IMG/VR virus record: IMGVR_UViG_3300018083_000035
Location: 1 to 54,722 of that record
DNA from: a virus
Strand: one strand, 5' to 3'
Length of the DNA: 54,722 bases
How positions within the stretch are numbered: position 1 is the first letter of the stretch; every line of letters begins with the position of its first letter. Below, piece by piece: positions 1 to 54,722 of the stretch. The notes under the pieces are model-generated. The model was not told the origin of the DNA. It saw only the letters and a list, made by a program, of their open reading frames with translations, and did no database searches. A program made the translations under genes and the position numbers.

Positions 1-1321
1 AACATACGTTCCTGATCCAGACATGAACACTGTGCTGCTGATGCACTTCGATGATCTGACGGACGCATCACAGTACAAGCGCGGCGCAATACAAACCGCA
101 GGCGCTCCGGTTATCGCCAGTATCACCCGGACACCATTCGGCGGTTCGAGGGCGCTATATCTCGGTGCTGGGGCGAACTATCTCGGCTACCCGGACAGCG
201 CCGACTGGGTCATTGGCACCAAGGATTTCACCGTCGATTGCTGGGTTTACCTTGATCAAGGATACCCGGCCACCAACAACTATGCCGTCCTCACGCAGAT
301 GAACGGCGGCAACGATTACAATGACCGTCATTTGTTTTTGTATATCGCATCTAACGGCTCTGTTGTTTCAGACTGCAACAAGGCTGGTGTGACTGTCTAT
401 TTCACCGGAACAGGCCCCAACACCGTTCCACTGAACGCCTGGACGCATCTGGCGGTCGTCCGCAACGGCACCGCTGTTGAGATTTACGTCAACGGTGTCA
501 AAGGCTCTGGTTATGTGCTTCCCGCCAACACTTCATTCCAAGACCTCGCCGGGCCATTGCGGATAGGCACGATGGCGACCGATCAACTGTTCAAGGGCTA
601 CATCGATGAGGTGCGCTTCACTATCGGCAGGGCGTTGTGGACCGCCAACTTCACGCCGCCGAATGCTCCGTATCCACGGCAAGAAGAAACCGTTCTGTTG
701 CTGCATTATGACAACGGCTTTGATGACAGCTCACAGAAACGACGCGGCCGCGGGAACAGCAACGCCAGCATAACAACCGCGCAGAAGAAGTTTGGCACTC
801 AGTCATTGATGCTCAGCGGGGCGCAATATCATTGGTATTATGACGCCGCCGATTTTGACTTCGACAACGGCGACTTCACGATCGATTGCTGGCTCTACAG
901 CCTCGACAACGGATCGGTAAATCAGCGCGCACTGTTTGGCGCGATGAACGGTGACACAACCAACGTGTCTGTCGGCGCGCTGCTCTATAACGGCACCATT
1001 TATTGCAGCTTGGGGAAAACCGGCAGCGATTGGTACACATACAAGATCGTCGGCACGATTCCGTTCACGCTTAACACTTGGCATCATTATGCGCTGGTCA
1101 GAACCGGCAACATCATCAAGCAATACATCGACGGCGTTCTCGATGGCACGCCGCTCGATTTCGGCACCTCTCGCATATTCAACAGCACGGCTGCGTTTAT
1201 CATAGGCGCGGCAGGCAACGCTGCTTACTATTGGAACGGCTACCTTGACGAGTTTAGGATCACCAAGGGCCGTGCCTTGTGGACTGCCAATTTCACGCCG
1301 CCAACTGCACCGAGTACCTGA
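1..1321 (+). CDS. LamG-domain virion/tail protein, 5'-truncated by window edge
   Basis: The frame is open from base 2, so this is the 3' part of a longer gene. The in-frame ATG at 23 aligns with an internal Leu of the intact homologue at 48919-50961 and is not the true start. About 439 residues remain, holding two concanavalin A-like LamG jelly-roll domains. Each opens with a VLLMHFD or VLLLHYD strand, has a central DFTxDCWxY motif and closes with IDEVRF/IDEFRI followed by ALWTANFTPP. The homologue has three such domains, so about one domain is missing here. LamG domains bind glycans; between fibre genes this is probably a receptor-binding or adhesion protein on the virion. The stop at 1319-1321 is directly followed by the next fibre gene. 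Confidence 0.85.
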   Translation, partial: TYVPDPDMNTVLLMHFDDLTDASQYKRGAIQTAGAPVIASITRTPFGGSRALYLGAGANYLGYPDSADWVIGTKDFTVDCWVYLDQGYPATNNYAVLTQMNGGNDYNDRHLFLYIASNGSVVSDCNKAGVTVYFTGTGPNTVPLNAWTHLAVVRNGTAVEIYVNGVKGSGYVLPANTSFQDLAGPLRIGTMATDQLFKGYIDEVRFTIGRALWTANFTPPNAPYPRQEETVLLLHYDNGFDDSSQKRRGRGNSNASITTAQKKFGTQSLMLSGAQYHWYYDAADFDFDNGDFTIDCWLYSLDNGSVNQRALFGAMNGDTTNVSVGALLYNGTIYCSLGKTGSDWYTYKIVGTIPFTLNTWHHYALVRTGNIIKQYIDGVLDGTPLDFGTSRIFNSTAAFIIGAAGNAAYYWNGYLDEFRITKGRALWTANFTPPTAPST

Positions 1322-1322
1322 C

Positions 1323-2258
1323 ATGGGCCTCAATTTCCCCGCTTCGCCAGCGATCAACGACCTCTACCCGGTCCCGGCCGTGCCTGGCGTGCCGCAGTAC
1401 AAGTGGGACGGCACCGTCTGGCTGGCGAACGCCGGCGGTGGCGGCGCAGCTGGCGGCGACTTCGTGCCGATCGCCGGCGGCGTCATGACCGGCGAGCTGA
1501 TCAACAAGATCGGCCTCGGCGTCATCGCCGCGGGGCAGAGCGGCGCCTATCTCAGCATATTGAAGCCGCCGGCTGCGGCGGGCGCCAACACTGTTGAAGG
1601 CGGCGTCGGCGAGCAAACGGATTGGTCGGACTACCAAGCGCGCTGGCAGATAATGTTGGGCGACACCAAAGATGCTGTCGGCAACACCGGCAACAACTTC
1701 GCTGTTTTCCGGTTCGACAACACCGGCCTGCCGCTCGGCAAGCCGCTGGCGATCGACCGGGCGACCGGGCAGGTGCTGCTGGCGAACGATCCGACGCAGC
1801 CGTTGAGCGTTGCCACCAAGCAGTATGTTGACACCAAGGTTGCTGCGGTTCCGGTCGCGCCTGCCGCTGCGACCGTGGCCGAGTACCGCAGCAATTCCGC
1901 GCCAACCAAGATGCTTACGCCCGGCACGGCATGGGGTGCGATGACGAGCGTCGATCTGAGCGGCACTGAAGTGGCCGGCGTGCTGACAATCGACTTCAAT
2001 TCAGGCTTCGACTTCTTCTGGTACATCAGCGCGGCCGGTCGAACGCTGGCAAACCCAACAGGTCTGAAGACGGGACAGCGCGGCACCATCACGCTGTCAA
2101 ATACTGGCGCAGGCACGATCACGACGTGGGGATCGAAGTGGAAGTTCCCTGGCGGCGTCAAACCGACGTTGACGCCCAACGCTGTTGATCTGCTGTCTTA
2201 CTTTGTTGCCGATCCCGCCGCCAATATCTACTGCACTGTTGGTACGGACTTTAAATAA
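1323..2258 (+). CDS. phage tail-fibre-type protein (311 aa)
   Basis: Starts MGLNFPASPAINDLYPVP, matching the gene at 48152-48922, which begins with nearly the same residues. It carries a fibre-repeat signature: GGVMTGEL near residue 60, then ATKQYVD near residue 170. Such GDTMTG...KQYVD repeats form trimeric beta-rich shafts in phage fibres. The C-terminal third is a separate beta-rich domain shared loosely with the 48152 protein. The ATG lies one base past the previous stop and there is no clear ribosome site, so translational coupling is likely. In the right-hand copy of this module the homologue lies before the LamG gene, not after it. Confidence 0.75.
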   Translation: MGLNFPASPAINDLYPVPAVPGVPQYKWDGTVWLANAGGGGAAGGDFVPIAGGVMTGELINKIGLGVIAAGQSGAYLSILKPPAAAGANTVEGGVGEQTDWSDYQARWQIMLGDTKDAVGNTGNNFAVFRFDNTGLPLGKPLAIDRATGQVLLANDPTQPLSVATKQYVDTKVAAVPVAPAAATVAEYRSNSAPTKMLTPGTAWGAMTSVDLSGTEVAGVLTIDFNSGFDFFWYISAAGRTLANPTGLKTGQRGTITLSNTGAGTITTWGSKWKFPGGVKPTLTPNAVDLLSYFVADPAANIYCTVGTDFK

Positions 2259-2890
2259 TGCTGCCAGCAACCATGCCATTGTTGATTGCAGACTTGTTCC
2301 CGCGGGTGAGATCCATCACCACAACGGACAGCCCGCCAAAAACGGCGCATGTCATCAACATACCGGGCGTCATCAATGCTGGCGACCTATTGATATGCGT
2401 TGCGGCTACCGCTGGTCTGGTATCCTTGTCGGCTGGTTGGACAGGGTTTGACACCATATCCGGCAGTTACCGGGTGGCTTCCGCCACTGGTGCAGACGCG
2501 CTGACTATTACCTTGTCCGGTTCGTACTACCTGATGGCGGCAGTTTATCTCATAACGGGTTATGTCGGTACGCCGCAGGGGACGAGCGTTGCTACGTCAG
2601 CAGCGACGACGCACGACCCGCCGCCGCTTTCGCCATCGTGGGGCCTGAAGAACACGTTGTGGATTGTGCAGGCCACCAGCGGTGTGATTGTTGCCGGCGG
2701 CTCTGGGTTCAACAGCTTCCCGCCCAACTACACCAACGCTGTCCATATCGCCCCACCCGGCACGGTTGGCTATGCGCTTTGGACCGCCCGGCGCAAGTTG
2801 CGGGCTGCGACCGAAGACCCAGGCCCACTTACCTCGTCCGAAGCCGTGAGTGCCCGCGTTCGCACCATTGCTGTGCAGGGAGCTGGATAA
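2258..2890 (+). CDS. putative virion appendage protein, unrecognised family (210 aa)
   Basis: Start overlaps the previous stop (TAATG at 2256-2260), and its own TAA overlaps the next ATG. The product is beta-rich and Ser/Thr/Gly-rich. The pattern AGDLLICVAATAG, then GWTGFD, a long Thr/Ser strand region and a closing WTARRKL is what small jelly-roll virion proteins look like, but I cannot name a family. It has no counterpart in the right-hand copy of the module, where the LamG gene runs straight into the next fibre gene. Its position inside a fibre block is the main evidence for a structural, host-recognition role. Confidence 0.5.
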   Translation: MLPATMPLLIADLFPRVRSITTTDSPPKTAHVINIPGVINAGDLLICVAATAGLVSLSAGWTGFDTISGSYRVASATGADALTITLSGSYYLMAAVYLITGYVGTPQGTSVATSAATTHDPPPLSPSWGLKNTLWIVQATSGVIVAGGSGFNSFPPNYTNAVHIAPPGTVGYALWTARRKLRAATEDPGPLTSSEAVSARVRTIAVQGAG

Positions 2891-4197
2891 TGACATCGCA
2901 CTATCGCCACCGCCGCGACAACAACGCCGCCGCCCCGTTCGCTTCTCCGCTGGAGAAGGGCGAGATCGCGGTCAATACCGCCAACCGGCAGCTCGCGGTC
3001 GGCGATCCGGCCGGCCAGCCGCTCGCCCTGCTTGCGGCGCGCTACTTCGACGTGAAGTCGCAATACGCCATCAACGACTTCGTCGTCTACCAGGACAACC
3101 TCTATGTCGCGATCGCCGCCGTTGCGCCAGGCGCCTTCAACGCCGCGCAGTGGCGCATGGCCTCGTTTGCCGTAGGCACCAATTACCTGCTGCTCTCCGG
3201 CGGGACGATGGTCGGGCCGCTGGTCCTGGCCGGCGCCCCAACGGCCGACCTGGAGGCGGCGACCAAGAAATACGTCGACGATTCCCAGCCGCCGCCCCCG
3301 GCTGCCAGCACGATCCCGTCGACTGCCACCGGCGACATCATCGCCACTAACGTGCAAGCCGCGATCGCCGAGCTGGACACCGAGAAGGTCGCCAAGGCCG
3401 GCTCGACCATGACCGGACACCTTAGCCTGCCGGCCGGCCCGACTTCGGCCCAGGCGGTGCGCCGGGACTACGTCGACGCAGCTGACACCACCAATGCCAC
3501 CAACATCACCAATGTCAGCAATGCCAAGGTGAACAAGGCCGGCGATACCATGACCGGCACCTTGTACGTCAGCGGCGATGTTTCCGCCTACCGCAACGCC
3601 AACAGTGGCGTATTGTACCTCGGCAGCAATAACGTCCATTACCTGCACTTCGACGGTGCCACCTACGTCCTGCCGAGCGGCGGCATGTCGGTGGGCGGCC
3701 CTATCAGTGCAGGTGCCGGTAATTTCTCCGGCCTGCTCACTGCCGGCGGCGGGTCCAACTTTCCCAGCAACGTCAACCACACGCTCTACAACAACGGCGT
3801 CTATTTTGCCTCGGCGACACCATCCAGTGTCATGGTGCAGGGGCCGCCGTACCCGACCATTGCATTCCACTGCCAAGGCTACTTCGGCGCCAACTTCGGC
3901 ATGAATACCGACGGCAACTTCTATATGGGCGGCTGGTCGCACGGCGAAGGCGTGGCCTACAAGTTCTGGACGACACGCGACTTCAGCGCCAATCCGGGCA
4001 ATCCGCTGGTCAACGCGCGGTGGGTGTACCTCGGCGACGTGGACTGCGGGTTCAATGGCCCTCTGCAAGAGCCGTGGGGTGGGGCCGGTATCACTGGGAT
4101 AAGTGGCCCAAGTTCGTATAATGCTTTCACCGCCCGCTTTCGTCAGTTTCAGATTCAGGTCGCTGACGGCACTTGGGTTGCCACTGGATACGCATGA
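2890..4197 (+). CDS. tail fibre protein with YRHRR docking N-terminus (435 aa)
   Basis: The N-terminus MTSHYRHRRD...LEKGEIAVNTANRQLAVGD is shared with the proteins at 46413-48152 and 50964-52274, suggesting a common virion-docking domain. It continues with a carbohydrate-binding-like stretch (YFDVKSQYAINDFVVYQDNLYVA), two shaft repeats (GGTMVGPL...ATKKYVDD and GSTMTGHL...VRRDYVD) and a C-terminal domain of about 150 residues (GPPYPTIAFHCQGYFGAN...). That last domain is almost identical to the end of the 50964 protein. Start ATG overlaps the previous stop (TAATG). Likely a host-receptor-binding fibre. Confidence 0.8.
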   Translation: MTSHYRHRRDNNAAAPFASPLEKGEIAVNTANRQLAVGDPAGQPLALLAARYFDVKSQYAINDFVVYQDNLYVAIAAVAPGAFNAAQWRMASFAVGTNYLLLSGGTMVGPLVLAGAPTADLEAATKKYVDDSQPPPPAASTIPSTATGDIIATNVQAAIAELDTEKVAKAGSTMTGHLSLPAGPTSAQAVRRDYVDAADTTNATNITNVSNAKVNKAGDTMTGTLYVSGDVSAYRNANSGVLYLGSNNVHYLHFDGATYVLPSGGMSVGGPISAGAGNFSGLLTAGGGSNFPSNVNHTLYNNGVYFASATPSSVMVQGPPYPTIAFHCQGYFGANFGMNTDGNFYMGGWSHGEGVAYKFWTTRDFSANPGNPLVNARWVYLGDVDCGFNGPLQEPWGGAGITGISGPSSYNAFTARFRQFQIQVADGTWVATGYA

Positions 4198-4613
4198 TGC
4201 GGATCATCCATCACGGTACATGGTCGCCCTACAAGCCAGCCGTGCTGCCGGCCCTGTTTCCGGCCAGTGCATTGTTCTGCCGACGCGATGGCGCGACCGA
4301 TTGGTATGAGTTCCTCAAGCAGAACGTCTTGCTGCCGGATACGGTGAAGCTCGCGGTCGAGGCTGGCGTCGTCAAGGTCGCGACACGTGATGCGACGGCG
4401 ATATGGCCGATCAATCGCCTCGTTCTTGAGGTGATGGACGACGACGACGAGAGCGATCCGCAGCCGCGCTACCAGGGTATGTGCTACGATACTGAAGCAA
4501 ACGGGCTATTGTTGCCGTCGGAGCCGCCAGTGCTGCCGCCGGTCAAGTCGCCGCATGAGCGGCTCGATGAGCTGGAGAAGCGCGTCAAGGCGCTGGAAGC
4601 CAGGAAAAAGTGA
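4194..4613 (+). CDS. conserved hypothetical protein after fibre gene (139 aa)
   Basis: Begins in an ATGATG that overlaps the fibre stop (TGA at 4195-4197); the first ATG gives the usual ATGA overlap. The product MMRIIHHGTWSPY... is mixed alpha/beta with an acidic DDDDES patch near residue 80 and a C-terminal coiled coil rich in Glu, Leu, Lys and Arg (about residues 115-139). By eye it differs from the right-hand copy at 52271-52690 at 8 of 139 positions and has identical length, so it is under selection. Its place directly after a fibre suggests a fibre-assembly or tail role; no family recognised. Confidence 0.7.
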   Translation: MMRIIHHGTWSPYKPAVLPALFPASALFCRRDGATDWYEFLKQNVLLPDTVKLAVEAGVVKVATRDATAIWPINRLVLEVMDDDDESDPQPRYQGMCYDTEANGLLLPSEPPVLPPVKSPHERLDELEKRVKALEARKK

Positions 4614-4822
4614 TCGAGTACACCGGCAAGGCCGCGGCCGAGGTTGCCAAGGGACTGGCAGCTGGTGGGCCGCTGGCGTTGCCGCTGGTGATCATCAACG
4701 TGGTCTGCCTCGGCGTGGTGTTCTTCACGCTGTACCATATCTCCAACGCATCCGAGCGACGTGACAGCTTGATTGCCGAGCTGGCCAAGTCTTGCCAGCC
4801 GATCGTCGAAAGGATGAAATGA
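4610..4822 (+). CDS. small single-TM protein, holin-like candidate (70 aa)
   Basis: GTG start at 4610 overlaps the previous stop and is preceded by AGGAAAAA; the right-hand homologue at 52687 uses ATG at the same place, which confirms the start. A short polar N-terminus with an amphipathic segment (TGKAAAEVAKGLAAGG) is followed by one strong membrane segment at about residues 24-43 (LALPLVIINVVCLGVVFFTLY) and a charged cytoplasmic-type tail (SERRDSLIAELAKSCQ). Size and topology fit a small phage holin or another lysis-cassette membrane protein; a regulator of lysis or an inner-membrane spanin-like subunit remains possible. Confidence 0.55.
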   Translation: MIEYTGKAAAEVAKGLAAGGPLALPLVIINVVCLGVVFFTLYHISNASERRDSLIAELAKSCQPIVERMK

Positions 4823-4851
4823 GTCTGCAACGATAAGAAGGATGCGATGTT

Positions 4852-5190
4852 ATGAAGAAGGCCAAGCGAAAACGCCCGGTTGTTGCGCGCAAGCGCAAGG
4901 TGACTGCGCGGAGGAAGCCGGCCAGCCCCCGTAAAAAGAGGAAGTCCAAGATGTCCAAGAAGTCGAATGACGACGACGACGAGCCTCGCACTGCAACAAA
5001 ACACCCGGACCAGCACCGCCGGACCGCGGGCGATCAACCGCAGGATCCGGCCACGCCCGACCAGACTTCCGACCCGGTCGAGCTGGCTAAGAAAGAGCAT
5101 TCCGGCATCGACCCAATGGGCCAGCCGCCCGACAACCCGCAGGCGCCCAATCCGCCAGTGGAAGAAGACCCGGAGCGCAAGAACAAGTGA
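4852..5190 (+). CDS. highly basic N-terminus, Pro-rich acidic C-terminus protein (112 aa)
   Basis: The first 38 residues are mostly Lys/Arg with Pro and Ala (KKAKRKRPVVARKRK...), resembling histone H1-type or nucleic-acid-binding tails. An Asp run (DDDDE) and a hydrophilic Pro/Asp/Gln-rich tail ending in PERKNK follow. Preceded by AAGAAGGA. The right-hand homologue (52930-53193) keeps the basic start and the MGQPPD motif but its tail is about 25 residues shorter, so the tail tolerates length change. No enzymatic domain is visible; DNA binding or packing is a guess from composition. Confidence 0.65.
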   Translation: MKKAKRKRPVVARKRKVTARRKPASPRKKRKSKMSKKSNDDDDEPRTATKHPDQHRRTAGDQPQDPATPDQTSDPVELAKKEHSGIDPMGQPPDNPQAPNPPVEEDPERKNK

Positions 5191-5474
5191 CCGAGTGGCC
5201 TAAAAACCCACAACTGCGCGTTGGCGGGGAGCTGGAGCCAACCGGCCCCGTCAACGTGTTCAATGAGAAGGTGGCGACCGCCGAAGCCATCAATCGCGCG
5301 ATCGACACCAAGACCGCCTACGACACCACCCATCCGCCACCCGCTCCGATAACGATCGATCCCGTGCCGGACGGCACGCCGATCAGCGCCGGCGGTCCCA
5401 TTACAATCGACGAAACCAAGTATATGATCGAGCCGCAATTCGTCGGCCACAAGGTGATACCGCGCAGACGCTGA
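5187..5474 (+). CDS. conserved small phage protein (95 aa)
   Basis: GTG start overlapping the previous stop (GTGA at 5187-5190); the right-hand homologue at 53190 has the same GTG context, which supports it. Conserved core: TEWPKNPQLR.GGELEPTGPVNVFNEK, then AIDTKTAYD and a Pro-rich stretch with GTPISAGGP. The C-terminus diverges between copies (IEPQFVGHKVIPRRR here, IDLAATRRRR there) but is basic in both. The PISAGGPI-type motif echoes the Pro-rich proteins at 16.9-18.2 kb, which hints at a shared virion or scaffold context. No known fold recognised. Confidence 0.65.
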   Translation: MTEWPKNPQLRVGGELEPTGPVNVFNEKVATAEAINRAIDTKTAYDTTHPPPAPITIDPVPDGTPISAGGPITIDETKYMIEPQFVGHKVIPRRR

Positions 5475-5494
5475 TCTAACGCCGGGGGGCCACC

Positions 5495-5698
5495 ATGATC
5501 TCAACTTTGATAAGCATCGTGCTGCTGCTGGTGGTGCTCGGTGTCATCCTGTGGGGGCTACAACAGCTTCTGCCTATGGTGCCTATGGACCCGAGATTCA
5601 GAACTGTGATCTCGGTGTTGATCACCATCATTGTCGTCTTGATCATTGTCTGGATCATTGCCGGTCTGCTCGGCGTGGTGACGCCACTGAGGTTGTGA
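5495..5698 (+). CDS. two-TM small membrane protein, candidate holin (67 aa)
   Basis: Strong ribosome site (CCGGGGGG) seven bases before ATG. Two hydrophobic helices at about residues 3-25 and 37-62 are separated by a short Met/Pro loop (LLPMVPMDPRFR). This resembles the small Thivi_2564-type membrane proteins and class II-like holins with two transmembrane segments. It sits just before the lipoprotein spanin candidate. There is no counterpart in the right-hand copy of the cassette, where a different two-TM gene (53679-53852) lies one gene later. Confidence 0.6.
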   Translation: MISTLISIVLLLVVLGVILWGLQQLLPMVPMDPRFRTVISVLITIIVVLIIVWIIAGLLGVVTPLRL

Positions 5699-5898
5699 TG
5701 ACCGCGCACGATTACTTTCTAGTTGCCACTGTTTTTGGCGCGGCGTTACTTGCCATCCTACTATCCAGCTGCATGGTAGTTACCGAACGGCCGCCGTTTT
5801 ATACCAGATACGAAATCGATGCGATCAATGCCGAAACCGCCTGCCGACAACTGGCGCGAACAATTATCCAAATGGAACGCTGCACAGTCAGGAGATAA
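5698..5898 (+). CDS. small lipoprotein, outer-membrane spanin (Rz1-like) candidate (66 aa)
   Basis: ATG at 5698 overlaps the previous stop (TGATG). The N-terminus MTAHDYFLVATVFGAALLAILLSSC is a short lipoprotein signal with a lipobox ending LLSS-C (LLSG-C in the homologue at 53470). After the Cys comes a short periplasmic part with TERPPFYTRYEIDAI and two more conserved Cys residues. Size, lipobox and location fit an o-spanin that fuses outer and inner membranes at lysis. A partner i-spanin is not obvious, so a unimolecular arrangement or a different small lipoprotein role is possible. Confidence 0.6.
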   Translation: MTAHDYFLVATVFGAALLAILLSSCMVVTERPPFYTRYEIDAINAETACRQLARTIIQMERCTVRR

Positions 5899-5899
5899 A

Positions 5900-6064
5900 A
5901 TGGCTAAGCCCGACCAGGATATATTCCCGCCGGACCCGGCTTTGATCCGGCCGCTGGTGCCGCGGATCGAGATCGCGCTGACCGTGCCGGATGGCGTTGA
6001 CCTGCAGATCACCGTCAACGGCGTCGGCGTGCTGATGCAGGATGACGACGAAGACGCGGCCTAG
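5900..6064 (+). CDS. small acidic protein (54 aa), copy-specific
   Basis: AGGAG six bases before ATG at 5900 marks a real start. The product MAKPDQDIFPPDPALIR...RIEIALTVPDGVDLQITVNGVGVLMQDDDEDAA has two predicted beta strands and an acidic end. It is absent from the right-hand cassette, where the two-TM gene 53679-53852 takes its place between the lipoprotein gene and the conserved AT element. Function unknown. Confidence 0.55.
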   Translation: MAKPDQDIFPPDPALIRPLVPRIEIALTVPDGVDLQITVNGVGVLMQDDDEDAA

Positions 6065-6090
6065 CCCAAAAATTTTTTCGGATTTTCAAC
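6065..6090 (+). promoter_or_regulatory. conserved AT intergenic element, copy 1
   Basis: CCAAAAATTTTTTC followed by TTTTCAAC lies between the stop at 6064 and the ATG at 6104. Nearly the same block occurs at 53854-53880 in the equivalent place and at 27215-27242 in another context. The A5T6 core is self-complementary and could be a bent-DNA or bidirectional terminator-like site. TTAGGGGAA, just downstream, is the ribosome site of the next gene. Confidence 0.5.
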
Positions 6091-6103
6091 TTAGGGGAAC
6101 CCA

Positions 6104-6328
6104 ATGCCGTCCAAGATCGGTAAGACCGTGAGCATCAAGGCGCCGCCGGTTGCTAAACCGCCGCCGCCATCAAAGACGCAAGACAACTACACCCACCACA
6201 CTTCTCCGGTGAAAGGTCCGCAGCCGACCCCGGTTGAGCCAAGTACGATTTCATCCACGCCGAAGGCGAAGATCCGCACGCTGCCGGATGTGCCGGCGGC
6301 AAAGTACAAACATGTCGACGAAGGCTGA
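6104..6328 (+). CDS. Pro/Lys-rich small protein before terminase (74 aa)
   Basis: Starts MPSKIGKTV after a TTAGGGGAA ribosome site and overlaps the terminase start by 17 bases. Pro/Ser/Lys-rich and largely disordered, with conserved blocks KIGKTV, DNYTHHTSP, KGPQPTPVEP and PKAKIRTLPDVP shared with 53895-54122. Position directly upstream of the large terminase is where a small terminase often lies, but no helix-turn-helix or oligomerisation core is visible, so I do not call it TerS. Confidence 0.65.
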   Translation: MPSKIGKTVSIKAPPVAKPPPPSKTQDNYTHHTSPVKGPQPTPVEPSTISSTPKAKIRTLPDVPAAKYKHVDEG

Positions 6329-7889
6329 ACAGGACGTCCGCCTCAAGCTTTTGAAGCGCAAGCGGGCGGTCCTCACCGCCCGCGACGATCTGATAGCGTT
6401 TACACAGTTGATGATGCCCGACCCTAACTTCGATGACGAAGTTGGGCAGTCGCTCTATAAGCCACAGCCGTTCCACCGAATGATCGGCCGCGCGCTTGAA
6501 GATGTCGAGCGCGGCGACTACCGGCGGTTGATGATCAATGTCGGACCCAGATTTGGCAAAACCACGCTGGCTAGTGCCATGTTTCCAGCATGGTACGTCG
6601 GTCGGCACCCTGACCGATCTATTATCGTTGCGACCTACAATGAGCATTACTCCTGGGATTTGGGACGGCGAGTTCGTGATATTATGGAAACACCTGAATA
6701 TAAACAGGTGTTCCCAGAAGTAGAGATCAAGGTCGGCGCCAATGCAGTCAACCGGGTCCAAACGACCAGAGATGGCGTGGTCTTCAGTGTGGGACGCGGC
6801 TCCTCGATCACCGGACGTGGTGGCCACTGCATCTTATTGGACGACCCTATTAAGGATCGAACTGAAGCTGACTCAGTCATCGTTAGAGAGAAGCTGTGGC
6901 AATGGTACAATCAAGTCCTCAGAACTCGCCTCATGGATTCGACTGGCACTATCGTCATCGTCCAAACCAGGTGGACCGAAGACGATCTCGTTGGCAGGCT
7001 TATCGACCCGCTTAATCCATACTTCAATGTTGAAGAAGCCAAAGCCTGGCGCAAGATTGATCTGCCGGCATTAGCCGAAGACAACGACATTCTCGGCCGC
7101 GCGCCCGGCGAGGCGCTATGGCCGGAGCGGTTCACCCAGCAATATCTGGAGGAGATCCGTGCCACCGATCCGCGTGGATTTGCTGCGCTGTATCAGGGCC
7201 GTCCAGGACCTAAAGACGGCGCATTCTTCAAGGATAGCGACCTGGTCCCTTACAATAAAATGGATGACATACCGGCGTTTCATACCTTGCGATTCTATGG
7301 GGCATCGGACCACGCGGTGTCGGTCGCCAAATCCGCCGACAAGACCTGTCTGATGATCGTCGGCGTCGATGAGAAGGACAACATCTGGGTGATGCCGGAC
7401 ATGGTCTGGAAGCGGCTGGATTCTCATGAGGCGGTCGAAAGCATGATCGCGCTGATGAAGAAGTATAAGCCGCAGTTTTGGTGGGCCGAGGGCGGCGCCA
7501 TCACCAAGAGCATCGGTCCATTTCTCAAACGGCGTATGCGCGAGAAGCAGGTGTTCTGCGCGATCGATCCGATCAACCCCGCGGCCGACAAGCAGCAGCG
7601 CGCCCAGGCGATCCAGGCTAGAACCTCTATGAAGATGGTGCGCTTTCCCAGCTTCACCCGCTGGTGGTCGGAGGGCCAGGATCAAATACTTAAATTCCCG
7701 CATGGCTCAAACGATGACCTGGTCGACACTCTGAGCCTTATTGGGCTAGGACTATCGAAGATGCACGGGCGAACCCGCGGCAGGAAGATCGAGCCAGAAA
7801 CAACGGCCGGCTCCTTCCGCGAGATGTTTGCAGACACGCGCCGGCGTGAGGGTCACGATCTTCGGGCGAGGAGCCTGCAAGGATGGTAG
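6312..7889 (+). CDS. terL: terminase large subunit (525 aa)
   Basis: Packaging motor ATPase/nuclease. The start is ATG 6312 (MSTKAEQDVRLK), not the upstream in-frame codons: it overlaps the previous gene by 17 bases and is mirrored at 54106. Walker A is GPRFGKTT near residue 80; Walker B is CILLDDP near 180, followed by RTEAD; coupling and nuclease regions follow, with FYGASDHAV near 335 probably being an RNase H-like nuclease motif. Length is typical. The stretch 6825-6920 is identical base for base to 54619-54714 in the truncated second copy. Confidence 0.93.
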   Translation: MSTKAEQDVRLKLLKRKRAVLTARDDLIAFTQLMMPDPNFDDEVGQSLYKPQPFHRMIGRALEDVERGDYRRLMINVGPRFGKTTLASAMFPAWYVGRHPDRSIIVATYNEHYSWDLGRRVRDIMETPEYKQVFPEVEIKVGANAVNRVQTTRDGVVFSVGRGSSITGRGGHCILLDDPIKDRTEADSVIVREKLWQWYNQVLRTRLMDSTGTIVIVQTRWTEDDLVGRLIDPLNPYFNVEEAKAWRKIDLPALAEDNDILGRAPGEALWPERFTQQYLEEIRATDPRGFAALYQGRPGPKDGAFFKDSDLVPYNKMDDIPAFHTLRFYGASDHAVSVAKSADKTCLMIVGVDEKDNIWVMPDMVWKRLDSHEAVESMIALMKKYKPQFWWAEGGAITKSIGPFLKRRMREKQVFCAIDPINPAADKQQRAQAIQARTSMKMVRFPSFTRWWSEGQDQILKFPHGSNDDLVDTLSLIGLGLSKMHGRTRGRKIEPETTAGSFREMFADTRRREGHDLRARSLQGW

Positions 7890-10474
7890 ACGCCTTCCAA
7901 GACGACATGATGAAAATGTTCGCCGGGTTCGATGAGGACGCCGAATCCAGCGAGCCGGATATCAACCCGGTAACCGGCAGGCCCAATTCCATCCCGCGGG
8001 CCAATCCAGATCCGCCAGACCGTCGACGTAAGCTGGTCAGCGATTGGACGAGCAAGGTCAAGAAAGCGAAGCGATACTGGAAGCCCAGCTTCGACCGGAT
8101 GCGCGAAGACCAGGAGTTCTGCTTCGGCAAGCAGTGGAGCAAGGACAACAAAGACCGCCGCTATGTGGCTAATCTCACGCTCAGGCTGGTGGCGCAAAAG
8201 ACCGCGTTTCTCTATGCCAAGAATCCGAAAGCCGTTGCCAAGAAGCGTCCGCGCCTCAATGCCACCAGCTGGGACGAGAGCCAGACTACGCTCAACCAGC
8301 TTATGGCCTCGGCGGCGATGATGATGCAGCAGGCGCAAGCTGCCGGCGCCATGGGCCAGGGGCCGATGGCGCCTGGCGGCATGGCCGGCATGCCACCCGG
8401 CATGATGGGCCAGGCCGCGGGCGCGGCCGGCAGCGCCATCCAGGGCATGATGCCGATGGCGACCGGGCAGCCTCCTGACATAGGAATGCTAATGGCTGGC
8501 GGCATGCCGCCCAACCCGGCGACCGCGCCGTCGCCGTCGATGAACCAGATCTCCGGCCAAATGGGCGCCGCGACCGCCGACCGAACTCCCGGCTCGATGC
8601 AGGCGCCGCAGCGGCTGGGCGACCAGCTCGGCCAGGCTGCGGCCGGCGCCGCGGCTAACAACCTGGCGCCGCCGGCCTCGCCGATGATCGCGCAGGCGAT
8701 CGGCAGCGGCATGGACATCATGATGGATGCGGCTCGGGTGAAGTCCGAGAACCAGATGATGGACAAGCTGGCGCGCACCTTAGAGCTGCTCTACGCCTAC
8801 GAGGTCGACAACCAGCCGCATCCGTTCAAGAGCATGCTGAAGATGACCGTGCGGCGCGCGGTTACCAACGGTGTCGCATACGTCAAGCTCGGCTTTGAGC
8901 GGGTGATGCAAGTCCGTCCCGACCTGGAGAAGGGCATCGCCGACGCCAACGAGCGGCTGGCGACTTTGCAGCGCCTGGCTGCGGATGCCACCGACGACAT
9001 CACTGATGGCAGCGACATGGAAGCCGAGCAGCTGCGGCTGCTGCTGGCCGATCTGATCAAGGCGCAGGGCGCGGTAGTCCGTGAAGGGCTTACCTTTGAT
9101 TTCCCGATGTCGACGCGGATCATCCCGGATATCAAATGCATAGATCTCAGGAACTGGGTCGCGGCCGGCTGGGTCGCCGAGGAGTACCTCTTATCCGTTA
9201 GTGAGATCGAAGAGATCTACGGCGTGGATGTCAGGGGCCATTGCACCGAGTACGGCACCGATAATGATACCGATCCAAGCAAAGCGATGGAAGATTGGAT
9301 GAGCAGCAAGGACCGTGCGCGCACCGAGTCGCGCGGGGATCCTAACGCGGTCGTCTGGGAGATCTACAACCGCAACGACGGCTTGGTCTATGTGATCTGC
9401 GACGGTTACCGTGAGTTTCTCAAAGAGCCGGCCTCGCCGGAGATCTACAACGAGCGGTTCTACCCCTGGTACGGCTTGATCTTCAACGGCATCGAGGATG
9501 AGAAGGAGCTGTATCCGCCGAGCGACGTTAGGTTAATGCGCGACATGCAGCTTGAATACAATCGCTGCCGCGAGGGCCTCAAGGAACAGCGCATCGCCGG
9601 CCGGCCGTTCACCGCGGTGGTGTCGGGCAGCATGGATGCCGAGGATATGGAGAAGCTTGAGCACCGCGAAGCCAACGCGATCATCGAGCTCAATGCGTTG
9701 CAGCCCAATCAAGACGTGAAGCAACTGTTGCAGCCGTATGCCGGCCCCGGCGTCGACCCGAACTTGTACGAGGTCAATCCCGTCTATGAGGACATTCTAC
9801 GGACGACAGGCATCCAAGAAGCCAACCTCGGCGGCACGTCGAACACCACCGCGACCCAAGCGCAGATTGCCGAAGGCTCGCGGATGACTTCTATGGGATC
9901 CAACATCGATGATCTGAACGATCTGTTGACCCAGCTGGCACGCAACGGCGGCCAGATCCTGATGCGGGAGATGTCGCAAGAGAAGGTCAAAAAGATCGTC
10001 GGCCAGGGCGCGGTGTGGCCGGCCGAGCCGGTCGCGCAGGACATCGCCAACGAGATACTTCTAGAGATCGAGGCCGGCAGCATGGGCCGGCCGAACCAGG
10101 CGCAGGAGATCGCCAACGCGCAACGGCTCATGCCGCTGCTGATACAGTTGCCAGGCATCGACCCGGAGTTCCTCGCCAAGGAAACGCTGCGGCGCTTGGA
10201 CGACCGGCTCGACCTAACCGAAGCGTTCAAGTCGGCGTTGCCATCGATCGTTGCAATGAACGGTGCCGCATCTGGCGCCGGTGGCGCGCCGACCATGCCG
10301 GGTGCCGGCGCCGGTCCTGGCGCCGCTATGGGTCCACAGGGAGCCGTCAACGCGCCAGGTGGTGGAGACACAGGGCCGCCACCGAGCGCGCCGGACGCGC
10401 AGAGCACACTAGCTGGCGCGCCGCCGGGCCGGGCGCATCCGATGCCGGGCGGGCCGCCGGGTATGCCGCCATGA
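7883..10474 (+). CDS. portal protein, P22-like, with low-complexity insert (863 aa)
   Basis: Forms the dodecameric DNA gate at one capsid vertex. ATG 7883 overlaps the terminase stop, with AGGAG upstream. Features: an N-terminal ERKKL-type start (DRRRKLVSDWTSKVKKAKRYW), a core with NWVAAGWVAEEYLLSVSEIEEIYG and YPWYGLIFNGIEDEKELYPPSDVRLMRDMQ, and IQEANLGGTSNTTATQAQIAEGSR, typical of podovirus portals. Two Gly/Met/Pro/Ala-rich stretches stand out: about residues 150-285, inserted between the wing and stem parts, and the last 70 residues. The insert makes it longer than most portals. Confidence 0.85.
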   Translation: MVDAFQDDMMKMFAGFDEDAESSEPDINPVTGRPNSIPRANPDPPDRRRKLVSDWTSKVKKAKRYWKPSFDRMREDQEFCFGKQWSKDNKDRRYVANLTLRLVAQKTAFLYAKNPKAVAKKRPRLNATSWDESQTTLNQLMASAAMMMQQAQAAGAMGQGPMAPGGMAGMPPGMMGQAAGAAGSAIQGMMPMATGQPPDIGMLMAGGMPPNPATAPSPSMNQISGQMGAATADRTPGSMQAPQRLGDQLGQAAAGAAANNLAPPASPMIAQAIGSGMDIMMDAARVKSENQMMDKLARTLELLYAYEVDNQPHPFKSMLKMTVRRAVTNGVAYVKLGFERVMQVRPDLEKGIADANERLATLQRLAADATDDITDGSDMEAEQLRLLLADLIKAQGAVVREGLTFDFPMSTRIIPDIKCIDLRNWVAAGWVAEEYLLSVSEIEEIYGVDVRGHCTEYGTDNDTDPSKAMEDWMSSKDRARTESRGDPNAVVWEIYNRNDGLVYVICDGYREFLKEPASPEIYNERFYPWYGLIFNGIEDEKELYPPSDVRLMRDMQLEYNRCREGLKEQRIAGRPFTAVVSGSMDAEDMEKLEHREANAIIELNALQPNQDVKQLLQPYAGPGVDPNLYEVNPVYEDILRTTGIQEANLGGTSNTTATQAQIAEGSRMTSMGSNIDDLNDLLTQLARNGGQILMREMSQEKVKKIVGQGAVWPAEPVAQDIANEILLEIEAGSMGRPNQAQEIANAQRLMPLLIQLPGIDPEFLAKETLRRLDDRLDLTEAFKSALPSIVAMNGAASGAGGAPTMPGAGAGPGAAMGPQGAVNAPGGGDTGPPPSAPDAQSTLAGAPPGRAHPMPGGPPGMPP

Positions 10475-10620
10475 CGATGCCGCCGCTGACGAGGAAGTGT
10501 ACCTGTCACATAACGGATCGACCGTGGCCGTGCGCCAGGAAGTATGCGCTCAGTGAGTGCCTCAAGGTGCCGTGGTGGCGCCGGTTGTTAACGGTATGGA
10601 TTCAAGATAAGTATCAATGA
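10471..10620 (+). CDS. Cys-rich mini-protein between portal and scaffold (49 aa)
   Basis: ATGA overlap with the portal stop (10471-10474), and its own TGA overlaps an ATG at 10617. The product has four Cys residues in a compact pattern (KCTCHITDRPWPC...LSEC), which could bind zinc, then a basic/Trp stretch (KVPWWRRLL). Coupling on both sides argues for real translation although it is very short. Function unknown. Confidence 0.5.
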   Translation: MTMPPLTRKCTCHITDRPWPCARKYALSECLKVPWWRRLLTVWIQDKYQ

Positions 10621-10652
10621 CAGGCGCTAAGTTGGCGCCAGGGGAATTCAAT

Positions 10653-11681
10653 ATGGCAGACGACGACAAGCAACTACCCACCGCGGTAGAGCAGTCAGTC
10701 GAGCAGGTGCCTTCGCCAGGTACGGACGCCGGCGATGTCGGCGGTAGTCTTCTAGACGCGATCCAGAGTGCAGTGCCTGAGCTGCGCCAGACCGACGACA
10801 GAGACACCGACGATTCCGATGGGGACTCGCCATCCCAAGTCGCAAGGAAGTCCGAACCAGAGTTGTCGGAAGAGCCGACACCTGACGAACTAGCCAAGCT
10901 TTCCAAGGCCGCGCAACGGCGCATCAAGAAGCTGAACTCGCAACGGCAGAAGTTGTCGGGCGAGGTGCAGCGTCTGAAGTCGCTTGAGCCGGCCGCTGTC
11001 ATGGCCGGTAAGGTCGAGGATTATCTGCGCCGCAACGACATCGGCCAGGATGATTTCTTGATGGGCCTTGAGCTGATGGCGGCGATGCGCCGCGGTGACT
11101 TCGCTAAGTTTCATGCCGGCGTAGCGCCGTACATGAAGCTTTGCGAGGAGTACCTCGGCATCTCGCTGCCCCCTGACCTGCAACAGTCAGTGCAGCAGGG
11201 GCATATGACGACGCAAGCCGCGGCCATGTATTCGCGAGAACGCATGGACAAGGCAATGGCGCAGACCAACGCGGTCAAGAATCAGGCCGCGTTGCAACAG
11301 CACCAGCAAACGTCGGCAGCACAGCAAGATCAATTCCAGCGGAAGATCTTGGCAGATCAGGTGGCGACCGCCGTCAACGGCTGGGAAGCGAAGGTTATGC
11401 GATCGGACCCCTACTACGCGGCGAAAAAAGCCGCTGTTCAGAGTACGATGATGGCTATCGTTGGGGAGTACGGTCCACCTCGCTCGGCCGACAACGGCAT
11501 CCAGATCGCCCAAGAGGCGTATCGCCGGGTCAACGAGCAGTACAAGACTTGGACCCAGCCCCGACGCCAAGCCACATCGCGCGTTCCGAGCAGCACCGGA
11601 CGAACCGCTGGTGTGGCACCCGAGCCGAAAACACTGCTGGAAGCAGTTAGGTTTGCTCGCGAGGGAGCGCCGCGCCTCTGA
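10653..11681 (+). CDS. capsid scaffolding protein candidate (342 aa)
   Basis: Lies between portal and major capsid, where podoviruses encode the scaffold. The product is acidic at the N-terminus (MADDDKQ..., DDRDTDDSDGDS), largely helical and charged, with a Lys/Arg/Gln-rich helix (KLSKAAQRRIKKLNSQRQKL) and a basic C-terminus, as expected for a scaffold that contacts the coat. I chose ATG 10653 because GGGGAA lies nine bases upstream; an upstream in-frame ATG at 10617 overlaps the previous stop and would add 12 residues. Its stop codon lies inside a hairpin that also holds the capsid ribosome site. Confidence 0.7.
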   Translation: MADDDKQLPTAVEQSVEQVPSPGTDAGDVGGSLLDAIQSAVPELRQTDDRDTDDSDGDSPSQVARKSEPELSEEPTPDELAKLSKAAQRRIKKLNSQRQKLSGEVQRLKSLEPAAVMAGKVEDYLRRNDIGQDDFLMGLELMAAMRRGDFAKFHAGVAPYMKLCEEYLGISLPPDLQQSVQQGHMTTQAAAMYSRERMDKAMAQTNAVKNQAALQQHQQTSAAQQDQFQRKILADQVATAVNGWEAKVMRSDPYYAAKKAAVQSTMMAIVGEYGPPRSADNGIQIAQEAYRRVNEQYKTWTQPRRQATSRVPSSTGRTAGVAPEPKTLLEAVRFAREGAPRL

Positions 11682-11693
11682 TCATAGAGGTGC
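11672..11693 (+). promoter_or_regulatory. hairpin sequestering the capsid ribosome site
   Basis: Arms 11672-11679 and 11686-11693 pair over eight positions (one G-U) around GATCAT. The 3' arm contains AGAGG, the Shine-Dalgarno of the capsid gene; the 5' arm runs into the scaffold stop codon at 11679-11681. A ribosome terminating on the scaffold would melt it, so capsid translation would be coupled to scaffold translation. Confidence 0.5.
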
Positions 11694-11697
11694 TTAA

Positions 11698-12822
11698 ATG
11701 CCTACATATCCCGCTCCACTCCTCGCCCACATTACGACGGCGGCGTTGGATTGGTGGATGAACAAAGGGACGGCTTTCCAGGAAGCCATCCAGGAGAAGC
11801 CGCTGCTCGCGGCGATGGAGAGCAAGAAGAAAACATTCCCCGGCGGCAAGGGGAATATTATCATCAGTGTTAAGGGCGAGTACGGAAACACGGCCGCCTT
11901 CGGCACCGACGACCAGGTCAAGGGCTACTGGCTCGATGACGCGGTCACCTACTACACGCCAGCCAACCTGACCCAGGCGATCTTCCCCTGGAAGGAGCAT
12001 CACATCGGCATCATGCTCACGCACTCTGAGCTGAAGTCCGATGGTATCAGCGTCACCGATTCCGCCGATATGAGCGACACGTCCGAGCACTCCGGCCGCG
12101 ACGACACCGTCCTGGTCGGCTTGCTGCAAGACGCGCTGCAAGACGTTAGCGAGCAGTACGCGAGAGGTATGAATAACCTGTTGTGGACGAACGGCGCCAC
12201 CGACGCCAAGGCACTCGCCGGCATGGCGGCACTGATCACCGACGATCCGTCGACAGGTATCGTCGCCGGCATCAACCGCGCGCAGAAGCCGTGGTGGAGA
12301 AACCGCGCCTATACGACCTTGATGGGGACCGCGGTCGGCACCACGCCGGCGCTGTCGGCCTGGGGCGGCGCCCCGATCACCGCATCTGCCGCCAATGGCG
12401 GCGCGCTGATCACCTTGCTGCAAAAGGAATACCGCCAGCTCACCCGCTACGGCGCCAAGCCGAACACTGCCTTCTGCGGCAGTGATTGGCTCGCCGCTTT
12501 GGAGATGGAGCTGCGCGCCAATGGCAACTACTCGATGACCGGCTTCTCCGGCGGCAAGGATGTTGCGGTTGGTCAGATCTCCTACATGGGGACCGACTTC
12601 ACCTACGACCCGACGCTCGACGCCCTGACGCCGAGCAAGAGCAAGCGTTGTTACTGGTACGACAACCGGGACATCTACCTGGTCGCCATGCAAGACGAGT
12701 GGCGCCACCAGCATTCACCCGAGCGGACCCCCGACAAGTACGTCATCTACCGCTCGATCACTTCGACCGGGCAACTCTGTGCGCGGCGCCTGAACGGTGC
12801 TGTCGTCATTGACATTGCCTGA
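11698..12822 (+). CDS. major capsid protein (374 aa)
   Basis: Shell-forming coat protein. GAGG precedes the ATG by seven bases. The product MPTYPAPLLAHITTAALDWWMNKG... has the composition and order of podovirus coat proteins: an N-terminal helix, a WKEHHIGIMLTHSEL beta region, a helical spine (ALQDVSEQYARGMNNLLWTNG) and a C-terminal IYLVAMQDEWRHQHSPERTPDKYVIYRS strand set. It follows the scaffold and is followed by a terminator, as is common for the most abundant virion protein. Not an HK97 protease-fused type; no maturation protease gene was seen. Confidence 0.85.
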   Translation: MPTYPAPLLAHITTAALDWWMNKGTAFQEAIQEKPLLAAMESKKKTFPGGKGNIIISVKGEYGNTAAFGTDDQVKGYWLDDAVTYYTPANLTQAIFPWKEHHIGIMLTHSELKSDGISVTDSADMSDTSEHSGRDDTVLVGLLQDALQDVSEQYARGMNNLLWTNGATDAKALAGMAALITDDPSTGIVAGINRAQKPWWRNRAYTTLMGTAVGTTPALSAWGGAPITASAANGGALITLLQKEYRQLTRYGAKPNTAFCGSDWLAALEMELRANGNYSMTGFSGGKDVAVGQISYMGTDFTYDPTLDALTPSKSKRCYWYDNRDIYLVAMQDEWRHQHSPERTPDKYVIYRSITSTGQLCARRLNGAVVIDIA

Positions 12823-12832
12823 TCGCAGCGCG

Positions 12833-12880
12833 GCTGGGGCGCGCGGGGGAGCGGACACTCCTTAGCGCGTCCCGGCTTTT
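12833..12880 (+). terminator. rho-independent terminator after capsid gene
   Basis: Arms GCTGGGGCGCG (12833-12843) and CGCGTCCCGGC (12866-12876) pair over 11 positions with two G-U pairs. A second small stem (GGAG/CTCC) lies in the loop, and TTTT follows at 12877-12880. The next gene starts only 15 bases later, so this probably reduces rather than abolishes read-through. Confidence 0.6.
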
Positions 12881-12894
12881 CATAGGGAGACACC

Positions 12895-13374
12895 ATGGCT
12901 CAACAGAAGATCCAGTACTGCACCTGCAAGGTCAATCTTGCCGGCCAGAACTGCCACGTTGTGTTTTACAGCCAGTTCGATGCGGTGACCTGGCCGGAAG
13001 TGCAAGTGCTGCAAGCGATCCACGGCGACGAGAACGTCATGGAAATCATGCCGTGCGGCATCGGCGAAACCTGGCCGACCGAAGAGAAGAACCGGCTTAC
13101 GGCAAAGTACGGCCACAAGGTTGTCGAAGCCTGCTTCCCAGGACGTGCGTTCCGCATGGAATACATGATGACCGACGACCTGAGCCTGCCGCACTACGAG
13201 GAGGGCAAGCCGTCGACCGTGGTCGCGGCCCCCGCTATAACCAACGGCAATGGCGACGACGAGGAAGACGAGGACGACGAAGTCACCAAGGCGCAGGCCG
13301 CCCTGACGCCGATCTTTAAGCCGGCGCCACGCGGCCGCCGCACGCCACCGCCACCGGACAATGAGGCAACCTAG
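12895..13374 (+). CDS. putative head/neck protein, unrecognised (159 aa)
   Basis: GGGAG lies eight bases before ATG. The N-terminal two thirds form a compact domain with several Cys (YCTCKVNLAGQNCHV, MPCGIGETW, VVEACFPG); the rest is disordered, with a long Asp/Glu run (DDEEDEDDE) and a basic Pro-rich tail (RGRRTPPPPDN). Placed between major capsid and the adaptor, so probably a minor head component. No family assignment. Confidence 0.65.
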   Translation: MAQQKIQYCTCKVNLAGQNCHVVFYSQFDAVTWPEVQVLQAIHGDENVMEIMPCGIGETWPTEEKNRLTAKYGHKVVEACFPGRAFRMEYMMTDDLSLPHYEEGKPSTVVAAPAITNGNGDDEEDEDDEVTKAQAALTPIFKPAPRGRRTPPPPDNEAT

Positions 13375-14171
13375 TGCCGCTAGGAGTAACCCTCCTTGAG
13401 TTACGCCGCGAGCTGCGTGCCGAAACCGGCACGTCGCTCAACCCTGCGCAAGGCACCCAGGCGCAGGAAACGATCGACATACTCTTGGCCAGGCAGCAGC
13501 GCGAGCTGTGGGACGCCTACAACTGGCAGCACCTGAAGATCTGGACCGACCTGCCGCTGGTTGGCGGCCAGGCGGTCTACTCCTACCCGAAGGAAATGCT
13601 GTTCGACCAGATCGTGCGGGTCTTGATTGCGCAAGTCAGTCGCGAAGACACCTTCGATCCACAGAAGATCACGGCGGCATCCTCCTGGGTGCCGCTGACC
13701 TACGGCATCAAAGCCCACATGATGCAGCTCGGCCCGACCCACTACGGCAAACCGTCGCGCTGGAGCAACCTCGCCTCGGTCAACATCGCCGGCACCGCGC
13801 CGATCACCAACCCGGTCGGGCAGTTCCAGCTGCTGCCGGTGCCGATCGATGACGTGGCGCATCCGAAGCAGGGCTTCATGCTGCGGTTCGAGGGCCAGGC
13901 GCCGCTGTCGCCGCTCATTGCGCCGACCGACAGCTGCATCCTCGACTCCAAAGCGATCGTGCTGTTCGCCGCGGCCGAGGTCTTGGCAACCCAGAAGTCT
14001 GAAGCGGCGCCGATGAAGCTGACCAAGGCGCAGAACTACCTGCGGCGTTTGCTGTCCGACCAGGGCGCCGACAAGCGCGACAACTACAACATGGGAGGCA
14101 TTCAGCGCGGCGGCTTCGACCCCGACAAGAGTGCGCGGCGCGTTCCCTACCTCGACTACATCCCCGGCTAA
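13374..14171 (+). CDS. head-tail adaptor protein, P22 gp4-like (265 aa)
   Basis: GTG start overlapping the previous stop (TAGTG). MPLGVTLLELRRELRAETGTSLNPAQGTQ...LLARQQRELWDAYNWQHLKIWTDLPL is the helical N-terminus seen in podovirus adaptor (tail accessory factor) proteins, followed by a beta domain with YSYPKEMLFDQIVRVL and, near the C-terminus, a helix before the basic end. It joins the portal to the tail hub, and its place just before the tail hub gene agrees. Confidence 0.65.
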   Translation: MPLGVTLLELRRELRAETGTSLNPAQGTQAQETIDILLARQQRELWDAYNWQHLKIWTDLPLVGGQAVYSYPKEMLFDQIVRVLIAQVSREDTFDPQKITAASSWVPLTYGIKAHMMQLGPTHYGKPSRWSNLASVNIAGTAPITNPVGQFQLLPVPIDDVAHPKQGFMLRFEGQAPLSPLIAPTDSCILDSKAIVLFAAAEVLATQKSEAAPMKLTKAQNYLRRLLSDQGADKRDNYNMGGIQRGGFDPDKSARRVPYLDYIPG

Positions 14172-14183
14172 TGGAGGACGTAG

Positions 14184-15620
14184 TTGCCCTATTTCACCAT
14201 CACCGACTTCGCTGCCGGTCTGGATCTTCGCAGGTCGGCGCTGACCGCGCCCGCGGGAACGCTGCGCAGCATGCGCAACGCGCACGTCACGCCAGGCGGC
14301 GAGATCGAGAAGCGCATGGCGTTCGTGCCGTTCTGGACGGTCGACGCAGCCAGCAGGGGATTAGTCGAGGTCAACCAGAAGCTCTACACCTTCGGGCCTA
14401 ACGGACCATACAAGGTCGAGCCGCCATCCGGTCAGTGGTCGATCGGCGTGCTCGGGCAGCAGACTACGACGATCTACGAGATCATCGACTACGATCTGTT
14501 CGACAACAAAGTGTTCGTCATTCTGTGGAAGGACGCCGCCGGCACGGTCGGTCGCTACTACGACGGCTTGAACCTGCCGTTGGCGAGAGGATTCTATTGC
14601 CGGACCTACAAGAACAAGATGTACACGGTCGAGGCCAGCACGCTGTACTTCTCGGCGATCGGCAACGCCGGCGATTGGTCCGGCATGACGCCGCCTAATC
14701 CCACCAACTTCATCGACCTGTCGATGGGCGATTCTGACATGACCGACTCGGTCGCCCTTGAGGTCTACTACGACAAGCTGGCGATCTTTAGCTCGACCGC
14801 GGTGCAGCTGTGGATCATGGATCCTGACTTCACCAAGAACCAATACGTCCAGACCTTGCGCCAGGCCGGCACAACGGCGTGGCGCAGCGTGCTGCAATAT
14901 GGATCCGGCGACGTGATGTACATGTCGCAGTCGGGCGTGCGATCGCTGCGAGCGCGCAACAGCTCGCTGGCCGCGGCGGTGTCGGACATCGGCAGCCCGC
15001 TCGATCCGCTGTTACAGGATCTGTTCCGGTTCATGGGCCGGGATTGGATGAGCGGTACGATCGCGCTGCTGCAACCTGTAACAGGTCGGTTTTGGATTAT
15101 CATGGCCGGCTCGCAGGATTACGAGGGCGCGCCGCTGACATCCAAGATCTATGTGCTGTCGGCGTTTCCTGGTCCTAAGATCACTGCTTGGTCCGAGTAC
15201 GACGCCGGCTTCGTCATTACCGCGGCATGCCTGCATAACGATCATGTGGTGGTGCGCGACGACAACAATACCGTCTACGCCTACGGCGGCATCTCCGATC
15301 TCGGCCCCGTCTATGACGCCTGCCCGGTCGAGCTGATCTTCCCGTTCCACGCCGGCGAAGGCGTGGCGACCTTCAAGACATTCACCGGCCTGGATGCCAC
15401 CTGCGCCGGCATCCCCTGGACAGTATCGGCAGCGTTCAATGTCGAAGACCCCGATGTCGAAGACGAGATCGGCGTGTTCGACGGCCCGACATTCCCGCAA
15501 GGCCGCATCGAGATCCACGGCCACGCCACCCACATGTCGCTGCGGCTGCGGTCGGAGGAGATCGGCCCGCAGACTTTGTCCAACATGGTGGTGCACTACC
15601 AAGGGGGCGAAACCGGATGA
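14184..15620 (+). CDS. tail hub / P22 gp10-like stabilisation protein (478 aa)
   Basis: TTG start at 14184 with GGAGG eight bases upstream. The product begins MPYFTITDFAAGLDLRRSALTAPAGTLRSMRNAHVTPGGEIEKRMAFV, a signature of podovirus tail hub proteins that plug the portal-adaptor channel. The remainder is mostly beta propeller-like strands (TVQLWIMDPDFTKN, QSGVRSLRARNSS, GRFWIIMAGSQDY). Length fits P22 gp10 relatives. The stop overlaps the next ATG (ATGA at 15617). Confidence 0.65.
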   Translation: MPYFTITDFAAGLDLRRSALTAPAGTLRSMRNAHVTPGGEIEKRMAFVPFWTVDAASRGLVEVNQKLYTFGPNGPYKVEPPSGQWSIGVLGQQTTTIYEIIDYDLFDNKVFVILWKDAAGTVGRYYDGLNLPLARGFYCRTYKNKMYTVEASTLYFSAIGNAGDWSGMTPPNPTNFIDLSMGDSDMTDSVALEVYYDKLAIFSSTAVQLWIMDPDFTKNQYVQTLRQAGTTAWRSVLQYGSGDVMYMSQSGVRSLRARNSSLAAAVSDIGSPLDPLLQDLFRFMGRDWMSGTIALLQPVTGRFWIIMAGSQDYEGAPLTSKIYVLSAFPGPKITAWSEYDAGFVITAACLHNDHVVVRDDNNTVYAYGGISDLGPVYDACPVELIFPFHAGEGVATFKTFTGLDATCAGIPWTVSAAFNVEDPDVEDEIGVFDGPTFPQGRIEIHGHATHMSLRLRSEEIGPQTLSNMVVHYQGGETG

Positions 15621-16135
15621 TCGACGTAGCCCTTGCCGACGCTGGAATGATCCAGCATGTGCTGAACAACCTGCGCCGCGACGACGCCATCGAGATCGCC
15701 GCGGCCGGCACCGACATCAGTCGGCTCGCCGAGCAGATCATGCGGCACAAGCTGTTTGCGTTCTGCGCCTGGGGCTTCGACTGCGGCCCGATCGCGGTCT
15801 GGGGCGCCGTGATAAAGCGCCAGGGTGTGGCCGCCGGCTTCGCCTTCGGCACTGACGATTGGGGACGCGCCGTGCTACCAATGGTGCGGCAGATCAGGGC
15901 GTTTGTTCTGCCCATGCTAGTCGATGTTGGTATCCACCGGGTCGAGGCGGTGGCGTTACGACGACGCGACGATGTCCGCAGATTTATGAGTTTGATCGGT
16001 GCCAAAGCCGAAGGCACGCTGACCGGCTATGGAATCGAGGGCGAGGACTTTGTCTCATACCGATGGCTAGCTGATGAATATAGCGGTGACCGAATTGCCA
16101 AAGCCCAAACGGAGTGTGCGTACTCCGCACATTAA
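15617..16135 (+). CDS. GNAT-fold virion-associated protein, T7 gp13-like (172 aa)
   Basis: The second half, HRVEAVALRRRDDVRRFMSLIGAKAEGTLTGYGIEGEDFVSYRWL, follows the beta-alpha-beta end of the GNAT acetyltransferase fold. Proteins of this type in podoviruses (DUF2833/gp13-like) sit in the internal or neck gene block and may have no acetyltransferase activity. The acetyl-CoA loop is not convincing here. Starts ATGA over the previous stop; its 3' end overlaps the next gene by 62 bases in another frame. Confidence 0.6.
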   Translation: MIDVALADAGMIQHVLNNLRRDDAIEIAAAGTDISRLAEQIMRHKLFAFCAWGFDCGPIAVWGAVIKRQGVAAGFAFGTDDWGRAVLPMVRQIRAFVLPMLVDVGIHRVEAVALRRRDDVRRFMSLIGAKAEGTLTGYGIEGEDFVSYRWLADEYSGDRIAKAQTECAYSAH

Positions 16136-16592
16136 CGTCCGCATGGCCGAGGCTGCCGATGCCGAGATGGTCGCCGACTTCCTCGGCGAGTTCTTCCATC
16201 GTTCGATCTGGGCAGCGCACCTGAACTATCGCAAGGACAAGACCATCGCACACCTGCGCCGCGCGATCGGCACCCAGTTCGCGATGTACGTCATCGCGCT
16301 GGATACGCTGGACGACAACAAGATGGTCGGCGTTTGCTCCTACCATGTGTTCGATGTGTTCTCCGATCCGATGGGCGTGATGGACGAGACTTACACCATC
16401 CCGAAGTATCAACGCACCGACCTCGGCCGGCGCCTGGTCGGCATGGTGATCGAGCTCGCCCGCGCCGACGGCTGCAAGGTGATCAACTTTCCGATCTGCT
16501 CGGGCATGCCCGAGCAGAACTCGTTGATGAACATGGTCGGCCGGCACTTCGGCGCCGAGGCGGTCGGCATGATCTTCAGGAAGGTGCTCTGA
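16074..16592 (+). CDS. GNAT-family N-acetyltransferase-like protein (172 aa)
   Basis: Shows the GNAT motif A region TIPKYQRTDLGRRLVGMVIELARADG (Q/R-x-x-G-x-G/R loop followed by a helix), which binds acetyl-CoA, and a following INFPICSGMPEQNSLM strand-helix. ATG 16074 lies inside the 3' end of the previous gene; a good in-frame alternative start is lacking because the fold begins soon after (HINVRMAEAADAEMVADFL). It may modify a virion or host protein, or be a structural derivative like its neighbour. Confidence 0.65.
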   Translation: MNIAVTELPKPKRSVRTPHINVRMAEAADAEMVADFLGEFFHRSIWAAHLNYRKDKTIAHLRRAIGTQFAMYVIALDTLDDNKMVGVCSYHVFDVFSDPMGVMDETYTIPKYQRTDLGRRLVGMVIELARADGCKVINFPICSGMPEQNSLMNMVGRHFGAEAVGMIFRKVL

Positions 16593-16939
16593 TGGGCGGC
16601 AAGGGCAAAGGTGGGGCGCCGCCTGGCGGCGATGCGATCACCTGGGGTCCGCTGGCCCGAGCGAACAACTGGGGCTGGGACAAAGAGCAGCCGGCCGCGG
16701 CACCCGAAGCGCAGCCGGCCGCGGCGCCTGCGCAGGCGGCCGCGCAAGAGCAGGCAGCTCCCGCTGCGGCTGCGCCGCAGGGCGAGCCGGCCCCGCCGCA
16801 GGCTACCGACGGCGCCATCCAGACCACGCAGGATACCGGCAGCAAGCTCGCGCAATCGGTCACCGCACCGGCAATGTGGACCGATCAGATGAAGGCGCAG
16901 CAGGGCGGTGGCAGCATGACAACCACAGGGCAGGTGTAG
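16592..16939 (+). CDS. Ala/Pro/Gln-rich small virion-type protein, family member 1 (115 aa)
   Basis: TGATG overlap with the previous stop. Starts MGGKGKGGAPPGGDAITWGPLARANNWGWD, then about 45 residues of Ala/Pro/Glu/Gln repeats, then a C-terminal block DTGSKLAQSVTAPAMWTDQMK. That block parallels the TGxKLAxTVLPxQWQ signature of the next three genes. A Gly/Lys start (MGGKG) recurs in the genes at 18178 and 18538. Probably a linker-like minor virion component; function unknown. Confidence 0.6.
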   Translation: MGGKGKGGAPPGGDAITWGPLARANNWGWDKEQPAAAPEAQPAAAPAQAAAQEQAAPAAAAPQGEPAPPQATDGAIQTTQDTGSKLAQSVTAPAMWTDQMKAQQGGGSMTTTGQV

Positions 16940-16941
16940 CC

Positions 16942-17286
16942 ATGGGCTGGACCGACATAGGCGGCAACTACCACTGGGGCGGCACGCCGGGATGGACCGC
17001 GGCGCCGGAGCCGCCGCCGGAGCCTGAGTTCGTGCCGCCCGTGCTACCGCCCGCGCCGGTGGCGCCGCCGGTGGCCGCCCCGGTCGCAGCCGCGCCGGTC
17101 GAGCCGGCGCCGGTCGAGCCGCTCGGCCCATCGATCTCACCTGGCGTTCCGATCGCTCCCGCGGGCGGCCCGCCGCCGACCTCGACCGGATCAAAGATAG
17201 CGCAGACCGTGCTGCCGCCGCAGTGGCAGCACATGCCGAAACCGCAGCCGTCCAATACCGGCGGCAGCATCAACGTGACCAAGTAG
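16942..17286 (+). CDS. Pro/Ala-rich protein with TGSKIAQTVLPPQWQ tail, member 2 (114 aa)
   Basis: ATG two bases after the previous stop. An N-terminal aromatic patch (MGWTDIGGNYHWGGTPGW) is followed by a Pro/Ala/Val linker and GPSISPGVPIAPAGG. The C-terminal signature TSTGSKIAQTVLPPQWQHM, ending in GGSINVTK, is shared with the next two genes. The conserved tail with a variable linker suggests a docking peptide bound by a common virion partner. Confidence 0.6.
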   Translation: MGWTDIGGNYHWGGTPGWTAAPEPPPEPEFVPPVLPPAPVAPPVAAPVAAAPVEPAPVEPLGPSISPGVPIAPAGGPPPTSTGSKIAQTVLPPQWQHMPKPQPSNTGGSINVTK

Positions 17287-17293
17287 GCCAGCC

Positions 17294-17761
17294 ATGCCGT
17301 ACAGAACATATGACGGTTACGGGACGTGGACGGAGCAGCCGGACACGATCTACGACGGCTATGGGTCATGGATCCGCAACCCGGCACTGCCGCCTGAATA
17401 CGACGGCTACGGCAACTTCTGGAACAAGGAAACCGACCCGAACTGGATCCCGCCGCCTGCGCCGGAAGCACCCGCGGCGGCGCCCGCGCCGGAGCCGGCG
17501 CCGGCGCCAGTAGCGCCCCCGGTCGAGGCGCCGATCGCAGCGCCCGCGGCCGCGGCACCCGTGACGCCCGCGGTCGACCCGAATGCGCCGCTCGGCGACC
17601 CGATCTCAGCCGGTAGTCCGATCAGCAGCGGCAGCAAGCTACAGACCACCGCGGCGCCGATCTCGACCGGCGCGAAGCTCGCGAACACCGTGCTGCCGTC
17701 GCAGTGGCAGCACGCGCCGAACAAATCATCCAGCGCCGGCAGTCTCAGCCTGACCAAGTAG
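17294..17761 (+). CDS. Pro/Ala-rich protein with YDGYG repeats, member 3 (155 aa)
   Basis: Three YDGYG repeats (TYDGYGTW, IYDGYGSW, EYDGYGNFW), spaced about 15-20 residues apart, open the protein. A Pro/Ala linker and GDPISAGSPISSGSKLQTT follow, then the family tail STGAKLANTVLPSQWQHAPNKSS ending SLSLTK. It starts seven bases after the previous stop with a GCCAGCC leader and no strong ribosome site. Aromatic YG repeats often mediate self-association; that role is inference. Confidence 0.6.
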   Translation: MPYRTYDGYGTWTEQPDTIYDGYGSWIRNPALPPEYDGYGNFWNKETDPNWIPPPAPEAPAAAPAPEPAPAPVAPPVEAPIAAPAAAAPVTPAVDPNAPLGDPISAGSPISSGSKLQTTAAPISTGAKLANTVLPSQWQHAPNKSSSAGSLSLTK

Positions 17762-17768
17762 GATAGCC

Positions 17769-18170
17769 ATGCCGACCCAAGCCGAGATCGACAACGCCAT
17801 CAACGCCATGAACATCCGGCGAAACAACTTCGGCAAATGGCCGGGGGATCCGACCATCATGTCGACAACGGGGGCGCCCCCGCCCGCGCCGGAGCCGGAG
17901 CCGTTCGTGGCACCGACGCTGCCGCCGGCACCCGTGGCGCCGCCGGTTGCAGCGCCGGTCGCAGCAGCGCCCGCGGCACCCGAACCCGTGGCGCCGCTCG
18001 GGCCGGCGATCTCGCCTGGCGGGCCGATCGCCACTCCGATCGCACCCGCGGGCGCGCCGCCGACATCGACCGGGGCGAAGCTGGCCAGCACCGTGCTGCC
18101 GTCGCAGTGGCAGCGCGCGCCTAATAAATCCAGCGCATCCGGCGCCGGCAGTCTCAGCGTAACCAAGTAG
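17769..18170 (+). CDS. Pro/Ala-rich protein, member 4 (133 aa)
   Basis: Short helical N-terminus (MPTQAEIDNAINAMNIRRNNFGKWPGD), then a Pro/Ala/Val linker nearly copied from member 2 (APVAPPVAAPVAAAP), GPAISPGGPIATPIAPAGAPP, and the tail STGAKLASTVLPSQWQRAPNKSS ending GSLSVTK. The nucleotide similarity of the linkers to 17040-17180 points to tandem duplication followed by N-terminal swapping. Confidence 0.6.
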   Translation: MPTQAEIDNAINAMNIRRNNFGKWPGDPTIMSTTGAPPPAPEPEPFVAPTLPPAPVAPPVAAPVAAAPAAPEPVAPLGPAISPGGPIATPIAPAGAPPTSTGAKLASTVLPSQWQRAPNKSSASGAGSLSVTK

Positions 18171-18177
18171 GTGAACC

Positions 18178-18528
18178 ATGGGCGGCAAAGGTGGCGGCGG
18201 CGGCAACTACTACCAGGAGCCGGCAGATCATTCGGGCAACGCGACGGTCGAGGAAGCGGAGAAGACGCTGGCCGCCAAGAAGCCGCTCGACCTGAGCGGC
18301 TACCAGGAGAATATCAACGTCAAGAAAGCGGCCGCGGATGCGACCGCGAAGAAGCCGGCCGAGGACACTTCAAAGCCAGACACCACTGCCGCTATCTCGG
18401 CGGGCGAGGCCGTGGCCGACACGGCAACGACAACCGGCGACGTGGCGGCCAAAGCCGTGCTGACGCCGCCGAACTTCTGGGCCGACTACGGCAAGGCGGC
18501 GGCGGTAGATCCTAACGCGCAAGTATGA
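18178..18528 (+). CDS. Gly/Ala/Lys-rich small protein, distant member 5 (116 aa)
   Basis: Starts MGGKGGGGGNYYQEP, like member 1, then a charged helical Ala/Lys stretch (VKKAAADATAKKPAEDTSK). It ends DVAAKAVLTPPNFWADYGK, which has the same layout as the family tail (AxxVLxPxxW) though diverged. Next gene begins ten bases later. Most likely another minor virion protein of the same group. Confidence 0.55.
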   Translation: MGGKGGGGGNYYQEPADHSGNATVEEAEKTLAAKKPLDLSGYQENINVKKAAADATAKKPAEDTSKPDTTAAISAGEAVADTATTTGDVAAKAVLTPPNFWADYGKAAAVDPNAQV

Positions 18529-18537
18529 GGTGCTGAC

Positions 18538-19179
18538 ATGGGTGGCAAAAGCGGACCATCGAACAACCAAATGGTGCAGTTCGAGATGCAGCAGGCCCAG
18601 GAAGCCCGCGACAAAGAGAACGCGCGCCAGGCACGGCTCAACCAAGGCAAGAGTGCGATCGATAGCATCTTCGGCAACGATAACTTCGGCGACCCGTTCT
18701 ACAACAAGTACCAGCAAGCCGAGCTGGACTACACGCTGCCGCAGTTGCAGAAGCAGTACGGCGAAGCCAAGCGCACGGCCGAAGCGGATCTCGCACGCGC
18801 TGGATTGTTACGATCGGGTGCCGCCGGCTTCGTGCAAGGCAAGCTGACCGATCAGCAGGCAGTGAACGAAGCAGGGCTGCGCGCCAAGGCCGACACCGAC
18901 ACGTCGGACCTGCGCAAGAGCATCGCCGCGCAACAGCAGCAAGCCTACAACCAGCTGTACGCCACCGAAGACCCGACGGTCGCGGCGAACACTGCGGCGA
19001 CCTCTGCGGCGAACGCGCAGTTGCAGACGCCGAACGTCGCCGCGCTTGGCGATATGTTCAAGCCGATTGCGATCGGCCTGGGCTCGGCCATCCCGGCAGT
19101 GACCGGCCAGGCCGAAGCCCAGCGTCAGCTCAACGCCAGGACCGGCCGCGAGAGTGGATCTGGAACCGTAACGAGCTAA
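18538..19179 (+). CDS. internal virion protein candidate, coiled-coil (213 aa)
   Basis: MGGKSGPSNNQMVQFEMQQAQEARDKENARQARLNQG begins a long polar helix. GDPFYNKYQQAELDYTLPQLQKQY, ADLARAGLLRSGAA and a Gln/Ala-rich helical region follow. This layout (helical, Gln-rich, just before a gp14-like gene) matches the small ejection-type internal proteins of podoviruses. No catalytic motif. Confidence 0.6.
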   Translation: MGGKSGPSNNQMVQFEMQQAQEARDKENARQARLNQGKSAIDSIFGNDNFGDPFYNKYQQAELDYTLPQLQKQYGEAKRTAEADLARAGLLRSGAAGFVQGKLTDQQAVNEAGLRAKADTDTSDLRKSIAAQQQQAYNQLYATEDPTVAANTAATSAANAQLQTPNVAALGDMFKPIAIGLGSAIPAVTGQAEAQRQLNARTGRESGSGTVTS

Positions 19180-19182
19180 CCC

Positions 19183-19869
19183 ATGTGTGACCCGATCTCG
19201 ATCATTGGCCTGGGCTTCTCGATCGGCATGTCGCTGTACAACATGCAGCAGCAGCAAGACATGGCGAGCAAGCAGCAGTCGGCGAACGATCAGTGGGTCG
19301 CCTACCAGCGCCGGCAGTCGCAGAACTATCTGCAACGCGACGAGGATCTGCGGCGCAATGCCGAAGCCGGCCGCGAGGGCGCGCTGGAGGAGCTCGGCGC
19401 CAAGAAGCAGACCGCGGCGCAGGAGAGTGAATCCGAACGGCTGAAGACCTCGCTGACGCCGGAGGAAGTCGCCGCCCAGGCCGAGGGCGATCCGAACGCG
19501 ATCGCCGGGGCGATGTTCTCGGGCCAGCAGCATGGCTCCGAGGAGATGAAGACTGCGATCCAGGGACACATCCAGCAGGCCGCGATCGAAGCCCGCAAGC
19601 GCATCGCCGCGCTGGCCGATGTCCAATCATATGGCGGCTCGCAGTACGGCCTGACCAACCGCGCCAATACAATTCTTAATACGGCGGGACAAGACATTCG
19701 CCTGGCCGGCAACGAGCGCAGCGGCATCCTTAGCGCCTACAACGTCGCCAAGGCGGTCGAGCCGATCAAGATCACACAGTACGGTGGCGGCGCCGCGGGC
19801 GGGTTAGCGCAAGCCGGCGCCGGCGTGGCCGGCCAGGGCCTCGGTAACGCGCTGGCCGCGAGCATATAA
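19183..19869 (+). CDS. internal virion protein, T7 gp14-like (228 aa)
   Basis: The N-terminus MCDPISIIGLGFSIGMSLYNMQQQQ, Met-Cys and a hydrophobic segment followed by a Gln-rich helix, is typical of gp14-like proteins. These leave the capsid during DNA ejection and form the channel in the outer membrane. The remainder is a long charged helix (residues 28-130), then SYGGSQYGLTNRANTIL and a Gly/Ala-rich end. It follows another helical internal protein and precedes large virion proteins, as in T7-like gene orders. Confidence 0.65.
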   Translation: MCDPISIIGLGFSIGMSLYNMQQQQDMASKQQSANDQWVAYQRRQSQNYLQRDEDLRRNAEAGREGALEELGAKKQTAAQESESERLKTSLTPEEVAAQAEGDPNAIAGAMFSGQQHGSEEMKTAIQGHIQQAAIEARKRIAALADVQSYGGSQYGLTNRANTILNTAGQDIRLAGNERSGILSAYNVAKAVEPIKITQYGGGAAGGLAQAGAGVAGQGLGNALAASI

Positions 19870-19878
19870 GGGTGCGTC

Positions 19879-21630
19879 ATGGGCTCCGAGTTCGTACAGG
19901 ATCCATTCTGGGGTAACTGGGCGTCTGGCCTGGTCAAGAGCATCCAGGGCTCGACCGGCACGGCGCTGCACAACGCCGCCACGGTCGAGTCCATACTGGC
20001 CGCGCGGGAGAAGCGCGCCCGCGACACCGAGATGTGGAACACCGGCAAGGATGCTGCCGGCCAGCTCGATGCCGCCACGCCCGCAGCCAAGGTGGATCCA
20101 AGCTTCCGCGACGTAACCGTCGAAAACCAGGGGCCGGTCAACCCAGCCGACCCGACCACACAGCCAGGCGAGATCTTCCTGCCGCCGACCACCGTGCAGG
20201 AATCGTTCATCGACCCGCGGGCATTGGCAGCAGCACAAGCGCGCCGCAACCTCATGGTCACCAGCGGCAGGGCGGCGATCTTGAAGGATCCAGCGACCGC
20301 GCCGGCGCAGGCCGCCCAGGCCGAGGTTGCCGCCGCCGGCGTGCCGCGAGATCCGCGCGACCGCGCCAGGCTGCAATTCGGCACCACCGGCCGATTTCCG
20401 ACTTCGGATGAAACCAAGCTGCAAGGCGCGACCAACTTCACGATCTACCAGAATGGCCAATCGACCGGCCGGCAGTTCGCCACCCGCGACGGCCGGACCA
20501 CGCTGGAAGGAAGACCGATCGCGTCCATGTACGACCCGGCCAAGGGCGAGACTGCCTTGGAGTCTGGCGCGGCATCGATGGCGCAGCCGAACCCGATCGA
20601 GTCCGCGCCGATCGCGCAGAACAACTTCAACCAGATGGCGACCAAGATCCTGGCCAAGGTCGACGCTGGGCTGCCGCTATCGAACGACGAGCTGAACGCC
20701 GCTCGGGCTACCCGTGATGCCGGCTGGCAGAAGAAGATCAGGTTCTTCAAAGACCCGGAAACCGAACAGGAGTCCTCGCAACCGCACTACGACATCGTGC
20801 CGCCGCAGACAGGACCGGCCGCGCGACTGTTCGATCTGCTCGACAAGATCGACAACGTGCCGATGTCGCGGACCACTGCGACGACCGGCACCGGCGCGGC
20901 GCCCGCGGCCGCGGGCGCGGCACCTGCTGCGGCCGCTGCGGCGCCCGCGCCAGTGACCGGCGGCGGCGCCTCGACCGGCCTGCCGGTCCCGGAGCCGCGG
21001 CCGTTGGTCGGCGCGATAACGCGCACCGGCGCCGGCAACCCGCGGCCGGTGGTCGACAGCTACCTGAAGTCGCCGGTGGTTCACGCCTACGAGAACGCCA
21101 AGACCGGCTACGCGACCTTCATGGGCAACGTGCCATTCAACAATCAAAGCTCCGACCTGGCGATGATCGTCGGCGCGGCGAAGATCTTGGATCCGCCGTC
21201 AGTGGTCCGCGAAGGCGAAGTCGAGAACGTCCGCAAGACTGGCGGCGTGATGGATAAGTTCATCAGCATGATGCAGGGGCTGAAGGGCGAATCCAGGCTG
21301 CCGCCCGAGGTGCGGATGATGCTGTGGAACATGGTTCACGCCACCATGTCGAAACACAACGCCAACATAAAGCCGATCTACGAGCAGCACGCCGTGCAGC
21401 TGACCGACCGCAATGTCGACTACAAGAAGTACCTGCCGGAGATGGCGACGTTGGTGCCGCCTGACGCCAGCTATGTAAGCACCAAAAGCGGCCGGGTCGA
21501 CGCCGAAGGCCGATCGCCGCGGCGAGCTGCGGCTGCGCCCGGCGCTACCACAACCGCGCCCGCAGCGACCAGGCCGGCGGTGTCGGCAGAAGACATCAAC
21601 GACCTCGATCGCAAACTAGGGGTTGAGTGA
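19879..21630 (+). CDS. large internal virion protein candidate (583 aa)
   Basis: MGSEFVQDPFWGNWASGLVKSIQGSTG..., mostly helical and disordered with Ala/Pro-rich linkers (about residues 335-365) and short ordered pieces such as GRTTLEGRPIASMYDPAKG and FMGNVPFNNQSSDLAMIVGAAKILDPPSVVREGEVE. The latter resembles a soluble helical domain seen in ejection-type proteins. No enzyme motif. Its place between gp14-like and the two giant proteins supports an internal-core role. Confidence 0.55.
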   Translation: MGSEFVQDPFWGNWASGLVKSIQGSTGTALHNAATVESILAAREKRARDTEMWNTGKDAAGQLDAATPAAKVDPSFRDVTVENQGPVNPADPTTQPGEIFLPPTTVQESFIDPRALAAAQARRNLMVTSGRAAILKDPATAPAQAAQAEVAAAGVPRDPRDRARLQFGTTGRFPTSDETKLQGATNFTIYQNGQSTGRQFATRDGRTTLEGRPIASMYDPAKGETALESGAASMAQPNPIESAPIAQNNFNQMATKILAKVDAGLPLSNDELNAARATRDAGWQKKIRFFKDPETEQESSQPHYDIVPPQTGPAARLFDLLDKIDNVPMSRTTATTGTGAAPAAAGAAPAAAAAAPAPVTGGGASTGLPVPEPRPLVGAITRTGAGNPRPVVDSYLKSPVVHAYENAKTGYATFMGNVPFNNQSSDLAMIVGAAKILDPPSVVREGEVENVRKTGGVMDKFISMMQGLKGESRLPPEVRMMLWNMVHATMSKHNANIKPIYEQHAVQLTDRNVDYKKYLPEMATLVPPDASYVSTKSGRVDAEGRSPRRAAAAPGATTTAPAATRPAVSAEDINDLDRKLGVE

Positions 21631-21631
21631 C

Positions 21632-23953
21632 ATGGCCGAACCCACAGTCGAAGACATAGCGGGCTGGCTGAAAGAGAACCCGGACCAGGAAGGCACATCC
21701 GACTACGTCCACATGGCGAGCGCCTACAAGGCGCTGCGGCAGCAGCAGAAAGGCACCAACGCGCCGCTGCCGCCGACCAAGACCTGGGGCGAGGACATGT
21801 GGGGCCGCGCCAAACTCGCCTTCGGTATGAAGCCGGGAGACATTGCCGACGCCGGCGAGGCCAGCCGCGGCATTACTGATTGGTGGAACAACAAGCCGGT
21901 GGAATCAAAGCCGGTGCCGGGCGCCGAAAACGTACCGAACCTCGAAGACATCATGGCGGCCAAGCGCCTGACCTCGGATCCGCGCAGTGTAGAGAACAGA
22001 ACCAGCCGCATCCTGGCCGGCGCGATCGGCGGCGCCACCGACTTCGGCATCGGCGGCTACAACGCCGCGGCGCGAACGATCGGCAGCCCGGACTCGCAGC
22101 TGCCTTACGTCACGCCGCAGATGCTGGAGAACTCCGGCACGCCGGCGCTGCCGGAAGACGCGCCTTGGTATGAGCGGATGGGTGAAGGCGCCGGCAGCGC
22201 GTTCCTCGGCGGCGGCGCGGGCGCAGCCGCCGGCACCCTCCAGACCGCACGCCATGTCGCGGCCACGACCGGCGCCGCTGTACCTGTTGCCAGCACGGCA
22301 ATGCGCATGGCCGTGCCGACGGTGGCACCGACGATAGGCGGCGAGCTCGGCGGCAATGTCGGCGGCTACCTCGGCGAGAAGTATCTGGGCGACCGCGAAA
22401 CCGGCGCCTGGCTCGGCTCCGCGCTCGGCGGCACCGCGCACACGTTACCGAACGCTGGTCGGTCGCTGATCCACCAATGGTATGCCAGCGATGCCAGGCC
22501 CGACGCGCCGCAGATCGCCGACATGGCGCGGCGCCAGGGCGTCACGCCGACCGCGGCCATGCTCGGCAACGACAGAATCCTGCGCCGCGAGCAGACGCTT
22601 TCCGGCCAGCCAGGCAGCGCGGATGTGATCCAGGAAGCCCGCACCAACGCCCGCAACCAGATCGGCGCGGCCTACGATGCATCGGCCGCGGCGCGCGGCG
22701 CCGTCGACGTGCAACCGAACGCCGGAACGATCGGCGAGAAGATCAATACCGCCGCCCGCGAAAGCGCCGAGGCACTGCGCGGCGTCAGCGACCAGCGGCA
22801 AACAAACCTCAACGCCAGGATCCCGCAGGACACGCCGACGCACCTGGCGCCGATCCAGGAACGCGGCTACGGCATGATGACCGACCCTAACGCCAGGATC
22901 GGCCCGACCGAACGAGCCGCGATCGACTTCCGGGTTACTGATCAACTGAATCCATTGGCCAGCCGTGACGCCAGCGGCCAGCCGATGCAGGTGCCGGTGC
23001 AATCGCCTGGCATTGGCCACAACGGCGGCCCGCCGATGGGGCCGACCACGCAGGTGGCACCTTACGGCGATGTCGCCGGCTTCCGCACCGAGCTCGGCCG
23101 CTCGGTCGACACCCCGGCAGGCGGCCGGATGCCGCCGGTCAGTGCGCTCTATGAGCCGACCACCCAGGTCATGCGCGAGGCAGCCCAGCGTGCCGGCGTC
23201 GACCCGCGCGACTTCAATACCACCCAGAACGCCACTCGCGACATCATGCGGGAAACGCCCACCACACCTGGCGGGCTACCCGGCGACTACCACACGCTGC
23301 TGAACTACATCAAAGAGAACCCGTCCGCCGCGTTCGACTACCTGAACAGTCGCGGTCGGAAGGATCCGAACGTCCCAGGTATCCTGGAAGCCACCGGGCA
23401 TCCCGGTGTCGGTGAGATCTTCGGCGATCTCATGCGCCTGATCGGCAACGAAACCATCAACAGTCCGCAGACCAATCCGCAAGGCGGCGCCCGCGGGCCT
23501 GCCAACTTCGCCAATGCCTGGACCGGCGCCGGCAAGTCCGGCATGCACCCGGACTCGCGAGCGACCATACTGGGTGACCAGCTGCCCAACGTATCCGACC
23601 AGGTTGCCCTGGCCACGCGGCTCAACGTGCCGACCAGCCAGGCTGGCTTGACCCGGTCCATCGGCGGGCAGGGCAACTCGGTTGCCAACAAGGTGCTCGG
23701 CAGCGAAGCCCTGGCGCAGCTCGGCGGGCATTACCTCGGGCCGCTCGGCGCCGTGCTCGGCCGCGTCGTCGGCATGCTGGCGCCATCCGACCTCCGCGCT
23801 CGGCGCGCCGGCGTATTGGAGGGGCCGACCGCGCGCAACGCCCTGTCCCAGGGGCCGTCGCCTAGCGGCATCAACGAACTGGCGGCGGCGATGACGGCCG
23901 CCCAATCGGCGCAGCAGCCGCAACGCGCGCCACTGCGGATCACGGTGCCTTAA
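21632..23953 (+). CDS. large virion protein with N-terminal ENPDQEGTSDY helix motif (773 aa)
   Basis: ATG 21632 is preceded by TAGGGG. The N-terminus EDIAGWLKENPDQEGTSDYVHMASAYKALRQQ resembles a small helical domain found at the start of several phage ejection and transglycosylase proteins (NPDxxGTxxYxxxAxAYxAL). Gly/Ala-rich membrane-like segments at about residues 180-265 follow (GGGAGAAAGTLQT, GGELGGNVGGYLGEKYLG), then long helices. It is probably part of the DNA-ejection core. Stop overlaps the next ATG (TAATG). Confidence 0.6.
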   Translation: MAEPTVEDIAGWLKENPDQEGTSDYVHMASAYKALRQQQKGTNAPLPPTKTWGEDMWGRAKLAFGMKPGDIADAGEASRGITDWWNNKPVESKPVPGAENVPNLEDIMAAKRLTSDPRSVENRTSRILAGAIGGATDFGIGGYNAAARTIGSPDSQLPYVTPQMLENSGTPALPEDAPWYERMGEGAGSAFLGGGAGAAAGTLQTARHVAATTGAAVPVASTAMRMAVPTVAPTIGGELGGNVGGYLGEKYLGDRETGAWLGSALGGTAHTLPNAGRSLIHQWYASDARPDAPQIADMARRQGVTPTAAMLGNDRILRREQTLSGQPGSADVIQEARTNARNQIGAAYDASAAARGAVDVQPNAGTIGEKINTAARESAEALRGVSDQRQTNLNARIPQDTPTHLAPIQERGYGMMTDPNARIGPTERAAIDFRVTDQLNPLASRDASGQPMQVPVQSPGIGHNGGPPMGPTTQVAPYGDVAGFRTELGRSVDTPAGGRMPPVSALYEPTTQVMREAAQRAGVDPRDFNTTQNATRDIMRETPTTPGGLPGDYHTLLNYIKENPSAAFDYLNSRGRKDPNVPGILEATGHPGVGEIFGDLMRLIGNETINSPQTNPQGGARGPANFANAWTGAGKSGMHPDSRATILGDQLPNVSDQVALATRLNVPTSQAGLTRSIGGQGNSVANKVLGSEALAQLGGHYLGPLGAVLGRVVGMLAPSDLRARRAGVLEGPTARNALSQGPSPSGINELAAAMTAAQSAQQPQRAPLRITVP

Positions 23954-26900
23954 TGGCCTACATGGACGAGATGGCCTTGGAGCGGGAGAAGTCGAAGCAG
24001 GCAATGATTGCCGGCAAGACGCCGCTGCTCGGCGCCGACACCACCTCGATGCTGCATGCGTTGGGGGTCAACCTCGGCGTGGTGCCACCCGGCACGCCGC
24101 CCAGCCAGATGACGCAATTGCTGGAGGGCCTGGTTAAAGGCCCGGGCGCCAAGAACATCCGCGTCGATGAGCAGAAGCCACTCCAGGTGCAGCAGCTGAT
24201 GGGCAAGGTTGCGTCCCTGCCGCCCAACCGCTTTGACGGCGGCGACGATATCGGCGCAGCCTTGCTCGGCGCCATGCCGAGCGCCAAAGACAAGGCACTC
24301 AACCGGCTGCTGCAACAGGAGAAGAACAAGCCGCCGGTCGGCGGTGGCACTCCAGCAGCACCAGGCACGCCGCCGGCCCCGGGCGCCAACCGCAACAGAC
24401 TGTCCGGCAACGTGCCGCTGGCCAAAGCCAACGACTTGACCGGCGTCGACCCCAAGGTGGCACTGGCCGCCAAGGAATGGGCGCAGGTCTACAACAGTCG
24501 GCCGGACGCCACCCACACGGTGCAGTTCACCTCGGGCAAGCGCGAGGGCGATCCCCGCGAGCACGGCCGCGGCAACGCCTTCGACATGCAGCTGATCGAT
24601 AAATCGACCGGCAAGGCGCTGGAGAACTACCGGACCAACGACCCCAAGACGTTCAAGGCGTACCAGGACTACGCGAATGGATTCCATCAGTACCTGGAAG
24701 CCAACCACCCCGACCTGGCCAAGCTGCATCGCTGGGGCGGCTACTTCTCCGGCGACCAATCGGTCTACGGCAGCCTCGACCAGATGCACCATGACTTCGC
24801 CGGCGATCGTATCGGCATGGCCGGCGGATCCTGGAAGGATGGCTTGTCGCCAGGCCAAGCCAAGCTGTTCCCCGGCCTGGTCCCGGGCGGGGGCCTGGCA
24901 GGCAAGCCGCCGATGGCGCCAGGCCGGCCGACCTTGGCCGCGCCCGCAGCCGCGGCGCCCGCGGCGCAGCCAGGCAACCGGACCTTGGTCGAGCAACGCC
25001 GGCCGGTCGCTAACTTCTTCGATAAGAACCCCACCGCCAAAGACCAGATGGCGGCGGCGGCCTACACCGAAGATAACAATTCTAGGGAGGGCCGCATCGC
25101 CGTACATGAGGCGGGGGCGAATCGCATCATCGCCAACGGCCGGCCGGTCACCGATATCATCGACCCCAAATACTACCAGGCGATGAACGACCCGGCGATG
25201 CGGCCCAAGTACGACGCCGCGCTGAAGCGGATCCAAACCGATCCGCAGTTCCGCGCCCAGCTGCACGCCGAGATCGATGAGGCGCACAAGAAGGGGACCA
25301 ATTACTCCAACCTCGCAACGGACTTCGGCAGCGGCAAGACCGCGGCGAGCTCCAAGACCAACTCCACGCACGTCGGCACGGTCGGCGGCAATGACTTCTT
25401 CATCAAGAACAAGAACCCGGAGGTGCACGGCGGCACCACGGTGGCGAACAATCAGAAATGGCAGGCATCCACTGCGGCCGAGCTGAAGAAAGACCAGGGG
25501 GTGAAGCCGGCGGCGGCGCTTACGCCGCAAGGGAATCAGGTTACAAAGGAAGCTAGTCCACCGCCTGCACCGGCGGCTGCTGCGGATCCTGCCCCCAAAG
25601 CGGCCGCACCACCGCCACAGGCCGCGGCACCGGCGGCGCCCGCATCGCCGCCGGCAGCGGCCCAGCTCGGGCCGTCGGGCGAAGAGCCACTCGAACCGGA
25701 GCCGGCCGCCGCACCGGCGGCTCCGGCAGCGCCTGCGGTAGCAGCACCACTCCCACCTGCGCCCGCGGCAGCCGCGGCGCCGGTTAAGCCCCCGGCAGCG
25801 ACGCCCCCTGCGCCACAGCCGGTCGCCAAGCCGGCGCCGCCAGCCGCTGCTCCGGTTAATCCAGCGCACGCGCTGCTCGATACCAAGGTGGTCGACCTGG
25901 TGAAGCGCGGCGGCACGCCCGACCAGGTCAGTCAGGCGCAGACCTACCTCGGCGATCGCACGCTGCGCCAGGCGATGGACATGCCGCTGATCGGCAGCCG
26001 GGTGGCCGAAGGGGTGAAACCCTACCTCGGCAAGATGGGGGTTACCCAGCAGCAGCTCGACGCCGCCTACAAGGAAGGCCCGCCGAAGGCCGCGCCACCC
26101 GGCAAGCGCAGTGACCTCGGCACCTCGGGCGCCACCGACTTCAGTGCCAGCAAACGGCTGGCGCCGGCGCCGGCCGAGGCAGCCGCGCCGGTCGACCCCA
26201 ATGCAGCGACGTTGGATCCGCTTGAGCAGAAGCCCGTGCAGAACGATGACGGCTCAATCTCGACCGTGCGAACGATCGGCGTGGAGGACCAAGGCAAGGA
26301 GGTCAACATTCCTACCGTGCCGGCCGAGGGCGGCCGCGTAATGTCTGACGCGGAGGCGCGTCAGCGTTATGTAGAAACCGGCAAGCACCTGGGCAAATTC
26401 GACACGGTCGAGCAGGCCGGCGCCGCCGCGGAGAAGCTACACCAGGACGAAGCGGCGCGAATAAGCGAGCAGCCGAAGGGCCAGCAGGGCGCGATGACGC
26501 CGGAGATGGCCAAGGCGCTGACCGATGCCTACAAAGACGAAAGCCGGGTTGCGCCGGATATGCCAGCCCCGCCGGCCGATGCCATGCCGGTGCTTCCGGC
26601 GCAGCCTGCCACGCCCGCCGGTGGTACCGCCGGCGGGCTGTCGCTTGCGCCGCCGGGATTAAGCTCGATCCCGACCGGCGCGGTGGCGCCAGGCGCGCCT
26701 GGCAGCCAGGGCGGCAGCATTGCCTTGGCGGGAATGTTGCCGCCCATTGAAAACGCCACGTTCTCGTCGCCGCTGATCGACCAGACCGCGGCGCGCGGCG
26801 GCGGCGCCGGCATGGGCCTGTCGCCGATCGCGCCGCAGATCCTGCAAGGCTGGGGTTGGGGCGGCGGCAGTGGGATCGGTGCCGGCCTGGATTGGGGCGG

Positions 26901-26961
26901 TGGCGGCGGCTTCGACTTCGGTGGCGGTGGGATGCCGATGGGCGGCACCGGCGGCTGGTAA
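23953..26961 (+). CDS. giant virion protein with M15 (VanY-type) peptidase domain (1002 aa)
   Basis: Three parts are visible. Residues about 165-285 look like an M15 zinc peptidase: EHGRGNAFD gives His204-x6-Asp211, and GSLDQMHHDF gives His279/280, the usual three-ligand layout of murein D,D- or L,D-peptidases. A helical middle and a very Ala/Pro-rich linker (about 530-640) follow. The segment at about 755-840, with NDDGSISTVRTIGVE and GKHLGKFDTVEQA, matches a domain common at the ends of phage structural proteins. Likely cuts peptidoglycan during DNA entry and perhaps lysis. Last gene of the late operon; it faces a convergent gene 11 bases away. Confidence 0.7.
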   Translation: MAYMDEMALEREKSKQAMIAGKTPLLGADTTSMLHALGVNLGVVPPGTPPSQMTQLLEGLVKGPGAKNIRVDEQKPLQVQQLMGKVASLPPNRFDGGDDIGAALLGAMPSAKDKALNRLLQQEKNKPPVGGGTPAAPGTPPAPGANRNRLSGNVPLAKANDLTGVDPKVALAAKEWAQVYNSRPDATHTVQFTSGKREGDPREHGRGNAFDMQLIDKSTGKALENYRTNDPKTFKAYQDYANGFHQYLEANHPDLAKLHRWGGYFSGDQSVYGSLDQMHHDFAGDRIGMAGGSWKDGLSPGQAKLFPGLVPGGGLAGKPPMAPGRPTLAAPAAAAPAAQPGNRTLVEQRRPVANFFDKNPTAKDQMAAAAYTEDNNSREGRIAVHEAGANRIIANGRPVTDIIDPKYYQAMNDPAMRPKYDAALKRIQTDPQFRAQLHAEIDEAHKKGTNYSNLATDFGSGKTAASSKTNSTHVGTVGGNDFFIKNKNPEVHGGTTVANNQKWQASTAAELKKDQGVKPAAALTPQGNQVTKEASPPPAPAAAADPAPKAAAPPPQAAAPAAPASPPAAAQLGPSGEEPLEPEPAAAPAAPAAPAVAAPLPPAPAAAAAPVKPPAATPPAPQPVAKPAPPAAAPVNPAHALLDTKVVDLVKRGGTPDQVSQAQTYLGDRTLRQAMDMPLIGSRVAEGVKPYLGKMGVTQQQLDAAYKEGPPKAAPPGKRSDLGTSGATDFSASKRLAPAPAEAAAPVDPNAATLDPLEQKPVQNDDGSISTVRTIGVEDQGKEVNIPTVPAEGGRVMSDAEARQRYVETGKHLGKFDTVEQAGAAAEKLHQDEAARISEQPKGQQGAMTPEMAKALTDAYKDESRVAPDMPAPPADAMPVLPAQPATPAGGTAGGLSLAPPGLSSIPTGAVAPGAPGSQGGSIALAGMLPPIENATFSSPLIDQTAARGGGAGMGLSPIAPQILQGWGWGGGSGIGAGLDWGGGGGFDFGGGGMPMGGTGGW

Positions 26962-26971
26962 AGGCGGACAG

Positions 26972-27202
26972 TCAGTCCCGATCGTGCTCCGTCACAAAGC
27001 AATCGAAGCATTGCTCATGACCTAGGTGCTGCTCCTCGTCATCGAGTAGCTCGCGGCAATCGATACATCGTGCGCAATGGCATTCATCCGGTCCCGGCAT
27101 CTTGTCACTATCAGCAACAAGCTTATCGCAATCCTCGCAATGCTCGACAGCAGGGTCATGCATCACCAGCGTGCGATCGTTATCTGTGGGGACCGCTGTC
27201 AT
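26972..27202 (-). CDS. Cys-rich zinc-ribbon-like small protein (76 aa)
   Basis: Contains four CxxC-type clusters: HCEDC, ECHCARCIDC and HEQCFDC, with His and Asp residues between, consistent with one or two structural zinc sites. Acidic overall. The second gene downstream of the divergent promoter region, after the secreted protein gene. Small zinc-ribbon proteins of phages are often nucleic-acid or host-protein binders; no specific function can be given. Confidence 0.6.
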   Translation of the reverse strand: MTAVPTDNDRTLVMHDPAVEHCEDCDKLVADSDKMPGPDECHCARCIDCRELLDDEEQHLGHEQCFDCFVTEHDRD

Positions 27203-27214
27203 AACCGTTTAGAC

Positions 27215-27242
27215 CGCCAAAAATTTTTTCCCATTTTTCAAC
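27215..27242. promoter_or_regulatory. conserved AT intergenic element, copy 3
   Basis: CCAAAAATTTTTTC then ATTTTTCAAC, matching 6065-6090 and 53854-53880 in the plus orientation, but here it lies between two minus-strand genes. Being preserved away from the terminase cassette, it is unlikely to be only a duplication remnant. Confidence 0.45.
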
Positions 27243-27287
27243 CTGGCCCCGGCGGCGCTACACATGCACGCCGTCGGAACCGGTCGA

Positions 27288-28058
27288 TCAGGCCGCGAGC
27301 AGTCGCGCCTTGCGGCGCCGGTGCAGCCCGACCAAACCGAACAATCCCGCCACTAAGGCCGGCAGCCCGGTGCCGACCGCGGGGAGCGGGACCGCGGTGA
27401 CTTGCGGGATGAGGAAGAACGAGTCGGGGCCGTCGTTGGCGTTGGTGATCCGAGCAAAGAACATGACCTGGTCCCCAGCTGAGACACCAGCCAGAGATAA
27501 TCCAGATAACGTGTAGTCAGGAAATCCGGTGCCGTTATTTAACGGACTGATGTCATAGCCACCCGGCGGCCGGAACACGGCCAGGACGGTGTGCTGGGTG
27601 AGATTGAGGAACCAAAAACTCTCCAGAATCTGAGCATCGGTGCCTGCTTGATTTGAATCCAAGCCAACAGAGAAGCCGTTGAAGCCGCCGACAGCTGCGA
27701 GGAATGCAGCCCCAGGCGACAGGGAGTAGCCGGTGGTCCCCAGGAACTGATCCTGGGCCAGGCCGGATCCGCCGCCGCCGGGAACGGTCGCGGTGGAAAA
27801 GTAGCTGACGGTGTTCTGGGCGCCGTTGTTGTGGAAATCGTTATAGCCGAATCCAGACGGTTGAAGCGGCTGGGTCGCCCCGCAGATCAGGCACGGTAAG
27901 TTGGTGGTTTGCTGACCGGGTGCGGTTGGCGAGATCGTGATCGTCGCCGCGCCGTCGGTGATCCACGGCGTCGGGTCGAGGCCGAGGTTAACGATCGCGG
28001 CTTGCACAGGTACGGTGAATAGAAGCGCCGCCAGGGCGGCGCCGACTAAGCGGCTCAT
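27288..28058 (-). CDS. secreted protein with PEP/VPLPA-CTERM-type sorting tail (256 aa)
   Basis: N-terminal signal peptide (MSRLVGAALAALLFTVPVQA, cleavage expected after VQA). The mature part is beta-rich, with a CLIC motif and Gly/Asn-rich strands. The C-terminus reads VPLPA at about residues 223-227, then a hydrophobic helix (GLPALVAGLFGLVGL) and a basic end (HRRRKAR). This is the tripartite layout of PEP/VPLPA-CTERM signals recognised by exosortases in host cells. A host-derived surface protein carried by the phage is the likely meaning. ATG overlaps the upstream stop (ATGA), with AGAGGAA as ribosome site. Confidence 0.65.
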   Translation of the reverse strand: MSRLVGAALAALLFTVPVQAAIVNLGLDPTPWITDGAATITISPTAPGQQTTNLPCLICGATQPLQPSGFGYNDFHNNGAQNTVSYFSTATVPGGGGSGLAQDQFLGTTGYSLSPGAAFLAAVGGFNGFSVGLDSNQAGTDAQILESFWFLNLTQHTVLAVFRPPGGYDISPLNNGTGFPDYTLSGLSLAGVSAGDQVMFFARITNANDGPDSFFLIPQVTAVPLPAVGTGLPALVAGLFGLVGLHRRRKARLLAA

Positions 28059-28240
28059 TTGGGTGGTTCCTCTGTTGGGATGTCGTCCGGTTCAACCTTA
28101 GCAGGCTTCTTGGTCTTTGCTTTGGACCTGTACAGTTTCTTATTGGTCTGTGGATCGGTGCGATCGGCAATCTGATTGCGCGTCCGAAACACCTTGGCGT
28201 CAATCAGCATCAGTTCGCGGAGCTGGAACTCGGGATCCAT
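28055..28240 (-). CDS. small basic/acidic hypothetical protein (61 aa)
   Basis: MDPEFQLRELMLIDAKVFRTRNQIADRTDPQTNKKLYRSKAKTKKPAK with an acidic Pro-rich end. ATG 28240 preferred; a TTG at 28258 would add six residues. First gene of the minus-strand unit, coupled (ATGA) to the secreted protein gene. A promoter-like TATAGT lies only seven bases upstream, so the message may be leaderless. No domain recognised. Confidence 0.5.
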   Translation of the reverse strand: MDPEFQLRELMLIDAKVFRTRNQIADRTDPQTNKKLYRSKAKTKKPAKVEPDDIPTEEPPK

Positions 28241-28246
28241 CGGCCG

Positions 28247-28274
28247 ACTATATCTCAACTATTCTGGGACGCAA
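28247..28274 (-). promoter_or_regulatory. sigma70-like promoter for minus-strand unit
   Basis: Read on the minus strand: TTGCGT (28274-28269), 16 bases, TATAGT (28252-28247). It lies between divergent genes. Within the same interval CTCAAC (28254-28259) and GTTGAG (28294-28299) form an inverted pair that could be an operator for the Cro-like product encoded just to the right. Confidence 0.35.
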
Positions 28275-28312
28275 CGCTTGCTTACTCAGAAAGGTTGAGT
28301 TAGGTGTGGGAT

Positions 28313-28543
28313 ATGACAACATTCCGCACCACCGCAGACATCATTAACGCGCTCGGCGGCATCGAAGCCATGGCCGAGCTGACCGGCACTTCGGAAAACG
28401 GCGTCTATAACTGGCGGGCAGGAAAGCAATTTCCCGCAGACACTTACCGGCTGCTCAAGGATGCACTGGAGGAAATCGGTCACGATGCGCCGGATCATCT
28501 ATGGCCTATGCGTAAGGCTCCGCGAAAGGCTGCGAAAAGGTAA
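28313..28543 (+). CDS. Cro/YdaS-like helix-turn-helix regulator (76 aa)
   Basis: MTTFRTTADIINALGGIEAMAELTGTSENGVYNWRAGKQFPADTYRLLKDALEEIG fits the Cro/YdaS fold: helix, LTGTSENGVYNWRAGK as the helix-turn-helix, then a helix and an APDHLWPM end with a basic tail. ATG 28313 chosen; GTGGG is upstream and an in-frame GTG at 28304 is the alternative. It opens the plus-strand early unit and faces the minus-strand unit across a 72 bp promoter region, as expected for an early-gene switch. No CI partner or integrase is seen. Confidence 0.7.
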   Translation: MTTFRTTADIINALGGIEAMAELTGTSENGVYNWRAGKQFPADTYRLLKDALEEIGHDAPDHLWPMRKAPRKAAKR

Positions 28544-28557
28544 TGCGTCCGCGGCCA

Positions 28558-28588
28558 TGCTGCGCCGGGTGCTCTACCCGGCGCAGCA
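28558..28588 (+). promoter_or_regulatory. perfect 13-bp stem hairpin between regulator and next gene
   Basis: Arms 28558-28570 and 28576-28588 pair perfectly around GCTCT. No T-run follows, so a classic terminator is unlikely; an mRNA-processing or stabilising hairpin, or a DNA site, is possible. The next gene has its own AGAAAGG ribosome site downstream. Confidence 0.5.
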
Positions 28589-28613
28589 ACTTAACAACAG
28601 AAAGGCGAAAACC

Positions 28614-29003
28614 ATGAACGCACCTCGTCAACAGACGCGCCCGCTGCCCGATGTCGAGAACGACCATCGTGTCGCTGCTCTAGCAAAAGTCACGCAGATG
28701 CACGAAGACCTGATCAACGCTCAGAACACCATCAGTCAGATGCGGATCGATCTCAACCGCGAGCACGATCGCGTGCAGATGATGGTCGAGGAACGCGATC
28801 GCTACCGCCATGAGTCCTTGCGGCTGCACAAGATGCTGGTCGAGCTCACAACCCAAATGGCTAATATCGGTCTATTGACACGTCGCGCCGAGGATTACAT
28901 CGCCGCGGTCCACGAACTGGATCATGCGCCGACCCCGACCACGGCGGCATTGAACGAGCTCGCGGCCGACCTCGGCGCCAAGCAATTGGAGAAAACGCCA
29001 TGA
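28614..29003 (+). CDS. coiled-coil hypothetical protein (129 aa)
   Basis: AGAAAGG precedes ATG 28614. Residues about 25-95 form a strong coiled coil (EDLINAQNTISQMRIDLNRE...VEERDRYRHESLRLHKMLVEL). The C-terminal third is Ala-rich and helical. Early-operon position after the Cro-like gene; ends in an ATGA overlap with the next gene. No known family; oligomeric scaffold or host-takeover adaptor are guesses. Confidence 0.6.
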   Translation: MNAPRQQTRPLPDVENDHRVAALAKVTQMHEDLINAQNTISQMRIDLNREHDRVQMMVEERDRYRHESLRLHKMLVELTTQMANIGLLTRRAEDYIAAVHELDHAPTPTTAALNELAADLGAKQLEKTP

Positions 29004-29290
29004 CCGCTGTCAGCGTCGTCATCAGGGGCAACGTCGACCCCAACAATACGTTGCGGGAAACCTGGGACGACATGGTCGTCAAATTGCGCGAGGCCGGGAC
29101 CGACGAAGACCAGATCCACTCCATGGAGATGACGTTCTTCATGGGCGCCGCGCAGACCTTCACCAGCATCGACAAGGCTGCCGGCCGCGGCTTGCCGGAG
29201 CTGGCCGTCGCCATGCGGCGGATATTCCATGACGTAGACGAGCACATGAAAGCGCACATGCACATCCTGCGAACCGAGGGGAATGCCTGA
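29000..29290 (+). CDS. early-region hypothetical protein (96 aa)
   Basis: ATGA overlap with the previous stop. Helical, acidic: NNTLRETWDDMVVKLREAGTDEDQIHSMEMTFFMGAAQTF..., ending with a His/Met-rich helix (VDEHMKAHMHIL). The AQTFTSIDKAAG motif followed by a helix occurs in small phage early proteins, but I cannot name a family. Confidence 0.6.
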   Translation: MTAVSVVIRGNVDPNNTLRETWDDMVVKLREAGTDEDQIHSMEMTFFMGAAQTFTSIDKAAGRGLPELAVAMRRIFHDVDEHMKAHMHILRTEGNA

Positions 29291-29502
29291 TGGCCTGGAA
29301 ACCGGAGGTGCGGGTCCACAACGACGCCAAGTGGTACGACAACGCGATCCGCTGCGAGACTGAGGCCGAAGCCCTGGCCTACGCCAAAGACCTGGAAATG
29401 CGCTGGACTTCGGCGCGGGAGGTCCGCGCCACTGAGTGCAAAGACCCGGTGAACGGCCATTGGGTCGACGGCAAGTGGAAGTGGAATGAGGACGTGCGAT
29501 GA
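29290..29502 (+). CDS. small phage protein, possible beta-fold (70 aa)
   Basis: TGATG overlap with the previous stop. WKPEVRVHNDAKWYDNAIRCETEAEALAYAKDLEMRW...VNGHWVDGKWKWNEDVR is the pattern of small phage proteins with a strand-helix-strand core (EAEALAYAKDL helix) and a Trp-rich end. The Glu/Ala helix and the RATE strand suggest a compact alpha/beta domain. Function unknown. Confidence 0.6.
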   Translation: MAWKPEVRVHNDAKWYDNAIRCETEAEALAYAKDLEMRWTSAREVRATECKDPVNGHWVDGKWKWNEDVR

Positions 29503-30089
29503 GCCAGCCGTGGACCCACGTTTCCCCGCATAGCCCCGCATATCCCCGCATCAGCGAGCATTACGTCGAGCCGTTCTGGGTCAGCGAGCGATTGTTCCAA
29601 GAGGAGCATTTCCACGGCAGGCTCTATGACCCGGCCTGCGGCTTCGGCCGGATCGTCGTCGCCGCGCTGAAAGCCGGCCTCGACGCATACGGCACCGATA
29701 TTGTCGACCGCGGCGGCAGCGGGCCGGACTCCTACCACGGCTACCCGCTGGAGGATTTCCTCGACCACGAAGGCGTACACGACAACATAGTGTCGAACCC
29801 GCCCTTTGACGTATTTGAAAGCTTCACCTTGCACGCGCTGGCGCTAGCCAACCGCAAGGTCGCGTTGATCATACCAACGGCTCGACTGAATGCCGCCCGG
29901 TGGCTAGCAGACATGCCGCTGCGGCGGGTGTGGCTCCTGACGCCGCGGCCGTCGATGCCGCCAGGCCACGTTATCACGGCCGGCGGCAAGGTGGGCGGTG
30001 GCAAGTCGGACTATTGTTGGTTGGTATTTGAACATGGATTCACAGGCGCACCAGAATTGAAGTGGCTACATCGAGATGGAGTCGTATGA
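29499..30089 (+). CDS. DNA adenine methyltransferase-like enzyme (196 aa)
   Basis: SAM-binding motif I DPACGFGRIV near residues 44-53 and catalytic motif IV SNPPFDVF near 95-102 (NPPF class), in the order expected for N6-adenine or N4-cytosine methyltransferases. The protein is short for a stand-alone enzyme and has a reduced target-recognition part (about residues 120-196). No restriction endonuclease neighbour, so it probably protects phage DNA or alters gene control. A small tandem CCCCGCATA repeat lies in its first codons. ATGA overlap upstream. Confidence 0.75.
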   Translation: MSQPWTHVSPHSPAYPRISEHYVEPFWVSERLFQEEHFHGRLYDPACGFGRIVVAALKAGLDAYGTDIVDRGGSGPDSYHGYPLEDFLDHEGVHDNIVSNPPFDVFESFTLHALALANRKVALIIPTARLNAARWLADMPLRRVWLLTPRPSMPPGHVITAGGKVGGGKSDYCWLVFEHGFTGAPELKWLHRDGVV

Positions 30090-30130
30090 TGGTTAATCCT
30101 TCACGCTTCAAACGGATAACGAGGCCCACT

Positions 30131-30340
30131 ATGCCGAACGTGCGGTTCGTCTATCTGACCATGCCCCAGAATGAAACCGTAGTTCTCAACGTCAACACCG
30201 GCGACACGCACAACCGCTACCAGGTCAACCGCGACCAGCTATTCTTACTGAACAAGCAGATCGTGGAGATCCTGGTCCGCAACCGTTTCGACCACGAAGA
30301 CCAGCTGGTGCTCGACCTGGAAAAAGCTGCTACGCTGTAA
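30131..30340 (+). CDS. small hypothetical protein (69 aa)
   Basis: ATG 30131 has GAGG seven bases upstream; the alternative ATG at 30086 overlaps the methyltransferase stop and adds 15 basic residues. The product MPNVRFVYLTMPQNETVVLNVNTGDTHNRYQVNRDQLFLLNKQIVEILVRN is beta-alpha, resembling small phage early proteins. Its end overlaps the convergent helicase gene by 11 bases. Confidence 0.55.
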   Translation: MPNVRFVYLTMPQNETVVLNVNTGDTHNRYQVNRDQLFLLNKQIVEILVRNRFDHEDQLVLDLEKAATL

Positions 30341-31739
30341 CCTGTTGACGAGAATCCCTTACGACTTCATGACGGCGCAGGTAGGCCTCAAACGCCTTTT
30401 GTGCCGTCATTTTCTTGTGCACGCGGTCGACCTTCATCTGGTCGACGGTGTCATGGGCCAGGCAAACGCGCACCACCACCGGCTTGGTCTGGCCGGAACG
30501 ATATATCCTGGCGATCGTTTGCTCCCACATCTCCGGTGACCAGGTGGGAGAGATCCAGGCCATGTCGCAGCCGCCGAATTGCAGGTTCAGGCCATGGCCG
30601 CCCGAAGCCGGGTGCAGCGCCATGAACGGCAGCTTCCCCTCATTCCATTGGGTGATGTATTGATCCGATGCCTTGTTGGTGACCCCCGCGCCGAGATACG
30701 GAAGATCCTGGCCGAGCAGCCCGCGCAGCATTTCCAGATCCTCGCGATACTCGTAGACGATCAGCACCGGCCCGTCGGCGCCGTCGATAATCTCTTCGAC
30801 CCACTCCTCCTTCTCGCCGTGAATCCGATGGGTCACACCATCGTTATAGACGAAACCGTTGGCCAGCTGCGCCAGCTTGCCGGTCGCGACCGCGGCCGAC
30901 TTGGCGATGACGATGTCGCCAGTGTCGGCCTCCAGCGCCAGCTCCTGTTCCATGTCTTCGTATTGCTTGCGGGCGTCGGCTGGAAGATCGACCCGATCAA
31001 ACAGGATAAGAAGTTCCGGCAATTGCGGCAGCTCGTCGTCGCGCAAGGTGACGCAAAGCGGTGCAATCTCGCGGTTAATGACTTCCTCCGCACCCGGCAG
31101 CGGCGCCCATGTGTAGCCTTGGTAATCCGTCGCGTAGAACCGCTCGCTACGCCAGCGGTAGAACGATTTCCCCCACAAACCTCCGCGGGTTACCACCGTC
31201 GCCGGCATAAACAGGTTCTCGGCGCCTGACGGCCGCAGCGTGCCGGTCAAGCCCCAGACCATCTTCCAGCGTTTGGCATAGCGCAGCAGCTTGCGAGCTC
31301 GCACGCCAGACGGATTGCGCAGCTTGGATATCTCGTCAATCACCAGCAGATCGAACAGCGGATGCTCGTCTGGATATTCCACCAGCTGGTCGAGCAGCCA
31401 CTGCACCACGTCGATGCCGATGATGGTGAGATTGTATTCAACCGCGTTCGACAACATGTCGACGCGCTGCTTGGGCGAGCCGGTGATCACCTGGTAGGTC
31501 AGGCCTTTGGTGTGCGCCCACTGCGCGATCTCGTCCGGCCAGACGTTGCGGGCCACGCGCTTCGGCGCGATCACCAGCGCGTGGCGGATGTGACCGTCAC
31601 GGAATAGCTCCTCGATCGCGGTCAGCGCGGCGATCGTCTTGCCGCCGCCCGGGCGCGCCACCGCGATCTTCTCGTCGGACTCATAGAGCGCCGTGGCAAT
31701 GCGGTGCTGGTACGGCCGCAGTTCCGATTTCTGTCGCAT
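30330..31739 (-). CDS. SNF2/DEAD-type helicase (469 aa)
   Basis: Walker A RPGGGKTIA near residues 30-37, motif II as DEIS near 136, motif III LTGT, and a C-terminal RecA domain ending with QTIARIYRSGQTKPV (motif VI, the SNF2/RapA-type SGQ). Phage members of this group unwind or remodel DNA in replication and recombination. ATG 31739 preferred (GAGTGG upstream); GTG codons at 31745 and 31748 are alternatives that overlap the upstream stop. Last gene of the minus-strand replication unit. Confidence 0.85.
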   Translation of the reverse strand: MRQKSELRPYQHRIATALYESDEKIAVARPGGGKTIAALTAIEELFRDGHIRHALVIAPKRVARNVWPDEIAQWAHTKGLTYQVITGSPKQRVDMLSNAVEYNLTIIGIDVVQWLLDQLVEYPDEHPLFDLLVIDEISKLRNPSGVRARKLLRYAKRWKMVWGLTGTLRPSGAENLFMPATVVTRGGLWGKSFYRWRSERFYATDYQGYTWAPLPGAEEVINREIAPLCVTLRDDELPQLPELLILFDRVDLPADARKQYEDMEQELALEADTGDIVIAKSAAVATGKLAQLANGFVYNDGVTHRIHGEKEEWVEEIIDGADGPVLIVYEYREDLEMLRGLLGQDLPYLGAGVTNKASDQYITQWNEGKLPFMALHPASGGHGLNLQFGGCDMAWISPTWSPEMWEQTIARIYRSGQTKPVVVRVCLAHDTVDQMKVDRVHKKMTAQKAFEAYLRRHEVVRDSRQQVTA

Positions 31740-31741
31740 GT

Positions 31742-32080
31742 TCACCACTCAAAGTCGTTCATGGGGCGGGCCGTCGCGTAATGCTCGCACCAATCATCCT
31801 GGTTCAAGAACGCCGGCGCGTTAATGACGGGACGATAGATCGGCGCGCCATCATCCGCCTCTTGATGACAGCGGTTGAACACATCGACACGCAGCTGCGC
31901 TTCCGACTTACTGTAGGGGCCGTAGACAGCGACGATATCGTCCACCGGATGGGTTACGCTGCTATCTTCACCGACCGTCGTACAGACGATCTCGCGGATG
32001 ACAACCATGCACCACCAACCAGCACCCGGCTTTACCCACGGCGGATTGAATGGGAGCTCACTATGCTTCTTCCGCATCAT
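31742..32080 (-). CDS. hypothetical protein in replication unit (112 aa)
   Basis: Starts at ATG 32080 overlapping the previous stop (ATGA); longer starts upstream lie inside the neighbour and are less likely. MMRKKHSELPFNPPWVKPGAGWWCMVVIREIVCTTVG... YGPYSKSEAQLRVDVFNRCHQEADDG looks like a small alpha/beta domain with a YxPxSKxEAQ helix. It may modify or bind a replication protein; no family recognised. Confidence 0.6.
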   Translation of the reverse strand: MMRKKHSELPFNPPWVKPGAGWWCMVVIREIVCTTVGEDSSVTHPVDDIVAVYGPYSKSEAQLRVDVFNRCHQEADDGAPIYRPVINAPAFLNQDDWCEHYATARPMNDFEW

Positions 32081-32487
32081 GACACCTTTGCCCGCCGCGC
32101 CAGATCCATGAGCCAGTGCCACTGCTTGTCGCTGAACTTAACGACACCGAAGGTATCCGCGTGGCTCTGCATGCCGACAAGAAAGCGTCTGGCGCGCTCG
32201 TTAAGCGGACTGCGCAATATCTGGTGGATCAGCTGATGCAGCGCGGCCGCGGTCATGCTCTGCTGGCCGCTTGGCGATTCCGTTTTGGGTGGTGGCTTAT
32301 GTGGCGCCGATCGCGCCGCCTCGCCGATCGAGCCGACCAGGTCATGCCAATCCAGGCCGTGCTGCTTCAGCAGCGCGGTGATCTTAGCCGCAGCCGACGA
32401 ACTCTCGCCGGCCTGGTCGGAGCCGAGCATCAGCAGGAGCTTATTGAGCCGGCCGCGCACCTCGGGTGGAATCGGACGGGCCGGCAT
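32077..32487 (-). CDS. DUF2786-like domain protein (136 aa)
   Basis: TGATG overlap with the polymerase stop fixes the start at 32487. The N-terminus VRGRLNKLLLMLGSDQAGESSSAAAKITALLKQHGLDWHDL has the pattern of DUF2786-type helical domains (KLLxLxxSxxxxExxxAAxxxxxLLxxxGL), found in phage proteins of unknown role. The C-terminal part is helical with a conserved-looking FSDKQWHWLMDLARR end. Located between DNA polymerase and helicase, so a replication accessory is plausible. Confidence 0.6.
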   Translation of the reverse strand: MPARPIPPEVRGRLNKLLLMLGSDQAGESSSAAAKITALLKQHGLDWHDLVGSIGEAARSAPHKPPPKTESPSGQQSMTAAALHQLIHQILRSPLNERARRFLVGMQSHADTFGVVKFSDKQWHWLMDLARRAKVS

Positions 32488-34634
32488 CACTTGCCCTCCC
32501 ACTTGGAATAATACGGCTGCACGGTTTCATCGGACATCAAGGGGAGCCCATCGGTCCAATCGAAGCCTTCGCGCATGATGCCGCGCAGCATGTCCACGGC
32601 GCCGTCGACGCGGTCCTCGGCAACCTCGACTAAAACCTCATCGTGCGAGTGCAGCCGCACCGACAGGTCCGTCTTATCCAACCGCACTAGCGTGCCGCGC
32701 AGCATGTCGGCGGCGACCGCCTGGACCACGTTCTCGGTCAAGGTGCCGTGCCAGATCTTGGCGCGGTTGTAGCCCTTCCAGAACCGCAGCTCGGTGCGCT
32801 GGCCAATGACTTGATCGTCGTCATCGAGCTCATCGACCAGCTCGTACTTGATGCCGCGGTAGGCGATGCAGCGACCGGACGGCAGCTCGCAGAACAGCGT
32901 GCCGCCGAGCACCTGCGGGTGGTAGACGTAGGCCAGCCGGCCGATGTGCTGGGTGATCTTGGGCTGCTCCAGCGCCCGGTTGGCGGCGCCCCACAGGCCG
33001 TAAGATTCATCCTGGGTATGCTTGCCCCAGAAGCGCACGCACCACGGGTTGATCCGGCGCCATTCATGCACCACCTCCGCGGCCTCGTCGGGCGACAAAT
33101 ACAGGCCATAGCCGGCACCCATAGCGATCAGGGCGCCGGAAGCGCCGCCGAAGCCGAGCGCGAGCTCGGCGACCTTGCCGCGCTGCCGTAACGGTTTGGT
33201 GATTTCTGTTACGTCCAGGCGGGACATGCCGGCGGCCGTGCGGGTGTAGAGGTCCGGCAGCGAGGGGTCGGCATCGATGTCGCTGAAGATCTTGAGCCGG
33301 TCGAGCGCGCCTTTACTCTTGGGGCCGGCCAGCCACGGTAGGATCCTGGCCTCGATCTGGGCGAAGTCGCTGACAACAAACATGTTTCCAGGCGCCGCCA
33401 CGAACGTCGGCCGGATCAATAGCGCCAGCTTGCGCAGCGCCGGCGTGTCGTCGCCGAGCGCAGCCAGCTGGTCGTAGTCCGCGCCGTTAAGAATCGCCTC
33501 GATCGCTTCGTGCTCGTAATCGAGGTAAGCCCTTGTGAGGTTCTGGATCTGCACGCCGCGGCTGGATGCGCGTCCCGTTTGGGGTGCACCGTTGAACTGG
33601 TACTGGCCGTAAATCGTATCCCCGACCTCCTGGGCAAGGATGCGGCCGTATTTGGCGGGTGTGGTCGACCCGCCATACAGGCGGATTTCCAGGGCGCGCT
33701 GCTCGCGGTGGTGTCCGATTGTCCGGCAGTAGGGAATCAGCTTCTCGACGCGAGGGCGCGTCAGGGAATACTTAGCGGGCCTGGTGATCTTGCCCTCTTC
33801 GTCCTCTTCCTCCTCCCGCTTGGTCAGCATCTCGATGCCGTCCGACGGCAGGTGGTGGCACAGCCAATTGGTCAGGTTCTTGACCTGGCCGACCCCGGTC
33901 ACATGGCCGGCCGTGATCTCGCGCAGTTCCTGGCCGCCGCGGACCTTGGCGACCTTGGCGAGCTTGTCGGCCTTCTTGGCAAACTCGATGTCGACCCCTA
34001 TGCCGCGGTCGTTGACGGCTTCCATGGCCCAGTATTCTTCCCACTCGCGCATCGGCAATTGCCGGGTGCGGAGAAACAAGCTGCGCATCGCCTCGATATC
34101 GCCGAGCGCGTAGCGGCAGAACAACGCCCATTCCGCCGGGTGAGATTGTGGGGTCGCGGTCGAGTCCGGCATGCAGAACAGTTTGATGTAAATGGCGCCG
34201 TCTTCGACCTTGGCCGTGCTGCCGGACATCTTGCAGGCGCTGGCCAGGTCGGGCGGCAGGCCGGCCGCGGTCGCCTGCACCGACGGGTCTATGCACATAT
34301 CGATCATCAATGGTGGCGCGTCCACCAGCGTGCGGTTCCAGATCGTGCGATCGAAGCCGGCGTTGAATGCCGCGAACATCCCGCCGCCGCGGTAGAGCGC
34401 CTGGCTGTAGAACTCAGTTAGATCCAGCGGCAGGTGCTGCCAGGCCAGCGCCGCGCCTGGCGTCGGCGCAGTGATGATCTTGGCCGGCGCTCGGCCGATC
34501 GCGTAGGTCAGGATGATGGCCGCGGCATCGCGGTCGCAGGCATAGCGCCAGGCACCGGCGGTCTTCAGGTCTTCGCCGGACTTTGTCTCAAAGTCGAACC
34601 AGCAGATGCGGTCGGGATCGAAGGTGGCGGACAT
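32487..34634 (-). CDS. polA-like: DNA polymerase, family A, with 3'-5' exonuclease (715 aa)
   Basis: Exonuclease motif I DFETKS (Asp14, Glu16), exo II AFNAGFD (about 89-95) and exo III YALGDI (about 175-180). Polymerase motif A SDFAQIEAR (Asp423), motif B R483-x3-K487...L491...F495-G and motif C HDE (664-666). The residue equal to E. coli Phe762 is Leu491, and the Tyr766 equivalent is Phe495. AGGGAA precedes the ATG. A UUCG-loop terminator ends 23 bases upstream, so expression depends on read-through or its own promoter. Confidence 0.93.
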   Translation of the reverse strand: MSATFDPDRICWFDFETKSGEDLKTAGAWRYACDRDAAAIILTYAIGRAPAKIITAPTPGAALAWQHLPLDLTEFYSQALYRGGGMFAAFNAGFDRTIWNRTLVDAPPLMIDMCIDPSVQATAAGLPPDLASACKMSGSTAKVEDGAIYIKLFCMPDSTATPQSHPAEWALFCRYALGDIEAMRSLFLRTRQLPMREWEEYWAMEAVNDRGIGVDIEFAKKADKLAKVAKVRGGQELREITAGHVTGVGQVKNLTNWLCHHLPSDGIEMLTKREEEEDEEGKITRPAKYSLTRPRVEKLIPYCRTIGHHREQRALEIRLYGGSTTPAKYGRILAQEVGDTIYGQYQFNGAPQTGRASSRGVQIQNLTRAYLDYEHEAIEAILNGADYDQLAALGDDTPALRKLALLIRPTFVAAPGNMFVVSDFAQIEARILPWLAGPKSKGALDRLKIFSDIDADPSLPDLYTRTAAGMSRLDVTEITKPLRQRGKVAELALGFGGASGALIAMGAGYGLYLSPDEAAEVVHEWRRINPWCVRFWGKHTQDESYGLWGAANRALEQPKITQHIGRLAYVYHPQVLGGTLFCELPSGRCIAYRGIKYELVDELDDDDQVIGQRTELRFWKGYNRAKIWHGTLTENVVQAVAADMLRGTLVRLDKTDLSVRLHSHDEVLVEVAEDRVDGAVDMLRGIMREGFDWTDGLPLMSDETVQPYYSKWEGK

Positions 34635-34656
34635 AGGATTCCCTGGGATGAGTGGG

Positions 34657-34683
34657 AAAAACCTAGGCCCCGAAGGGCCTAGG
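34657..34683 (-). terminator. UUCG-loop rho-independent terminator/attenuator
   Basis: On the minus strand CCTAGGCCC-TTCG-GGGCCTAGG is followed by TTTTT (34661-34657). A perfect 9-bp stem with a stable tetraloop follows the stop of the gene at 34710-35477 and precedes DNA polymerase by 23 bases. Just upstream are near-copies of an 11-bp unit (CTCCCCT-containing, 34681-34712). Confidence 0.8.
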
Positions 34684-34709
34684 GGAGATGCAGGGGAGAT
34701 GTAGGGGAG

Positions 34710-35477
34710 TTACGCCGCCGGTGGGCGGCGCCGCTGAGCCGGCCGGACGGGCGGCACGGCGTTGTCCTCGACCAGGGCGGGCTTGCTACGGCGCGGGGCT
34801 GCCGCGGCCGCAGGCGCTGGCTTCGGCGGCTCCGGTACATCAACCGGCGCAGCTTCACCCGCCGACTTCAGGTTGCCCTGCATGTCGGCCCAATCCACGA
34901 TCTCGAACACCGGATTCCAAATCCAGCCGTAGTCGGAATGCTTGTATTTTTCCGACTTGAACTGGATGACCGGGCAGGGATAGGCGCGATCGGTGCGGAG
35001 CTGGGACTTCACCGCATCCTCAAGCTTCTTAAAGCCCTTCATCGTGCCGACCGAGCCGTTCTTGAACTGCACCTCGGCGCCCTCATCCTCGCCGTTCAGG
35101 CACACAGCCTCAAAGCTGCGCTGCTCGGCGAAGTTGAAGCCGTCGATCGGGCCTGGCTTGGGCGGCTTCGGCTCGTACATCGGCACCATCACCTCGCCGA
35201 GCCTCTCATTCTTGCGGGTGCCTTGGTAGTTCGACCAGCAGATGTAGCCGTGGCAGATCGAGAGAAGATTGATCCACCACTTGCTGCCCACTTGCATGGG
35301 CTCATCGGCCTGGCCGACGTTCCAGGTGCCGTCGTTCTTAGAAAGCTTGATCAAATCCTTGCCGCCGCCGGCTACCAGGGTGGTGGCCTGGGACTCCTCA
35401 ATCCCAGCTAGCAGCCGGTCGGCGAGGTCGTTCGACAGGGCTGTCGAACCAAGGGATCGCTTGACGATATCGTTCAT
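34710..35477 (-). CDS. replication-unit protein, possible ssDNA-binding role (255 aa)
   Basis: MNDIVKRSLGSTALSNDLADRLLAGIEES..., then a beta-rich core (LIKLSKNDGTWNVGQ, GSKWWINLLSICHGYICWSNYQGTRKNERLGEVMVPM, CPVIQFKSEKYKHSDYGWIWNPVFEIVDW) and a disordered Pro/Ala/Arg-rich tail. Genes of this layout lie next to PolA and a Cas4-like exonuclease in several phages, and an OB-like beta core with a flexible tail would fit an ssDNA-binding protein. That function is inference from context. Terminator follows its stop. Confidence 0.55.
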   Translation of the reverse strand: MNDIVKRSLGSTALSNDLADRLLAGIEESQATTLVAGGGKDLIKLSKNDGTWNVGQADEPMQVGSKWWINLLSICHGYICWSNYQGTRKNERLGEVMVPMYEPKPPKPGPIDGFNFAEQRSFEAVCLNGEDEGAEVQFKNGSVGTMKGFKKLEDAVKSQLRTDRAYPCPVIQFKSEKYKHSDYGWIWNPVFEIVDWADMQGNLKSAGEAAPVDVPEPPKPAPAAAAAPRRSKPALVEDNAVPPVRPAQRRRPPAA

Positions 35478-35543
35478 GTTCGCGTGTCCTTCTGGTTAAG
35501 TTCTATTGACCGGCGCAAATACCAAAACCGGCCAGGTATTGTG

Positions 35544-36815
35544 TCACGAACCCTGTTCGTGACGCAATTGCTTGAGCGCCGCGGCGAACTCTTCGGTGGC
35601 TTTGGCGTGATCGATCGCCGGCGCCGGATCGCTGTCCGGCGCGATGACTGTCTCGTCCGTTGGCGGCGCCACGCGCAGGTTGTCGGGGATCTTGACCTTC
35701 AATCGCTTGGCCACCTTGTCGGCGACGGCGAAGGTTTGCAGCTTGTGCTGCCAGATTTCATCCTGGCCGAAGCCGAGCTTGGTCAGTTCATTGTTGACGA
35801 TGTCTTCATCGATCCACTGGCGCAGCTTGGTGCGCAGCTTCAGCTTCCAGCCCGGGACGGTGCCGCCGTTCGTCAAATAGCTGTGGATGGCTTCGTCCAC
35901 CTGCTTCTTATAGTCGGCCGCCATATCGGCGAGGTACTTGGCCTTGGCCAGAAACTCACCGTAAGCAGCGGCGCTGCCGGCGTCGACTTCGGATGCGCGC
36001 AATTGCGCCGGCAGGATTTCCAGATTCAGATCGGCTAGCTCAAACAACGGCCCGGTGTGCATCGGGCAGATTGGCCGGCCCGGACACCAGCGGCAGTGAT
36101 CACCAGCCTTCAATGGTGGATTCTTGCCCAGCGCGGCGATGATCGCCAGGTCGACATCCTCGATGAACATGTCGACTTCAGTCCGGGTTATTATGGTGTG
36201 GGTCAGTCGCTGCTCGGTGCGCGGCTGGATGATGGCCACGGCGTAGCGTTTCTTGTTGAACATGGAGGGCAGCTCCTCCATGGCGCCGGCGAAGTAGAAC
36301 AACAACTGCGGGTTAACGCGGTCGCCTTCGGGATCTTTATAGACCGCGGGGACGATCACGCCCTGGCCGAACTTCCAATCGACCATCAAGACAAACTTCT
36401 TATTGGCCAGCAGCAGATCGCATGTTCCAAAAGCCCCAGGAACACCCGGGAATTTAACCTTCAATTCATTGGCGACGACATGGAAGCCGCCGCCGTATTC
36501 GTTCATCAGCTCGTACAAGGTGTCGATCGCGGGGAAAATGGAATCATTAAGGTGATGCAATTCGAGCACACGATCGTAGAATGTCTCGCCGAGCATTTCC
36601 TCGGCCGCCTCAAGCATCGCAGTCGAGGATGGAAAACCGTCGGTGTACATGGCCATCAGTCGGTCCATGGCCGCATGCATGGCCGAGCCATAGTTCGCAT
36701 ATTCGCTGGGGACTTCTTCCTGATCGGGCAGCCGTTGCAGCAGCTGAAATGAGCCCGGGCAGTTGAGCAATCGATCCGCGGTCGAGCCGCCGATCACGGT
36801 GGAGTGCTTGGTCAT
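35544..36815 (-). CDS. PD-(D/E)XK exonuclease, DUF2800/Cas4-like (423 aa)
   Basis: ATG 36815 chosen (GAGAG upstream); long upstream extensions are not supported. The N-terminus STADRLLNCPGSFQLLQRLPDQEE...YGSAMHAAMDRLM is the helical RecB-type start. Nuclease motifs: GTCDLLL (Asp), then VDWKFGQG (Asp-x-Lys). Near residue 240, CRWCPGRPICP provides Cys residues for an Fe-S cluster. Matches the phage DUF2800 recombination exonucleases. Its stop lies in a hairpin (GTCACGAAC/GTTCGTGAC at 35543-35563). First gene of the minus-strand replication unit, divergent from the VRR-NUC gene. Confidence 0.8.
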   Translation of the reverse strand: MTKHSTVIGGSTADRLLNCPGSFQLLQRLPDQEEVPSEYANYGSAMHAAMDRLMAMYTDGFPSSTAMLEAAEEMLGETFYDRVLELHHLNDSIFPAIDTLYELMNEYGGGFHVVANELKVKFPGVPGAFGTCDLLLANKKFVLMVDWKFGQGVIVPAVYKDPEGDRVNPQLLFYFAGAMEELPSMFNKKRYAVAIIQPRTEQRLTHTIITRTEVDMFIEDVDLAIIAALGKNPPLKAGDHCRWCPGRPICPMHTGPLFELADLNLEILPAQLRASEVDAGSAAAYGEFLAKAKYLADMAADYKKQVDEAIHSYLTNGGTVPGWKLKLRTKLRQWIDEDIVNNELTKLGFGQDEIWQHKLQTFAVADKVAKRLKVKIPDNLRVAPPTDETVIAPDSDPAPAIDHAKATEEFAAALKQLRHEQGS

Positions 36816-36864
36816 GTTATGCTCTCGTTTCCTGTTTCCTGTGCATATGAGGACATAGATCTCG

Positions 36865-37152
36865 ATGCCTGTCAAATATTCTGTGAAAGAGAGTGTGATC
36901 GAGCGCGAGCTGCGCTTGCGGGTCGAGGAACACGGTGGCGAGTGCATCAAGGTGCAGGCGATCGGCCGGCGCGGGTTCTTCGACCGGGTGGTGATTCTAC
37001 CGGGCGGCCGGACGGTGTTTGTCGAGGTGAAGCGGCCGAAAGGCGGGCGAGTCTCACTGCACCAGATCAAGTACCATGAGCGTTTCGCCGAACTAGGGAT
37101 AGCGATTGCGCTGGTGAAGACCTCGGCGGATATTGACGCGCTGCTGAAATAG
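36865..37152 (+). CDS. VRR-NUC domain nuclease (95 aa)
   Basis: Stand-alone VRR-NUC nuclease. ESVIERELRLRVEEHGGECIKVQAIGRRGFFDRVVILPGGRTVFVEVKRPKGGRVSLHQIKYHERFAELG shows the VRR-NUC core: Glu in the first helix, FFDRVV (Asp), and FVEVKRPKG (Glu-x-Lys) as PD-(D/E)XK residues, then a Gln-x-x-Tyr helix. Such phage proteins process branched or damaged DNA. Divergent from the exonuclease gene over 49 bp that holds a TTTCCTG direct repeat. Confidence 0.85.
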   Translation: MPVKYSVKESVIERELRLRVEEHGGECIKVQAIGRRGFFDRVVILPGGRTVFVEVKRPKGGRVSLHQIKYHERFAELGIAIALVKTSADIDALLK

Positions 37153-37155
37153 TGC

Positions 37156-37185
37156 GGCCGGCAGGGGGCGAAATCCCTGCCGGCC
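37156..37185 (+). promoter_or_regulatory. perfect 11-bp stem hairpin between nuclease and prim-pol
   Basis: Arms 37156-37166 and 37175-37185 pair perfectly around an eight-base loop (GGCGAAAT). No T-run follows. Similar in kind to the hairpin at 28558-28588. The following gene starts at 37231 with AAGGAG upstream. Confidence 0.5.
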
Positions 37186-37230
37186 AGAATCCACCCATCC
37201 CTAGGTGACCAGACAACAAGGAGTCATCCG

Positions 37231-38205
37231 ATGACCAAGCTTTACCATCCCGGCCAGCCAGCGCAAGCCATACCGCTGGAGCCAAAGCCGGTGAACGAAT
37301 ACCGCGAGATATGGCGCCGGATCCGGGACAACGGCTACGACGTAATACCCTTGAGGGGCCGGGACGGGCCGTTCAAGGGCTGGCCGAGCGAACCGAATGA
37401 CGACGCCGCGATCGCGCAGTGGCACGGCAAGGCCGCAGGCATGCGCATGTACGGCAGCAAGGCCTTTGTCATCGACCTGGATGTGCGCACTACCCAAGTG
37501 CGCGAGGCGCTGCTCGCCGCATTGTCGAAACGCTGGCCGGCGTTCATGGCAGGTTGCTTGCGGCGGACTTCAGGGTCGACCACGCTGGCCTTGATCGGGC
37601 AGTGCGCCACCGTGCGCAAGCGGCATTGGACGGCACGGTTCAAGCCGCGCGCCGGCGACAAGCCGCACCTGGTCGAATACTTCACCGGCAACGATAAGCG
37701 ATACGTCGCGGTGCATGGATTCCATTCCGAGGGCCGGTCGTATGGCTACATCGGGAGATCGATCCTCGACGTGCAATTGTCCGACCTGCCGTGGTTTCCC
37801 GAGATCGATATTCCGTCGATGATCGGCGAGTGCGAACAGGTGATGGTCGATCTTGGGCTCGAACAGATCATCGCCACGCAGACGCACATGCCAGGCGAGC
37901 GGGTCTACGATCTGAAGCCGGACGATATCATCATGCTGTCGGATGGCGAGCGGCTAACACTGGCCGAGCTCGACAAGCGCGCCGGCGTCAGCAGGATCAA
38001 AGCCTTCGCCAACATCTGGGATAAGGAATCCAAAACGCGCGATCGCGTGCTGGTCAACCGCTCCGGCGGCGCCGGCCTGTGCCTGTGGGACACCAAGACC
38101 GGCGTGTCGCACCGTTGGCAGTCGCTATCGCCGGCAGAAGACCCTGAGTTCATGCGGCAGCTGAAAGAGTTGAGGCGCAATAACACGAACCCTTGGGAGA
38201 AATGA
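37231..38205 (+). CDS. primase-polymerase (AEP/prim-pol-like) protein (324 aa)
   Basis: AAGGAG lies nine bases before ATG. The N-terminal region NGYDVIPLRGRDGPFKGWPSEPNDDAAIAQWHGKAAGMRMYGSKAFVIDLDVR follows bifunctional primase/polymerase proteins: the PxxGKxPx-like segment, the IAxW helix, and the FVIDLDV strand carrying metal-binding Asp residues. GSTTLALIG and VEYFTGNDKRYVAVHG follow as in that fold. Probably the primase that starts phage DNA synthesis. Paired with the ATPase immediately downstream. Confidence 0.7.
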   Translation: MTKLYHPGQPAQAIPLEPKPVNEYREIWRRIRDNGYDVIPLRGRDGPFKGWPSEPNDDAAIAQWHGKAAGMRMYGSKAFVIDLDVRTTQVREALLAALSKRWPAFMAGCLRRTSGSTTLALIGQCATVRKRHWTARFKPRAGDKPHLVEYFTGNDKRYVAVHGFHSEGRSYGYIGRSILDVQLSDLPWFPEIDIPSMIGECEQVMVDLGLEQIIATQTHMPGERVYDLKPDDIIMLSDGERLTLAELDKRAGVSRIKAFANIWDKESKTRDRVLVNRSGGAGLCLWDTKTGVSHRWQSLSPAEDPEFMRQLKELRRNNTNPWEK

Positions 38206-38206
38206 G

Positions 38207-39682
38207 ATGAATAAGCGATCTGACATAGCGCCGATGCCGGACAAGCCAGACGATACAGATCCGATTGAAATCAAGATCAACTGGTTATTAAACACGCACG
38301 GCTATGATGCGCGCGCCGATCGAGTGGTGATGCTGTATGAGCCATCGCACTACTGCACGATGGTGCTGAAGGCGTTTCAGACGCTGTACATGCCGTGGTG
38401 GATAGAGGAAACCGGGCCGCAGGGTGGTGTGAAGCGCAAGCACGCATTCGCAGCCTGGATGTTGCACGCCGATCGGTACGAGATCGCCGGCGTGCGGCTG
38501 CGACCGGACATGCCGTTTCCCTGCTATTGGGAGGACGGGCAGTTGTTCAAGAACACCTACCGGCGGCCGCAGCACACTGCGACGGGCGGCAGCGTGGATC
38601 TGTGGATCAAGTTCATGGAGCATTTGATACCCGATCAAACCGAGCGCGAGTGGTTCTATGATTGGCTGGCGTACAAATACCAAAACCCGCACATTCCGGG
38701 CGTTGCCGTGATCATGGTGGCAGCCGGTATCGACGGCCCGGTGTATGGCGCCGGCCGCGGCAAGCTGAAGGAAATACTCTCGCGCTTGATGGGGCCGCGC
38801 TACGTCAAGCCGATCGACTTCGACCTGTTCGCCGGCAAGTCCGGCCAGGCGGATTATACCGATTGGGCGGCTTACGCCACGCTGGTGGTGGTGTCGGAAT
38901 CCAAGGACACGCTCGAAAGCGGGAAATGGGCCGCGCAGCGTGCCGTCTATGAACGGGTCAAGGAGATTGTCGATCCGCGGCCGGTATTGCGCACCTTTAC
39001 GATGAAGAACCGGCAGGCATTTGAGGCGATCGCGTTCACCAGCTACCTGATTTTCTCCAACAACTTTGATCCGTTGCAGATCCCGGACAACGATCGACGG
39101 GTGACCGCGATCGCCAACGGCGTGCAGATGACGCCGGAGATGGCCCAGGCGCTGGATGAGTGGATGGAAGAGCCGGCCAATATCGCCGAGCTGGGGCGGT
39201 GGCTGGAATCCAGCGATCTCACCGGGTTCAACCCCTACGCGCCGCTGAAGACTGCGACCAAGTCGCGGATGCAGGCGATGAGCCGCAGCGAGTTCGATGA
39301 CGCGGTCGCCGATGTGCGGCGCATTGTCGGCAGTGGTGGATTGTTCACCCGGCCGCAGATCCAGACGGCCGTATTGGCGCGCATGGATGGTGGCGATGGC
39401 GTCAATCTCGCCAGTATGGTCCGCAGCCAGATCCGGCGAGTGACTACCGAGGCGCCGAGCGAGGTCGAACTTCGGGTCGATGTCGGGGGCCAGCCGCGGC
39501 AGCGGGTTTACTGCTGGATCGGCTATGCCGGGCCGAAGATACGGAACAAGGAGGGCGCCGCGGAGATGGTCAAGGCTACGGCAAAACAGCTCGAAACGGG
39601 TGAACCGGGCAATCCCAAAGACATGGCGGCGGCGATGAAGCGAGCGGGATTTGGGGTTTCTGGGACTACAGATGACGACTAG
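38207..39682 (+). CDS. primase-helicase-type ATPase, D5/DUF5906-like (491 aa)
   Basis: Starts one base after the prim-pol stop. N-terminal D5-like part (WLLNTHGYDARADRVVMLYE), then an ATPase core: VPGVAVIMVAAG with YGAGRGKLKEIL as the Walker A, ATLVVVSESKD as a Walker B-like strand, TMKNRQAFEAIAFTSYLIFSNNFDPLQIPDNDRRV as sensor/arginine region. Similar to the helicase of NrS-1-type primase-helicases. The Walker A Ser/Thr after Lys is replaced by Leu, which is unusual. C-terminal helical domain may bind DNA. Confidence 0.7.
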   Translation: MNKRSDIAPMPDKPDDTDPIEIKINWLLNTHGYDARADRVVMLYEPSHYCTMVLKAFQTLYMPWWIEETGPQGGVKRKHAFAAWMLHADRYEIAGVRLRPDMPFPCYWEDGQLFKNTYRRPQHTATGGSVDLWIKFMEHLIPDQTEREWFYDWLAYKYQNPHIPGVAVIMVAAGIDGPVYGAGRGKLKEILSRLMGPRYVKPIDFDLFAGKSGQADYTDWAAYATLVVVSESKDTLESGKWAAQRAVYERVKEIVDPRPVLRTFTMKNRQAFEAIAFTSYLIFSNNFDPLQIPDNDRRVTAIANGVQMTPEMAQALDEWMEEPANIAELGRWLESSDLTGFNPYAPLKTATKSRMQAMSRSEFDDAVADVRRIVGSGGLFTRPQIQTAVLARMDGGDGVNLASMVRSQIRRVTTEAPSEVELRVDVGGQPRQRVYCWIGYAGPKIRNKEGAAEMVKATAKQLETGEPGNPKDMAAAMKRAGFGVSGTTDDD

Positions 39683-40063
39683 CGCCGGCCGGGAGGAGAA
39701 CAAAGGGTGATTAATCTGGAACTGGGATCGGTTTGGGATTTGTTTGGGATTTGGATAAAAGTGTAATGAAACCAATAAGTTATCTAAACCCAATCCCAAC
39801 AATCCCAATATATGCCTTTAACCAGTATATATAAAAACATGTATGTTATATGTGTATGGATTCCTCCGCTTTTCCGGGTTTGGGATTTGCGCGGCATTTC
39901 GGCTGCGCGGCTTGCTCCCGCCCGGCCGGCGTGCTCTGGTGTTGTTGCCCTGGCCGGGTTCCGTTTTTCATAGCTTCGCTCGCGCACGCGATCGGAGCCG
40001 AGGCGCACCCGAGATCACCCCGGCCAGGATGTGATCTCGGGTTGCTGCTTTATGGAGGCGGTT
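39683..40063. other. AT-rich noncoding region with TTGGGATT repeats, origin candidate
   Basis: No confident gene. TTGGGATT occurs directly at 39733-39740, 39744-39751 and 39880-39887 and inverted at 39792-39799 and 39801-39808, flanking the most AT-rich stretch of the window (about 39760-39860, with TATATATAAAAAC). A GTG codon at 39707 after GGAGG opens a 19-codon mini-ORF ending at 39766. The location directly after prim-pol and helicase genes favours a replication origin or a regulatory leader. Confidence 0.4.
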
Positions 40064-40306
40064 TTGACCACTTGGGTTGTTTTATGTACGTGCTGCCACC
40101 GCGAGTACTGCCAGTTAACTGGGTTCAGTGCTTACGCAGATTTTAGGACACCGGACCACCAGGCTATCCGGCATTCCTGGGAACCTGAGCCAATACCGCC
40201 CACGCCGACTGAGCCAGTGCAGTACGACCTGGTGCTGCGGCGGTCTAGTCGCCGCGGTGCTCGTTCGGGATCCCGAACCGCTCGTACATGTCCATCAGGC
40301 GCATGA
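40064..40306 (+). CDS. possible small Cys-containing protein (80 aa), uncertain
   Basis: TTG 40064 with GGAGG five bases upstream; in-frame ATG at 40052 is an alternative. The product opens with a Cys cluster (VVLCTCCHREYCQLTGF), then AYADFRTPDHQAIRHSW and a Pro/Glu linker, and ends in low-quality Arg/Ser sequence where it overlaps the convergent regulator gene by 62 bases. Ribosome site and early composition support it; the tail does not. Could be noncoding. Confidence 0.35.
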   Translation: MTTWVVLCTCCHREYCQLTGFSAYADFRTPDHQAIRHSWEPEPIPPTPTEPVQYDLVLRRSSRRGARSGSRTARTCPSGA

Positions 40307-40622
40307 TCACGCTTGGCACTTCTGAGGTGCCGTCGGCCATGCGATAGATGGTTGACCGGCCCATGCCGAGCAAGCGATGCGCGGTGCTGATGTTGTAGCC
40401 GAGCCTGGCCAGGCCGGCGATGAAGCGTTCCTTGGTCATGGAATCGACCCCTGGCCCCTCTGCGGGATTTTCCATGGGCGTTTCCGGGCTTGGGCTGGAA
40501 TTGTGCCGGCCGGATAATAGCCGGTGAATTTGCCTGGCCTCGATCGTATCGATCGGCGTTTCGGAATGACGGTTATGGCTGGCAATGGCTCGATCTATAG
40601 AGAGTTTATAGGTTTTGTTCAT
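40245..40622 (-). CDS. helix-turn-helix transcription regulator candidate (125 aa)
   Basis: ATG 40622 with GAGGA eight bases upstream. After a variable N-terminal half, the C-terminal half reads FIAGLARLGYNISTAHRLLGMGRSTIYRMADGTSEVPSVIMRLMDMYERFGIP: helix-turn-helix around NISTAHRLLGMGRSTIYRM (XRE-like), followed by a helix, a layout common in phage regulators. It reads toward the AT-rich region and lies downstream of the repeat array on its strand, so it may act on one of these. Confidence 0.65.
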   Translation of the reverse strand: MNKTYKLSIDRAIASHNRHSETPIDTIEARQIHRLLSGRHNSSPSPETPMENPAEGPGVDSMTKERFIAGLARLGYNISTAHRLLGMGRSTIYRMADGTSEVPSVIMRLMDMYERFGIPNEHRGD

Positions 40623-40765
40623 GGCGATCCTCATATTTGTTGAGAAGGGATAATTTACCCCTGCGTGGGTTGCAAGTTGCCGCATTTCTGCCGCATTTCA
40701 GCTCGGCGCGCGCCGGATCCTGCTGAAAAGCTAGCAAAATCAACGGTTTAGGTGTATATGCCACG

Positions 40766-40787
40766 CGCACGCGGGCGCCCGCGTGCG
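40766..40787. repeat. 22-bp perfect palindrome at left edge of repeat array
   Basis: Centre at GGGCGCCC; arms 40766-40776 and 40777-40787. It directly abuts the first module of the array. With the 28-bp palindrome at 41063-41090 it brackets the array. Confidence 0.8.
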
Positions 40788-41062
40788 GTCCAGCACGCGG
40801 CCGCGGTCCAGCACGCGGGCGAGCGGCCGCACACGGTCCAGCACGCGGGCGAGCGGCCGCACACGGTCCAGCACGCGGGCGAGCGGCCGCACACGGTCCA
40901 GCACGTGGCCGCGGTCCAGCACGCGCACACGGTCCAGCACGCGGGCGAGCGGCCGCACACGGTCCAGCACGCGGCCGCGGTCCAGCACGCGCACACGGTC
41001 CAGCACGCGGGCGAGCGGCCGCACACGGTCCAGCACGCGGCCGCGGTCCAGCACGCGCAAAA
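40787..41062. repeat. interspersed GC-rich repeat array, 12 modules of 18 or 30 bp
   Basis: Twelve copies of the core GGTCCAGCACGCG (one with GTG) define three module types: A (18 bp, core then GCCGC), B (30 bp, core then GGCGAGCGGCCGCACAC) and C (18 bp, core then CACAC). Order: A B B B A' C B A C B A C'. The block C-B-A (66 bp) is repeated at 40913-40978 and 40979-41044. All modules are multiples of six, so all six frames are free of stops across it. Not CRISPR: there are no variable spacers. Iteron-like protein-binding array or unstable recombination site are the main options. Confidence 0.9.
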
Positions 41063-41090
41063 GCGCCCGCGGGACTAGTCCCGCGGGCGC
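41063..41090 (-). terminator. 28-bp perfect palindrome, terminator for the 41106 gene
   Basis: Perfect palindrome centred on ACTAGT. On the minus strand it follows the stop at 41106 by 15 bases and is followed by TTTT, so it fits a rho-independent terminator; as DNA it could also extrude as a cruciform next to the repeat array. Confidence 0.6.
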
Positions 41091-41105
41091 CTATAGTTGG
41101 GGTTG

Positions 41106-41405
41106 TCACCATACGCCTAGGCGTTCCAATGCCTCGCGGTCACGTTGCGCCATAATGCGATATTCCCGCGGCATGGCGTCGAAGTGCGCCAATACCTCAT
41201 CACGGATTAGCCTTTGCTCTGCGGTCATAAACAAGCATGCGCCAATGCTGGCCAGATAGGGATTGCACGATAGCATGGCGCCTTGCCACGCGGCCGCGGC
41301 TAGCGTTTCACTACGCGGGCAACGGGCGAGCAATTGCCCGCGGTTTTTTCCTCGCGTGGCATAGGCGCCGGTTAACGCAAGCTTAGCTTGTTCTGATAAT
41401 GCCAT
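41106..41405 (-). CDS. small hypothetical protein (99 aa)
   Basis: Helical: MALSEQAKLALTGAYATRGKNRGQLLARCPRSETLAAAAWQGAML..., with AEQRLIRDEVLAHFDAMPREYRIMAQRDREALERLGVW as a second helical part. No family recognised. The leader contains the large palindromic element at 41431-41478, so the 5' UTR of its message would be strongly structured. A short coupled ATG (41112) overlaps the stop and opens a frame across the repeat array. Confidence 0.55.
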   Translation of the reverse strand: MALSEQAKLALTGAYATRGKNRGQLLARCPRSETLAAAAWQGAMLSCNPYLASIGACLFMTAEQRLIRDEVLAHFDAMPREYRIMAQRDREALERLGVW

Positions 41406-41430
41406 TTTGTTTTAGCCTCTGTTGTCGGCG

Positions 41431-41478
41431 TGATTGCCGCTCATGCCGCGGGCGCGCCCGCGGCATGCACTGCAATCA
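41431..41478. repeat. cruciform element 1 (apical palindrome 41442-41467)
   Basis: Outer arms TGATTGC (41431-41437) and GCAATCA (41472-41478), a CGCT/CACT internal loop, then a 26-bp perfect palindrome centred on GCGCGC. The left flank TCTGTTGTCGGCG and right flank are identical to element 2 at 42450-42499, but most of the central palindrome differs. On the minus strand it lies in the leader of the 41106-41405 gene. Confidence 0.85.
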
Positions 41479-41579
41479 AAGCGGCCGGTATGCTCGCGTT
41501 AGGCAAAAGCTAAAGCAAAAGCGGCCGATTTTGATAAAGCGGATTCCGCCTATTCGGCGTGTGCTGATATTGAGCATGA

Positions 41580-42416
41580 TCATGCCGCTAATTGATATTC
41601 AACGGGCGCCGCGATCGGCGGGACAACAAAGCCCAACGCGACTCCCTCGCGTTTCGCCTTGTTGCCTTTTGGCGACAAGCCAATAACGACGCCATGCGGA
41701 TCAAGGTGCCGCAAATCGTGCTGGTCGCCATCGATAACATGGAATCCATTCCACATCAGCGGCATGGCGCCCGCGAATATGACCGCAACATTATGACCGC
41801 GGGCGAGCAAGTCTAAAGCTTGCGCTTCATTGTTTTCCGAGCGGCTAAATGTCAGCGAATAGTTAGCGGGCAATTGGCGATTAAACCTAAGATGATTCTT
41901 TGTGTAATCGACATATTGCACCATGGGGAAAGCGGAAAAGATTGTGTGCAATCCTGGCGTGATTTGTTCGCCTGATATCTGTGACAGATACGCGGCGAGC
42001 TCGGGCGATACAAAGATACGGATTCCCTCATATGCAATATCCGTTGCGCCATTAGGGCGGACCGCTAGCGCCATACGCTTGCGTTTTGCTTTGCGGATAG
42101 AACGCGCAACATGGACTAGGAACTCAACGCAATAGGCGTTGCGTTCTGTCATGAAATAGCGTGCTTTGCGTTCGCGGGATTGCCGCACCTTATTGGTTCC
42201 GGTCGCGTGTGATACCATGGCCGCTTGTCCGCTTTCGCGACCAAGGCAAAGCAATATGCACGCGGGCGATGCATGCGAGCACAGATTAGTGACGCCATCG
42301 CCTGATTTGTGCGGCGCCATATAGTTGATAGCGTTTAGATAGTTGAATTTGGCCGCTTTGATTGCCTTTGGGCTATCAATAGAAAACATAGCCTTGAATT
42401 GAAGCTTAACGCGCAT
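41580..42416 (-). CDS. conserved phage protein with N-terminal Cys cluster, GP88-like (278 aa)
   Basis: ATG 42416 (MRVKLQFKAMFSID) has AGGA 12 bases upstream; ATG 42434 would add six residues. NLCSHASPACILLCLG near residue 45 gives a Cys/His cluster, then NKVRQSRERKARYFMTERNAYCVEFL, VRPNGATDIAYEG, TIFSAFPMVQYVDYTKN and FAGAMPLMWNGFHVIDGDQHDLRHLDPHGVVIGLSPKG. This order resembles the GP88/DUF7227-type proteins of phages, whose fold is Cys-rich and TIM-like and whose function is unknown. Structured elements lie on both sides. Confidence 0.65.
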   Translation of the reverse strand: MRVKLQFKAMFSIDSPKAIKAAKFNYLNAINYMAPHKSGDGVTNLCSHASPACILLCLGRESGQAAMVSHATGTNKVRQSRERKARYFMTERNAYCVEFLVHVARSIRKAKRKRMALAVRPNGATDIAYEGIRIFVSPELAAYLSQISGEQITPGLHTIFSAFPMVQYVDYTKNHLRFNRQLPANYSLTFSRSENNEAQALDLLARGHNVAVIFAGAMPLMWNGFHVIDGDQHDLRHLDPHGVVIGLSPKGNKAKREGVALGFVVPPIAAPVEYQLAA

Positions 42417-42449
42417 TGTTCTGATTCCTGTCATGTTCTGTTGTCGGCG

Positions 42450-42499
42450 TGATTGCCGCTCATGCGGCGCCGAGCTCGGCGCCGCATGCACTGCAATCA
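42450..42499. repeat. cruciform element 2 (apical palindrome 42461-42488)
   Basis: Outer arms TGATTGC (42450-42456) and GCAATCA (42493-42499) and the CGCT/CACT loop are the same as in element 1. The centre is a different 28-bp perfect palindrome centred on GAGCTC. On the minus strand it lies between the gene at 42497-42727 and the GP88-like gene. Confidence 0.85.
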
Positions 42500-42727
42500 A
42501 TAGCCGTATAGGGCCGGGTCACAGTGCATCACGCGGACGCGGCGCCCGTCGAAGTTTCCCGAAAGGATATCGTCCGCGGTATCGGCCGCGCCGAGATTCT
42601 CGATTCGGTCGCATGTGACAACGTCCGCGGGATTATCGCGGATTAGGCGCCGAAACGTCCGCGCCGCGTGATTAAAATCCGGCGTGATAACGTCCGCTTC
42701 GATTGTGTCGCAATAGATGTGGTACAT
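42497..42727 (-). CDS. small hypothetical protein (76 aa)
   Basis: AGGAAAGAG lies ten bases before ATG 42727. MYHIYCDTIEADVITPDFNHAARTFRRLIRDNPADVVTCDRIENLGAADTADDILSGNFDGRRVRVMHCDPALYGY has a strand-helix-strand pattern with three Cys. First gene of the minus-strand unit that ends at 41106, divergent from the HGG protein gene. Function unknown; composition (many GCGG/CGCG codons) is like the other genes in this region. Confidence 0.6.
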   Translation of the reverse strand: MYHIYCDTIEADVITPDFNHAARTFRRLIRDNPADVVTCDRIENLGAADTADDILSGNFDGRRVRVMHCDPALYGY

Positions 42728-42771
42728 GGGCGAGCTCTTTCCTGTTATGGTTCAACGGCGCTTATATTGTC

Positions 42772-42785
42772 CCTATCGGGATAGG
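42772..42785. promoter_or_regulatory. inverted repeat between divergent genes (operator candidate)
   Basis: CCTATC-GG-GATAGG. The right arm overlaps AGGAG, the ribosome site of the plus-strand gene at 42797, so a bound protein or a stem would block its translation. CAACGG occurs on both sides of it. Confidence 0.4.
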
Positions 42786-42796
42786 AGTCAACGGTT

Positions 42797-43126
42797 TTGT
42801 CAGATAATCTGAGAAATAAACCGCGGCCGCAAAGCGGCAATGCGGCATGGAAAGCGGCCATGCGCCGAGCTCGCATAAAGCCCAATTATGCCAATAGGCG
42901 CCGATGCATTGCCATTGCGCGATCTAGCGGGCGCCAATGCGGTATGCTTGCGTTAGTCGGCGTGCCTTGCTGTCAGAGCCATGGCGGTCGCATGATGCAA
43001 GGCGCAAATCGCATAAGGGAAGCAAAGCGCAATGCCACAAGCACGCCGACTAATAGAAGCAACAAAGGCGCCCGGGATAGATTCAAGCGAATCGGCGCAG
43101 AGCTCGGCGCCGACAATAGCGGCTAA
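42797..43126 (+). CDS. HGG-motif zinc-finger protein (109 aa)
   Basis: TTG start with AGGAG nine bases upstream. RCIAIARSSGRQCGMLALVGVPCCQSHGG has the form C-x(10)-C-x(9)-CC-x2-HGG, matching the short zinc-binding CxxHGG proteins that accompany packaging genes in many phages. The rest is basic (RRARIKPNYANRRR, GARDRFKRIG), suitable for DNA binding. Overlaps the next gene by 95 bases in another frame. Confidence 0.6.
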   Translation: MSDNLRNKPRPQSGNAAWKAAMRRARIKPNYANRRRCIAIARSSGRQCGMLALVGVPCCQSHGGRMMQGANRIREAKRNATSTPTNRSNKGARDRFKRIGAELGADNSG

Positions 43127-43334
43127 TAGCTCATTAAGAGGCATTGTTCGCGACGCATTGTTGGGGATTTTAAGCGATAGCTCGGCTAGCGCGGCCGCGA
43201 AAGCAAGCGCCGGCCGCACCTTGATGCAATACTTTGCCGATGAAAGCGCAACAGCAAAGCGCCGCGGCGCCGACATGACCGCGGCCGAGCTCGATCAGGC
43301 CATATCCCAGTTGCATCCCAATCGGCAGGTTTAG
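43032..43334 (+). CDS. possible terminase small subunit (100 aa)
   Basis: The second half, LRGIVRDALLGILSDSSASAAAKASAGRTLMQYFADESATAKRRGADMTAAELDQAI, follows the end of phage small terminases: a short AKASAGRTLMQYF helix and the (D)MTAxELDxxI finish. ATG 43032 has AAGGGAAG upstream but makes a 95-base overlap with the previous gene; a TTG near 43158 is the only later option. It lies some 36 kb from the left-hand large terminase but only 11 kb from the right-hand one. Assignment is tentative. Confidence 0.5.
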   Translation: MPQARRLIEATKAPGIDSSESAQSSAPTIAANSSLRGIVRDALLGILSDSSASAAAKASAGRTLMQYFADESATAKRRGADMTAAELDQAISQLHPNRQV

Positions 43335-43611
43335 TGACCTAACCCATTGATATTGTTGGCCGGACTATCTGTTAACCAAACAGATGGTAGGCGTTGCCGA
43401 TCGGCAACCCAGGCACAAAGCGCAATGATATCAATGCATTGGCATGCAAAACGGGAATCGCAAACCACGGCATGCACGCTGCGAACGACTCGCAATCGAT
43501 CGAGCACCGAAAACGCCAATCAAATCAAGGGCTTGGCCCGAACCGCCCCCTGGCGGGGCCGCGTTGTCCGAGCGGCCGGGTCCGCAATGCTGCGTGGCAA
43601 ATTTCCGCGGA
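43335..43611. other. no confident gene; short hairpins
   Basis: Open frames exist on both strands (for example 43331-43519 minus, TTG start) but none has a clear ribosome site or recognisable product. GCCCC/GGGGC forms a small stem near 43545-43560. Confidence 0.5.
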
Positions 43612-43681
43612 TTTGAAGCATGGTATTTGCTTTGAAGCATGGTATTTGCTTTGAAGCATGGTATTTGCTTTGAAGCATGGT
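43612..43681. repeat. 19-bp tandem repeat, 3.7 copies
   Basis: Unit TTTGAAGCATGGTATTTGC, exact copies at 43612-43630, 43631-43649 and 43650-43668, partial at 43669-43681. The unit is not a multiple of three and the region is noncoding. The last copy ends in ATGGTA, which becomes the left arm of the next hairpin. Confidence 0.9.
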
Positions 43682-43732
43682 AATCACGCCGACGAAACGT
43701 CGCTAACAATTACCATACCCGCTACAGGGTAT
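43677..43732. repeat. compound hairpin with a partial copy of the cruciform flank
   Basis: ATGGTAAT (43677-43684) pairs with ATTACCAT (43709-43716), enclosing CGACG-AAA-CGTCG (43690-43702). A second stem ATACCC/GGGTAT (43715-43732) overlaps it and the stop of the next gene. On the minus strand the text GTCGGCGTGATT here equals the flank of the cruciform elements, in the opposite orientation. It may terminate the minus-strand gene. Confidence 0.5.
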
Positions 43733-44279
43733 TTCCTTTATCCTTTTCCGGCGCGGAAAATACCCCGTCCAGCGCATTAAAAAACTCTTCCACCCATTCA
43801 TCCTTCACCCACACGCCTGTCTTGCCCGACGCCACGCCGGCCGCGCGCAGCATTTTCTGCAACTGCGATTCCGCCGCCGGCAACGGCTGCGCCGGCGCTT
43901 CATCGATCAACTCAAGCGGCCTTGTTGCAACCGCGGTGGTGTCGAGCGCGACTGTCGGATCGTAGTCGCCGCGGTCGACATGATGCGGCGCGCTGTTCTT
44001 CCAGAATTTACTCGGCCTGCGATCGATCGGCACCTTCGGCACCTGCATCATGTGCACGCTCATGTCGTAGACGTGCTCGTCATCGCTGCTGATTGGAATG
44101 TTGCGCCGGTGACCGCGCCGCAAATAGATCCGACCGGCTTCGGTCATGCCAAGTTCACCCCAGGAATCGAAGGCGTAGCCGGCCTCCATCAGCTCGCGCG
44201 CGACCGAGTGCAGCGTATTGTAGTGCGCGCCCTCTTCCAGCGCGTGCAGCGCGGCGAGGGCTTCCGCCGATACCATCAT
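43722..44279 (-). CDS. hypothetical protein with winged-helix-like N-terminus (185 aa)
   Basis: AAAGGAT precedes ATG 44279. The first 55 residues (EALAALHALEEGAHYNTLHSVARELMEAGYAFDSWGELGMTEAGRIYLRR) have the helix-turn-helix and wing layout of small regulators. A disordered middle is followed by a second ordered part (QLQKMLRAAGVASGKTGVWVKDEWVEEFFNALDGVF). Divergent from the fibre cluster across 41 bp. Possibly a regulator of the late fibre genes; weak evidence. Confidence 0.55.
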   Translation of the reverse strand: MMVSAEALAALHALEEGAHYNTLHSVARELMEAGYAFDSWGELGMTEAGRIYLRRGHRRNIPISSDDEHVYDMSVHMMQVPKVPIDRRPSKFWKNSAPHHVDRGDYDPTVALDTTAVATRPLELIDEAPAQPLPAAESQLQKMLRAAGVASGKTGVWVKDEWVEEFFNALDGVFSAPEKDKGNTL

Positions 44280-44320
44280 GTGCTATCCTTTCATTTGGCT
44301 TATGCTATCGGAAACTCGCT

Positions 44321-45733
44321 ATGGCGGCCATTGTTCGACCGAAACAGCAGATCTTGTTTTCCGAACGCCCGCGTGGCGCGGTCCCGGCCGACTTGCTCGA
44401 TGCGCAGATCGCCAATCTCATCGTCGCGATAGAATCCACCCAGGCTGCGCTGGCCGATATCCGCCGCGATGACGGAAAAATAGCAAACAACAGCGTCGGC
44501 CAGGAGCAACTCAGCTTCGATCTAAAACACATTCGCGCAGAAGTCACCGATATCGAGCATCGCATCGTCGCCGCGGCCGATAAAACCGCCGACGCGATCA
44601 GCGTCGTCGTCCAAAGCGGCCGCGATACCGATCTCAGAGCCAGTGATGCCGAGGCCGCGGCGATTTCCGCCGCGCAAATGCTCAGCGCGATCTCACACGG
44701 CAACGTCAACGCGCTGGATTCCGCCTCCGACGCGGAAAACGCCGCGGACAGAGCAGAATCTGCCGCGATCGACGCCAAGAACTCGGCAAACTACTCGGAT
44801 GCGCAAGCCGACAACGCCATTGCGGCCAAAGATGAGGCTTTGCAGTGGGCCGAGTACCTCGGCGGCCCGGTTATTGATAATTCCACGGCGTTGGATTTCA
44901 TCAACAGCTCGGCTTTTCCCGATGGTTTGTTCTACCAGCCGGTTTCCGGCATGGGCGGCCTCGGTGGGTTGTTTTCGGCCAAGTGGTGGGCGGTTTATTG
45001 CCAGCAATTGGTCGGCAATATCGGTTTCTACTACCTCGGGCCGTGGTCTTATCAACCGATTCCCGGCGAAACCAACCCGAATACGGGTGAGAAGGTGCCG
45101 GACCCGCTGGCGATCGGCAGTTTCTATTATGACACCACCAAGAACTCGATCATGGTCTGGGACGGCACGGCTTGGCAGCCGCCAGGCGTCACCGTCGCGC
45201 CGGGATTCCGAGCCCGCTACGTCTACATCGCCACCGCCGGCCAGGTGACGTTCAGCGGCCTCGATATCAACGGCAAGGCGCCGCTGTTTAGCAATGAGGG
45301 GCATGACGTTTACCTCAACGGCGTGCGGATCCTGCCAACCTTCGATTACACCGTCGACGTCAACGCCGATTCCATGACGCTCGTTGAAGCACCCGGCGCC
45401 GGCGCGGTCATTCAGTGGGATCTGATGATCCCGCCCGATCAGATCAATTCTGCCAAGGTGGACTGCTTCAAAGTCGAGCCGCTGATCCCGGACGGCACCA
45501 AGAAAACCTTCACGCTGACTTACATCGATCCGACCGCGGGTCCGCCGGCGGTCGCGACCTCGATCGGCATCGGCGCGCAGCTGATGGTCAGTCTGGATGG
45601 AGTTATCCAGGAGCCCGCGGTCGACTTCAACGCCAGCGGCAGCACTTTGACAATGACAGTGGCGCCGCCGGTCGATTCCCGGTTCTGGGCGATCTGGTTT
45701 AGGCCGCATGTGCCGGTGGTGCTGCCGCCATGA
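44321..45733 (+). CDS. tail fibre / tail appendage protein (470 aa)
   Basis: GGAAA nine bases before ATG 44321. N-terminal half is a long coiled coil (DLLDAQIANLIVAIESTQAALADIRRDD...ASDAENAADRAESAAIDAKN), typical of fibre shafts. The second half is beta-rich (YYLGPWSYQPIPGE, GSFYYDTTKNSIMVWDGTAWQPPG, VTFSGLDINGK, LNGVRILPTFDYTVDVNADSMTL), similar to fibre tip domains. Opens a second fibre cluster, with ATGA overlap to the next gene. Confidence 0.75.
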   Translation: MAAIVRPKQQILFSERPRGAVPADLLDAQIANLIVAIESTQAALADIRRDDGKIANNSVGQEQLSFDLKHIRAEVTDIEHRIVAAADKTADAISVVVQSGRDTDLRASDAEAAAISAAQMLSAISHGNVNALDSASDAENAADRAESAAIDAKNSANYSDAQADNAIAAKDEALQWAEYLGGPVIDNSTALDFINSSAFPDGLFYQPVSGMGGLGGLFSAKWWAVYCQQLVGNIGFYYLGPWSYQPIPGETNPNTGEKVPDPLAIGSFYYDTTKNSIMVWDGTAWQPPGVTVAPGFRARYVYIATAGQVTFSGLDINGKAPLFSNEGHDVYLNGVRILPTFDYTVDVNADSMTLVEAPGAGAVIQWDLMIPPDQINSAKVDCFKVEPLIPDGTKKTFTLTYIDPTAGPPAVATSIGIGAQLMVSLDGVIQEPAVDFNASGSTLTMTVAPPVDSRFWAIWFRPHVPVVLPP

Positions 45734-45963
45734 GCCAGAACCTGCGCGTAGCGTTGTGGATGCCGACTGCCAACCCGGTTGGCGGCAGCAACGTCATCAA
45801 CAACATCGGCCCGCCGACCGCCAACAAGCGTATACCCTCCGCATTCGCCGCCATGACCGGCGGCGGCGGCGGCGGCGGCGGAATTGGTGAGGCGCCGATC
45901 GACGGCGAGGCCTATGTTAGGATCGATGGCTACTGGGTGCAGCTCGACGGCGGCACATTCTAG
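45730..45963 (+). CDS. small Gly-tract virion protein (77 aa)
   Basis: ATGA overlap at 45730. A hydrophobic-to-polar start, then eight Gly in a row encoded by GGC repeats, and a C-terminal GEAPIDGEAYVRIDGYWVQLDGGTF, the small beta motif (xAPxDGxxYxRxxGxWV) often repeated in fibre and base-plate proteins. Likely a fibre accessory or tip cap. Confidence 0.65.
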   Translation: MSQNLRVALWMPTANPVGGSNVINNIGPPTANKRIPSAFAAMTGGGGGGGGIGEAPIDGEAYVRIDGYWVQLDGGTF

Positions 45964-45974
45964 GAGGGCGCAAA

Positions 45975-46367
45975 ATGACGGTTTACCATATCGATGAAAC
46001 GCAGGTGATGACGATCCCGGGTCCGGCCAAAATCAACGTCGGCGGATCCGACAACGTGCCGACGATCGTGCAAGTCGACCCGCCGACCGTCACCGGGTTA
46101 AATCCAGACACCGCTATGTGCGGCGATCCCGATTTGCAGCTGATTGTCGACGGCACCGGCTTCAACAACGCCAGTATCATTACTTTCAACGGCCACGATG
46201 AGCCGACCGCGTTACTCAGCGACACGCAAGTGCGCACCAACGTCAAACCGAGCTTGTTTGTCGTTGCCGCCACCTGCCCGGTCGGCGTCCGCACCGGTGG
46301 CATGCGCAGCGAAACGATCGATTTCACCTTTACCGAGCCGGGAGCCGCCCGCGGCCGCAAACGCTGA
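45975..46367 (+). CDS. IPT/TIG Ig-like domain virion protein (130 aa)
   Basis: GGAGGG upstream of ATG 45975. TVTGLNPDTAMCGDPDLQLIVDGTGFNNASIITFNGHDEPTALLSDTQVRTNVKPSLFV is a textbook IPT/TIG pattern: (V/I)xxLxPxxxxxG, LxVxGxGFxxxSxIxFxG. Such Ig-like domains decorate capsids and tails and bind carbohydrates. Basic tail (ARGRKR). Confidence 0.75.
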   Translation: MTVYHIDETQVMTIPGPAKINVGGSDNVPTIVQVDPPTVTGLNPDTAMCGDPDLQLIVDGTGFNNASIITFNGHDEPTALLSDTQVRTNVKPSLFVVAATCPVGVRTGGMRSETIDFTFTEPGAARGRKR

Positions 46368-46412
46368 ACGCTGCCGGACTTTTACCAGGCCTTGAATTGA
46401 GGATGAGGTCGC

Positions 46413-48152
46413 ATGAAGCAATACCGCCACCGGCGCAGTGCCAACCCGGCCAATGCGTTCCCCAATCCGCTCGAGCCCGGCGAATTGGCGGTGAATACTG
46501 CCAATCGGCAGTTGGCGGTCGGCGATGCCAACGCCGGCAGCGTCGGCGTGCCACTGCCGTTGCTGGCGATCCGCTACTTCGACGCCCGCGCCAGCTACGC
46601 CGCCGGCGATATGGTGGTGCAAGCCGGCAAGCTTTACACCGCCAATGCCGCGGTCCCGCCTGGCGCGTTTAACGGCTCGCAGTGGACCGAGTTCACCGGC
46701 GGCGGCGGCACCGCCACCGACCCGACCAAGGTGCTGAAGACCGGCGACACCATGTCGGGGCATTTGTTTCTGCCGACCGGCCCAGCTGCGGCCAATGCGG
46801 TGCGCCGGGATTATGTCGACGCTGCGGATCTGGTGCTGACCAACGCTATCAACAATAAATCATCGTTGACGGTTAGCGACACGCCGCCGGCAAGCCCAAC
46901 CGATGGCCAGCTTTGGTGGGAGAGTGATTCTGGGATGCTTTACGTCCGCTATAACGACGGTGTCGGCCCGGCTCAGTGGGTTCAGGCGGTTGCGGTGCCG
47001 AGCTTCGATCCGACCGCGTTCGTCGCCAGGGCCGGCGATACTATGTTTGGACATTTGTCGTTGCCGACAACGCCAGCCGCCGCCAATGCCGTGCGTAAGG
47101 ACTACGTCGACAGTGCGATCGCATCGGCGATGGCTGCGGCGGTGCCGTTCGACGCGCTGGCCTACAACGGTATGCAGATCAATGGCGGCTTCACTGTCAA
47201 TCAGGAGGGGGCGGGTACGGTTTTGCTTACCGGCCATGCCGGCGATAGTTGGTTTTTCTCAGCTAACGGAATACCGGGTGCGCGAGCGACCGTGGATAAC
47301 ACTGCTCCGGTTCTCGGTTTCAGCCATAGGATTTATTCTAACACAGCCACCGGCAAGGCTACGTTGGTGACGAGTGACTACAGCATTATCCAGCAAAGCA
47401 TCGAGGGCTATCGCATGTCCCGGCTAGGTTGGGGGTTTCAAGGTGCGTCGCCAATTACGATCGCGTTCTGGAGCGAACATACCGTTCCCGGCACCTACAG
47501 CATCTCTATTCGCAATGGCCTTAACAATCGCAGCTACGTCGCGACTTACACCCAGAATGTTGGCGGTACGCGAGAGTACAAGACGGTCACCATACCGGGT
47601 GATACCGGCGGACAATGGGACGTATTGAATACTAGCGGGATAGTCATCGCTTTTTGCTCGGCGTGCGGCCCGACTTATACGGCACCGACTGCCAACGTAT
47701 GGGCGGCCGGTAATTATCTCGCCGCCCCAGGACAAGTGAACAGTCTAAATGCCACTGCGCAATTCATGATGCTGCGCGGCGTTTCCATTCTTCCAGGTGC
47801 GTTTGCGCCGACTGCTGCACAGTCACCGCTGATCATACGCCCGTTCGATCAGGAGTTGGTGACATGCCAGCGGTATTATCAAAGATCGACCCAAGGCAAC
47901 TTGGGTAACACTTTGTTCTGGAGTGGCTACGCCAATGCCGGTGCTAGTTACTATGTATCTTCGCCGTTTCGTCCGTATATGCGCGCCGTGCCAGTAATGT
48001 CTTACGCTGTTGTAGCTTTGGCTGGTTTTCCTTCAGCTCAACCGTCGTCGAGTAGCCCAGGAATAGAAGGCGTATGGATATCGGCTGTACCGACTGCTGA
48101 CACAGCGGGGGCGTATTATGAATATTCATACAAAGCTGATGCGAGGTTGTGA
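46413..48152 (+). CDS. tail fibre protein with YRHRR docking N-terminus and adhesin-type C-terminus (579 aa)
   Basis: MKQYRHRRSANPANAFPNPLEPGELAVNTANRQLAVGD is the docking domain shared with 2890-4197 and 50964-52274. Shaft repeats: GDTMSGHL...RRDYVD and GDTMFGHL...RKDYVD. The C-terminal half (NGGFTVNQEGAGTVLL, WFFSANGIPGAR, SIIQQSIEGYRMSRLGWG, closing ELVTCQRYYQRSTQ) is a known type of phage fibre adhesion domain that ends in a CxRYY strand. Stop overlaps the next start (TGATG). Confidence 0.85.
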   Translation: MKQYRHRRSANPANAFPNPLEPGELAVNTANRQLAVGDANAGSVGVPLPLLAIRYFDARASYAAGDMVVQAGKLYTANAAVPPGAFNGSQWTEFTGGGGTATDPTKVLKTGDTMSGHLFLPTGPAAANAVRRDYVDAADLVLTNAINNKSSLTVSDTPPASPTDGQLWWESDSGMLYVRYNDGVGPAQWVQAVAVPSFDPTAFVARAGDTMFGHLSLPTTPAAANAVRKDYVDSAIASAMAAAVPFDALAYNGMQINGGFTVNQEGAGTVLLTGHAGDSWFFSANGIPGARATVDNTAPVLGFSHRIYSNTATGKATLVTSDYSIIQQSIEGYRMSRLGWGFQGASPITIAFWSEHTVPGTYSISIRNGLNNRSYVATYTQNVGGTREYKTVTIPGDTGGQWDVLNTSGIVIAFCSACGPTYTAPTANVWAAGNYLAAPGQVNSLNATAQFMMLRGVSILPGAFAPTAAQSPLIIRPFDQELVTCQRYYQRSTQGNLGNTLFWSGYANAGASYYVSSPFRPYMRAVPVMSYAVVALAGFPSAQPSSSSPGIEGVWISAVPTADTAGAYYEYSYKADARL

Positions 48153-48922
48153 TGGGCATCAACTTTCCATCCTCGCCAGCCATCAATGACCTCTACCCGG
48201 TCCCGGCAGTCGTCGGCATGCCGCAATATCAGTGGAATGGCGTCGCCTGGGTTGCGGTGGCGCCAGCTGCGCAGTTCGTCCTGAAGGCTGGCGACACGAT
48301 GACCGGCGATCTGACGATTGATAAAACGTCGCCGGTCTTGGCCCTCAACGATGTTATCGGCGGCAATACCGCTGATGTCCGATTTAACAGAAACGGTAAG
48401 CGGCGTTGGCTGTGGCGATTGGGAGGTGATGCCGAAAGCGGCGGCAATACCGGATCTAGTTTTACACTGGTGCGCTACGACGACGACGGCGTGTCTGGCG
48501 CTGCCAATGCCATACAGATTAATCGGGCTAATAGTGAAATCTACGTCGCCAAAGACCCAACGCAACTGCTTGGCGTTGCCACCAAGCAGTACGTCGATGC
48601 CGGCGTGCGGGCGATCAATAACATCGGCGTTACGGCTTACACACTCATCCTGTCTGACGCCGGCAAGCTGCTGTCGATCTTCAACGGTCCCAGCAATGCG
48701 GTTAGCATCACCGTGCCGACCAATGCCACGGTGCCGTTCGCTTTTGGTGCGCAGATCGATATTGCTTCATCGATCGCCAATGTGGTGACCATCGTGCCTG
48801 GCGCCGGCGTCACCATCAATTCCGAAAACAGCAAGCGCAAACTGCCGTTGATGGGTTCGTGCGCGACGTTGTCGAAGATCAGTACGGATGTTTGGGTGCT
48901 GTGCGGGAGCCTGATCGCATGA
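48152..48922 (+). CDS. phage fibre-type protein, homologue of 1323-2258 (256 aa)
   Basis: Starts MGINFPSSPAINDLYPVPAV; carries GDTMTGDL and ATKQYVD repeats and a beta-rich C-terminus (TLILSDAGKLLSIFNGPSNAVSITVPTN). Shorter than 1323-2258 and diverged in the middle, but same architecture. TGATG overlap before and ATGA overlap after. Here it precedes the LamG gene; in the left copy its homologue follows it. Confidence 0.75.
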   Translation: MGINFPSSPAINDLYPVPAVVGMPQYQWNGVAWVAVAPAAQFVLKAGDTMTGDLTIDKTSPVLALNDVIGGNTADVRFNRNGKRRWLWRLGGDAESGGNTGSSFTLVRYDDDGVSGAANAIQINRANSEIYVAKDPTQLLGVATKQYVDAGVRAINNIGVTAYTLILSDAGKLLSIFNGPSNAVSITVPTNATVPFAFGAQIDIASSIANVVTIVPGAGVTINSENSKRKLPLMGSCATLSKISTDVWVLCGSLIA

Positions 48923-50961
48923 GCAAGCGCGGCCTCGGCTTCAGTATTCCCAGCGACGACACGCTCTACAACGACGCCTATGTGACGTGGCTCATGCACT
49001 TCGACGGGCCGCAAGGCTCGGCATACGCTATTGATTATTCACGAAAGCAGAACGGGCCGGTTGTCATATCAAACGGGATTATAAGTGCCGGCGGCAAGTT
49101 TGGCCCCACGTCTTTGTCGCTTAATACCCAGAACGGTTTGTGTTATTCGCCGGTCAACCTGGATAATTCATTTAACCTGTCCGACAACGACTTCACGATC
49201 GATTGGTGGGAATACTGCCACGACAACACGGTCGCTCGTCCTTCATTCGAGTGGGACACGCTGGGTGTAGTGTATGTTCCCATGCTAGTCGGCTGGGGAA
49301 CAGACGCACTGTATTTTTACGCCTCCAACGACCAAGCGACTTGGAATTTGGCCGCTTCACTGCCGATGGGAAATCGCCAGGTCGGTGCATGGTGCCATCG
49401 CGCGATCGTGCGCAAAGGTGGCACGTTCTACACGTTCCAGAACGGCATATTGCAAGGCACCCAGGCGGTTGGCGGCAACGGCGTCTTCAATATCTGCACC
49501 TACGGTCCGTGCCTTGGTGCTTGGACTAATCCCGGCGGCTACGCCTACATGTACGGCCATATCGATGAGTTCCGCGTCAGCAACGGCATTGCCAGGTGGA
49601 CCGCTAACTTCACGCCACCGAATGCACAGTACGGACCAGAACCAGACCTGAACACAGTGCTGCTGATGCACTTCGATAACCTGGCGGACTCGTCGCAGTA
49701 CAAGCGCGGCCTCGCCACAGCTTCCGGCGGCGCGGCCATTTCATCGATTACCCCGACGCCATTCGGCGGCGCTTTTTCGCTGTACCTGAACCGGGCGGCG
49801 CAATGCTACGTCAGCTACCCGGATCACGCACACTGGGTCATAGGCACCCAGGATTTCACTGCCGACGCCTGGGTCTATATTAGCGACTATCCCGCTGCCG
49901 GCGACAACTACGCGGTCATCACACAGATGGATGGTGCCGGCGATTACAACAACCGTCATCTGATGTTGTACATCAATTCGGATGGCGCGGTTGTATCGGA
50001 TGCGAACAACGCCGGCGTGCAAGTGTATTTCACCGGATCGCCTGGAGCTGCCGTTCCGTTCAATACTTGGACGCACGTTGCAGTCGTCCGCAATGGCACT
50101 GCGGTTCAGATCTACGTCAACGGCACTTTGCGGTCTGGTTTCGCGATACCTGCCGGAACATCGTTTAAAGACTACACCGGGCCGCTGCGGATAGGCGGCA
50201 TGGGCGATGCCGGCGAGAACCGTTTCAAGGGCTACATAGACGAGGTGCGCTTCGTTATCGGCAAGGCACTGTGGACCGCCGAGTTCACGCCACCAGCCGA
50301 GCTGCTCCCCCTCAATCCCGACAAGACTGTGCTGCTGCTGCACTTCGACGGCAATTTCAACGACAGTTCGCGAGAGCGGCAGGTAGTACAGAAGGCCACC
50401 GCGGTTATCGATATACAACAGAAGAAGTTTGGCACCGCGGCTGCACTCTTCAGCGGCGGCCAGCTCTGCTACGTTCCGACAGCTCCAGCCAGTCTGAACT
50501 TCGGCACTAGTGATTTCACCATCGACTGCTGGCTCTACAATACCGGCTCCCCCGGTGTTAACCGCGGACTGTTTGGCCGATGTAATCCAAGCCTGACAGA
50601 ACTATCGCACGGCGCGCTAATGGGCACCGACAACCGTATGCAGTGCTGGTTTGGTAAGACCGGCAGCGATTGGGTTACCCAGGGCGTGGTTGGCGTTCAC
50701 GATGTCACACCCAATGCGTGGCACCACTGGGCTGTAACCAGACAGGCTGGCGTTTTCAGATCGTGGCTCGATGGTGTGCTAGACGCGGGACCGAACGACT
50801 ACGGCATGTTTCCGATCTACGTCAGCACCTGGTCGTTCGTGATCGGCGCGATCGGCAACAACACCAACTACTGGACCGGCTACATCGATGAGTTCCGTGT
50901 TACCAAGGGCAAGGCGTTGTGGACTGCTAACTTCACCCCGCCAACTCAACCGGGCAATTGA
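48919..50961 (+). CDS. three-LamG-domain adhesion protein (680 aa)
   Basis: Three tandem LamG/concanavalin A-like domains, about residues 20-235, 240-460 and 465-680. Each opens with a WLMHFDG/VLLMHFDN/VLLLHFDG strand, has DFTIDWW/DFTADAW/DFTIDCW in the middle and ends with IDEFRV or IDEVRF plus WTANFTPP-like text. Glycan-binding, probably a receptor-recognition protein. The left-edge fragment (1-1321) is homologous to its second and third domains. ATGA overlap at 48919. Confidence 0.85.
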   Translation: MSKRGLGFSIPSDDTLYNDAYVTWLMHFDGPQGSAYAIDYSRKQNGPVVISNGIISAGGKFGPTSLSLNTQNGLCYSPVNLDNSFNLSDNDFTIDWWEYCHDNTVARPSFEWDTLGVVYVPMLVGWGTDALYFYASNDQATWNLAASLPMGNRQVGAWCHRAIVRKGGTFYTFQNGILQGTQAVGGNGVFNICTYGPCLGAWTNPGGYAYMYGHIDEFRVSNGIARWTANFTPPNAQYGPEPDLNTVLLMHFDNLADSSQYKRGLATASGGAAISSITPTPFGGAFSLYLNRAAQCYVSYPDHAHWVIGTQDFTADAWVYISDYPAAGDNYAVITQMDGAGDYNNRHLMLYINSDGAVVSDANNAGVQVYFTGSPGAAVPFNTWTHVAVVRNGTAVQIYVNGTLRSGFAIPAGTSFKDYTGPLRIGGMGDAGENRFKGYIDEVRFVIGKALWTAEFTPPAELLPLNPDKTVLLLHFDGNFNDSSRERQVVQKATAVIDIQQKKFGTAAALFSGGQLCYVPTAPASLNFGTSDFTIDCWLYNTGSPGVNRGLFGRCNPSLTELSHGALMGTDNRMQCWFGKTGSDWVTQGVVGVHDVTPNAWHHWAVTRQAGVFRSWLDGVLDAGPNDYGMFPIYVSTWSFVIGAIGNNTNYWTGYIDEFRVTKGKALWTANFTPPTQPGN

Positions 50962-50963
50962 CC

Positions 50964-52274
50964 ATGACCTCGCACTATCGCCATCGCCGCGACGGCAGCC
51001 CTGCCGCTGTAGCCCCGACCCTGGAAAAGGGCGAGGTCTACGTCAATACCGCCAACCGGCAGATGGCGGTCGGCAACGTCGCCGACGGCCAGCCGCTGTT
51101 CCTGATTGCGGTGCGCTACTTCGATACGCGGTCGCAATACGCCGCCGGCGACTTCGTCGCCAACGCCGGCAAGCTCTATGTCGCGCAAGCCAACATCTCG
51201 CCTGGCGCCTTCAATCCGGCGCAGTGGTTTGCCGCCACCCGAGACCCAGGCGATTCCACCGATCTGAGCAGCTACCTGCCCAAGGCCGGCGGCACCATGA
51301 CCGGGCCGCTGGTCCTGGCCGGCGCTCCATCCACCGATCTAGAGGCGGCCACCCGGAAGTACGTTGACGACTCCACCCCGCCGCCGCCGAACGCGGCCTT
51401 GATTCCGTCGACCGCCACCGGCGCGATCGCCGCCACCAACGTGCAGGACGCGATCGCCGAGCTGGAAGCCGAGAAGGTCGCCAAGGCCGGCGGGACCATG
51501 ACCGGACATCTGTCGCTGCCGACCGTGCCAGCTGCGGCCAATGCCGTGCGCAAGGACTACGTCGACGCCGGCGATAGCACCAACGCCACTGCCCTTGCCG
51601 GCAAGGTCAGCAAGACCGGCGATACCATGACCGGCGACTTGAAGGTCGCCGCCGATACTTACAGCTACCGCGGCGCTAACGTCGGCTACGTCTTTCTCGG
51701 CAGCAACCAGGCCCACTACGTCGGCTTCGACGGCACCAACTACATTATGCCGAGCGGCGGTCTGGGGGTCGGCGGCGGCATTACTGCCGGCGCCGGCACG
51801 TTCAGCGGCTTGCTCGCCGCCAACGGCGGATCTACCCATCCCAGCAATGTTAATCACACCTTCTACAACAATGGCGTCTACTTCGCCTCGGCGACACCCT
51901 CCAGCGTCATGGTGCAAGGCCCGCCCTATCCGACTATCGCCTTCCACTGCCAGGGCTACTTCGGCGCCAACTTCGGCATGAATACCGACGGCAACTTCTA
52001 CATGGGCGGCTGGTCGCACGGCGAAGGCGTGGCCTACAGGTTCTGGACGACACGCGACTTCAGCAACAACCCCGGCAACCCGCTGATCAACGCGCGGTGG
52101 GTATACCTCGGCGACGTGGATTGCGGGTTCAATGGTCCTCTGCAAGAGCCGTGGGGCGGGGCCGGTATCACCGGGATAAGCGGCCCAAGCTCGTACAATG
52201 CTTTCACCGCCCGCTTTCGCCAGTTTCAGATTCAGGTCGCTGATGGCACTTGGGTTGCCACTGGATACGCATGA
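50964..52274 (+). CDS. tail fibre protein, homologue of 2890-4197 (436 aa)
   Basis: ATG 50964 (MTSHYRHRRDGS); TTG 50958 would add two residues. Docking N-terminus as in the other YRHRR fibres, shaft repeats GGTMTGPL...ATRKYVDD, GGTMTGHL...VRKDYVD and GDTMTGDL, and a C-terminal tip nearly identical to 2890-4197 (GPPYPTIAFHCQGYFG onward). The middle differs, so tip and base are more conserved than the shaft. Stop overlaps the next ATG. Confidence 0.8.
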   Translation: MTSHYRHRRDGSPAAVAPTLEKGEVYVNTANRQMAVGNVADGQPLFLIAVRYFDTRSQYAAGDFVANAGKLYVAQANISPGAFNPAQWFAATRDPGDSTDLSSYLPKAGGTMTGPLVLAGAPSTDLEAATRKYVDDSTPPPPNAALIPSTATGAIAATNVQDAIAELEAEKVAKAGGTMTGHLSLPTVPAAANAVRKDYVDAGDSTNATALAGKVSKTGDTMTGDLKVAADTYSYRGANVGYVFLGSNQAHYVGFDGTNYIMPSGGLGVGGGITAGAGTFSGLLAANGGSTHPSNVNHTFYNNGVYFASATPSSVMVQGPPYPTIAFHCQGYFGANFGMNTDGNFYMGGWSHGEGVAYRFWTTRDFSNNPGNPLINARWVYLGDVDCGFNGPLQEPWGGAGITGISGPSSYNAFTARFRQFQIQVADGTWVATGYA

Positions 52275-52690
52275 TGCGGATCATCCACCACGGTACATGG
52301 TCGCCCTACAGGCCAGACGCGCTGCCCGCCCTGTTTCCGGCCAGTGCATTGTTCTGCCGACGCGATGACGGGACCGATTGGTATGAGTTCCTCAAGCAGA
52401 ACGTCTTGCTGCCGGATACGGTGAAGCTCGCGGTCGAGGGCGGCGCCGTCAAGGTCGCGACGCGCGACGCGACGGCGATATGGCCGATCAATCGCCTTGT
52501 GCTTGAGGTGATGGACGACGATGACGAGAGCGATCCGCAGCCGCGCTACCAGGGTATGTGCTACGACACTGAAGCAAACGGTCTGTTGTTGCCGTCGGAG
52601 CCGCCGACGCTGCCGCCGGTCAAGTCGCCGCATGAGCGGCTCGATGAGCTGGAGAAGCGCGTCAAGGCGCTGGAAGCCAGGAAGAAATGA
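52271..52690 (+). CDS. conserved hypothetical protein, copy 2 of 4194-4613 (139 aa)
   Basis: Same length as copy 1, with 8 of 139 residues different by eye (for example KPAV to RPDA near the start, GAT to DGT near 35). Starts in ATGATG overlapping the fibre stop. Coiled-coil end as in copy 1. Close conservation next to variable fibre genes suggests a constant partner such as a fibre chaperone or tail component. Confidence 0.7.
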   Translation: MMRIIHHGTWSPYRPDALPALFPASALFCRRDDGTDWYEFLKQNVLLPDTVKLAVEGGAVKVATRDATAIWPINRLVLEVMDDDDESDPQPRYQGMCYDTEANGLLLPSEPPTLPPVKSPHERLDELEKRVKALEARKK

Positions 52691-52899
52691 TCGAGTACAC
52701 CGGCAAGGTGGCGGGCGAGATCGCCAAGGGGTTGGCGGCCGCGGGGCCGCTCGCGCTGCCGCTGGTGATCATCAATATCGTCTGCCTCGGCGTGGTGTTC
52801 TTCACGCTCTACCACATCTCGTCGGCGTCGGAGCGCCGTGACGCCTTGATTGCCGAGCTGGCTAAGACTTGCCAGCCGATCGCCGGTGCGGTGAAATAA
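52687..52899 (+). CDS. small single-TM protein, holin-like, copy 2 (70 aa)
   Basis: ATG overlapping the previous stop (ATGA), where copy 1 uses GTG. One membrane helix at about residues 24-43 and a charged end with SERRDALIAELAKTCQ. Conserved Cys and SERRD motif in both copies. Same functional caveats as copy 1. Confidence 0.55.
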   Translation: MIEYTGKVAGEIAKGLAAAGPLALPLVIINIVCLGVVFFTLYHISSASERRDALIAELAKTCQPIAGAVK

Positions 52900-52929
52900 G
52901 GCGGCAACCTATAGGGAGGATGCTTTGTT

Positions 52930-53193
52930 ATGAGGAAGGCCAAGCGAAAGCGCCCGGTTGTTGCGCCACGGCGCAAGGTGACTGCGCGGAAGAAGCCGGC
53001 CACACCCCGAAAGAAGAGGAAAGCCAAGATGTCGACCAAGAAGTCCGACGACGAGGAAGAACCCCGCCACACGCCGCGACCGCAACCACCGAATCCGGCC
53101 GATCACAAGGCCGACCCAAAGACGGACCCGATGGGCCAGCCGCCCGACAGTCCGCCCAACCCTAACCTGCCGCCGGAGCCACAGACCAAGTGA
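52930..53193 (+). CDS. basic N-terminus, Pro-rich protein, copy 2 (87 aa)
   Basis: MRKAKRKRPVVAPRRKVTARKKPATPRKKRKAKM, then DDEEEPRH and a Pro/Asp/Lys tail with TDPMGQPPD. Preceded by AGGGAGGA. The Lys/Arg block is conserved, the tail is about 25 residues shorter than in 4852-5190. Confidence 0.65.
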   Translation: MRKAKRKRPVVAPRRKVTARKKPATPRKKRKAKMSTKKSDDEEEPRHTPRPQPPNPADHKADPKTDPMGQPPDSPPNPNLPPEPQTK

Positions 53194-53462
53194 CTGAATG
53201 GCCTAAAAATCCACAACTGCGCATTGGCGGGGAGCTGGAACCAACCGGCCCCGTCAATGTGTTCAATGAGAAGCTGGCGGTCGCTGACGCGGTCAATCGT
53301 GCGATCGACACCAAGACCGCTTATGACGCAACGCACCCGCCGCCGGCGCCAATAACGCCAGAAGTAGTGCCGCCCGGCACGCCGATCAGCGCCGGCGGTC
53401 CCGTTACAATCGACCAATCCAAGTATATGATCGACCTGGCGGCGACCCGACGCCGCCGTTGA
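53190..53462 (+). CDS. conserved small phage protein, copy 2 (90 aa)
   Basis: GTG start overlapping the previous stop, as in copy 1. TEWPKNPQLRIGGELEPTGPVNVFNEKLAVADAVNRAIDTKTAYD is conserved; the end (DLAATRRRR) differs. Directly followed by the lipoprotein gene because the two-TM gene of the left cassette (5495-5698) is absent here. Confidence 0.65.
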   Translation: MTEWPKNPQLRIGGELEPTGPVNVFNEKLAVADAVNRAIDTKTAYDATHPPPAPITPEVVPPGTPISAGGPVTIDQSKYMIDLAATRRRR

Positions 53463-53469
53463 GGCTGTG

Positions 53470-53676
53470 ATGACAGCACACGACTACTTTCTAGTCGCCA
53501 CGGTCTTTGGCGCGGCGCTACTCGCTATCTTATTGTCCGGCTGCATTACGACGGTAATCACCGAGCGGCCGCCGTTTTATACGCGCTACGAGATCGACGC
53601 GATCCAAGCCGAGAACAACTGCCGGGCGCTGGCTCGCAACATGCTACAGATGGAACGCTGCTCGATCAGGAGGTAG
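53470..53676 (+). CDS. small lipoprotein, o-spanin-like, copy 2 (68 aa)
   Basis: GAGG five bases before ATG 53470. MTAHDYFLVATVFGAALLAILLSGC has a canonical lipobox (LSG-C). The periplasmic part keeps TERPPFYTRYEIDAI and two more Cys. Three extra residues after the lipobox compared with copy 1 (ITTVI). Same reading as copy 1: outer-membrane spanin candidate. Confidence 0.6.
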   Translation: MTAHDYFLVATVFGAALLAILLSGCITTVITERPPFYTRYEIDAIQAENNCRALARNMLQMERCSIRR

Positions 53677-53678
53677 CC

Positions 53679-53852
53679 ATGTCTATCGGTCTGTTATTCT
53701 GGATTCTCATGGTGCTGTGGTTCTTCTCTTGGCTAGGTAATACCTACGCGCCAGGTCAATATCCGTGGGCCGTCCACGCCAACAGTTTGCTGTTCTTCGT
53801 CTTGTTGTTTTTGCTCGGCTGGCACGCTTTCGGGTTTGTCATACGCGCATAG
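53679..53852 (+). CDS. two-TM small membrane protein, holin candidate (57 aa)
   Basis: Excellent ribosome site (AGGAGGT) before ATG 53679. MSIGLLFWILMVLWFFSWLGNTYAPGQYPWAVHANSLLFFVLLFLLGWHAFGFVIRA has two hydrophobic helices joined by a short polar turn. It occupies the slot of the soluble 54-residue protein (5900-6064) of the left cassette. It resembles small phage holins in size and topology but shares no visible sequence with 5495-5698. Confidence 0.6.
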   Translation: MSIGLLFWILMVLWFFSWLGNTYAPGQYPWAVHANSLLFFVLLFLLGWHAFGFVIRA

Positions 53853-53853
53853 C

Positions 53854-53880
53854 CGCCAAAAATTTTTTCCGGTTTTCAAC
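53854..53880 (+). promoter_or_regulatory. conserved AT intergenic element, copy 2
   Basis: CCAAAAATTTTTTCCGGTTTTCAAC directly after the stop at 53852 and before the ATG at 53895, the same place as copy 1 although the gene upstream of it is different. That favours a role for the downstream packaging genes or as a recombination junction. Confidence 0.5.
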
Positions 53881-53894
53881 TTAGGGAACTGCAC

Positions 53895-54122
53895 ATGGCT
53901 AGCAAGATCGGTAAGACCGTGAACATCAAGCCGCCGCCGAGCGCCGGCCCGCCGCCGAACACGTCCAAGACCATGGACACCTACACCCACCACACCTCGC
54001 CGATCAAAGGTCCGCAGCCGACGCCGGTCGAGCCGAACACGATGACTTCGTCGCCGAAGGCAAAGATCAGGACGCTGCCGGACGTACCGAAGGCGAAGTA
54101 CAAGCATGACGACGAAGGCTGA
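53895..54122 (+). CDS. Pro/Lys-rich protein before terminase, copy 2 (75 aa)
   Basis: MASKIGKTVNIKPPPSAGPPPNTSKTMDTYTHHTSPIKGPQPTPVEP, then PKAKIRTLPDVPKAKYKHDDEG. Conserved blocks as in 6104-6328 with a different Pro-rich middle. Overlaps the terminase start by 17 bases, as in copy 1. Confidence 0.65.
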   Translation: MASKIGKTVNIKPPPSAGPPPNTSKTMDTYTHHTSPIKGPQPTPVEPNTMTSSPKAKIRTLPDVPKAKYKHDDEG

Positions 54123-54722
54123 AGAGAACGTCCGCCTCAAGCTTCTGAAGCGCAAGCGGGCGATCCTCACGGCCCGCGACGATCTGATAGCGTTTACAGA
54201 ACTGATGATGCCCGACCCCAACTACGACGACGATGTCGGGCAGTCGCTCTATAAACCACAGCCGTTTCACCGCATGATCGGTAGCGCGCTTGAAGAGGTC
54301 GAGCGCGGCGATTACCGGAGGTTGATGATCAATGTTGGGCCTCGGTTTGGTAAGACCACGCTTGCCAGCGCGATGTTTCCTGCTTGGTATGTCGGTAGGC
54401 ATCCTGACCGCTCTATTATTGTTGCTACTTACAACGAGCATTATTCATGGGATCTCGGACGACGTGTCCGAGACATCATGGAAACCCCCGAGTACAAGCA
54501 AGTCTTCCCCGAGGTAGAGATCAAAGTCGGCGCCAATGCAGTCAACCGCGTGCAAACGACCCGTGATGGAGTGGTCTTCAGTGTGGGACGCGGCTCCTCG
54601 ATCACCGGACGTGGTGGTCACTGCATCTTATTGGACGACCCTATTAAGGATCGAACTGAAGCTGACTCAGTCATCGTTAGAGAGAAGCTGTGGCAATGGT
54701 ACAATCAAGTCCTCCGAACTCG
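54106..54722 (+). CDS. terL: terminase large subunit, copy 2, truncated by window end
   Basis: The first 205 residues are present; Walker A GPRFGKTT and Walker B ILLDDP are intact. By eye nine residues differ from copy 1, all within the first 66; residues after that are identical although many codons differ synonymously until about 54560. The last 104 bases match 6825-6928 with one mismatch, 96 of them exactly. Not a broken gene as far as visible; it is cut by the edge. Confidence 0.9.
   Translation, partial: MTTKAEENVRLKLLKRKRAILTARDDLIAFTELMMPDPNYDDDVGQSLYKPQPFHRMIGSALEEVERGDYRRLMINVGPRFGKTTLASAMFPAWYVGRHPDRSIIVATYNEHYSWDLGRRVRDIMETPEYKQVFPEVEIKVGANAVNRVQTTRDGVVFSVGRGSSITGRGGHCILLDDPIKDRTEADSVIVREKLWQWYNQVLRT

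Follow-up and report, generated by a model that had tools for sequence, protein, structure and literature searches.

What do two hairpins with the same flanks and different centers do in front of two genes of one virus? The window, which is the whole 54,722-base virus record analyzed here, contains two such elements, e1 and e2 (Table 1). Both carry the 29-nt left stretch TCTGTTGTCGGCG + TGATTGCCGCTCATGC, in both the outer arms, TGATTGC/GCAATCA, are 7 bp long and the internal loops read CGCT/CACT, and their perfect apical palindromes differ (26 bp in e1, CATGCCGCGGGCGCGCCCGCGGCATG; 28 bp in e2, CATGCGGCGCCGAGCTCGGCGCCGCATG). These features were found as described in the initial annotation of the sequence, as were the minus-strand genes located 3' of both elements. 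A flank search across the window, with a 20-nt flank and up to 3 mismatches, returned e1 and e2 only (expected number, 0.02). Furthermore, the fold energies of e1 and e2 were far below those of shuffled sequences (z, -4.5 and -5.8). A chance-level origin is excluded; both elements are real, far beyond chance.

Because the genes on both sides are minus-strand genes, the sense reading of the elements was taken from the minus strand: TGATTGC-AGTG-P2-AGCG-GCAATCA-CGCCGACAACAGA...ATG. The order of parts is a stop codon contained in the outer helix P1 (TGATTGC·GCAATCA), a 4x4 internal loop, a variable helix P2, GCCG, a Shine-Dalgarno sequence, and a start codon. In this reading, two features emerge that had been missed in the initial annotation: each element starts on the codon that terminates the gene before it, and its 3' "flank", GCCG followed by the Shine-Dalgarno region, is conserved and belongs to the element.

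Table 1. Features of the two junctions, given as positions in the window
Feature	Positions	Strand	Details
99-aa gene 3' of e1	41106..41405	-	function unassigned; 42 viral relatives
Shine-Dalgarno-like AGAGG 3' of e1	41416..41420	-	start codon ATG 41405-41403
e1 helix P3	41426..41439	-	CGGC 41439-41436 pairs with GCCG 41429-41426
e1 P1+P2 hairpin	41431..41478	-	P1 5' arm 41478-41472; P1 3' arm 41437-41431
e1 internal loops and P2	AGTG 41471-41468; P2 41467-41442; AGCG 41441-41438	-	
Conserved 35-aa small ORF	41476..41583	-	e1 starts on its TGA; homologues found in L001 and L021
GP88-family gene 3' of e2	41580..42416	-	PF17338, E 1e-27; phrog_1617
Shine-Dalgarno-like AGGA ahead of the GP88 gene	42426..42429	-	start ATG 42416-42414
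e2 helix P3	42445..42458	-	CGGC 42458-42455 pairs with GCCG 42448-42445
e2 P1+P2 hairpin	42450..42499	-	P1 5' arm 42499-42493; P1 3' arm 42456-42450
e2 internal loops and P2	42492-42489; P2 42488-42461; 42460-42457	-	
76-aa ORF	42497..42727	-	function unassigned; stop TGA is the start of e2

The virus record encodes a terminase, a portal protein and a major head protein, along with a DNA polymerase, a helicase, an exonuclease, and a primase. Its terminase is closest to that of Microcystis phage Mae-Yong1326-1 (50%), followed by that of Rhizobium phage RHph_N65 (42%). No integrase was detected among the 18 window proteins scanned, and the search for a nuclease or rolling-circle enzyme suggested in the initial annotation revealed none adjoining the elements. 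Several genes are duplicated near the two ends of the record (269-6457 and 49549-54251) and have diverged, the blocks being 72-86% identical. The small ORF preceding e1 begins with an ATG that overlaps the GP88 stop codon (ATGA), and this GP88/small-ORF junction is without the element. Its product is a conserved and likely unannotated protein of 33-35 aa (approximately MFNxxTRRxGGIRFxKIGRxCFSFCxTRxYRPL) that adjoins GP88 genes; in L001, the order of the two genes is swapped.

Other repeats were observed in the surroundings. A further 28-bp perfect palindrome (GCGCCCGCGGGACTAGTCCCGCGGGCGC) is located at 41063-41090, 15 nt past the stop codon of the 99-aa gene, and in the relatives L016 and L018 this place is taken, approximately, by another hairpin (AAGCCCTCG...CGAGGGCTT); the palindrome of the window is possibly the 3'-end hairpin of the operon. 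Between it and an HTH gene (40685-40245), positions 40766-41060 hold GC-rich tandem repeats of 12/18 bp (GGTCCAGCACGCG units); several frames are open in this array, which is probably noncoding. Upstream of the plus-strand gene at 42797, a small hairpin joined to a Shine-Dalgarno sequence is found (GTCCCTATCGGGATAGGAGTC, 42769-42789), and the matching site in L001 is a perfect 14-bp palindrome, GTCCCGATCGGGAC. Finally, between the divergently oriented exonuclease (minus) and primase (plus) genes, there is a conserved hairpin at 37156-37185 (GGCCGGCAGGGGGCGAAATCCCTGCCGGCC), the stem of which is nearly the same in L012, L013, L021, L024, and L035. It is a possible origin or regulatory site.

To collect relatives of e1 and e2, we started from one exact-architecture match in IMG/VR and from the 42 relatives of the gene 3' of e1, and a first alignment of 28 sequences gave the covariance model R1. 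Building such a model from flank matches had been proposed in the initial annotation, and R1 recovered 94 nonredundant copies, spread over more than 60 virus records of IMG/VR; R1 was partly trained on sequences that it later scored, the related phages are not independent of each other, and the collection search patterns included parts of P1 and CGGC. Looser sequence scans, in which neither a palindrome nor a stop codon nor GCCG was required, gave 19, 70, and 41 viral DNA stretches, a few of them false. In the 87 viral records searched, a phage carried up to about 10-12 copies, with about 10 copies in 6 kb in G032, about 10-12 in 8 kb in G056/G057, 6-7 in G073 and G054, and 2 in the window. 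Strong R1 matches were on one strand within each record, sense scores were approximately twice the antisense scores, and the copies were located on the coding strand at gene junctions. By sequence comparison, e1 and e2 are members of a large family of predicted sense-strand RNAs present in many uncultivated phages.

The carriers range from lytic-type, as for the phage of the window, to prophage-like contigs in apparent isolate records. Since several of the copies come from IMG/VR records with isolate-like names and a DUF932 gene resembling Rhizobiales plasmid genes, the hosts may be Alphaproteobacteria, which is a lead rather than a result. Rhizobiales plasmid regions in which a relative of this DUF932 gene occurs were without the element, and none of 385 Alphaproteobacteria genomes had a copy in a search with strict filters and without a positive control. 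An exact-flank scan of GTDB contigs gave five 19-mer matches, all unrelated. Among named isolates, blastn against INPHARED produced chance-level matches only (the one checked, to Xanthomonas phage CP2, falls within a 7-kb ORF), and eight related named phages had no copy above 18 bits.

The collected copies were used to analyze the folding. In the 62 distinct aligned copies, 93.1% of the P1+P2 cells were paired, compared to 72.9% in shuffled alignments, and 15 of 20 pairs covaried. The covariation score of P1+P2 was 0.470 (shuffles, 0.128; slid controls, at most 0.076), a value that was reached in none of 500 shuffles. In strong support of the selection on structure proposed in the initial annotation, we counted 224 double-sided changes versus 75.3 in shuffles. 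The four outer pairs of P1, which had been omitted from the search pattern, were paired in 109 of 128 cases (mean of 2000 shuffles, 84; maximum, 96). Moreover, P1 arms can be rewritten and remain intact, as in AGCTTGC/GCAAGCT, GAATTGC/GCAATTC, GATGTGC/GCATATC, and GATTTGC/GCAAATC, and P1 was present in the predicted minimum-energy fold of 91 of the 94 copies. P2 is 8-14 bp long, with loops of mostly 3-8 nt. The conserved letters are mostly those of P1, the internal loop, and CGGC/GCCG; the sequence of P2 is free.

Which molecule folds can be read from the mismatches. The outer nine pairs of P2 contain 43 G-U and only 3 A-C combinations, and the ratio was 26 to 3 (p=1.5e-5) in a set picked by a sequence pattern with a symmetric pairing filter. 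Because a double-stranded DNA cruciform would lack this asymmetry, the large excess of G-U over A-C indicates single-stranded folding of the coding strand, and the link of the element to a stop codon and a ribosome-binding site makes RNA the simplest identity of this strand. Only 3 of the 94 copies, namely, the two in the window and that in L018, are perfect palindromes, and they are so because their tetraloop happens to be self-complementary. A symmetric DNA palindrome, with both strands equally constrained and a perfect center, was rejected on these three counts. The suggestion in the initial annotation of a cruciform or mobile palindromic element is contradicted by the same counts and by the single orientation of copies tied to stop codons and ribosome-binding sites. 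The existence of copies lacking palindromic centers speaks against its palindrome idea, while its structure idea survives. We conclude that the anatomy of the element is almost certainly that of a structured RNA of the sense strand.

The position of the copies is precise. In 60 of the 94 copies, the element begins exactly with the codon, mostly TGA, that ends the longest upstream frame, and in 18 more this stop codon lies 1-4 nt upstream of P1; where P1 has no initial TGA, the stop codon is usually displaced just 5'. A Shine-Dalgarno-like site and a start codon follow in 88 of the 94 (85 of these with ATG), at a median distance of 25 nt from the end of P1 to the start codon. In the G032 array, the element is present at nine wider junctions (67-119 nt) and at none of the tight ones (1-37 nt); two wide junctions, of 69 and 187 nt by simple gene calling, are also without it. 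That the element spans the junction from the stop codon to the next ribosome-binding site suggests a so far unstudied way of gene control or gene separation in operons. A GP88-type gene ending in SGFVVG-stop and followed by the element precedes six different genes across phages, and therefore the junctions are modular; homologous exchange at the element sequences probably shuffles genes. At two sites (L115 11164-11260 and L126 5398-5500), the sequence behind the element is a sigma-70-like promoter, TTGACC-N17-TAGTAT, with a palindromic spacer and a -35 region that overlaps the P3 strand. Since this promoter lies after the element, the main transcript of the next gene may exclude the element there.

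In addition to P1 and P2, a third helix, P3, can be formed by CGGC and GCCG. Since CGGC overlaps the P1 3' arm, P1 and P3 are mutually exclusive. GCCG, which was absent from every collection pattern, was found at 3-5 nt in 26 of 32 cases and in most of the 94 copies; some copies are without this strand, e.g., L119 3777-3830. Divergent copies keep the P3 pairing with other letters, such as CGGUGC/GCACCG and CGUGC/GCACG, CGG-CAAGC/GCUUG-A-CCG in L115, and CAGGC in L126. With the first 7 nt (the 5' arm of P1) blocked, P3 formed in 76 of 94 predictions. The invariance of P3 in the core alignment argues neither for nor against it: because the core-set pairs hardly vary, covariation support for P3 is limited to a few divergent copies, and the invariance of CGGC is partly ascertainment, since CGGC was in several search patterns. 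In the predicted folds, the Shine-Dalgarno sequence is sequestered in neither the P1 nor the P3 state. Two mutually exclusive helices are conserved, P1 by covariation and P3 by compensation in divergent copies. A P1-P3 pseudoknot was considered and rejected, because the connecting RNA would be too short with P3 loops of 4-6 nt and because L210-type copies share bases between P1 and P3; mutual exclusion is the simpler explanation. In L130, L132, L118, L120, L226, and L227, one more hairpin was seen after GCCG and ahead of the Shine-Dalgarno sequence, e.g., GCCTCC-loop-GGGAGGC and GCGCAATTGTGCGC.

Our main reading, to which we assign a probability of roughly 45%, is that the element is an intercistronic sense-strand RNA that would act on translation or re-initiation by exchange between P1 and P3. 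It would be transcribed between adjacent genes of phage operons. A ribosome with a stop codon in its A site covers approximately 11 nt downstream. P1 plus the internal loop also comprises 11 nt, and thus a terminating ribosome would melt P1. While it terminates on the upstream stop codon, P1 would open, most of P2 would stay, and the freed 3' arm of P1 would allow P3 to form; after release of the ribosome, P1 would re-form. In the absence of a ribosome, the compact P1+P2 hairpin would loop out the approximately 50-60 nt between the stop codon and the ribosome-binding site and bring the two close together. The two states could couple or insulate the expression of neighboring genes. Against this reading stand the Shine-Dalgarno sequence left free in both predicted states, the promoter in L115 and L126 that may keep the element off the next gene's main transcript, and the copies without GCCG. 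The wider proposal of a widespread family of bistable intercistronic RNAs, with the terminating ribosome as sensor and a general role in operon punctuation in a large group of uncultivated phages, is tentative.

The main rival to such a ribosome switch is RNA processing of the RNase III type, which we consider possible and on balance unlikely. The 19-25 bp irregular hairpin would be cut by RNase III or would shield a 3' end made by RNase E, and the operon transcript might be split into single-gene mRNAs by analogy with T7 early mRNA. Indeed, P1, the internal loop, and P2 amount to about two helical turns of an irregular intercistronic hairpin, P2 is paired despite its free sequence, and the element is present at most wide junctions of the arrays. 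A hairpin beginning on the stop codon would also protect an mRNA 3' end, and a mechanism that needs no phage protein fits the spread across unrelated phages. Processing leaves the conserved GCCG strand, P3, and the coincidence of P1 with the stop codon unexplained, and the P2 length of 8-14 bp also counts against it. The conserved bases would be accounted for if a phage or host RNA-binding protein recognized the A-G, CGGC, and GCCG around the internal loop, with P2 as a spacer, in a translational operator or antitermination element. Conservation in P1, the internal loop, and CGGC/GCCG next to a free P2 agrees with such a site, and the many copies per operon would form a regulon. We regard this as less probable than processing: no partner gene was found, the carriers span lytic-type to prophage-like contigs, and a plain binding site need not begin on a stop codon.

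A role at the DNA level, in which genes are shuffled at a cassette boundary or by a mobile palindrome of the cruciform, integron attC-like, or REP-like kind, is improbable. The gene-element-gene arrays speak for it, as does the GP88-type gene, which is followed by the element and then, depending on the phage, by one of at least six genes, but modular exchange is expected at any conserved intercistronic sequence, whatever its function. The G-U excess in P2 argues against a symmetric constraint on double-stranded DNA, and so does the single orientation with the genes. Least probable is an intrinsic terminator or attenuator. A GC-rich, stable hairpin behind a stop codon resembles one, but the sense strand has no U-tract, the 3' flank is A/G-rich, and the next gene, within approximately 25 nt, would be silenced at every junction. 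Moreover, a terminator scan called neither e1 nor e2.

The structured RNA family looks new. No Rfam 15 family was above the gathering threshold in the window, and the best subthreshold matches (E, 2.4-9.8) belonged to unrelated families; literature searches, with most subscription papers outside their coverage, found no description of the element. In dozens of uncultivated phages, the family marks the exact span of a junction between the stop codon and the ribosome-binding site, which makes it a ready tool for locating the limits of operons there. A further question becomes testable with it, namely, whether the RNA switch is reset by a terminating ribosome at every gene boundary or whether processing hairpins punctuate the mRNAs.

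Several known systems are similar in part. The intercistronic RNase III sites of the polycistronic T7 early mRNA are irregular hairpins with an internal loop, as is the element described here. To our knowledge, they have neither stop-codon anchoring nor an alternative P3; both are present here, where cleavage is a candidate role. In leader-peptide attenuators and translational-coupling hairpins, helices are mutually exclusive and the position of the ribosome is the input. The element likewise has two mutually exclusive conserved helices, with a ribosome input suggested by the stop-codon geometry; in contrast to attenuators, one conserved family is repeated at many junctions, and the proposed sensor is the stop codons of ordinary genes. 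Integron attC sites lie behind the stop codons of arrayed genes, have a structure more conserved than their sequence, and carry RYYYAAC/GTTRRRY cores. The position behind stop codons in arrays and the retention of structure over sequence are common to both, but our element is sense-strand and linked to ribosome-binding sites, and by inspection, its consensus ends (TGATTGC / GCAATCATGCCG) are without the attC core sites. REP/BIME-type extragenic repeats are dispersed in bacterial chromosomes in both orientations. In phage records, the element occurs in a single orientation.

Among phage repeats, the 17-bp inverted repeats of Cluster O mycobacteriophages have invariant arms, are inside genes in about one-third of cases, and are not closely linked to starts (PMC4351075). 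Both they and our element are repeated inverted repeats in phage genomes, and in our element the arms vary. The SAS/ESAS of Cluster K mycobacteriophages (PMC3203893) and the similar motifs of Microbacterium phages, which include inverted repeats upstream of starts (PMC7302621), are closest in arrangement: like the element, they are multicopy, mostly same-strand, intergenic inverted repeats directly 5' of ribosome-binding sites. The 13-bp SAS, GGGATAGGAGCCC, is absent at e1 and e2. A look-alike, GGGATAGGAGTC, occurs elsewhere in the window, at 42778-42789 (+), within the hairpin and Shine-Dalgarno stretch at 42769-42789 mentioned above. For SAS/ESAS, mRNA hairpins received little support, and DNA-binding sites were favored (PMC3203893). 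Unlike in ESAS, pairing is strongly supported in the element, the sequences are unrelated, and the element includes a stop codon.
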